This document shows, one piece after another, positions 1-35,730 of a stretch of 35,730 nt of DNA (position 1 is its first letter; each line of letters opens with the position of its first letter). The stretch covers positions 1 through 35,730 of the forward strand of contig JAPSIX010000004.1 of the NCBI GenBank assembly GCA_031178475.1. The letters are read 5' to 3'. The translations under genes and the position numbers were made by a program. The notes beneath the pieces are model-generated. The model was not told the DNA's origin. It saw only the letters and a program-made list of their open reading frames with translations, and ran no database searches. The stretch comes from Microbacterium sp. Lineage in GTDB: Bacteria > Actinomycetota > Actinomycetes > Actinomycetales > Microbacteriaceae.

Positions 1-1
1 C

Positions 2-457
2 GCGATGCGCTACTCCGCCGTGCGCGCGGACGTCGACATGCTGGCCGCCGCGGTCGGCGAGGAGAACGTCGCCGTCGGTCTTCCCCTCGAGCACGAGGAG
101 CAGGTCGCGTTCGGTGTTCCCGGTGTGTTGTCGCTCACCGCGATCAACGAGAACGAGGAAGCCGCGCTCACGGTCGCGAACTACCTCGCCAGCCCCGAGG
201 TGTCGCACGAGCTGCAGAAGACTGCGGGCAACTTCCCCGCTCGTACCGACAGCCAGGCACCCGGCGACGACGAGTACACCCAGCTCTTCGCCGACGCACT
301 CGAGTTCGCGCGGTCCGAGACCATGCCGAACGCGGTGCAGATCCAGTCGGCGCTGAAGCCGCACCTGCAGGCCGCGCTGATGGGCAAGAAGACGGCCGAA
401 CAGGCACTGGCGGACGCAGCGGCCGAAGCACGGGAAACGATCAAGCGCGCAGGCTGA
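2..457 (+). CDS. ABC transporter extracellular sugar-binding protein, C-terminal part (5' end outside window)
   Basis: ORF open to the window edge; sequence typical of the C-lobe of family 1 solute-binding proteins (ALTVANYLASPEVSHELQKTAGNFPARTD); followed by two MalF/MalG-type permeases. Confidence 0.85.
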   Translation, partial: AMRYSAVRADVDMLAAAVGEENVAVGLPLEHEEQVAFGVPGVLSLTAINENEEAALTVANYLASPEVSHELQKTAGNFPARTDSQAPGDDEYTQLFADALEFARSETMPNAVQIQSALKPHLQAALMGKKTAEQALADAAAEARETIKRAG

Positions 458-474
458 GCCAGCAGATCGGATAG

Positions 475-511
475 ACGGGTGGCCGTCCGCACATTCCGGG
501 CGGCCACCCGT
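475..511 (+). terminator. Stem-loop between solute-binding protein and permease genes (attenuator / mRNA-stabilising hairpin)
   Basis: Perfect 11-bp inverted repeat ACGGGTGGCCG (475-485) / CGGCCACCCGT (501-511), 15-nt loop. Confidence 0.75.
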
Positions 512-544
512 GCTGTCCGAAAGACCCGCGCAGACCCGACAGGA

Positions 545-580
545 GCTCGTGTTGCTCGACACGCTCGTGTTGCTCGACAA
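545..580 (+). repeat. 18-bp tandem duplication GCTCGTGTTGCTCGACAC / GCTCGTGTTGCTCGACAA
   Basis: Read directly; 17 of 18 bases identical, just upstream of the AAGGAGG ribosome-binding site of the 596 CDS. Confidence 0.9.
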
Positions 581-595
581 GGAGGCAGTGAAGCC

Positions 596-1522
596 ATGAG
601 ATCAGCGGTGCTGAACGACCCCGCAACGGTGACGGATCGTCGGAAACCGTGGCATGCGCGTCTGCGCGAGCCGGCGGCCGGCCTGATCTTCCTCCTGCCG
701 ATGCTGGTCCTGTTCGTGATCTTCCGCTTCGTCCCCTCGCTCGGCGCGGTGGGGATGAGCGTCACCGACTACCAGCTGAGCGGCGAGTTCGACTTCGTCG
801 GATTCGAGAACTACACCCGGCTGTTCAGCGACCAGATCTTCCTCTCCAGCCTCTGGGCGTCCGTGCTCTACGCCGTGCTGTACGTGCCGATGGTGTTCCT
901 CGTCGGCATGACGACGGCACTGCTTCTGCACCACGTCGCCCGAGCCGGCGGATTCTTCCGCGGCGCTCTGTTCCTGCCGTACGTGACCTCGTCGGTGCTC
1001 GCGGCGATCCTCTGGCTCTGGGTCTTCGCCTCAGACGGCCTGATCAACGGCCTGCTCAGCCAGGCCGGGTTCGGCACCTTCCCCTTCCTGTCGGGGGATC
1101 AGATCACGGTGCTCGCGGCCATCGCCGTGGTCGCCACCTGGCGCGGGTTCGGCTACCCCATGCTCATCTTGCTCGCCGGGTTGAAGAACATCCCCGAGGA
1201 TCTCACCGAGGCCGCCATGATCGACGGGGCGGGACCGGTCCGGCGCTTCTTCTCGATCACCCTCCCACTGCTGCGTCCCGTCATCTTCTTCGTCATGGTG
1301 GTCGACACGATCGTCGCGTTCCAGGTCTTCGACCTGATCTACGTCATGACCGGCGGCGGGCCCGCCCGAGCCAGTCACACGCTCGTCTACATGCTCTACG
1401 AAGAGGGCTTCCAGTTCTTCGACTTCGGCTACGCCGCCACCATCGGCGTGGCGATCTTCCTGATCGTCCTCGTCATCTCCCTGATCCAGCGCGTCTTCCT
1501 CGACAAGGACAACAACGAATGA
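596..1522 (+). CDS. Carbohydrate ABC transporter permease (MalF/UgpA type)
   Basis: Hydrophobic; EAA loop EAAMIDGAGPVRRFFSITLPLLRP; AAGGAGG upstream of ATG 596. Confidence 0.93.
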   Translation: MRSAVLNDPATVTDRRKPWHARLREPAAGLIFLLPMLVLFVIFRFVPSLGAVGMSVTDYQLSGEFDFVGFENYTRLFSDQIFLSSLWASVLYAVLYVPMVFLVGMTTALLLHHVARAGGFFRGALFLPYVTSSVLAAILWLWVFASDGLINGLLSQAGFGTFPFLSGDQITVLAAIAVVATWRGFGYPMLILLAGLKNIPEDLTEAAMIDGAGPVRRFFSITLPLLRPVIFFVMVVDTIVAFQVFDLIYVMTGGGPARASHTLVYMLYEEGFQFFDFGYAATIGVAIFLIVLVISLIQRVFLDKDNNE

Positions 1523-2400
1523 GCGCCGTCGCCCCGCCCATCGCCGACCCGCTGCTCGAAGAGGAGGCGCCGTCTCAGGACCGCCGTCGTCGTGCCACCA
1601 AGGGACAGGTGGCCATCGTCGCGCTCCTCGTCCTCGGATGCATCTTCACCGTCGCGCCGTTCGTGGCGGTGTTCATCCTCGCCATGAGCCCCGCCGGCGC
1701 CCCGACGATCCCGTTCCAGTGGCCCGACGAGCTGACGCTCGACAATGTCGTGCGCGTGCTGACGCAGCGCAGCTTCCTGAGCTGGACGTTCAACTCGTTC
1801 CTGTACTCCCTCGTCTCGGTCGTGGTCATCCTGATCACCGCCGCCATGGCCGGATACGCCTTCGCGAAGAAGCGCTTCCCGGGCAGGAACGTCATCTTCT
1901 GGTCGTTCCTGGCGACACTGATGGTCCCCAGTCAGGCCACGCTGATCCCGCTGTTCGTGCTCGTCGCGGAACTCGAGGGCGTCAACACCTACTGGGGCCT
2001 GATCGTGCCGACGCTCGCGAACGCGCACGCGGTGTTCCTGATGCGACAGTTCATCATGGGGCTGCCCAATGAGCTGTTCGACGCCGCCCGCATCGACGGT
2101 GCGGGGGAGTGGACCGTGTTCTGGCGCATCGTGCTGCCGCTGACGAAGCCGGTGCTCGCGACCCTCGGGATCTTCGTCTTCCTCTGGCACTGGAACGACT
2201 TCCTGTGGCCGCTGGTGATCGCCCAGTCCGACCAGATGCGCACCCTGACCGTCGGTCTGGCCTCGATGAACGCCGAGACCGTTTCGAACGCCACGCTCAT
2301 GGCGGCGGCAGCGGTCAGTGTCGTCCCGTGTCTGCTGATCTTCGCGGTGCTGCAGCGCTACATCGTCAACAGCATGGCGATGAGCGGGATCAAGGGGTGA
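1519..2400 (+). CDS. Carbohydrate ABC transporter permease (MalG/UgpE type)
   Basis: ATGA overlap with upstream gene; EAA loop DAARIDGAGEWTVFWRIVLPLTKP. Confidence 0.93.
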   Translation: MSAVAPPIADPLLEEEAPSQDRRRRATKGQVAIVALLVLGCIFTVAPFVAVFILAMSPAGAPTIPFQWPDELTLDNVVRVLTQRSFLSWTFNSFLYSLVSVVVILITAAMAGYAFAKKRFPGRNVIFWSFLATLMVPSQATLIPLFVLVAELEGVNTYWGLIVPTLANAHAVFLMRQFIMGLPNELFDAARIDGAGEWTVFWRIVLPLTKPVLATLGIFVFLWHWNDFLWPLVIAQSDQMRTLTVGLASMNAETVSNATLMAAAAVSVVPCLLIFAVLQRYIVNSMAMSGIKG

Positions 2401-2402
2401 GC

Positions 2403-3128
2403 ATGCGCGTCGTCGACTGCCACCGGGTCATCGGCGCCGTGCCCATGGCCCGTGCTCCCGAGGATCCACTCGGGCTGCTCGCCGAGCTCGACCAGCTGGG
2501 CATCGACACCGCCGCGGTCACGCCGGCGTGGCAGCTGTATGGCGACCCGCGGGGGACGGAAGAGTACGTGGCCGCTCGCGGCGAATGGGCACACCACTCC
2601 CGCCTGATCGAGGTTCCGGTCGTGCTCCCCGGGCCTGCCGACACGCGCTTCCCCGCAGATCTTGACGACCTCGACGTCGGGCTCGTGCGGACATGTCCGG
2701 CGCGGCACCGGTTCGACCCGCTCGGACCTGCCGCTGTTCACTGGTGGAATCGGCTGGCGGAGCGGGGCACGGCGCTCGCCGTCGATGCCGGCGAGCTCGG
2801 CCTGGACGGCGTCGCCCGCCTCGCCCAGGCCGCACCGGCCCTCGACCTGCTCGTCCTCGGCCCTGGCTACCGCGAGCTGAGACGGCTGCGCGAGCTGCTG
2901 GATGCGCACCCGCGGATCCACGTGGAGACCGGCACGATCGTCTCCGCAGGAGGAGTGGAGTGGCTGGCCCGTGGGGTCGGCGCGCACCGGCTCGTGTTCG
3001 GCACCGGCGCGCCGCTGTGGGATGACGCCGGCCCCCGCTTCCAGCTCGACCACCTCGGTCTCCCCGCCGACGACGTCGCGCTCATCGCGCACGGCTCGTG
3101 GGACCGGCTCGTGAAGGTGGACGCATGA
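2403..3128 (+). CDS. Amidohydrolase_2-like protein lacking the expected metal ligands (putative pseudoenzyme)
   Basis: Alignable to the downstream amidohydrolase (VDCHRVIG versus IDIHGHVG; FGTGAP versus FGSDAS). Confidence 0.65.
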   Translation: MRVVDCHRVIGAVPMARAPEDPLGLLAELDQLGIDTAAVTPAWQLYGDPRGTEEYVAARGEWAHHSRLIEVPVVLPGPADTRFPADLDDLDVGLVRTCPARHRFDPLGPAAVHWWNRLAERGTALAVDAGELGLDGVARLAQAAPALDLLVLGPGYRELRRLRELLDAHPRIHVETGTIVSAGGVEWLARGVGAHRLVFGTGAPLWDDAGPRFQLDHLGLPADDVALIAHGSWDRLVKVDA

Positions 3129-3880
3129 TCATCGACATCCACGGCCACGTCGGCACCTGGCCGGACTTCTTCATCCCCGAGCCGTCCGCGCAGTGGCTCG
3201 TCGAGACCAGCACGCGCATCGGGATCGACCTCACCGTCATCTCGCACCTGGTGGCGGTCGGACACGACACCATCACCGGCAACCGGATGGCACTGGCGGC
3301 TGCCCGGCAGTTCCCCGGCCGGCTCGGCGTCTGGCTGGTCGCCGACCCGCACCGGCCCGAACGCGCCGCCGACATCCGGGCCCAGCTCGACGAGCCGGGA
3401 GTGTGCGGTCTGAAACTGCATCCGGATGTGCACGAGTACGCCATCACCGATCCGGGATACCGTCCCTACCTCGAGCTCGCCGAGGAGAGCGGCGTCCCGA
3501 TTCTCTCGCACGGCCAGACCCGGTCGCCGTGGTCGGATCCCGCGCAGCTCGCCGAGGTCTGCCGGCGCCACGAGCGGCTGACGCTGCTGATGGGCCATTC
3601 CGGCCTCTGGGTGGACGGATTCGATCGGGCGATCGCGTTCGCCCAGGAGCATGCCGGACTGCACCTCGAGATCTGCGGCTCGCGTCTGACGCACCGCTGG
3701 GTGGTGCGTCTGGTGAGCGAGGCCGGCGCGCACAAGGTGCTGTTCGGCTCGGATGCCAGCTTCCTCGACCCGCGCGTCGGTCTCGGAAAGGTGCGCATGG
3801 CGCGGCTGACCGACGAAGAGCGCGCACTCGTGCTCGGCGGCAACGCCGCACGCATCCTGGGGGAGAGGTGGCGAGGATGA
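3125..3880 (+). CDS. Amidohydrolase_2 family metal-dependent hydrolase (ACMSD-like TIM barrel)
   Basis: IDIHGHVG (HxH), PILSHGQT, LLMGHSG and VLFGSDAS motifs; ATGA overlap upstream. Confidence 0.85.
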   Translation: MIIDIHGHVGTWPDFFIPEPSAQWLVETSTRIGIDLTVISHLVAVGHDTITGNRMALAAARQFPGRLGVWLVADPHRPERAADIRAQLDEPGVCGLKLHPDVHEYAITDPGYRPYLELAEESGVPILSHGQTRSPWSDPAQLAEVCRRHERLTLLMGHSGLWVDGFDRAIAFAQEHAGLHLEICGSRLTHRWVVRLVSEAGAHKVLFGSDASFLDPRVGLGKVRMARLTDEERALVLGGNAARILGERWRG

Positions 3881-5070
3881 GCGACCGGCTCGCGATCGAC
3901 GGCGGAACACCCGTGCACGACGGGCGCTGGCCCGCCTGGCCACCGCCCGCCGATGAGCGCCAGCGCGCCCTGCTGGCCGAGGTCCTCGACTCCGGGGCCT
4001 GGGGGGCGACATCCGGCCCGCTGTGCGACGAGCTCGCTGAACGCTTCGCGGCATCCCACGGCGCCCGACACGGCGTCACGCTGACCAACGGCACGCTGGC
4101 GCTCTTCGTCGCGCTGCAGTCCGCCGGCGTCGAACCGGGTGACGAGGTGATCGTCCCGGCCTACACCTTCGTCGCCTGCGCGACCTCGGTGCTGCTGCTG
4201 GGGGCGACCCCGGTGATCGCCGAGGTGGATCCGCAGCACCTGCACCTCAGCGCCGAGACCGTGCGCAGCGCGATCTCACCACGGACGCGCGCCGTGATGG
4301 TCGTGCACCTCGCCGGCAGCCCCGCACCGATGCGAGAGATCCTCGACGTCGCGAGCGAGCACGACCTGGTCGTCATCGAGGACTCCGCGCAAGCGCACGG
4401 CGCGCGCTACGACGACAGGCCGGTCGGCTCTCTGGGCACCGCCGCGACGTTCAGCTTTCAATCCAGCAAGGCGATGACGGCCGGTGAGGGCGGACTCATC
4501 CTCACCGACGACGCGGCGATCGCCGACCGGGCATGGTCGCTGTGCAACGTCGGCCGCGAGCGCGGCGGTCAGTGGTACGGGCACGCCCGCGTGGGATGGA
4601 ACCTGCGGATGACCGAGTTCCAGGCGGCGCTGCTGCTGCCATGGCTCGATCGGCTCGACGACGAGATCGCGCTGCGCGAATCCTTCGCCACCGCACTCGC
4701 TGCCCAGCTGCACGCGCAGGGCGGAGAGGTGGATGTCGTCGCCGACCCGCAGGGGACCACCAGAAACTCCCGGCACCTGCTCATCCTGCGCCTGCGTGGA
4801 CCCCGCGATCGCGACTGGGTCGCCGCGGCGCTCGAGGCCGAGGGGGTGCCGGTCGATCTCGGCTACCCCCATCTCGGGTCCATCGAGCCGGTCGCGGCGA
4901 AGTCGCGGGTCGTCGGCGACCCGGCCGACCGATACACCGATCTGCTCTGGCTGCGCCAGCCCATGCTCATGGCCGGGGAAGCCGGCGCTGTGAAGACCGC
5001 AGAAGCGCTGCACCGTGTGCTCGCCGATGCCCGCTCGCGCGATCGACTCGCGCAGGACGAGAGGTACTGA
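3877..5070 (+). CDS. DegT/DnrJ/EryC1/StrS family PLP-dependent aminotransferase
   Basis: GDEVIVPAYTFVACATSVLLLGATPVIAEVD, VIEDSAQAHGA and PLP-lysine motif SFQSSKAMTAGEGG. Confidence 0.93.
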   Translation: MSDRLAIDGGTPVHDGRWPAWPPPADERQRALLAEVLDSGAWGATSGPLCDELAERFAASHGARHGVTLTNGTLALFVALQSAGVEPGDEVIVPAYTFVACATSVLLLGATPVIAEVDPQHLHLSAETVRSAISPRTRAVMVVHLAGSPAPMREILDVASEHDLVVIEDSAQAHGARYDDRPVGSLGTAATFSFQSSKAMTAGEGGLILTDDAAIADRAWSLCNVGRERGGQWYGHARVGWNLRMTEFQAALLLPWLDRLDDEIALRESFATALAAQLHAQGGEVDVVADPQGTTRNSRHLLILRLRGPRDRDWVAAALEAEGVPVDLGYPHLGSIEPVAAKSRVVGDPADRYTDLLWLRQPMLMAGEAGAVKTAEALHRVLADARSRDRLAQDERY

Positions 5071-5071
5071 A

Positions 5072-6148
5072 GTGTCCGTCATCGTGAGTGCTCCCGCAGA
5101 CCCGAGCATCCTCAGCAGGTTCCGCCAGGGCGGCGTCATCCCCGCCCACCCGCTGGCGCTCACCGCCGACCGCCGGCTCGACGAGCGCCGGCAGCTGGCG
5201 CTGAGCCGCTACCAGATCGAAGCCGGCTCGCTCGGGTTGGCCGTCGCCGTGCACTCCACCCAGTTCGCCATCCACGACCGCCATCGCCACCTGCTCGAGC
5301 CGGTGCTCGCGCTCGCGGCCGAGGCGGCGGGCGAGTACCCCGACCGGGCGCCGCTGCTGATCGCCGGCGGCACCGGTCCGACCGCGCAGGCCGTCGCAGA
5401 GGCCGAGCTTGCGGCATCCCTCGGCTTCCACATGGTTCTGCTGTCGACCTACGGCGCCGGCCGGCTCAGCGAGGACGAGCTTCTCGAGCGGGCCAGGGAG
5501 GTGTCGCACGTGCTGCCCGTGATCGGTTTCTACCTGCAACGCGCCGTCGGCGGGCGGTACCTGTCGCGCTCGTTCTGGCAGCGGCTGGCGGAGCTGCCGA
5601 ACGTCGTCGGCATCAAGATCGCCCCCTTCGACCGGTACGCCACACTCGACGTTGTCCACGGGGTCGGGCTGTCGGGCCGCGCCGACGAGGTGGCGCTCTA
5701 CACCGGCAACGACGACACGATCGTGATCGACCTGCTCTCGTCGTTCGCCAGCAAGGACGAGCGGGGGCGGCCCCTGCGGCTGGAGATCGTCGGCGGGCTG
5801 CTCGGCCAGTGGGCCGTCTGGGTGCAGAACGCCGCCGAGATCATGCAGCTCGTCAAGCGCGCCAAGGCGGGGGATGCCGAGGCGATGACCACCCTGCTCG
5901 AGGTCAACCCGAAGCTCACCGACGCGAACGGGGTGATCTTCGACGCCGCAAACGACTTCGCCGGGTGCATCCCCGGCATCCACGAGGTGCTGCGACGCCA
6001 GGGGCTGCTGGAGGGGGTCTGGCTGCTCGACGAGGACGAGCGGCTGTCGCCGGGGCAGCTGGCCGAGATCGATCGGGTCTGGGACGCCTACCCCGAGCTT
6101 CGCGACGACGCGTTCGTCGCCGAGAACCTGGACCGCTGGCTGCGGTAG
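5072..6148 (+). CDS. Dihydrodipicolinate synthase / N-acetylneuraminate lyase family protein (paralog A)
   Basis: TIM-barrel aldolase pattern with VIGFYLQ and putative Schiff-base lysine VVGIKIAPFDRY; GTG start. Confidence 0.8.
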   Translation: MSVIVSAPADPSILSRFRQGGVIPAHPLALTADRRLDERRQLALSRYQIEAGSLGLAVAVHSTQFAIHDRHRHLLEPVLALAAEAAGEYPDRAPLLIAGGTGPTAQAVAEAELAASLGFHMVLLSTYGAGRLSEDELLERAREVSHVLPVIGFYLQRAVGGRYLSRSFWQRLAELPNVVGIKIAPFDRYATLDVVHGVGLSGRADEVALYTGNDDTIVIDLLSSFASKDERGRPLRLEIVGGLLGQWAVWVQNAAEIMQLVKRAKAGDAEAMTTLLEVNPKLTDANGVIFDAANDFAGCIPGIHEVLRRQGLLEGVWLLDEDERLSPGQLAEIDRVWDAYPELRDDAFVAENLDRWLR

Positions 6149-6154
6149 CGCACC

Positions 6155-7378
6155 TCAGAGGTTCAGCTTGTAGAGGGTGAGCGGGCGTCCGCTCGTGCCG
6201 GAGGGCTGCTGCCCGACCCGCTCGGCGTAACCGGCCAGCTCCAGTCGCTGCATCATCCGCCGCGCCGTGCGCTGCTCGATCGAGAGGGCGCCGGCGATGT
6301 CGCGGGTGGTGACGGCATCCGACCCGGCTGCCGCATCGCGCAGCTTCCGCACGGTCTGCGCCGAGAGCCCGACGCGCGCGGTGATCACGCCGATCCCGGC
6401 CTGCTCCAGCGGCGGGTCGTCGCTGGAGCGGTCGGTGTCGAGCACGATGTCGACGTCGTTGCGGAAGGATGCCGCGGCGGCGACGTCACCATGGCTGCGG
6501 GCGCGGGACAGCGCGCGCCGCGCGAGCGACTCCGCCTCGGCGGCGGTGCGGCCGAACCCGAATCCGATCTGCACGCGCTCCCGATCGGCCGCGAGCCGGC
6601 GCAGGATCGGCGCGGAGGTGAACTGCGCCGTGACGTCGGCGAGCGGTCCGCGCGTGGTGACGATCATGCCCCGGCCGTCGTCGACGCGACAGTACGTCCC
6701 CGCGATGCCGGCCGCCTCCCGCGCGAGGTCGCGCTCGAGTTCAGTGGTCCACGGCGACGCCTCGACGAGACCGAGCACGACATGGGCATCTTCGTTGGAC
6801 TGGTTGGACGCGAGCAGAAGCAGCTGGTGGAGGGTGGTGCGCACGGACTTCCACGAGGGGACCAGCCGCAGGACGGGGATCTCGCCGCGCAGCGCCTCGT
6901 ACACCGAGGCGACGCAGGTGATCGCCACCGACCCGTCGGCGGCGTGACGCCGATGGAAGTCGATCAGCGTCTGCGAGGTGACCCCGGCGCGGAAGGGCAG
7001 CGAGCGGATGCCGTCGGTGGGCAGATCCGACTCGGTCAGCACTGCCAGCACGTCGGAGGTGGCCAGGGTGTCGATCGACATCCGGGTGATGTCGGCCCCA
7101 TCCTTCAGCAGCTGCACGATCGCATGCAGCAGCGGGGTGCCGGTGTAGTCGATGTACAGGGCCGGGCGGTTGAGCCGATCAGCGGCGTAGGTGTACGGGA
7201 TGACGCCGGTGAACAGCCACGCGTCGACGTCGGCCGCGTGCGCGCCGACGATCTGCTCGGCCTCGGTCTCGTGTGAGTAGGGGTAGCGCCGGATGCGAAC
7301 GCCCGCGGTCCGGTCGCCCAGATCCGCGACGCTCCTGACCAGGTCGTGCGGTCCCACCACTCCGATGACCGTCGTCAT
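6155..7378 (-). CDS. Transcriptional regulator: sensor-like N-terminus, cyclase/GTP-cyclohydrolase-III-like middle, C-terminal winged HTH
   Basis: C-terminus TTRDIAGALSIEQRTARRMMQRLELAGYAERV fits a wHTH; middle VQIGFGFGRTAAEAESLARRALSRA resembles the GTP cyclohydrolase III segment AGIGIGRTAEDASNLA recalled from known sequences. Confidence 0.6.
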   Translation of the reverse strand: MTTVIGVVGPHDLVRSVADLGDRTAGVRIRRYPYSHETEAEQIVGAHAADVDAWLFTGVIPYTYAADRLNRPALYIDYTGTPLLHAIVQLLKDGADITRMSIDTLATSDVLAVLTESDLPTDGIRSLPFRAGVTSQTLIDFHRRHAADGSVAITCVASVYEALRGEIPVLRLVPSWKSVRTTLHQLLLLASNQSNEDAHVVLGLVEASPWTTELERDLAREAAGIAGTYCRVDDGRGMIVTTRGPLADVTAQFTSAPILRRLAADRERVQIGFGFGRTAAEAESLARRALSRARSHGDVAAAASFRNDVDIVLDTDRSSDDPPLEQAGIGVITARVGLSAQTVRKLRDAAAGSDAVTTRDIAGALSIEQRTARRMMQRLELAGYAERVGQQPSGTSGRPLTLYKLNL

Positions 7379-8307
7379 GCTCTCCGCCTCCCGCGCGTTG
7401 CAGAGCCTACCGCCCGCGCTGTGGCGAGCACACCTGCCCGCTCGTCATCGGAGAGGTCGGCGGGGCGCAGCGGATCCACCGCCATGTCGGCGGGCACCAG
7501 TCCTTCGTCGGCGGCGATCCACAGCATCCGCTGGACGTAACCGTCCCACGGCGGGCGGAAGGTGACCTCCGCCAGCGAATCGAGCGCTCGCGAGGCGTGC
7601 AGGAACGCGGTGGCGTCCCCGTCGCGGTGAGCCCGGACGACGGCGGCCGACGCTTCCACGCAGGCGGCGGTGATGCCGACGAGGGCGCCCTGCGCGCCCC
7701 ACATCAGCGACGGACCGAACATGCGGTCCTCTCCGGTCACGACGGTGCGACCGGCATCCGTCGCCAGCGCGATGCCCTCCTGACAGGCGACGGCGTCGCG
7801 CAGACGCGCCGGCTTGAACGCCGCGACCGCGGGATGCTGCAGCAGACGCCGGAGGTGATCGGCGGGGTAGGGGCGGGTGTAGAGGTCGAAGGCGATCAGG
7901 GGAAGCCCGGTCTGCTCCCACAGCTCATCGCACCGCGGCAGAGTCTGCTCCGGCCCGGAATCGCTCGCGCGGAAGAGGAGCAGGGCGTCCGCCCCGGCAT
8001 CCGCCGCGATGCGGGGCCAGGTTCGCGCGTCCTCGGTATCGGCGGCTTCGGTGACGCCCGTGACGACGAACGGGCTGACCTCGCGTGCGATCTCCACCAG
8101 CGTTCGCCGGGTGAGCGGATCCAGCAGGTCGCCGCGGCCGGTGTGCACCGCGACGGCCAGACCGTCGGCACCGCGCTCCATGAGGGCGGCGAAGTAGTCG
8201 CGCACGACGGTGAAGTCGATCTCGCCGGCGGCGTTCATCGGGGTCGCGGCGGCGGCGATGAGCTTTCCACGGAGCGCGTCGGCGCACCTCCGCGAGACCT
8301 CATGCAT
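7375..8307 (-). CDS. Dihydrodipicolinate synthase family protein (second subfamily)
   Basis: GKLIAAAATPMNAAGEIDFTVVRDYFAALMERGADGLAVAVHTG; putative catalytic Tyr in FDLYTRPYP and Lys in VAAFKPARL; overlaps the regulator gene (ATGA). Confidence 0.85.
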   Translation of the reverse strand: MHEVSRRCADALRGKLIAAAATPMNAAGEIDFTVVRDYFAALMERGADGLAVAVHTGRGDLLDPLTRRTLVEIAREVSPFVVTGVTEAADTEDARTWPRIAADAGADALLLFRASDSGPEQTLPRCDELWEQTGLPLIAFDLYTRPYPADHLRRLLQHPAVAAFKPARLRDAVACQEGIALATDAGRTVVTGEDRMFGPSLMWGAQGALVGITAACVEASAAVVRAHRDGDATAFLHASRALDSLAEVTFRPPWDGYVQRMLWIAADEGLVPADMAVDPLRPADLSDDERAGVLATARAVGSATRGRRRA

Positions 8308-8313
8308 CCCGCC

Positions 8314-8319
8314 ACTATA
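8314..8319 (-). promoter_or_regulatory. Candidate -10 (TATAGT) for leaderless expression of 7375-8307
   Basis: On the minus strand TATAGT-GGCGGG-ATG: -10 hexamer 6 nt from the start codon. Confidence 0.45.
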
Positions 8320-8348
8320 CGACGCCGCCTTGCGCCGCCCGCCGCCGG

Positions 8349-8377
8349 TTGCAGATGCGATGAGGCAGCGATAGTTT
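8349..8377 (+). promoter_or_regulatory. Candidate promoter of the hydrolase gene: TTGCAG-17-TAGTTT
   Basis: -35 at 8349-8354, -10 at 8372-8377. Confidence 0.4.
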
Positions 8378-8394
8378 CGGTTCAGGCCGTAACC
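8375..8394. promoter_or_regulatory. Putative regulator-binding motif copy 1: TTTCGGTTCAGGCCGTAACC
   Basis: 17/20 match to the motif at 9610-9629; core GGTTnnGGCCnnAACC is partly palindromic. Confidence 0.6.
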
Positions 8395-8424
8395 CGAGGG
8401 TCGGGATGCCGGCGGAGGAGCCCG

Positions 8425-9543
8425 ATGACGTACCAGTGGTATTGGCCGGACGCGAACCCGTACAGCTGGGACTTCGAGCGGTGGCGCACCCACTACCAGC
8501 CCGAGGCCGTGCAGAGTGCGCAGACCGGCGCCGCGGACCCGTTGCCGCTGCTCGACGCCGTCGGGGAGGTGGCGGATCGCAAGGACCGGTGGGAGCAGGA
8601 GGTCGTGCCCGGATTGCGGGCTGTCTCCGACCGCGTCCTCGGCACGCTCACCGATGTCCCTCCCGCGGATCCGCGCGGGGAGGCGGTCGGGCCGCGCTTT
8701 CGCACCGAGCACTACTCGATGCAGCGCCTGCGCTATCCGCTCACCGACGAAGAGTTCGGGTACGGGTGGCTGCTGACCCCTCATGAGCCGGTGGTGGCGG
8801 ATGCCGCCGTGCTGGCGCTTCATCCCACCGCGTGCAACGGCAAGGATCAGATCGTCGGTCTCGACGAGACGCCCATCTCCACGAACGGCGGCCCTTACGC
8901 CCGCGAGCTGGCCGAGCGGGGGCTGACCGTGTTCGCCCCCGACGCGATCACGTTCGGCGAGCGGCAGATGGACCACCGAAACGCCAAGTACCGCAGCGCC
9001 TGGGAGTTCTACGACGCGCATCCGGACGGGTCGGTCATGGCGAAGATGTCCTTCGACACCAGCCGAGCGCTCGACATGCTCGAGCAGCTCGGATTCCGTC
9101 GCTTCGGCTCGATCGGGCACAGTCATGGCGCATACGGCACATTGTTCGCCATGCTCGCCGACGAGCGGATCGCGGCCGGCGTGATGAGCTGCGGCATCAA
9201 CCTGCTGCGCGACGACCCCGGCCCCGAGCGGTGGTGGCGGGCGACCGCGCTCATGCCCCGGTTGGGCCTCGGGGGTGAGGATGCCGTGCAGACCCCGATC
9301 GACTTCCACCACTGGCTCGCATTGGTCGCCCCGCGGCCGGTGCAGATCATCGGCGGAACCGAGGATCACATCTTTCCGAACGTTGCCCCGCTCGCGGGTC
9401 GCCTGGAGGAGGTGCGCGAGGTGTACGCCCTGTACGGGGCGGCGGATGGCCTGCAGGTCGACATCGGCCCCGGTGGACACGTGTTTCCGCCGGCGGCACG
9501 CGAGGTGGGTTATTCGCTCCTGAAGACGACCCTCGCGGTCTGA
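8425..9543 (+). CDS. Alpha/beta hydrolase (dienelactone-hydrolase/acetyl-esterase-like)
   Basis: Nucleophile elbow SIGHSHGAYG, acid region GGTEDHIFP, C-terminal GPGGHVFP; RBS GGAGGAG. Confidence 0.8.
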   Translation: MTYQWYWPDANPYSWDFERWRTHYQPEAVQSAQTGAADPLPLLDAVGEVADRKDRWEQEVVPGLRAVSDRVLGTLTDVPPADPRGEAVGPRFRTEHYSMQRLRYPLTDEEFGYGWLLTPHEPVVADAAVLALHPTACNGKDQIVGLDETPISTNGGPYARELAERGLTVFAPDAITFGERQMDHRNAKYRSAWEFYDAHPDGSVMAKMSFDTSRALDMLEQLGFRRFGSIGHSHGAYGTLFAMLADERIAAGVMSCGINLLRDDPGPERWWRATALMPRLGLGGEDAVQTPIDFHHWLALVAPRPVQIIGGTEDHIFPNVAPLAGRLEEVREVYALYGAADGLQVDIGPGGHVFPPAAREVGYSLLKTTLAV

Positions 9544-9602
9544 TCGCGACCCCTGAACGGCCCGGCACCGGCATCCCTGCTGCGCCGCCGCAGAATTCAC
9601 CC

Positions 9603-9630
9603 TTGACAATTTCGGTCAGGGCCGTAACCA
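9603..9630 (+). promoter_or_regulatory. Candidate promoter of the lyase gene: TTGACA-16-TAACCA
   Basis: Consensus -35 at 9603-9608; weak -10 at 9625-9630, overlapped by the shared motif. Confidence 0.45.
9610..9629. promoter_or_regulatory. Putative regulator-binding motif copy 2: TTTCGGTCAGGGCCGTAACC
   Basis: 17/20 match to 8375-8394, upstream of the secreted lyase. Confidence 0.6.
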
Positions 9631-9685
9631 TTTCAAGGGACCAAGGGCGACCCCCGCGCCCTGGCACCCCTGGAGGGACATCCCC

Positions 9686-12600
9686 ATGAACGTGGTCAAG
9701 AAGAAGCTCAGGGCCTACTTCGGCGCAGCACTCGCGCTGACGATGCTGCTGTCGACACTGTCGCTCACGAGCGCAGCCGTCGCGGAGGAGACCGCCGACC
9801 CGCCTCCCATCCGCTACATGTTCGCCAACTCGTTCAGCGGGCAGGCCGAGATCCGCGTCCTGGGCGACATCAACGCCGTGCCGATCACGCGCAAGCAGTC
9901 GTACGGCGCCAGCATCGGCGCGACGGCGATCGGCCAGTCCCGCTCGTTCGAGTTCGACGTAGCGGCGGCCGGGTACTACCTGATCTCGTTCCAGGGCTAC
10001 CGGTACTTCTCGTCAGGCATCGGCGACCTGATCATCGACGGCGAGACGATCGGCCAGTACGACTTCTACGACCCGGGCAGCACGTACGGGCCCGACATCG
10101 CGATCAAGACCATCGAGCTCTCCGCCGGCACCCACGAGCTGACGCTGCTCGTCTCCGGCCGCAACCCGTCGGCCACACAGCGGAGCAATTACTCGCTGTA
10201 CCCGACGGCGCTCACGCTGACGCCGCAGGCCTCCCTGGCCGAGCTCCAACTCACCGTCGACGCCAAGGAGCGGCTGCTCCTCGACGAGGTCGTGAACCTG
10301 CAGGCATCGTTGACGATGACCGACGGCACGGCCGTGAACGATCCGACCTACCAGTACGCGAGCAGCGACCCGGCGGTCGCCAGCGTCGACGCCGACGGGA
10401 ACGTCACCGCCCTCGCCGGTGGCACGACCACGGTCACGGTCACCGCGACGGGCAACGGGCAGACGCTCGTGAAGGAGGTGCCGATCGAGGTCATCGACGC
10501 GAGACTGTCGAGCGTCACCGTGACCATGGACACGGGCGAGCTGCTCTTCGGCGAGTCGGCGCAGCTCTCCGTCGCCGGCACCCTGTCCGACGGGACGGAA
10601 GCCGACCTGACCGGCGCCTCGACGGTGTTCGGGAGCAGCGACCCCGCCACCGTCCACGTCGACGAGGCGGGCAAGGTCACCGCCGTGCGCCCCGGCGAGG
10701 CCGACCTGACCGCCCGGGTCACCTTCGCGGGTGCGACGCTCGAAGACACGCTGCACGTGACGGTCTCCGACGAGATCGCGAACGCGAAGACCCGCAGCAC
10801 GATCTACACCGAGGAGCGCGTGGCTGCGGCCCGCGAGAACGTCAAGAGCTACGACTGGGCCAAGAGCCAGCGGGATGCCGCGGTGCAGAAAGCCGATCAG
10901 TACCTGCGCAACGGCATCGAGTTCCTGTGGAACATCGTCCCGCCGCAGACACTGCCGCGCAGTTACGCCGTGAACCAGCGGCTGGGCAGCCCGGTGACCG
11001 GAAGGGACATCGACGAGTACGGCAACTATCCGTACCAGGCCGACCCGTTCGCCAGGCCGTGGAAGATCGTCGATCCCAGCAGCGGCTACACCTTCCCGAC
11101 CAACGACTTCGCTTCGTTCTACGAGAGCGGCCTCGATGAGCACGGCATCTTCCAGCGCGAACTCGCCGACGAGCAGTACCTCGTGAACGAGCTGTACCCC
11201 GAGAAGGGACCGACCTGGGGCGTCGACGACGGCCTGGGGTGGGTGGATGCCGAGGGCAACCACTTCCCGTTCATCGCCTACTACGTGCACTGGTTCCTCT
11301 GGCACGGCACCGACAGCGTGATCTCGAACGCGAACGTCGCGCTGCGTGACGCCTACCTCTACACCGGCGACATGAAGTATGCACGCGCCGGCATCGCACT
11401 GCTGGACCGGATCGCCGACATCTACCCGTCACTGGACGTGTCGAAGTTCGACCAGACCGTGTTCCTCAATTCGCACGGCGGTCTGCAGACCGGCAAGGCT
11501 GTCGGATCGCAGTGGGAGGAGCTGCTGATCAGGGAGTTCATCCACTCGTACGACGCGTACTTCCCGGTGATGGACGACCCCGAGGTGGTCGCCTTCCTGA
11601 GCGCGAAGGCGGCGGAGCACCAACTGAACAACCCGAAGAACAGCGGCGACGCGATCCGCCGGAACGCCGAGGACGGGATCGTCCTGCAGGCGTACCCGGC
11701 GGTGCGGAACGCGCAGATCTACAGCTCGAACGGCAGGCACGCCAACGTCCTGACCCAGGCGGCCGTCGTGTACGACACCATGCCGCAGACGCAGGAGTGG
11801 CTGGACTTCGCGTTCCAGGCCGGTGGTCTCACACCCCCGCCGCGTCAGGTGCTCGGCGGTGACATCCTGGCGCGACTCGTCGACGTCGTCGACCGCGACG
11901 GTGCGCCGACCTCGGGTGCGCCCGAGTACAACCTGCTGTGGCTTGCCCGCTACATCCGCATGGCGGACACGCTGCAGGGCTACGACAAGTACCCGGCGGC
12001 CGATCTGTACGACAACGTCAAGTTCAAGAAGCTGTTCTCGAACATCTACCCGCTGATCCTCAGCGAGAACTACATCCCGACGTTCGGCGACTCGAAGAAG
12101 ACCGGCGACCCCGGGATCTTCGGCGTCAGCATGATCGACATGGTGAAGGCGTATCAGCGCTACCGCGAGCCGATCTTCGCGCAGATGGCCTACTTCCTGA
12201 ACGGCAACAAGCTGGACGGCATCAACGGCGGCATGTTCGCGACGAACACCAAGCAGCTCCTCAAGGACATCAAAAAGGTCATCAAGGAGCACGGCCCGCT
12301 CGACCTGCCGACCGACAACCTCGCCGGCTACGGGTTCGCCGCGCTTCGCGACGGCACCAGCGCCGAGAAGGCGAAGGACGACAGCACGATGCGCGACGTG
12401 TGGATGTACTACGGCCGCAACCACGGTCACGGGCACCGCGACACGCTGAACATCGGGATGCACGCCTTCGGTCTCGACCTCTCGCCCGACCTCGGCTACC
12501 CCGAGTTCGCCGACAACCAGAACATGAACCGCTTCCAGTGGGTGAGCAACACCATCAGCCACAACACGGTCGTCGTCGACGAGTCCAAGCAGCGGCCCCA

Positions 12601-13810
12601 GTTCGTCGCCCAACCGAAGCACTTCGACGACGGTGACCGCGTGGAGCTGCTCGACGTCGAAGCGCCCCAGGTGTACCCGCAGACCGAGCTCTACAAGCGC
12701 ACCACCGCGATGATCAAGGTCGACGAGGCGAACTCCTACTCGGTGGACTTCTTCCGGGTGAAGGGCGGCGAGAACCACCACTTCAGCTTCCACGGAGCCG
12801 AGGGGTCGGTCACGACCGACGGGCTTGACCTGGTCGCTCAGCCGACGGGCACGTACGCCGGACCGGACGTGGAGTTCGGGCAGCGGGTCGACAGCGTCGA
12901 GGGGCACCTCTACCAGGGCCACGGGTTCCACTGGCTGAAGAACGTCGAGCGCAGCGCCGACCCCGCCAGCGGATTCAGCGTCGACTGGAAGGTCGAGGAC
13001 ACCTGGGACGTCTACGGCAACGGGGCAGGAGCCGAGACCGACGTGCATCTGCGGCTGACGATGCTCGGCGACCTCGACGAAGTGGCGCTCGCCGACGGTG
13101 TTCCCCCGCAGAACAAGCCGGGCAACCCCGAGGCTCTGCGCTATCTCGTGGCCAAGCGCAGCGGGGCGAACCTCGACAGCGTGTTCACCTCTGTGATCGA
13201 ACCCTACAAGGGTGAGCGATACATCGAGTCCGTCGAGCAGGTGAGCGCGACCGTCGACGGCACCGAGGTGACCGGCACGGACGTGCGGGCGGTCAAGGTG
13301 ACCCTGGCAGACGGCCGGGTGGACTACATCGTCAACGCGATGCAGCCGGACGTCACGTACGTCATCGACGACACGTTCACCTTCCAGGGCTTCTTCGGGG
13401 TCTACTCCGAGAAGGACGGGGAGCAGGTGTACGGCTACGTCAACGAGGGAACCGTGATCGGTGATCTCGTCGAGGACGCGACGGCGTCGGTCACCGGCAG
13501 CGTCGTGGACTACACCAAGACGCTCAGCCTCGAGAACTCGATCACGGTGAAGCTGTCGCAGCCGATCGCCGACGCGGAGCGGCTGGTCGGGTCGTACATC
13601 TACGTCGAGACCGACGGCGAGCGCAACGGCGCGTACCGGATCAAGGGGATCGCGTCGCAGGACGGCGACACAGTCACCCTCGACATCGGCGACATCACGC
13701 TGATCCGCAGCTACATCAACCCGAGCGAGATGAGCCGCGGCTTCACCTACAACATCGCCGAGGGCGCCGGCTTCGTCATCCCGCTGGCGACGGAGGTGCA
13801 GGCGGAGTAG
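9686..13810 (+). CDS. Secreted heparinase II/III-like polysaccharide lyase with two Ig-like (Big_2) domains, 1374 aa
   Basis: Signal peptide MNVVKKKLRAYFGAALALTMLLSTLSLTSAAVA; Big_2-type repeats (SSDPAVASVDADGNVTALAGGTTTVTVTA; SSDPATVHVDEAGKVTAVRPGEADLTARV); heparinase-like NHGHGHRDTLNIGMHAFGLDLSPDLGYP. Confidence 0.8.
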   Translation: MNVVKKKLRAYFGAALALTMLLSTLSLTSAAVAEETADPPPIRYMFANSFSGQAEIRVLGDINAVPITRKQSYGASIGATAIGQSRSFEFDVAAAGYYLISFQGYRYFSSGIGDLIIDGETIGQYDFYDPGSTYGPDIAIKTIELSAGTHELTLLVSGRNPSATQRSNYSLYPTALTLTPQASLAELQLTVDAKERLLLDEVVNLQASLTMTDGTAVNDPTYQYASSDPAVASVDADGNVTALAGGTTTVTVTATGNGQTLVKEVPIEVIDARLSSVTVTMDTGELLFGESAQLSVAGTLSDGTEADLTGASTVFGSSDPATVHVDEAGKVTAVRPGEADLTARVTFAGATLEDTLHVTVSDEIANAKTRSTIYTEERVAAARENVKSYDWAKSQRDAAVQKADQYLRNGIEFLWNIVPPQTLPRSYAVNQRLGSPVTGRDIDEYGNYPYQADPFARPWKIVDPSSGYTFPTNDFASFYESGLDEHGIFQRELADEQYLVNELYPEKGPTWGVDDGLGWVDAEGNHFPFIAYYVHWFLWHGTDSVISNANVALRDAYLYTGDMKYARAGIALLDRIADIYPSLDVSKFDQTVFLNSHGGLQTGKAVGSQWEELLIREFIHSYDAYFPVMDDPEVVAFLSAKAAEHQLNNPKNSGDAIRRNAEDGIVLQAYPAVRNAQIYSSNGRHANVLTQAAVVYDTMPQTQEWLDFAFQAGGLTPPPRQVLGGDILARLVDVVDRDGAPTSGAPEYNLLWLARYIRMADTLQGYDKYPAADLYDNVKFKKLFSNIYPLILSENYIPTFGDSKKTGDPGIFGVSMIDMVKAYQRYREPIFAQMAYFLNGNKLDGINGGMFATNTKQLLKDIKKVIKEHGPLDLPTDNLAGYGFAALRDGTSAEKAKDDSTMRDVWMYYGRNHGHGHRDTLNIGMHAFGLDLSPDLGYPEFADNQNMNRFQWVSNTISHNTVVVDESKQRPQFVAQPKHFDDGDRVELLDVEAPQVYPQTELYKRTTAMIKVDEANSYSVDFFRVKGGENHHFSFHGAEGSVTTDGLDLVAQPTGTYAGPDVEFGQRVDSVEGHLYQGHGFHWLKNVERSADPASGFSVDWKVEDTWDVYGNGAGAETDVHLRLTMLGDLDEVALADGVPPQNKPGNPEALRYLVAKRSGANLDSVFTSVIEPYKGERYIESVEQVSATVDGTEVTGTDVRAVKVTLADGRVDYIVNAMQPDVTYVIDDTFTFQGFFGVYSEKDGEQVYGYVNEGTVIGDLVEDATASVTGSVVDYTKTLSLENSITVKLSQPIADAERLVGSYIYVETDGERNGAYRIKGIASQDGDTVTLDIGDITLIRSYINPSEMSRGFTYNIAEGAGFVIPLATEVQAE

Positions 13811-13827
13811 AACCCTGTCGGCGTTCC

Positions 13828-13856
13828 GGGGTGGGCGGGCCGAGGCCCGTCACCCC
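13828..13856 (+). terminator. Stem-loop downstream of the lyase gene
   Basis: GGGGTGGGCGGGCC-GA-GGCCCGTCACCCC imperfect GC-rich inverted repeat, 17 nt after the stop codon. Confidence 0.6.
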
Positions 13857-13972
13857 CTGTTCACCCGCCGTTCGATTCGCGGTACTGCGGTCTCGTAATT
13901 CCGCGTCACTTTCGGGAGTTGGAATACCGGTGTTCTCGCAATGACGAGTGCATCCTCTCCCGAAAGGTCATC

Positions 13973-14875
13973 ATGCGCCGTACCACCCTGCCAGTCGCCG
14001 GCCTTCTCGCCGTCGGCGCCCTCGTACTGACCGGCTGCCAGGGCTCCTCCGCCGAGGCCGCCCCCGCCGACCCGAACGCCCCCATCACCATCGCCACGCT
14101 CCCGATCGGGGAGGACCCCACCGCCGAGAATCCCATCGAGGTGTTCGCCGAGCTGTTCGAAGAGGCGACCGGCCGCAAGGTCGAGGTCACCGATGTGCCC
14201 GACTACCTCAGCGTCGTCGAGGCCATCCGCGCCGATCACGTCGACATCGGCATCATGAGCGGGTTTCCCTCGGCGCTCGCCGTGAACACCGGCGAGGTCG
14301 ACCCCCTGGTCGCCTTCGAGGGCGACGACAAGCCGGTCTCGACCTGTGTGGTGCTGAACGATTCGCCGGTGCTTTCCCTCGAGGACCTCGAGGGAAAGAC
14401 GGTCGCCTTCGCCGACCAGGCCTCGAGTTCGGGTTACTTCATGCCGGTCTACATGCTGCACGAGGCGGGTCTCGAGCGAGGCGACGACTACGAGGCCGTG
14501 TTCGCCGGTGGCCACGAAGGATCGTTCGCCGCGCTCGCGCAGGGGCAGGTGGATGCCGCGTGCACCGCCATCATGCTCACCGAGCTCGGCAAGCCCATGT
14601 TCCCCTTCGAAGACGGCGAATGGCGCGGCGTGGGGGAGAGCCCGTCGATGGCAGTGCAGGGCACGGTGCTCGGCCGGCAGTCCCTCGACGCGGAGACCCG
14701 CGCGGTGATCGCAGACGGCATCGCCAAGGTCTTCTCACCCGAGAACGCTGAGCGGCTCGGTGCGATGGGATCCTTCGCCGGACTGGGACAGGTCGTCGAG
14801 CCCGACGCCGACCTGTACGCCTCCTTCGCCGAGATCGCCGCGGTCGCCGGCGTCGAGCTGAAGGACCTCAAGTGA
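13973..14875 (+). CDS. PhnD-type phosphate/phosphite/phosphonate ABC transporter substrate-binding lipoprotein
   Basis: Lipobox LTGC; LEDLEGKTVAFADQASSSGYFMPVYMLHEAGL and GHEGSFAALAQGQVDAACT are PhnD-like. Confidence 0.88.
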   Translation: MRRTTLPVAGLLAVGALVLTGCQGSSAEAAPADPNAPITIATLPIGEDPTAENPIEVFAELFEEATGRKVEVTDVPDYLSVVEAIRADHVDIGIMSGFPSALAVNTGEVDPLVAFEGDDKPVSTCVVLNDSPVLSLEDLEGKTVAFADQASSSGYFMPVYMLHEAGLERGDDYEAVFAGGHEGSFAALAQGQVDAACTAIMLTELGKPMFPFEDGEWRGVGESPSMAVQGTVLGRQSLDAETRAVIADGIAKVFSPENAERLGAMGSFAGLGQVVEPDADLYASFAEIAAVAGVELKDLK

Positions 14876-15690
14876 CCACGCTGAACATCGCGGAGGCCGG
14901 TCGCACTGAGCGCACATCCACCGCCGAGCTCCGGCAGGCGCTGCCCCTGGTCACCGTGCGCGATCTCGAAGTCGCCTACGACGCGCACACCGTGCTCGAC
15001 GGCGTCGACCTCGACCTGTTCCCCGGTGAGATGGTCGCGCTGCTGGGCGCATCCGGCTCAGGCAAGTCGACGCTCATGCGCAGTCTCACCGGCTTCGCGC
15101 CGATCTCGTCGGGTACCGTGCGGGTCGCGGGCCACGACGTCACAAACCTGCGCCGGGGCGAGCTGCGCACCCTGCGCTCGCACGTGGGACAGGTGTTTCA
15201 GCAATTCAACCTCATCCCGCGCCTGAGTGTGCTGACGAACGTGCTCACCGGAGCCCTGCACGGCGCGGGGCCGGTGAACCTGGTCGGCGGCTTCACCTCC
15301 GCGCACCGCCGCCGGGCGCTCGAGCTGCTTGACCGAGTGGGGATCGCGCACAAGGCGACAACGCCCGCCCGCGCGCTTTCCGGCGGTCAGCAGCAGCGTG
15401 TCGCGATTGCCAGGGCGCTCATGCAGCAGCCTCGGGTGATCCTCGCCGACGAACCGGTCGCTTCGCTCGACCCCAAGCTCGCCGACTCCGTGCTCGAGCT
15501 GTTGCGGCAGATCGCCAGCGAAGACGGCATCCCGGTGCTGGTGAGTCTGCATGTGCTGCCACTGGCCCTGGCGCACAGCGACCGAATCGTCGGCCTTCGG
15601 CACGGAGAGATGATCATCGCCGACGCCACCTCCCGGCTGGATGCCGCCGCACTCGCTCCGCTGTACGAAGAGCGAGGAGCAGGCCGATGA
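14872..15690 (+). CDS. phnC: PhnC-type ABC transporter ATP-binding protein
   Basis: Walker A GASGSGKST, signature LSGGQQQR, Walker B VILADEP; GTGA overlap upstream. Confidence 0.9.
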   Translation: MTTLNIAEAGRTERTSTAELRQALPLVTVRDLEVAYDAHTVLDGVDLDLFPGEMVALLGASGSGKSTLMRSLTGFAPISSGTVRVAGHDVTNLRRGELRTLRSHVGQVFQQFNLIPRLSVLTNVLTGALHGAGPVNLVGGFTSAHRRRALELLDRVGIAHKATTPARALSGGQQQRVAIARALMQQPRVILADEPVASLDPKLADSVLELLRQIASEDGIPVLVSLHVLPLALAHSDRIVGLRHGEMIIADATSRLDAAALAPLYEERGAGR

Positions 15691-16529
15691 GCGTTGACGC
15701 GCCCGCACGTTCCGCAAGCACTCCGACGCCCGAGCTGAGTTCCGCCGAGCGGAGTCGCCTCGAGAGCGCCTTCCGCATCCCGCGGACCCGGTTCCTGCTC
15801 GGCCTCCCTGTCGCGATGCTGATCCTGATCTGGTCGTTCGACGGCGCCGGTTTCGACTTCGTCAAGCTCGGCGACGGCGCGGTCAACATGGGTGAGTTCC
15901 TCTCGCGGCTGTTCCCGCCCGATTTCTCGAAGATCGGCATCATCCTCGCGCTGCTGCTCGAAACCTTCCAGATGGCGATCGTGGGCACCGTGCTCGGGGC
16001 GGTGCTGTCGCTGATGATCGCGTTCGGGGCGTCTTCGAACATCGCACCGAGGTGGCTGTACTACCCGACGCGCTGGGTGATGAACGTCATCCGCTCCGTG
16101 CCCGACCTCGTCTTCGCGCTCATGTTCGTCTCGGCCGTCGGGTTGGGGCCCTTCGCCGGCATCCTGGCGATGACGCTCGGCTCGATCGGATCGATCGGAA
16201 AGATCTTCGCTGAGGCCATGGAGCAGGTCGACCGGGGGCCCGTCGTCGCGATGGAGGCCGTCGGCGCGTCGAAGCGGCAGGTCATCCAGTACGGCGTGCT
16301 GCCGCAGGCCGCACCGCTGCTCACCTCGTACACGCTGCTGCTCTTCGAGGGCAACGTGCGCGGCGCCACGATCCTGGGCCTGGTCGGGGCGGGCGGCATC
16401 GGCCTCGAGCTCACCACGGCCATGCGCATGTACGACTACGGCCACCTCAGCGCCATCATCATCTGCATCATCGTGCTTGTCACGCTGATCGACCAGGGCA
16501 GTGCGCTCATCCGAAGGAGAATCACGTGA
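15687..16529 (+). CDS. phnE: PhnE-type ABC transporter permease
   Basis: ETFQMAIVGTVLGAVLSLMIAFGASSN; EAMEQVDRGPVVAMEAVGASKRQVIQYGVLPQAAP; ATGA overlap. Confidence 0.9.
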   Translation: MSVDAPARSASTPTPELSSAERSRLESAFRIPRTRFLLGLPVAMLILIWSFDGAGFDFVKLGDGAVNMGEFLSRLFPPDFSKIGIILALLLETFQMAIVGTVLGAVLSLMIAFGASSNIAPRWLYYPTRWVMNVIRSVPDLVFALMFVSAVGLGPFAGILAMTLGSIGSIGKIFAEAMEQVDRGPVVAMEAVGASKRQVIQYGVLPQAAPLLTSYTLLLFEGNVRGATILGLVGAGGIGLELTTAMRMYDYGHLSAIIICIIVLVTLIDQGSALIRRRIT

Positions 16530-17317
16530 CGATCATCGACTCCGCCCCCGCATCCCGCGCGCTGTCGGCGCCCGAGCTCTCAGCCCCAGTCAACATGCGA
16601 GATCTCGGCGGCATCCCCATTGCCGGCGGCGTGCTGCGCGAGGGCTTTGCGATCCGCACCGACGATCTGGCTCTGGTCACCGACGAGGTGGCCGACGAGC
16701 TCGTCGAGCGCGGACTCTCCGCGATCATCGATCTCCGCTCCAACGCCGAGGTGGCGATCACCGGGCGGGGACCGCTCGGTGAACGTCCGGTCGCGTACCA
16801 CCACATCGCCCTGATGGCGAACGTCGGAGATTCGATGCCGACCGTGAACCGGGACTGGCGATTCACGCACGAGTCGATGGGCGAGTCGTACGTGGCGATG
16901 GCCGAGACCGCGGCGTCGGGGCTGGTCACCGCGCTCAACGTGATCGCGCACGCACCGGGGACGACCGCCTTCCACTGTGCGGCGGGCCGTGACCGCACCG
17001 GGGTGCTCGCCGCTGTGCTGCTGTTGGCGCTGGGCGCCTCCGACGACGACATCGTCGCCGACTACGCCCGCACCGGCCCGAACATGCCCGGCATCATGCA
17101 CCGCACGCGCGGTCTGATGGGTCCGCTGATGATTCGGCTCGGCGTCGACGAGGAGACCATGCGGCGCTCGCTGCCCGACGGACCGATGGACGTGTCGATG
17201 CGCATCCTGCTCGCCACCCTGCGCGACCGGTACGGCGACCCGCTGGGGCCGCTGCGCGCGGCTGGGCTCTCCGGCGACACGGTCGCCCGGCTGCGGGCTC
17301 GGGCGGTCAGTCCATGA
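16526..17317 (+). CDS. Tyrosine-phosphatase-like phosphatase (CX5R)
   Basis: HCAAGRDRTG signature, NMRDLGGIPI N-terminal motif; GTGA overlap with phnE. Confidence 0.88.
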   Translation: MTIIDSAPASRALSAPELSAPVNMRDLGGIPIAGGVLREGFAIRTDDLALVTDEVADELVERGLSAIIDLRSNAEVAITGRGPLGERPVAYHHIALMANVGDSMPTVNRDWRFTHESMGESYVAMAETAASGLVTALNVIAHAPGTTAFHCAAGRDRTGVLAAVLLLALGASDDDIVADYARTGPNMPGIMHRTRGLMGPLMIRLGVDEETMRRSLPDGPMDVSMRILLATLRDRYGDPLGPLRAAGLSGDTVARLRARAVSP

Positions 17318-17934
17318 CGATCGCCGAGGCCAGGGTCGGGCGGCCTCGAGGACCCGGCCGCCCGCGCGACGAGGAGATCGACGGGCAGATCATCGCCGCG
17401 ACGCTCGCGATCATCGATGCGGGCGAGGAGGTCACGGTCGGCCGGGTCGTGGCGCGCAGCGGCGTGAGCCGTGCCGCCCTGTACCGCCGCTGGCCCTCGC
17501 TCACTGCCCTCATCGCGCAGGCGCTGGACGGGGAGCGGGCGGTGCCGCCCGAGTATCCCGACGACGGAGATCTGCGCGAGGCCGTTCTCACCGGGCTCGG
17601 ACTCGGTTCCGGAGGGCTGGCGGCAGCGGCCGCCGGGTACTCCGAGGAGCGGTTCCGGCAACGCGTCCGCCTGGTGATGGCCGACCGAGCGTTGCAGAGG
17701 ACGTACTGGGCTTCGCACGTCTCCCGCCGACGCGTGCCCCTCGAGAACGCGCTGCGTCGTGGAATCGCTCGCGGCGAACTGCGCGCCGATCTCGATGTCG
17801 AGGCGTGCTTCGACGTGATCGCCGGGGCGGTGTACTACCAGCTGGTCGTCCGCGGCGACCGCATCGACGACCCGGCGACCATCAGCCGACTGCGTGCCGC
17901 TGTCGACGTCGTTTGGCGCGGGATCTCCGTCTGA
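17314..17934 (+). CDS. TetR/AcrR family transcriptional regulator
   Basis: N-terminal HTH EEVTVGRVVARSGVSRAALYRRWPSLTALIAQAL; ATGA overlap. Confidence 0.88.
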   Translation: MTIAEARVGRPRGPGRPRDEEIDGQIIAATLAIIDAGEEVTVGRVVARSGVSRAALYRRWPSLTALIAQALDGERAVPPEYPDDGDLREAVLTGLGLGSGGLAAAAAGYSEERFRQRVRLVMADRALQRTYWASHVSRRRVPLENALRRGIARGELRADLDVEACFDVIAGAVYYQLVVRGDRIDDPATISRLRAAVDVVWRGISV

Positions 17935-17941
17935 ACCACGC

Positions 17942-18643
17942 TCACCCCACCCGCCGCGCCACCGCGACCTGCGCCTCGAGATCCGCCACCACCCGCGAAC
18001 CCGCCGCCGCGCGGATGCCGAGCACGTCGGCGATCTCGAGAGCCATGACCGCGTGGCCGGCGGCGTTCGGGTGGAACGGGTCGTTCAGCATCCCCCACGG
18101 CACCCCGCCGCCGCCGAGCTGCTCGAAGCGGGCGAACTGGTCGATGAGCACGATGTCCTCGGTCGCGGCGACGTCGCGCACGGCCTGCGCGAAATCGGCG
18201 ATGCGCGCTCGCTCCGGCGCGTTGGCGACATCGACGGCTGGCTGCGTCTGCAGGACGGGAACGGCGCCGAGTTCGCGGACCCGCCCGACGAACTCGGTGA
18301 CGGATGCCGCGAATTCGGCCGGCTCGATGATGGGGAACACTCCGCCTGTGGAGCAGTCGTTCGTGCCGATCATGAGCGACACGATGTCGGGGCGCCACGT
18401 GGCGACGCGGCGGCTGAAGTCCTCCAGAAGCTGAACGATGCGCCATCCGCTGTTCGCCGTGTTGATGACCGCATCCCGCGCCCGCCCCAGATCGCCGCGG
18501 ATCAGCTCGTGCAGGTGATCGACGTAGTTGCGGGCGCCCTGTGTGTGCACGAGCCCGTGGGTGATCGAATCGCCCGTGAACACCCAGTTCAGCGGGTCGC
18601 TGCTGCCGAGGGCGTGCTGGAGGCTGGTGAGGTCTTCTGGCAT
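17942..18643 (-). CDS. SGNH/GDSL-type esterase
   Basis: Block I FTGDSITHG, block III MIGTNDC, block V DPFHPNAAGH. Confidence 0.9.
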   Translation of the reverse strand: MPEDLTSLQHALGSSDPLNWVFTGDSITHGLVHTQGARNYVDHLHELIRGDLGRARDAVINTANSGWRIVQLLEDFSRRVATWRPDIVSLMIGTNDCSTGGVFPIIEPAEFAASVTEFVGRVRELGAVPVLQTQPAVDVANAPERARIADFAQAVRDVAATEDIVLIDQFARFEQLGGGGVPWGMLNDPFHPNAAGHAVMALEIADVLGIRAAAGSRVVADLEAQVAVARRVG

Positions 18644-18735
18644 TGTGTTCCTTTCCGGGCTGGGCCCCTCGACAAGCTCAGAGACCCAAGGTGATGTTCC
18701 TATAGAAGCGGATGCCGGGCGGCTATCGTTGCGGT

Positions 18736-19650
18736 ATGCGTGCGCGTCCGGAACCCGACGACTTCGACGAGTTCTGGAAGGGCCTCGCCGCCCGCGCATC
18801 GCGCGTCGAGCCCAACCCCACGCGGTCGCCCGCCGAGCCTGCGTCCGACGGGGATGCCACCCGCACAGAACTCGCGCACTTCACCTCGCTGGACGGCATC
18901 CGGCTCGGTGGCTGGCTGGTGCTCCCGGAAGGGAAGATCCGCTCGGCGGTGATCATCGCGCACGGCTACGGCGGGCGCGCAGCTCTCGACCCGAGGTGGG
19001 CGCCGGCGGATGCCGCGGTGTTCTACCCGGTGGCGCGCGGGCTTCCCTCGCTGTCGCTGGTTCCGGGCATCCCGTCGGTCGGCCGGCAGCACGCGCTGCA
19101 CGGGATCGATGCCGCCGACACCTACGTCCACGGCGGCTGCGCGGCCGACGTCTGGTGCGCCGTGAGTGCGCTCGAAGAGATTCTCGGAACACGACTCGGC
19201 CAGCGCCACGGCGGCCTCCGGCTGGGCTACTTCGGGCCGAGCTTCGGCGGCGGGATCGGCGCGATGGCCCTGCCGTGGGATGACCGCATCGACGCAGCAT
19301 CCCTGTACGTCCCGAGTTTCGGCGCGAACGCCGCCCGGCTCGCCGTCGCCTGCGTGGGCAGCGGAGACGCCGTCTCGCGGTGGGTCGACGCCCACCCCGA
19401 GGCGTGGGCGGTGCTCGACTACTTCGACGCGGCGACGGCGGCGCGCCGGCTGGCCGTGCCGACGATCGTCGCACCGGCCCGTGAGGATCCCGCGGTGCCG
19501 CCCGTCGGCCAGTTCGCGATCGCGGATGCCGTCCCGCCGGAGCACCGGCGGATCATGCCGATGACGGCGGGGCACCGGGAGTACCCGGAGGAGGCAGCCG
19601 AGATGGCGGCCTACGCAGCGGCCACGCGGGAGCTGTTCGCCGGCGCGTGA
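18736..19650 (+). CDS. Acetyl xylan esterase (AXE1)-like alpha/beta hydrolase
   Basis: DDFDEFWKGL N-terminal motif, GWLVLPEG...VIIAHGYGGR, GYFGPSFGGG elbow, C-terminal GHREYPEE. Confidence 0.8.
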   Translation: MRARPEPDDFDEFWKGLAARASRVEPNPTRSPAEPASDGDATRTELAHFTSLDGIRLGGWLVLPEGKIRSAVIIAHGYGGRAALDPRWAPADAAVFYPVARGLPSLSLVPGIPSVGRQHALHGIDAADTYVHGGCAADVWCAVSALEEILGTRLGQRHGGLRLGYFGPSFGGGIGAMALPWDDRIDAASLYVPSFGANAARLAVACVGSGDAVSRWVDAHPEAWAVLDYFDAATAARRLAVPTIVAPAREDPAVPPVGQFAIADAVPPEHRRIMPMTAGHREYPEEAAEMAAYAAATRELFAGA

Positions 19651-19690
19651 CCGATGCGCTCTCGGATCCGGCATCCGCTCGACGTCGCGA

Positions 19691-20587
19691 TCAGCCGAGC
19701 CGGTCGGCGAGCCAGGTCGCGCACGCCGCGAACACGTGATCCGGCAAGGGGTGGCCGCCGTTGTGCAGCAGGGTGTCGAATCCGCCGGCCGGCCAGTGCT
19801 GTGACGCGCGGTCGGCGACGTCGCGGTTGTGCGGCCCATCCGACGCGCCGCCTCCGGCGTACAGCAGCGGCCGAGGTGCGATCAGTCCGGTGAGTTCATC
19901 GAGGTCCCGATCGGCGGGCGAGCGATCGGCGAAGTACCACGGGTCGCCCCAGTTGGAGTGGGCGAGGCCGAGTCCCGGTTCGTGGGTGACCGCCGCGCGG
20001 ATCCGCACGTCGAGCGCCGCGAGGAACAGCGCGAGCTTGCCGCCGAGCGAGTGTCCGAAAGCTCCGACCCTGCCGGCATCCACCCCTGGCACCTCCGCCA
20101 GCAGGTCGACGGCGAGCATCAGGTCGGCGATGCTGCGTCCCAGCCCGGTGACTCCGGGAAAGCGCGCCGCGTGCGCTGCCGCCGGCGGCCCGTACCGGGT
20201 GGCGAGCTCGGTCGCGCCGTCGTCGCGCACCGCGGTCTCGGCCCACCACGGCACGGCGAGCACGCCGATGCCCCGAGCCGCGAAGCGGTCGGCGTAGTCG
20301 CGGCGCGGTCCCGGGCGATCCAGCGGGTACAGCCTGCTCGGCAGACCGAGCAGGGATTCCGTGTCGTAGAACGGCACGACGACGACCGGCGACGAGCGCG
20401 TGCCGGAGGGCAGCAGCAGCACGCAGGTCCAGTCCGCACCGAACGTGTGCAGATGCAGGTCGAACCGGGTCGTGCCGTGCGGTCCGGCGCCCGGGTCACC
20501 CCACCGCCCGCCCGAGCCGGGGGGCCGACGGACGCCCAGCTGTTCCATCCATCGGCGACGCACCGACTCAGACTCGTCTGTCGTCAC
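19691..20587 (-). CDS. Alpha/beta hydrolase (dienelactone hydrolase-like)
   Basis: Nucleophile elbow GAFGHSLGGKLALFLAALD, HNGGHPLPD; GTG start; same strand and downstream of the transporter genes. Confidence 0.8.
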   Translation of the reverse strand: MTTDESESVRRRWMEQLGVRRPPGSGGRWGDPGAGPHGTTRFDLHLHTFGADWTCVLLLPSGTRSSPVVVVPFYDTESLLGLPSRLYPLDRPGPRRDYADRFAARGIGVLAVPWWAETAVRDDGATELATRYGPPAAAHAARFPGVTGLGRSIADLMLAVDLLAEVPGVDAGRVGAFGHSLGGKLALFLAALDVRIRAAVTHEPGLGLAHSNWGDPWYFADRSPADRDLDELTGLIAPRPLLYAGGGASDGPHNRDVADRASQHWPAGGFDTLLHNGGHPLPDHVFAACATWLADRLG

Positions 20588-20617
20588 CGTCGATCCGCTC
20601 CCTGTTCGACTCCGATG

Positions 20618-20651
20618 ACCCTCACTTCAGGCCGACCCTCACTTCAGGCCG
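20618..20651. repeat. 17-bp tandem duplication ACCCTCACTTCAGGCCG x2
   Basis: Exact copies 20618-20634 and 20635-20651, spanning the permease stop codon. Confidence 0.95.
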
Positions 20652-21526
20652 GACATCATCACTCCGCGCACGAAGTAGCGCTGCAGGAAGACGAAGACGA
20701 GGAACGACGGTACGAAGCTGATCACCGCGGCAGCCATCGTGGTCGCGAGCGGCACCTGCTCCTGCTGGAGGGTGTTCATTCCCACGGTGAGGACGTAGTT
20801 CTCCGAGGACTGCTGTGACACCATCGGCCACAGGAAATCGTTCCAGTGCGCGAGGAAGACGAACGTCGCCAGGGTGGCCATGATCGGCTTGGTCTGCGGC
20901 AGGATGATCGACCAGTAGATGCGGAACTCCCCGGCGCCGTCGATCTTCGCGGCATCCAGCATCTCGTCCGGGATGGAGTGGATGAACTGGCGCATGAGGA
21001 ACATCGCCGAGGCGTTCGCGAGGGTCGGCACGAGCATGCCCCACATCGTGTCCAGGCCGCCCAGGTCTCCGACGAGGATGTACTGGGGAATGATCGTGAG
21101 GTGGTACGGGATCATCAGCATCGCGACGAACACCCAGAAGATGAGCTCGCGCCCCGCGAAGCGCTTCTTAGCGAACGCGTAGCCCGCCATGGAGGCGAAG
21201 ACGAGCACGAGCAGCGTCGACACCACCGAGTAGATCGTCGAGTTGAGCGCCCAGCGGCCGATGCTGCGGCTGTTCAGAGCCTCGGTGAACGCGTCGAGTG
21301 ACAGCGTGTCGGGAAACAGCGCACCCGGCATCGAGATCGGCTGTCCGGGCTGCAGCGCGACGATGACCATCGCGTAGAACGGGAACGCGGTGATCACCGC
21401 GAAGAACATCAGCAGGGCGTGCATGGGCACGAGCCGGCGTGCCTTGCGCATGGCGCGGGGGGTTCTTCTCTGCCGCCTCTTGTTCTCGTCGAGGTCGGGC
21501 AGGACGGTGGCAACGGTCTCGGACAT
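20639..21526 (-). CDS. Carbohydrate ABC transporter permease (MalG type)
   Basis: EAA loop DAAKIDGAGEFRIYWSIILPQTKP; C-terminal RGVMMSGLK. Confidence 0.93.
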   Translation of the reverse strand: MSETVATVLPDLDENKRRQRRTPRAMRKARRLVPMHALLMFFAVITAFPFYAMVIVALQPGQPISMPGALFPDTLSLDAFTEALNSRSIGRWALNSTIYSVVSTLLVLVFASMAGYAFAKKRFAGRELIFWVFVAMLMIPYHLTIIPQYILVGDLGGLDTMWGMLVPTLANASAMFLMRQFIHSIPDEMLDAAKIDGAGEFRIYWSIILPQTKPIMATLATFVFLAHWNDFLWPMVSQQSSENYVLTVGMNTLQQEQVPLATTMAAAVISFVPSFLVFVFLQRYFVRGVMMSGLK

Positions 21527-22467
21527 CAGTCGTTCTTCCCCACGAATTTGCGCTGGATCAGGGAGAGCACCAGCGTGATCAGCAACAGGACGACACCGGC
21601 CGCGCTGGCGTACCCGAAGTCGAAGTAGCCGAAGCCCTGGTCGTAGATCATGAAGGTGAGCGTGTAGCTGGCACGGGCGGGGCCGCCGCCGGTCATCACG
21701 AAGATGGTGTCGAACGTCTGCAGCGACTTGATCGTCTCGATCACGAGCACGAAGAACAGCGCCGGCTTGAGATTCGGCAGGGTGATGTTCCAGAAGCGCT
21801 GCCAGCCGTTGGCGCCGTCGAGCGAGGCGGCTTCGTAGTACTCCTGCGGGATGGCGAGCATGCCCGCGAGCAGGATCAGCATGTTGTACCCGAAGCTGCT
21901 CCACACGCTCAGGATCGCGAGCGTCGGGAGCACCCAGAATCGATCGGTCAGCCAGCCGATCGGCTCGAGGCCCACCGCTTCGAGCAGGGCGTTGACGGGT
22001 CCGCCGCCCGAGAAGATCCACATGAAGACGAGAGCGACGAGCACGCTCGATGTGACCGTGGGCAGGAAGAAGACGGACCGGTAGAACGACATCCCGCGCA
22101 TCGCCCGGTTGCACAGCTGGGCCATGCCCAGCGAGACGATCAGCGCCAGGGGCATCTGGATCGCTGCGAAGATGAAGGTCACCCGCAGCGAGTCGAGAAA
22201 GATCGGATCCTGGAAGAGGCGGATGAAGTGATCCAGGCCGACGAAGGAGTAGGTGCGCTTGAGCGTGTACTCGCCGAAGGCGAGGATCATGCCGTAGATC
22301 GCCGGCCACACCCGGAACACCGCGAACAGGATGACCATCGGGGCGATGAAGATGTACCCCGCGATGGCCTCAGGGGATCTCCACCACGGCCGTCTGCGCG
22401 GGGTCTGCTTCACGGGAAGTTCTCCTGACTCGTCCGGAGGAGCCGGTTTCGTCGTGAGCGTTGTCAT
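21526..22467 (-). CDS. Carbohydrate ABC transporter permease (MalF type)
   Basis: EAASLDGANGWQRFWNITLPNLKP; multiple hydrophobic segments. Confidence 0.93.
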   Translation of the reverse strand: MTTLTTKPAPPDESGELPVKQTPRRRPWWRSPEAIAGYIFIAPMVILFAVFRVWPAIYGMILAFGEYTLKRTYSFVGLDHFIRLFQDPIFLDSLRVTFIFAAIQMPLALIVSLGMAQLCNRAMRGMSFYRSVFFLPTVTSSVLVALVFMWIFSGGGPVNALLEAVGLEPIGWLTDRFWVLPTLAILSVWSSFGYNMLILLAGMLAIPQEYYEAASLDGANGWQRFWNITLPNLKPALFFVLVIETIKSLQTFDTIFVMTGGGPARASYTLTFMIYDQGFGYFDFGYASAAGVVLLLITLVLSLIQRKFVGKND

Positions 22468-22487
22468 GGGGTCCCTTTGAAAAGTCG

Positions 22488-22521
22488 CGTGGCGGGGGCC
22501 GGGTCACCGACCCCCGCCACG
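22488..22521 (-). terminator. Stem-loop between solute-binding protein and permease genes
   Basis: Perfect 11-bp inverted repeat CGTGGCGGGGG (22488-22498) / CCCCCGCCACG (22511-22521). Confidence 0.75.
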
Positions 22522-22534
22522 GGTTCCGTGCTTG

Positions 22535-23776
22535 TCAGAGAATGCGGTTCACTTCTTCGGCCGCGGCGTCCAGCGCCTCCTGCGGGTCGGCGCCCTCGAG
22601 CAGCACCCGCTGGATGTGGGGCTTGATGAGGTCGATGATCTCGCGGGCCTTGGGATGCTGCACGCCGGTGCGCACGTACTGCAGGTGCTTCTCACCCTCG
22701 GCGAGCTGCGGGTCATCGGTGTAGAGAGGAGCGGTGTCGGTGCGCGGCGAGTAGTAACCCGATGCGGGGAGGAACTCGTCGAGGAACTCCACGTCGGCGA
22801 GGTAACGCACCCAGGCCTTGGCGGCGTCGGGAGCGTCGGTCGTGTTGAAGATCGACCATCCTCCGACGGAGCCCGACAGCACGGTCTCCTCGTCGCTCAT
22901 CGGGTCGGCCGTGATGACGGCATCCTCGCCGAGGATGTTCCGGTGGCTGAGGATGGTCCCGCCGCCGCCGTAGGCGACGTTCTCGCGGCCGGCCTCCGAC
23001 TGCTCGAACGGGGGCAGGGTCGCGATCTCCTCCCGCGGGATCCAGCCGTTGTCGGCCATCTCCTTGATGAACTCGAGCGCCTTCACTCCCTCGGGGCCGT
23101 TGAACGCCGCCTCGGTCATGTCCTCGTTCAGCACCTCGCCGCCCGCCTGCCACAGGTACGGGTAGAAGGTGCCGTTGAGCGTGACGCTGCCGTAGTAGTT
23201 GGTGACGTAGTGGCCGGCCTCCTTGACCGCGGGGGCGATCTCCCGCAGCTCGTCCCACGTGGTCGGGCACTCCACGCCGGCGTTCTCGAGCACCTTCACA
23301 TTGCAGAACGGCGTTCCCACGATCACCAGCTGGGGCGAGCCGTACAGGGTGCCGTCGTACGTCATCGCCTCCAGTGACGAGCCGTGGAACTTGTCCCAGT
23401 CGTCACGCAGGTCGTCCAGCGGCAGGAGCAGATCCTCTTCGGCGTAGCGCGGGATGAAGTCGGGGTTGAAGTAGACCACGTCCGGTTCGGTGCCGCCCGA
23501 GACAGCGGTGACGAGCGACTCCTCGCGGCCGCTGAACGCCTGCATCTGCAGGTCGATCTCGACGTCGGGATACTCCTCGTTGAACTTCTCGATGTGCGGC
23601 TCCCACCAGCTGGGGTCCTGGATCTGCCCGAGTGGATAGGGCCAGAACGTCACGGTGCCCGACACCTCCTCCGGCGGGACCTCTTCGGTCGGGGCCGCGC
23701 TGCCGCTGCATGCGGTGAGGAGCAGAACTCCGCTCGTCATGACGGCGCCCGCGGCGAGGGTGGCTTTGTGTCTCAT
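22535..23776 (-). CDS. ABC transporter extracellular sugar-binding lipoprotein
   Basis: Lipobox LLTAC; GTVTFWPYPLG... family 1 SBP pattern. Confidence 0.93.
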   Translation of the reverse strand: MRHKATLAAGAVMTSGVLLLTACSGSAAPTEEVPPEEVSGTVTFWPYPLGQIQDPSWWEPHIEKFNEEYPDVEIDLQMQAFSGREESLVTAVSGGTEPDVVYFNPDFIPRYAEEDLLLPLDDLRDDWDKFHGSSLEAMTYDGTLYGSPQLVIVGTPFCNVKVLENAGVECPTTWDELREIAPAVKEAGHYVTNYYGSVTLNGTFYPYLWQAGGEVLNEDMTEAAFNGPEGVKALEFIKEMADNGWIPREEIATLPPFEQSEAGRENVAYGGGGTILSHRNILGEDAVITADPMSDEETVLSGSVGGWSIFNTTDAPDAAKAWVRYLADVEFLDEFLPASGYYSPRTDTAPLYTDDPQLAEGEKHLQYVRTGVQHPKAREIIDLIKPHIQRVLLEGADPQEALDAAAEEVNRIL

Positions 23777-23828
23777 GATCCCTCCATTGGGTTCGGATGC
23801 TCCGAGCCGATCGCGGTCCAAGCGGGTA

Positions 23829-23844
23829 TTGCAATCGGTTGCAG
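23829..23844. promoter_or_regulatory. LacI-type operator A (TTGCAATCGGTTGCAG)
   Basis: Near-palindrome directly downstream of the -10 of the 22535-23776 promoter; 20 bp identical to operator C. Confidence 0.8.
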
Positions 23845-23846
23845 TA

Positions 23847-23876
23847 ACGGTATCCGCGACTGGAACGGTGTGTCAA
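23847..23876 (-). promoter_or_regulatory. Promoter of second sugar ABC operon: TTGACA-18-TACCGT
   Basis: Minus strand TTGACA (23876-23871), TACCGT (23852-23847). Confidence 0.65.
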
Positions 23877-23907
23877 GAGCGCAGGCCGTCGAGTCTGGAT
23901 CGGGACA

Positions 23908-24897
23908 TCACCACGCACGCTGCGCTCCGCCGTGGTCGGCGCTGTCCTGCGCGAGGAGAGCCACGCGCGTCGCGAGCAGGCTCTGCGCGGTCGTGATCTC
24001 GGGCTCGGCACCCGCGGCGATCGCGTCGAAGAAGTAGGCGGCGGGGCGTCGCCCGCGCGGCAGGGCCACCTGGTGGCGGGGGCGCTCGTGCGTCTCCACA
24101 GAGAGGGTGTCGTAGGCCCAGTCCAGTTCGGCGGTGCCAGCAGAGCCGGTCAGGCGCATCCGGTAGTGCCCGTGGACCGCCGCCGCCTGCGGCCCGAGCC
24201 AGCTCGCATCGATCGTCGCCGTGACGTCGCCGGCGCTCAGAAGCACGGCGACGTGGTCGTCGAAGTGGGGATGCTCGGCGTGCCGGGCGTTGCCCGTGAA
24301 TGCCGAGACGGTGCCGTGGGCCGCGCCGCTCAACGCCAGCACGAGGTCGATGTCGTGCACGGGCAGATCTCCGGCGATGCCTCCGTACGTCTCGCGACGC
24401 AGGAACCAGTCCGGCCGCGACGGGAGGTTGAGCTTGTGCGGGCCCGTGCTCGCGACGAGTGCCAGCTGCCCGAGCACGCCGTCGGCGAGCAGCGACCGCG
24501 CGGCGAGCGTGGCGGGATAGAACCGCTTCTCGAAGACGACCGAGACGTGCCGGCCGGTCTCGGAAGCGAGCCGCTCGATGCGATCGAGGTCGGTGAGCGT
24601 CGTGCACAGCGGCTTGTCGGCGATGACGTGCGCGCCGGCCGAGAGCGCAGCCGACACCGCATCGGCGCGTCGGCTGTAGACGCCGGCGACCAGCGCCACA
24701 TCGACCTCATGGGCATGCAGCAGTTCGGCAGGTTCGTCGTAGACGGGGGTGTCGCCGAGGCCGCGCAGATACTGGGCGCGCATCGCCGGGTCGCTCTCGG
24801 CGGCCGCGATCAGGGTGCAGTCCGGGCGGGCGGCTACCTCGTCGAGCGCATACGCCACATGCGGATGCGCGGCGCCGAGGATCGCGACGCGGATCAC
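23908..24897 (-). CDS. Gfo/Idh/MocA family oxidoreductase (atypical Rossmann motif GAAHPHV)
   Basis: IADKPLCTTLTDLDRIERLA; GGIAGDLPVHDIDLVLALSG; GTGA overlap with upstream gene. Confidence 0.85.
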   Translation of the reverse strand: MIRVAILGAAHPHVAYALDEVAARPDCTLIAAAESDPAMRAQYLRGLGDTPVYDEPAELLHAHEVDVALVAGVYSRRADAVSAALSAGAHVIADKPLCTTLTDLDRIERLASETGRHVSVVFEKRFYPATLAARSLLADGVLGQLALVASTGPHKLNLPSRPDWFLRRETYGGIAGDLPVHDIDLVLALSGAAHGTVSAFTGNARHAEHPHFDDHVAVLLSAGDVTATIDASWLGPQAAAVHGHYRMRLTGSAGTAELDWAYDTLSVETHERPRHQVALPRGRRPAAYFFDAIAAGAEPEITTAQSLLATRVALLAQDSADHGGAQRAW

Positions 24898-25913
24898 GGA
24901 GCGTGTTCCGTGCTCACACGGCGGCCGGATTCGGCGGCGGCGTAGACGGCGCACAGCAGGCGCATCGTGCGGGCCGCCTCCACGGCGTCGACGGCGCTTC
25001 GCCGACCTTCGCGGACGGCCGCCACGACGTCCTCCCACGTCGCGATGTGCCCGTGCAGGCCGATCGCGGCGGGGTCGGCGGCTCCGCTCGCCGCTGTCCC
25101 GGCGGCCTCCGGCCGGGGCAGTTCGGGGAACTCCCACCGGGTGATCTCGCCCTGCCCGATCTCGACGACGCCGCGCGAGGTGTGCAGGGACAGCGTCGCC
25201 GGTGAGCCGGGCGGCGTCGCCGTGGACGTGCTGATCACACCGAGTGCGCCGCTCTCGAAGCGCACCGTCGCGACGGTCGTGTCCTCGGCGGACATGTCGT
25301 GACCAAGCGTGCCGTACTGGGCCGTGACGTCGGTGACCGTTCCGCACAGCCACTGCAGCAGGTCAATGTTGTGCACCCCCTGGTTCATCAGGGACCCTCC
25401 GGCGGGCATCCTCGAGCGCCAGGGGGAGGCCGCGTAGTACGCATCGTCGCGCAGCCAGTGCACGTGCGTCGTGGCGAGGCGCAGTTCGCCGAGGACGCCC
25501 TCCGCCAGCATCCGCTTCACGGCGACGACCTCGGGCTCGAACCGGCGCTGCGCGACCATCGCGATGACGACGCCGTTCTCGTCCTGCGCGCGCACCAGCC
25601 GGTCGGCGTCGGCCGTCGAGAGCGCGATCGGCTTCTCGACGACGGCGTGCTTGCCCGCCGCGGCCGCCCCGAGGGTGAGCGCGGCGTGCGTCTCCGATGG
25701 CGTGCAGACGGCGACGGCGTCGACGTCGCCTCGCGACAGGATGCCGTCCGGCGTGGTCTGCGTCGCTTCGGGCCAGCCGCATTCGGCCATCGTCGTCGTG
25801 GAACCTCCGCTGAAGGCGGTGACGCGCACTCCCGGGATGTTCCTCAGCGCTCGCGCGTGGGTGGTTCCGATGCTGCCCAGGCCCAAGATGCCTATGCGGA
25901 GGTCAGTCGTCAC
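24894..25913 (-). CDS. Gfo/Idh/MocA family oxidoreductase
   Basis: GILGLGSIGTTHARAL; VVEKPIAL; GGSLMNQGVHNIDLLQWLCG; GTG start. Confidence 0.92.
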   Translation of the reverse strand: MTTDLRIGILGLGSIGTTHARALRNIPGVRVTAFSGGSTTTMAECGWPEATQTTPDGILSRGDVDAVAVCTPSETHAALTLGAAAAGKHAVVEKPIALSTADADRLVRAQDENGVVIAMVAQRRFEPEVVAVKRMLAEGVLGELRLATTHVHWLRDDAYYAASPWRSRMPAGGSLMNQGVHNIDLLQWLCGTVTDVTAQYGTLGHDMSAEDTTVATVRFESGALGVISTSTATPPGSPATLSLHTSRGVVEIGQGEITRWEFPELPRPEAAGTAASGAADPAAIGLHGHIATWEDVVAAVREGRRSAVDAVEAARTMRLLCAVYAAAESGRRVSTEHAP

Positions 25914-25967
25914 GGCGGATTCTCCCGTCTGCAGTTCCCTTCCAGCGTAGGGGTGGCGTCGAAGGAG

Positions 25968-25983
25968 TTGCAACCGATTGCAA
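25968..25983. promoter_or_regulatory. LacI-type operator B (TTGCAACCGATTGCAA)
   Basis: Between divergent oxidoreductase genes; matches operators A and C on the opposite strand at 15/16. Confidence 0.8.
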
Positions 25984-26054
25984 GAATTGTTGGCCCCATG
26001 CCAGGATGGTGGTGAGCGCCGCCGGGCGAAACGACAACGACGACGGGAACAGCA

Positions 26055-26945
26055 GTGACACGGATCGGCTTCATCGGAACCGAGAACTCGCACACCGACC
26101 ACTTCATCCGGTTCCTCAATCAGGAGGAACGACACCCCGGCTTCCGCGCCAGTGCGCTGGCCGGTGGCCGCAGCGAGAGGAACGCCGCGCTGGCAGAGGC
26201 GGGCGGGATCGAGGTCATCGTCGACGAGCCGACCGACCTGATCGGCCAGGTCGACGCGGTGATCATCTCCACCCGCGACGGCGCGCTGCACCGTGCGCAG
26301 GCCGAGCCGTTGCTCGCGGCGGGGATCCCGGTGCTCGTCGACAAGCCTCTCGCGACGACCGGCGACGATGCGGATGCGATCATCGCGGCCGCCGAGGCCG
26401 CCGGCACGGTGCTCTTCTCCGCGTCCGCGCTGAGGTTCCTCCCCGAGATCGAAGAGCTGCGGGCGACGGACGGCGCGCTCCGTCACCTGCACATCTCGGG
26501 TGCGGGCGACCCGGAGAGCGTGTACTCCGGGCTGTTCTTCTACGGCATCCATCACGTCGAGGCGGCGATGGAGATCCTCGGCGACCCGCCCGTCGCAGAT
26601 GCCCTCGAGGTGTCGGTGCGCCGCACCGGCGACACCACCGTGGCCACCGTGGAACTCGGCGGAACACCCGTGACGTTCACGTTCGTGGCCCCGGGGGAGG
26701 GCGCCCCGACTCCGTTCCACGCGACGGGCGTGTACGCGGGCGACGTCCGGGCGCGCACGCTCGCCCTCGACCCCGACTACAACGCGCCGGCTCTCGCGCG
26801 GTTCATCGGTGCGCTCGAGTCCGGGCAGTGGCCGGCGGATGCTGACAAGCTGCGCGACCCCATCCGCGTCCTCGCCGCGATCGTCGCGGCTCTTCCCCAG
26901 GCGGCGCTTCCCCAGGCGGCGCTTCCGCAGGCAGAGGAGAACTGA
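26055..26945 (+). CDS. Gfo/Idh/MocA-like oxidoreductase (atypical motif GTENSH)
   Basis: MTRIGFIGTENSHTDHF; VDKPLATT; FYGIHHVEAAMEILG; GTG start. Confidence 0.8.
   Translation: MTRIGFIGTENSHTDHFIRFLNQEERHPGFRASALAGGRSERNAALAEAGGIEVIVDEPTDLIGQVDAVIISTRDGALHRAQAEPLLAAGIPVLVDKPLATTGDDADAIIAAAEAAGTVLFSASALRFLPEIEELRATDGALRHLHISGAGDPESVYSGLFFYGIHHVEAAMEILGDPPVADALEVSVRRTGDTTVATVELGGTPVTFTFVAPGEGAPTPFHATGVYAGDVRARTLALDPDYNAPALARFIGALESGQWPADADKLRDPIRVLAAIVAALPQAALPQAALPQAEEN
26886..26930 (+). repeat. 15-bp in-frame tandem repeat x3 encoding (AALPQ)3
   Basis: GCGGCTCTTCCCCAG / GCGGCGCTTCCCCAG / GCGGCGCTTCCGCAG. Confidence 0.95.
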
Positions 26946-27940
26946 TGACCACCGCACCCCTCCGTTTCGGCGTCATCGGCGTCGGAGTGATCGGACGCCA
27001 GCACGTGCAGCGCCTGCTGTCGTATCCGGGCGATGCGGCGCTCGTGGCCATCGCCGACATGTCGGCGGACGCCGCCCGCGCTGTCGCCGGGGAGTACGGC
27101 ACCACGGCGGCGGAGTCCGTCGACGACCTGCTCGCCCGGGACGACATCGACGCGGTCGTCATCGCGATTCCGTCCGGCCTGCACGCCGACATGGCCGTGG
27201 CGGCGCTCGACGCCGGCAAACACGTGCTTCTGGAGAAGCCGATCGATGTCACCGTCGACGCGGCCGACCGGATCATCGCGGCCGAGGAGCGCTCGGGCAA
27301 GGTCCTCACCGTGGTGAGTCAGCGGCGCTTCGCGCCCGAGAACAGCTTTCTGCACAGCGCGATCCGCTCGGGCGACTTCGGGCGGATCACCTCCGCGAAC
27401 ATCGAGATCGCCCTGTGGCGCAGCCAGGAGTATTACGACTCCGGTTCGTGGCGCGGCACCTGGAAGCTCGATGGCGGCGGTGCGCTGATGAATCAGGGCG
27501 TGCACATGGTCGACCTCATCCTGTGGCTGCTGGGTGACGTCGAAGAGGTGCACGCGTACGGTGGCCTGCTCGCGCATGAGCGCATCGAGGTCGAGGACAC
27601 CATCGCCATCACCGCCCGGTTCGCCAGCGGAGCGGTGCTCACGTTCCTCGCCAGCACGGCGTCGTACGGCGACTTCCCGATCCGCGTCGCGGTGATGGGC
27701 GACGCGGGCGCCGCGGTGACACTCGACGAGCGCTTCAGCCACTTCCGGCTCGAAAGCGGCGCCGATCTGCCGGACTTCGAGCCGGTGGATGTCGGCCTCG
27801 CGGGCCTCGACGACTTCGTCAATGCGGTCCGGGGCGGTCGCTCACCGCTGATCACCTCACGCGAGGCGCGTGCTGCGGTGGCGTTCATCGAGGCGGCGTA
27901 CGAGTCGATGCGCACCGGGCAGCCGGTCACACCGCGCTGA
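26945..27940 (+). CDS. Gfo/Idh/MocA family oxidoreductase (inositol 2-dehydrogenase-like)
   Basis: GVIGVGVIGRQHVQRL; LLEKPIDV; GGGALMNQGVHMVDLILWLLG. Confidence 0.92.
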   Translation: MTTAPLRFGVIGVGVIGRQHVQRLLSYPGDAALVAIADMSADAARAVAGEYGTTAAESVDDLLARDDIDAVVIAIPSGLHADMAVAALDAGKHVLLEKPIDVTVDAADRIIAAEERSGKVLTVVSQRRFAPENSFLHSAIRSGDFGRITSANIEIALWRSQEYYDSGSWRGTWKLDGGGALMNQGVHMVDLILWLLGDVEEVHAYGGLLAHERIEVEDTIAITARFASGAVLTFLASTASYGDFPIRVAVMGDAGAAVTLDERFSHFRLESGADLPDFEPVDVGLAGLDDFVNAVRGGRSPLITSREARAAVAFIEAAYESMRTGQPVTPR

Positions 27941-27952
27941 CGTTCATCGTTC

Positions 27953-28957
27953 TCAACCCAGCCGGTGGTAGTTCTCGGGGGTGACCTCGGAGCGCAGGGT
28001 GCCGTCATGCAGGAAGCTCTCGATCTCGCGCACCACGTGCTCTCCCTGAGCGAACCGCGCCTGCACCGTGCCGCCGGCGACGTGCGGCAGGAGTATCGCG
28101 TTGTCGCGGCCGAACAGATCGCTCTCGGCCGGCAGGGGCTCGGTGGTGTACACGTCGAGCCCCACACGCAACCGTCCCGATCGCACCTCGTCGAACAGCG
28201 CCTCCTCGTCGGTGACCTGCGCACGCGCCGCATTGATGACGATCGCCTGGTCGGGCAGCAGCGCGAAGTGCGCCGCCCCGATCATCCCCGCAGTCTCCGG
28301 GGTGGCCGGTGCGCAGATCGCGAGGACGTCGCTCGTCGCGCACAGCTCGTCGAGGCTGCAGAGCTCGAGTCCCAGCTCACGCGCATCGGCGTCCGACGCG
28401 TAGGGGTCGTACGCGCGGACGCCGGTGGCGCCGAGTCCCCGCACCATCCGCGCGTAGTGGCGTCCGACGCGGCTGAGAGACACGATGCCGATCCGCTGGG
28501 CGGTGATGCTCTGCCCCAGCACACCAGAGCCGCCTTCCCGCCAGTCGCGGCTGCTCTGGAAGCGCCGGTCGTGCCACACGAGGTTGCGCAGCTGCGCCAG
28601 GGTCAGCGTCACCGACATCTCTGCGACGGCGAGCGCCATGGCATCGGCACCGCCCTGCGCGAGGCGCACGTCGCCGCCGAGCGTCTCGACCGGGAAGAGG
28701 CTGCGCACCGAAGCGGCACTGTGCACGGCGAGCCGGAGCCGTCGCCCGCGGAGGACGGCGGGATCGAAGCGCGCCGTGCTCCATGAGGTGATGAGCACGT
28801 CGTACTCGTCGGCGAGGTCGTCGGGAACGGACACCCGGCCGTCCTTCTCAGCTCCGCGGACGAGCTCGCCGAGACCGGCGAGCCGCTCGCGCGTCGCGTC
28901 GTCGTAGAGGCGCCCGTAGTCGGCATCCGCGATGGCGATGTAGATGCGTGCGGTCAT
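27953..28957 (-). CDS. D-isomer-specific 2-hydroxyacid dehydrogenase family protein
   Basis: IGIVSLSRVGRHYARMVRGLGATGVRAYDPY; VINAARAQVTDEEALFDEVRSGRLRVGLDVYTTEPLP; LLPHVAGGT; RBS GAGGAGAG. Confidence 0.9.
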   Translation of the reverse strand: MTARIYIAIADADYGRLYDDATRERLAGLGELVRGAEKDGRVSVPDDLADEYDVLITSWSTARFDPAVLRGRRLRLAVHSAASVRSLFPVETLGGDVRLAQGGADAMALAVAEMSVTLTLAQLRNLVWHDRRFQSSRDWREGGSGVLGQSITAQRIGIVSLSRVGRHYARMVRGLGATGVRAYDPYASDADARELGLELCSLDELCATSDVLAICAPATPETAGMIGAAHFALLPDQAIVINAARAQVTDEEALFDEVRSGRLRVGLDVYTTEPLPAESDLFGRDNAILLPHVAGGTVQARFAQGEHVVREIESFLHDGTLRSEVTPENYHRLG

Positions 28958-28977
28958 TGCTCTCCTCGTCGGGAAGG

Positions 28978-30009
28978 TCAGCTCCGGTGCACGACAGCGC
29001 CGGCAACGGTGACGGTGCTGATGCGGATGCCGTCGTCGTCGATCTCGATGTCGACTCGGTCGCCGCCGGCTTCGGCGCGTTCTGCGACGCCGAGGATCCG
29101 GGCGGGGTTCGCGGTCGCCATCCGCACCACCTCGTCCTCGCGGAGGGGAAGGTTGTGGATCGCCCACGCGACGCACCCGAGCAGCGACCTCCCGGAGCCG
29201 GCGAGCAGTCCACTGCGGGGCAGGGAGAGCCGCCCGTCCTCACCGACGAGGACGTCGCCTCCGACCGGGGTGCGGTGCAGGCCCGGTGCGGCACCGGCGA
29301 GTGCCGCCGAATCGGATGTCAGGATGCTGCGGTCGACGCCCTTGGCGCGGATCATCGCGGTGAGTGCATCGGCGGGCAGGTGGTGGCCGTCGGCGATGAA
29401 CATGGCGGTGAGGGCGTCGGCTGCGAGCTGAGCCCAGATGTGGTTGGGATGCCGCGGGAGGGTGCGGTGCGTGCCGTTGCCGAGGTGCGTCGAGAGGGTG
29501 GCGCCGGCGGCGACCGCCTCGCGCACCTGGTCGGGACCGGGTGCGCAGTGGCCGATCGACGTGCGGATGCCGTGGGCTGCCGCGTACCTGATGTACTCCA
29601 GCGCGCGGTCGCGCTCGGGGGCGAGCGTGACGATCCGCACCAGGCCCTCGGCAGCGTGCTGCCAGCGGCCGAGCTCGGCGATGTCGGGGTCGCGCAGGTG
29701 GGCCGGGTCATGCGCTCCGCGGGGACCGTCATCGGCGTTCAAGGCCGGGCCCTCGACGTGCACGCCCGCGATCGAGTGCGCCACGAGCGGATCGTGCCGG
29801 CGTGCCTCGGCGACCGCGGCGAGGACATGGCGGATCTTCTCCTCGGGCGCGGTGATCACCGTCGGCAGATACGTCGTCACGCCCTGCGTCCACAGCACGC
29901 GGGTGAGGTCGACGACCGTCTGCGCCGTCATGTCGTCGGCGTTGACGTCGATGCCGGCGTAGCCGTTCACCTGGAGGTCGACCAGGCCTGGCCACGAGCG
30001 GGACGTCAT
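28978..30009 (-). CDS. nagA: N-acetylglucosamine-6-phosphate deacetylase-like amidohydrolase (short N-terminus)
   Basis: GLVDLQVNGYAG, GVHVEGPALN, SIGHCAPG, STHLGNGTH, LTSDSAAL; ATGA overlap with NagB-like gene. Confidence 0.82.
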   Translation of the reverse strand: MTSRSWPGLVDLQVNGYAGIDVNADDMTAQTVVDLTRVLWTQGVTTYLPTVITAPEEKIRHVLAAVAEARRHDPLVAHSIAGVHVEGPALNADDGPRGAHDPAHLRDPDIAELGRWQHAAEGLVRIVTLAPERDRALEYIRYAAAHGIRTSIGHCAPGPDQVREAVAAGATLSTHLGNGTHRTLPRHPNHIWAQLAADALTAMFIADGHHLPADALTAMIRAKGVDRSILTSDSAALAGAAPGLHRTPVGGDVLVGEDGRLSLPRSGLLAGSGRSLLGCVAWAIHNLPLREDEVVRMATANPARILGVAERAEAGGDRVDIEIDDDGIRISTVTVAGAVVHRS

Positions 30010-30836
30010 AGGGGGAGGGTAGCGGTCGGCGCGTCCTCCGCGTCGTGAGGGCGCTCGGCGTTCTGCCTCGCGGCGTTCTGCCTCTCGAGCTGCGATGCTG
30101 CCGCCTCGTCGAGGAACCAGGTCACATCCGCGTGTGTGCGAAGGAAGCTCGCGGGGTTCGAGTCGTCGACCGGCCCGCCGTGCGCCCGGGCGACGGCCGC
30201 GGCCTTGTGTGCGCCGATCACGCTGCACACGAGTGATCGTCCGCTCAGCAGCGTGGGGACGGTGAGGGTCAGCGCCTGCGTCGGCACGGCCGGGAGGTCG
30301 GGGAACAGTCCCTCATCCACCTGCTGCTGGCGGGAGGCGGTGTCGAGCGTGACGACCCGGGCGGGCTCGGGGTCGGCCGGGTCGGCAGCGCCGGGCTCGT
30401 TGAACGCGATGTGGCCGTTCACTCCCACGCCCAGACACACGAGGTCGATAGGAGCCTGCTGGATCAGCCTTGCGTAGCGCTCCGCCTCGGCGGCCGGCTC
30501 GCCGTCGGTGCGGATGCGGGCGAAGCCGTCATGCGCCTGGCGGGGGAGGCGCTCCCGGAGCCAGAGTCCGAACCCGGCGGGGTGCTCGGGGGGAAGGCCG
30601 AGGTACTCGTCCATGTGGAACGAGCGCACCCTGCTCCAGTCGATGCCGGGGGCGTCGGCGAGGTGCGTGAGCATCGCGTCCTGCGAGGGTGCGCTGGCGA
30701 AGATGACCCGGGCCTCGCCCCGGGCGGAGAGCGCCTCGCGGAGGACTTCTGCGGCGCGGTCGGCTGCTCGCCTCCCCGCCTCGTGGGCGTCGGGGGCGAT
30801 GTGGACTCTGGGAGTGGCCGAGCCGGTTCCGTCCAT
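30006..30836 (-). CDS. nagB: Glucosamine-6-phosphate deaminase-like protein
   Basis: SFHMDEYLGLPPEHPAGFG, LVCLGVGVNGHIAFNEPG, ALTLTVPTLLSGRSLVCSVIGAHKA. Confidence 0.9.
   Translation of the reverse strand: MDGTGSATPRVHIAPDAHEAGRRAADRAAEVLREALSARGEARVIFASAPSQDAMLTHLADAPGIDWSRVRSFHMDEYLGLPPEHPAGFGLWLRERLPRQAHDGFARIRTDGEPAAEAERYARLIQQAPIDLVCLGVGVNGHIAFNEPGAADPADPEPARVVTLDTASRQQQVDEGLFPDLPAVPTQALTLTVPTLLSGRSLVCSVIGAHKAAAVARAHGGPVDDSNPASFLRTHADVTWFLDEAAASQLERQNAARQNAERPHDAEDAPTATLPL
30056..30085 (-). repeat. 15-bp in-frame tandem repeat x2 encoding RQNAA-RQNAE at the NagB C-terminus
   Basis: CGGCGTTCTGCCTCG / CGGCGTTCTGCCTCT (14/15). Confidence 0.9.
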
Positions 30837-30845
30837 GTATGCTCC

Positions 30846-30861
30846 TTGCAATCGGTTGCAG
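30846..30861. promoter_or_regulatory. LacI-type operator C (TTGCAATCGGTTGCAG)
   Basis: TTGCAATCGGTTGCAGTAAC identical over 20 bp to operator A; lies between divergent nagB and DHDPS-family genes. Confidence 0.82.
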
Positions 30862-30863
30862 TA

Positions 30864-30893
30864 ACCATACGAGATAGCAGCCGGGGCGGTCAA
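30864..30893 (-). promoter_or_regulatory. nagBA promoter: TTGACC-18-TATGGT
   Basis: Minus strand TTGACC (30893-30888), TATGGT (30869-30864); same layout as the promoter with operator A. Confidence 0.65.
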
Positions 30894-30921
30894 CATGACC
30901 GCGTTGAGACGGAAGGTTCTG

Positions 30922-31986
30922 ATGCCCGACATCCCATCCCTGCGTCCCGAAGCTGCTCGGACCCTCGCCCGCGGCGCGGTCATCCCTGCCCATCCGCTGG
31001 CGCTCGACGCCGACCGCCGTCTGGATGAGCGGCGGCAGCGGGCACTCACCCGCTACTACCTCGCGGCGGGTGCGGGCGGACTGGCGGTCGGGGTGCACAC
31101 GACCCAGTTCGAGATCCGCGACCCCGAGCACGCGCTCTACGAACCGGTGCTCGCGCTCGCCGCGGAGGAGATGGATGCGCGCGCGGACGCTTCGGTCGTG
31201 CGCATCGCCGGCGTCGTCGGCGACACACCGCAGGCCGTTGCCGAGGCCGAGCTGGCGCGCGGCCTGGGATACGACGCCGTTCTGCTGAGCCCGGTGGTCG
31301 AGGGGGCGGATCCCGCTCGGCTGCTGGAGCGCGCGAGGGCGGTCGCTGAGGTGATGCCGGTCATCGGGTTCTACCTGCAGGCCGCGATCGGAGGCCCGGT
31401 GCTCGAGCGCGCCTTCTGGCGTGAGTTCGGCCGGATCCCGGCGGTCGTCGCCGTCAAGGCGGCTCCGTTCGACCGGTACCGCACCCTCGAGCTGGTGCGC
31501 GGGATCGCCGAGTCCGGGCGGGCCGACGGGATCGCCCTGTACACCGGGAACGACGACGCGATCGTCGCCGACCTGCTGGCCGAGTACCACGTCGACAGCG
31601 CGGACGGGCCCAGGACGATGCGCTTCGTGGGCGGGTTGCTGGGTCAGTGGGCGGTCGGCACGCAGGCGGCGGTGCGGATGCTGGCGCTGGCGCATCGTGC
31701 TTCCGCGGGCGACCACGCGGCTCATCGCGCACTGTCCGCGGCGGCGGTCGACCTGCTGGATGCCAATCAGGCCGTGTTCGACCCGGCCAACGGCTTTCAC
31801 GGCGTGATCGCCGGCGTGCACGAGGTGCTGCGGCAGCAGGGTCTGCTCGACGGGGTGTGGTGCCTCGACCCCGAGGAGGGGCTGTCGCCCGGCCAGGCCG
31901 ATGAGATCCGGCGGGTTCGCGCGGCGTACCCCGAGCTGCACGACGACGCGTTCATCGCCGCCCACCGCGACGAGTGGCTCCGCTGA
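30922..31986 (+). CDS. Dihydrodipicolinate synthase / N-acetylneuraminate lyase family protein (paralog B)
   Basis: Shares VIPAHPLAL, ADRRLDERRQ, EPVLALAAE, QAVAEAELA, PVIGFYLQ, APFDRY, ALYTGNDD and GGLLGQWAV with the 5072-6148 product; ATG 30922 has GGAAGG upstream, whereas the track's ATG 30895 abuts the nagB -35. Confidence 0.82.
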   Translation: MPDIPSLRPEAARTLARGAVIPAHPLALDADRRLDERRQRALTRYYLAAGAGGLAVGVHTTQFEIRDPEHALYEPVLALAAEEMDARADASVVRIAGVVGDTPQAVAEAELARGLGYDAVLLSPVVEGADPARLLERARAVAEVMPVIGFYLQAAIGGPVLERAFWREFGRIPAVVAVKAAPFDRYRTLELVRGIAESGRADGIALYTGNDDAIVADLLAEYHVDSADGPRTMRFVGGLLGQWAVGTQAAVRMLALAHRASAGDHAAHRALSAAAVDLLDANQAVFDPANGFHGVIAGVHEVLRQQGLLDGVWCLDPEEGLSPGQADEIRRVRAAYPELHDDAFIAAHRDEWLR

Positions 31987-32008
31987 GCCCTCGACGTCTC
32001 GGTGTCGG

Positions 32009-32980
32009 TCAGGCGGCGGGGCCGGTCGACTGGCGGTGCACGAAGGTGCCCTCCAGTCGCGTCGGGCCTGCCGGCTCTCCGGTGATGGCGACGCGCAGCG
32101 TCTCGAGGGCGGCGCGGGCCAGCTCGGCGTTCGGCGTCTGCACCGTGCTGAGCGTGGGGGTGAGCACGCGGGCGAGCAGCACGTCGTCGCATCCGACGAC
32201 CGACACGTCGTCGGGCACCCGGCGCCCTCCCTCGGCGAGACCGGCGATCACTCCGCAGGCGGTGAGGTCGTCGAAGGCGAAGGCCACGGTGGCGTCTGTC
32301 GCGAGCAGCTCCTGCGCGGCATCCCGTCCGCCGTCGTAGGAGGCGCTGAACGGGCCCAGCTCCACCAACTCGACGTCCTTCCCGCCCGCCCAGGTGCGGA
32401 TGGCCGTGCGGCGCTGCTCCGCGGCCCACGAGCCCACCGTGCCGCTGAGCAGGGCGATGCGGCGGTGACCGAGGGAGTAGACGTGATCGCCCGCCACGTG
32501 CAGGGCGCTGGTCATGTCGCAGACGACCGAGGCGAGGCCGTCTACCTCGCGGTTGAGCACGACAGTCGGTGTGGTGCCGATCGCCTCGCGCAGGATGTCG
32601 TCGGGGGCGAGCGGAGAGGCGAGCAGGATGCCGTCGACCTGCGATCGCAGCCGGGCGATCAGCGACGGCTCGTCGGCGGCGTCTCCCTGCGCATCGACGA
32701 GGATCACCGTGGCATCATCGGCGGCGGCCTGGATCTCGCGCACCAGCGGCGGGAAGAACGGGTTGGTGATGTCGGGGACCAGAAGCCCGACCGCGCCGGT
32801 GCTGCCTGTGGCGAGCCGGCGGGCGATCCGGTTCGGCTGGAAGCCGAGCCGCTCGGCGGTCTCGAGCACGCGCTGGCGGACGTCGGCCTTGACCAGCTCG
32901 GGCCGGCTGAACGCCCGCGAGACCGTCGCGGCGTGTACGCCGAGCTCCTCGGCGATCGAGTAGATCGTCACCTTTCCCAC
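32009..32980 (-). CDS. LacI family transcriptional regulator
   Basis: N-terminal HTH VTIYSIAEELGVHAATVSRAFSRPELV...RLGFQPNRIARRLATG; C-terminal periplasmic-binding-like domain; GTG start. Confidence 0.95.
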   Translation of the reverse strand: MGKVTIYSIAEELGVHAATVSRAFSRPELVKADVRQRVLETAERLGFQPNRIARRLATGSTGAVGLLVPDITNPFFPPLVREIQAAADDATVILVDAQGDAADEPSLIARLRSQVDGILLASPLAPDDILREAIGTTPTVVLNREVDGLASVVCDMTSALHVAGDHVYSLGHRRIALLSGTVGSWAAEQRRTAIRTWAGGKDVELVELGPFSASYDGGRDAAQELLATDATVAFAFDDLTACGVIAGLAEGGRRVPDDVSVVGCDDVLLARVLTPTLSTVQTPNAELARAALETLRVAITGEPAGPTRLEGTFVHRQSTGPAA

Positions 32981-33049
32981 GCCCGACCCCTTTCGTCGTC
33001 ACGACTGACGCGCCATCCCCGTTCAAGACAGGCTAGTGCCCGGTGCGTC

Positions 33050-34456
33050 TCACCGGCCATGCACGCCACCCCCGAGCCGGGCGATGCACACCATCGCGTC
33101 GTCGTCTTCGGCGAGCTCGGCAGAGACGAGGGCGACCAGCGCCCTGACCGGGTCGGCGCACGACGGTGCGTCGGCGATCGCCGATGCCGGATCCTCGACG
33201 GCCCGTCCCTCGTTGAGCTCGGCGAGGACGAACCGCGTCCATGCTGCGATGACGTTCAGTCCGGCCGTGACGTCTCGGCCCCGCTCGCGCTCGCCTCGAA
33301 CGACGTCGACCACCCGGCTGCTCAGCTTGACGCTGCCGTCGGCGGCGATCTGCCGCAGCGAGTGTTCGATGGCGGCGTTGCGGAAGCGGTCCTCCAGGGC
33401 GCGGCGGTAGTCGGCGGTGCACAGTTCGGGATGGGCGGCGAGGGCGCGCTCGTCGAGGTCCCACAGCTCGTGCACTTCTCGCGCGCATTCCGGGTCGGCG
33501 ATCGCCTCGGCCACCGTGCGGTGCCCGCGCAGCAACCCGGAGTAGGCCAACAGCGAGTGGGCGCCGTTCAGCATCCACAGCTTGCGCTTCTCGTACGGCC
33601 CGACATCGTCCACGAAGACGGCCCCGGCGCGCTCCCACTCCGGCCGCGGACCGCGGAACTCGCCGGCGAGGATCCAACTCGAGTACGGCTCGGTCACCAC
33701 GGGTGCGGCATCCCGGTACCCGCACCCCGCTTCGACAGCGGCGATGTCGGCGTCGGTGATGCGCGGAGTGATGCGGTCGACGGACGTGCTGATGAAGTCG
33801 GCGCAGGCGTCGATCCACGAGGTGTCGTGTGCCTCGCCGAGGCGGGCCAGTCCGTGCAGGGCGGCTCGCACGGCATCCGCGTTGGCAGCGAGGTTGTCGC
33901 ACGGGATCACGGCGACGGGCCCGGCGCGCGCTCGGCGTCGGCCGTCGAGCGCCCAGAGCAGCCGGCCCGGCATGGTGCGCAGAGCGCCGTCCGGGATCGC
34001 GGCGGGTGCGGCGCGGAGCGAGAAGGCTCCGGCATCGCGCAGAATCGCGGCGTCCGCGGTGATGTCGGGGTCGCCGGCGTCGATGCGTCCGTGGGAGTCG
34101 AGGCGGTACCCCTTCTCGGTCACGGTGAGGGTGATGACGGCCACCTCCCGGCGGGAGACCAGTTCGCGCAGGGTGGCGGTCTCGGCGCCGTCGTGCACTG
34201 CCACGACCGAGCGCACGAGCCGGTGATGGTCGCCGTCGTCGCTGCGTTCGATGAGCGTGTACAGCCCGTCCTGTGCGGCGAGTACGCGCGCGGCTTCGGG
34301 GCTGCGCCCGGTGAACGCGGCGATTCCCCACTCGGGGGCGGCCTGTGCGGTGTACCAGGCCTGATGTGCGCGGTGGAACGCCCCGAGCCCGAGGTGGACG
34401 ATCCGCACCGGTGCCGGCGGTTCGTCCCGGACAGGCGACGGCAGAGGGGACGACAC
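33050..34456 (-). CDS. Mannitol dehydrogenase family protein (D-mannonate/fructuronate oxidoreductase-like)
   Basis: VHLGLGAFHRAHQAWYT, VIPCDNLAANAD, FISTSVDRITPRIT, KLWMLNGAHSLLAYSGLL; GTG start. Confidence 0.92.
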   Translation of the reverse strand: MSSPLPSPVRDEPPAPVRIVHLGLGAFHRAHQAWYTAQAAPEWGIAAFTGRSPEAARVLAAQDGLYTLIERSDDGDHHRLVRSVVAVHDGAETATLRELVSRREVAVITLTVTEKGYRLDSHGRIDAGDPDITADAAILRDAGAFSLRAAPAAIPDGALRTMPGRLLWALDGRRRARAGPVAVIPCDNLAANADAVRAALHGLARLGEAHDTSWIDACADFISTSVDRITPRITDADIAAVEAGCGYRDAAPVVTEPYSSWILAGEFRGPRPEWERAGAVFVDDVGPYEKRKLWMLNGAHSLLAYSGLLRGHRTVAEAIADPECAREVHELWDLDERALAAHPELCTADYRRALEDRFRNAAIEHSLRQIAADGSVKLSSRVVDVVRGERERGRDVTAGLNVIAAWTRFVLAELNEGRAVEDPASAIADAPSCADPVRALVALVSAELAEDDDAMVCIARLGGGVHGR

Positions 34457-34462
34457 GGCCTC

Positions 34463-34491
34463 ACCCTACTGGGTGGTACACCGCAGTGCAA
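34463..34491 (-). promoter_or_regulatory. Promoter of mannonate-type dehydrogenase: TTGCAC-17-TAGGGT, probably leaderless
   Basis: Minus strand TTGCAC (34491-34486), TAGGGT (34468-34463), then 6 nt to GTG 34456. Confidence 0.6.
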
Positions 34492-34501
34492 CCGCTTGCA
34501 G
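34486..34501. promoter_or_regulatory. LacI-type operator D (GTGCAACCGCTTGCAG)
   Basis: TGCAACCGnTTGCA core shared with A-C; overlaps the -35. Confidence 0.7.
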
Positions 34502-34525
34502 CCTCTCGGTGCCTGCGATGCGACG

Positions 34526-35182
34526 TCAGCGGTACCATTCCTCGTCGATGGATGCCAGGCGAGACGGCATCACCTCGTCGCCGAGACCGAAGAACCGCTG
34601 GAAGCTCAGCAGCAGCGGCCGCCACCGGTCGGGATCGATCCGGTTGGCGTGCCCCGGCAGCCGCAGCGAGTCGCGCACGTGCACGCGCGTGATGGCGATC
34701 TCGACGGCGAGGACGGATGCCTGTGCGACATCGGTGCCGCCGAGCGGATGCAGTGCTCGCACGGTTCCTTCGAGGTGCACCGGCAACTCGGCCAGGCGGG
34801 GCGGCTCGACGGTCTCCGCGTCGAGCGGAGTGAGGTCGGCCAGGCCGAACTTGTCGCGTACCGGGCGGTAGCCGGCGGCCCGCTTGCGGGCGGACACCTC
34901 CGGCCGGCCGGTGGTGAGCGCCAGGCGGTCGACGAAGTCGACCTCGCGTTCGGACGGCAGGTTGATCACCACTTCGCGGGTGGCGATCAGATTGCGGCCG
35001 GTCTGGCTGTTCGCGGCGATGCCGACCACGGCGGTCTGTCCGAGCCACCACACCGACGAGTTCGGTGCGATGTTGGGGTGCCCGGTGTCATCGACCGTGG
35101 TCAGCAGCGCGACAGGGGTGCCGAAGTAGAGGATGGCGGGTGCGATCGGACGATGGGGATCGAGGTGGGTGAGGTTCGGCAT
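34526..35182 (-). CDS. Flavin reductase-like / split-barrel FMN-binding protein
   Basis: PVALLTTVDDTGHPNIAPNSSVWWLGQTAVVGIAANSQTGRNLIATREVVINLP is typical of flavin reductase-like domains. Confidence 0.82.
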   Translation of the reverse strand: MPNLTHLDPHRPIAPAILYFGTPVALLTTVDDTGHPNIAPNSSVWWLGQTAVVGIAANSQTGRNLIATREVVINLPSEREVDFVDRLALTTGRPEVSARKRAAGYRPVRDKFGLADLTPLDAETVEPPRLAELPVHLEGTVRALHPLGGTDVAQASVLAVEIAITRVHVRDSLRLPGHANRIDPDRWRPLLLSFQRFFGLGDEVMPSRLASIDEEWYR

Positions 35183-35380
35183 GAGCGCCCTTCCGTTCCG
35201 GGTTCCCTGCCAGTCTTTGCGACGCGGCGCATTGGTGTCTGGCGGAAATCGGCCGTCGCAGCAGGGGCCAGCCGGGGGCGCGTCCCACCACGCAGACGTC
35301 ACGCCACCATCCGAATCGCCGTGGTCGCGTGGTGGCGCGACGGTCGGCTGGTGACGGGCGGTGCACTGACCGCTCGAGCG

Positions 35381-35533
35381 CTACCCGAACAGGAGGGTCA
35401 GTGTGGTGGCGCCGCCGCCGACGAGGATGAGCGCGGCGATCGTGACCCAGGCGACGAAGCGGATGCGGCGGAAGCGGCGCTCGCCGAGGTCGCCGTAGTC
35501 TTCCGAGTCGTGGTGGTCGGTCCGGTCGCTCAT
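35381..35533 (-). CDS. 50-aa single-transmembrane hypothetical protein (absent from ORF track)
   Basis: MSDRTDHHDSEDYGDLGERRFRRIRFVAWVTIAALILVGGGATTLTLLFG*; GAGGGGCGAGC upstream. Confidence 0.65.
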   Translation of the reverse strand: MSDRTDHHDSEDYGDLGERRFRRIRFVAWVTIAALILVGGGATTLTLLFG

Positions 35534-35730
35534 GCTCGCCCCTCCTGGCGCTGCGCTCTGCTGCTCACGCTGCTGATTTCGGCATACGCTCGGCTCGCAC
35601 TGTTCGAATCTGCTCGCGCTGCACAGATTGACGCCGCGCGAGCAGCAAACGGCAGCGCGACCGCTCCCGAGCGCATGGGCACGCGAGCTGTCACGCCGAC
35701 GGCTCGGTGACCGTCGGGCCGAAGACCGCA

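Follow-up and report, generated by a model that had tools for sequence, protein, structure and literature searches.

A LacI-family protein encoded in a 35,730-nucleotide stretch of a Microbacterium sp. genome (hereafter the window) is strongly supported as the local regulator of about 14 genes around it, which it would control from four sites in the window; this support comes from the operator being conserved next to 17 orthologs of the protein and from the lack of scattered sites. We infer that a dimer of the protein binds a TGCAACCG(A/C)TTGCA operator and that, without inducer, it would block six transcription units at the four window sites and one unit elsewhere in the genome. At site 4, control would extend to a mannitol-type dehydrogenase gene and then to lacI itself, and at a fifth site, on contig C279, to a secreted carbohydrate-binding/beta-propeller protein. 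An imported saccharide or its catabolite, the inducer probably being related to N-acetyl-amino-sugars, would bind the sensor domain and release the operators. Repression is taken to be steric because the operator overlaps either the predicted start region just after the -10 element (sites 1, 3 and 5) or the predicted -35 element (sites 2 and 4). For this reading, namely steric and inducer-released repression of the six window units and of the one elsewhere, we estimate a probability of about 0.9.

A pattern search located exact copies of TGCAANCGNTTGCA in the window as 14-mers starting at 23830, 25969, 30847 and 34487. The four palindromes reported in the first-pass annotation are therefore real, however, the starts given there (23829, 25968, 30846 and 34486) are each one base too low because a flanking base was counted in. 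TGCAACCGNTTGCA reads on the + strand at sites 2 and 4 and on the - strand at sites 1 and 3, and the 20 identical bases attributed to sites 1 and 3 (TTGCAATCGGTTGCAGTAAC) are indeed shared, at 23829-23848 and 30846-30865. The source is a draft genome of 2.19 Mb in 320 contigs. It contains five exact copies of the pattern and none of a reversed control pattern; four of the five lie within this 10.7 kb and one at C279:1548, so that the random genome-wide scatter which, according to the first-pass annotation, would speak against a shared regulon is not what is seen. Allowing one mismatch adds two sites (C89:8021 and C285:11). With as many as two allowed, the total is 30 places for the pattern and 87 for the reversed control, which confines the excess to exact copies. 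The oriented 14-mer TGCAACCGMTTGCA, present in five copies here (Poisson P for at least five copies, ~3e-10), is found in 10 of the 299 other family genomes searched, once in each, is absent from the remaining 289 and never occurs twice in one of these genomes. The rarity of both patterns elsewhere, together with the Poisson estimate, argues that the four sites are real and not due to chance. As the assembly is 77% complete, further sites and LacI genes may be absent from it.

In the first half of the window, no operator was detected at up to two mismatches and no position scored above 6.2 bits with the matrix described below. The first importer, the dihydrodipicolinate synthase (DHDPS) superfamily gene at 4994-6148 and the heparinase-like gene at 9686-13810 were left out of the regulon, since no operator was found there. 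The last of these, in the same locus but without an operator, encodes a protein of 1374 residues carrying Big_2 and a heparinase II/III C-terminal match and is a candidate polysaccharide lyase.

Table 1. Operators and predicted regulon genes in the window, with supporting matches and matrix scores.
Feature	Position	Strand	Operator sequence	Matches and context	Score (bits)
Operator 1	23830..23843		TGCAACCGATTGCA on - strand	53 bp upstream of SBP start codon	28
Operator 2	25969..25982		TGCAACCGATTGCA	between divergent Gfo/Idh/MocA genes	28
Operator 3	30847..30860		TGCAACCGATTGCA on - strand	between divergent nagB and DHDPS-like gene	28
Operator 4	34487..34500		TGCAACCGCTTGCA	30 bp upstream of mannitol-type dehydrogenase gene	24
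Alpha/beta hydrolase/esterase-like, last importer-operon gene	19691..20587	-		weak AXE1/DLH
ABC importer permease 2	20639..21526	-		PF00528; 74% in Georgenia L026
ABC importer permease 1	21526..22467	-		PF00528
ABC importer solute-binding protein (SBP)	22535..23776	-		PF01547; 44-56% homologs adjoin operator in relatives
Gfo/Idh/MocA oxidoreductase 1	23908..24897	-		62-71% in relatives
Gfo/Idh/MocA oxidoreductase 2	24894..25913	-		65% in Georgenia L026
Gfo/Idh/MocA oxidoreductase 3	26055..26945	+		PF01408; 43-64% homologs adjoin operator in relatives
Gfo/Idh/MocA oxidoreductase 4	26945..27940	+		PF01408, PF22725; 68-71% in G420 and G467
D-2-hydroxyacid dehydrogenase	27953..28957	-		20 bp after nagA; PF02826; 52-55% homologs in relatives' loci
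NagA-like N-acetylglucosamine-6-phosphate deacetylase	28978..30009	-		PF01979; TIGR00221 1.2e-51, below cut-off
NagB-like glucosamine-6-phosphate deaminase	30006..30836	-		PF01182; MDEY and GHIAFNEPG motifs
DHDPS-superfamily protein	30922..31986	+		PF00701 weak; 56-59% homologs in relatives' loci
LacI-family repressor	32009..32980	-		HTH and periplasmic-binding-protein-like sensor domain; Pfam LacI, Peripla_BP_3
Mannitol_dh family dehydrogenase (mannonate/fructuronate/arabinitol-type)	33050..34456	-		upstream of lacI; PF01232, PF08125

Gene starts were set by ribosome-binding sites (SBP, ATG 23776; NagB, ATG 30836; DHDPS-like gene, ATG 30922; Mannitol_dh gene, GTG 34456), and with these starts all four operators are non-coding, in agreement with the initial description of them as always intergenic and in promoter regions. 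Promoters were called from consensus matches only. At site 1 a promoter-like pair, TTGACA-18-TACCGT, ends 3 bases before the operator, and similarly at site 3 the pair TTGACC-18-TATGGT for nagB ends 3 bp before it; operators 1 and 3 would cover the transcription start, a position which may explain the 20 bases they have in common. The TTGCAA arms of the palindrome at site 2 are candidate -35 elements in both directions (7/12 consensus matches each), and at site 4 a possible -35 element, TTGCAC, unreported by the scan but read by eye, lies inside the operator at 17 bp from TAGGGT. This predicted geometry fits repression. The flavin reductase gene at 34526-35182 was rejected as a target of operator 4, which lies beyond its 3' end.

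Transcription units were assigned by strand and spacing. Site 1 is predicted to serve the importer operon (SBP-permease-permease-hydrolase), site 2 the Gfo2-Gfo1 and, divergently, the Gfo3-Gfo4 units, site 3 the nagB-nagA-2-hydroxyacid dehydrogenase unit together with the DHDPS-like gene transcribed away from it, and site 4 Mannitol_dh followed by lacI. The location of lacI behind operator 4, via the gene at 34456-33050, implies that it is probably autoregulated, and a similar order of operator, Mannitol_dh and lacI is seen in one relative (L129). The NagA, NagB and Mannitol_dh proteins all score under the NCBIfam equivalog cut-offs, NagB with 105.7 against the 236.9 of TIGR00502. Loci with an ortholog of the regulator hold homologs of most target genes, many of them directly behind an operator; operators stand before or beside homologs of NagB/NagA, the importer, the Gfo and hydroxyacid dehydrogenase genes, the DHDPS-like gene and the propeller protein, and in G476 just upstream of a homolog of the hydrolase-like gene that closes the importer operon. 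The two DHDPS-superfamily paralogs of the window (4994-6148 and 30922-31986) are 57% identical, and their homologs in relatives are about equally close to both.

The regulator itself belongs to the LacI family by its domains, with 34.1 bits for PF00356 (cut-off 27) and 94.2 bits for PF13377, and its sites have the features of LacI-family operators, being even palindromes with a central CG that accompany a hinge leucine (ARRL in this protein). It is the only LacI gene in the window, as first noted, however the genome has 19 such genes and hence proximity alone argues weakly for the assignment. The link between protein and sites, which the first-pass annotation had put forward as an inference, is now backed by comparative genomics as predicted binding. 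Besides Kribbella, a Georgenia genome and Nonomuraea, 13 more genomes of the class gave orthologs at 53-61% identity, and no ortholog was detected at E <= 1e-70 in the 299 other genomes sampled from the family. The operator is present with at most one mismatch in 17 of 17 ortholog loci examined. Searching 13 ortholog genomes gave 49 exact oriented sites in total, and in four of them (G448, G420, G525 and G467, of 5.6-7.7 Mb) all 21 such sites fall within 39 kb of the lacI ortholog; operators thus lie near the regulator and are conserved with its orthologs. Additional sites on other contigs were seen in some of the remaining ortholog genomes, several of which also encode a LacI paralog at 40-42% identity.

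A 22-column matrix was built from 56 sites in the ortholog loci, none taken from the window, and wherever possible the sites were turned to place C at position 6. With this matrix the four window sites reach 24-28 bits and the best other position in the window 6.2. The ortholog consensus operator is identical to operator 4 and slightly asymmetric; at position 9 of the 56 oriented sites, 38 have C, 10 have A and 8 have G. One residue counts against the assignment: at position 16 of the recognition region the window protein has His where the aligned orthologs have Ser. The hinge leucine is usually tied to the central CG of the operator (PMC2329647). It is replaced by Thr in orthologs L132, L133, L136 and L137 and by Ile in L134, and the operators nearby keep the central CG. 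The absence of the regulator from the 299 sampled genomes of the family and its presence in other families of the class suggest horizontal acquisition of the 19691-34456 locus.

Predicted control reaches beyond the window, as supported by the fifth exact site, which is located on contig C279 at 37 bp before the gene for a secreted 975-residue CBM_4_9/propeller protein (L005, G000:C279 1599-4526). Homologs of this protein at 50-60% adjoin operators in L125, L126, L128 and L130, and the contig also encodes a NanE-like epimerase. No meaningful PDB relative of the propeller protein was detected with single-sequence or profile searches, and it is possibly a new family acting on polysaccharides. Relatives have as many as four copies of its gene in tandem beside lacI, as seen in G448.

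It is extremely unlikely that the palindromes are due to chance or are a mobile repeat that plays no part in regulation. Sites 1 and 3 with their 20 identical bases would suit a repeat, but the flanks differ at the other sites, five copies here contrast with ten in the 299 other family genomes, and promoter position and gene association are consistent over the 17 ortholog loci. It is conceivable, yet very unlikely, that the sites are bound mainly by another of the remaining 18 LacI proteins, possibly a global regulator, and that the targets of the local LacI differ from these or overlap with them in part. The number of LacI genes in the genome leaves room for such a regulator, and as an even palindrome with central CG the motif is typical of the LacI family (PMC4052901). 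In other genomes, moreover, TGCAANCGNTTGCA-like sites lie next to the genes of LacI paralogs at 42-45%, which means that the motif is shared outside the clade of the window protein. On the other hand, no other LacI protein of this genome exceeds 39% identity to the window protein and none of those placed in a maximum-likelihood tree joins the 14-row clade (support 100/99) that the window protein forms with the orthologs, the sites of a global regulator would not be expected to cluster four of five in 10.7 kb, and the operator follows the LacI ortholog across genera.

Members of the LacI family are mostly repressors. This, along with the overlap of the sites with predicted -35 or start regions, where repressors act, makes it very unlikely that the protein is instead an activator or works by DNA looping between sites, even though the sites span 11 kb and relatives have paired sites within one promoter region; in the window the spacing is of kilobases, with one site per promoter region. 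Steric repression by the adjacent LacI protein is therefore the reading we retain. The paralogs at 42-45% form a sister group (L138-L144) in which some of the similar sites are symmetric (TGCAAGCGCTTGCA), which suggests a stepwise divergence of operator specificity.

What these genes do together can be approached from their recurrence. The first-pass annotation had joined the targets in one pathway, and this is plausible as much of the gene set recurs under the same operator in relatives. The regulated genes probably serve uptake and breakdown of an amino-sugar compound. The operator-bearing cluster of G448 also contains a ROK-family kinase and a NanE-like N-acetylmannosamine-6-phosphate epimerase, and an N-acylglucosamine 2-epimerase lies beside lacI in many relatives; a single query did not find the latter in this 77% complete genome. 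NagA and NagB here, taken with the kinase and epimerases of relatives, suggest an N-acetyl-amino-sugar branch, and the genes for the Gfo/Idh/MocA, DHDPS-like and hydroxyacid dehydrogenase proteins point to another branch. Tentatively, and with rather more doubt than confidence, one may imagine an undescribed route for an acidic or N-acetyl-mannosamine/glucosamine polysaccharide, in which the new secreted propeller family acts on the polymer and the four Gfo/Idh/MocA proteins, the DHDPS-like protein and the 2-hydroxyacid dehydrogenase convert the residues, feeding amino sugar into NanE/NagA/NagB. The gene set marks an amino-sugar or polysaccharide pathway that has probably not been described before, and any of the operators could serve as a reporter for finding the inducer. 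What began as a guess from four palindromes becomes a regulon that is defined in several actinobacterial families and has a named regulator, an operator matrix and a conserved set of genes.

LacI regulons, as surveyed by Ravcheev et al. 2014 (PMC4052901), typically have even palindromes with central CG, are local in about 90% and autoregulated in 72% of cases, and have sites mostly upstream of catabolic operons with clustered targets; Actinobacteria are underrepresented in that survey. The present system is like these local sugar regulons in its even central-CG palindrome, clustered targets and likely autoregulation. By sequence, the window protein is closest to solved CcpA structures and to the NCBIfam RbsR model, with which it shares the LacI fold, the hinge leucine and a central-CG operator. 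However, its scores are far under the NCBIfam equivalog cut-offs (178 of 382 for RbsR, 145 of 442 for CcpA) and its site set is local, not global. No regulon with this operator or this set of genes came up in a literature search, with RegPrecise outside its scope; the arrangement is familiar as a type, the local LacI regulon, and the combination of this operator and gene set is the part for which no matching description was found. In function, the predicted regulon resembles that of NagR, the LacI-type N-acetylglucosamine regulator of gammaproteobacteria (PMC5343134). Both have a LacI-family regulator and a nagA and nagB core expanded to polymer-related genes, and operator 3 stands upstream of nagB and nagA as in NagR-type regulons, a placement conserved in relatives. 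Unlike the NagR system, no PTS or chitin genes are seen here, and the present locus adds an ABC-type importer together with Gfo/Idh/MocA, DHDPS-like and 2-hydroxyacid dehydrogenase genes.
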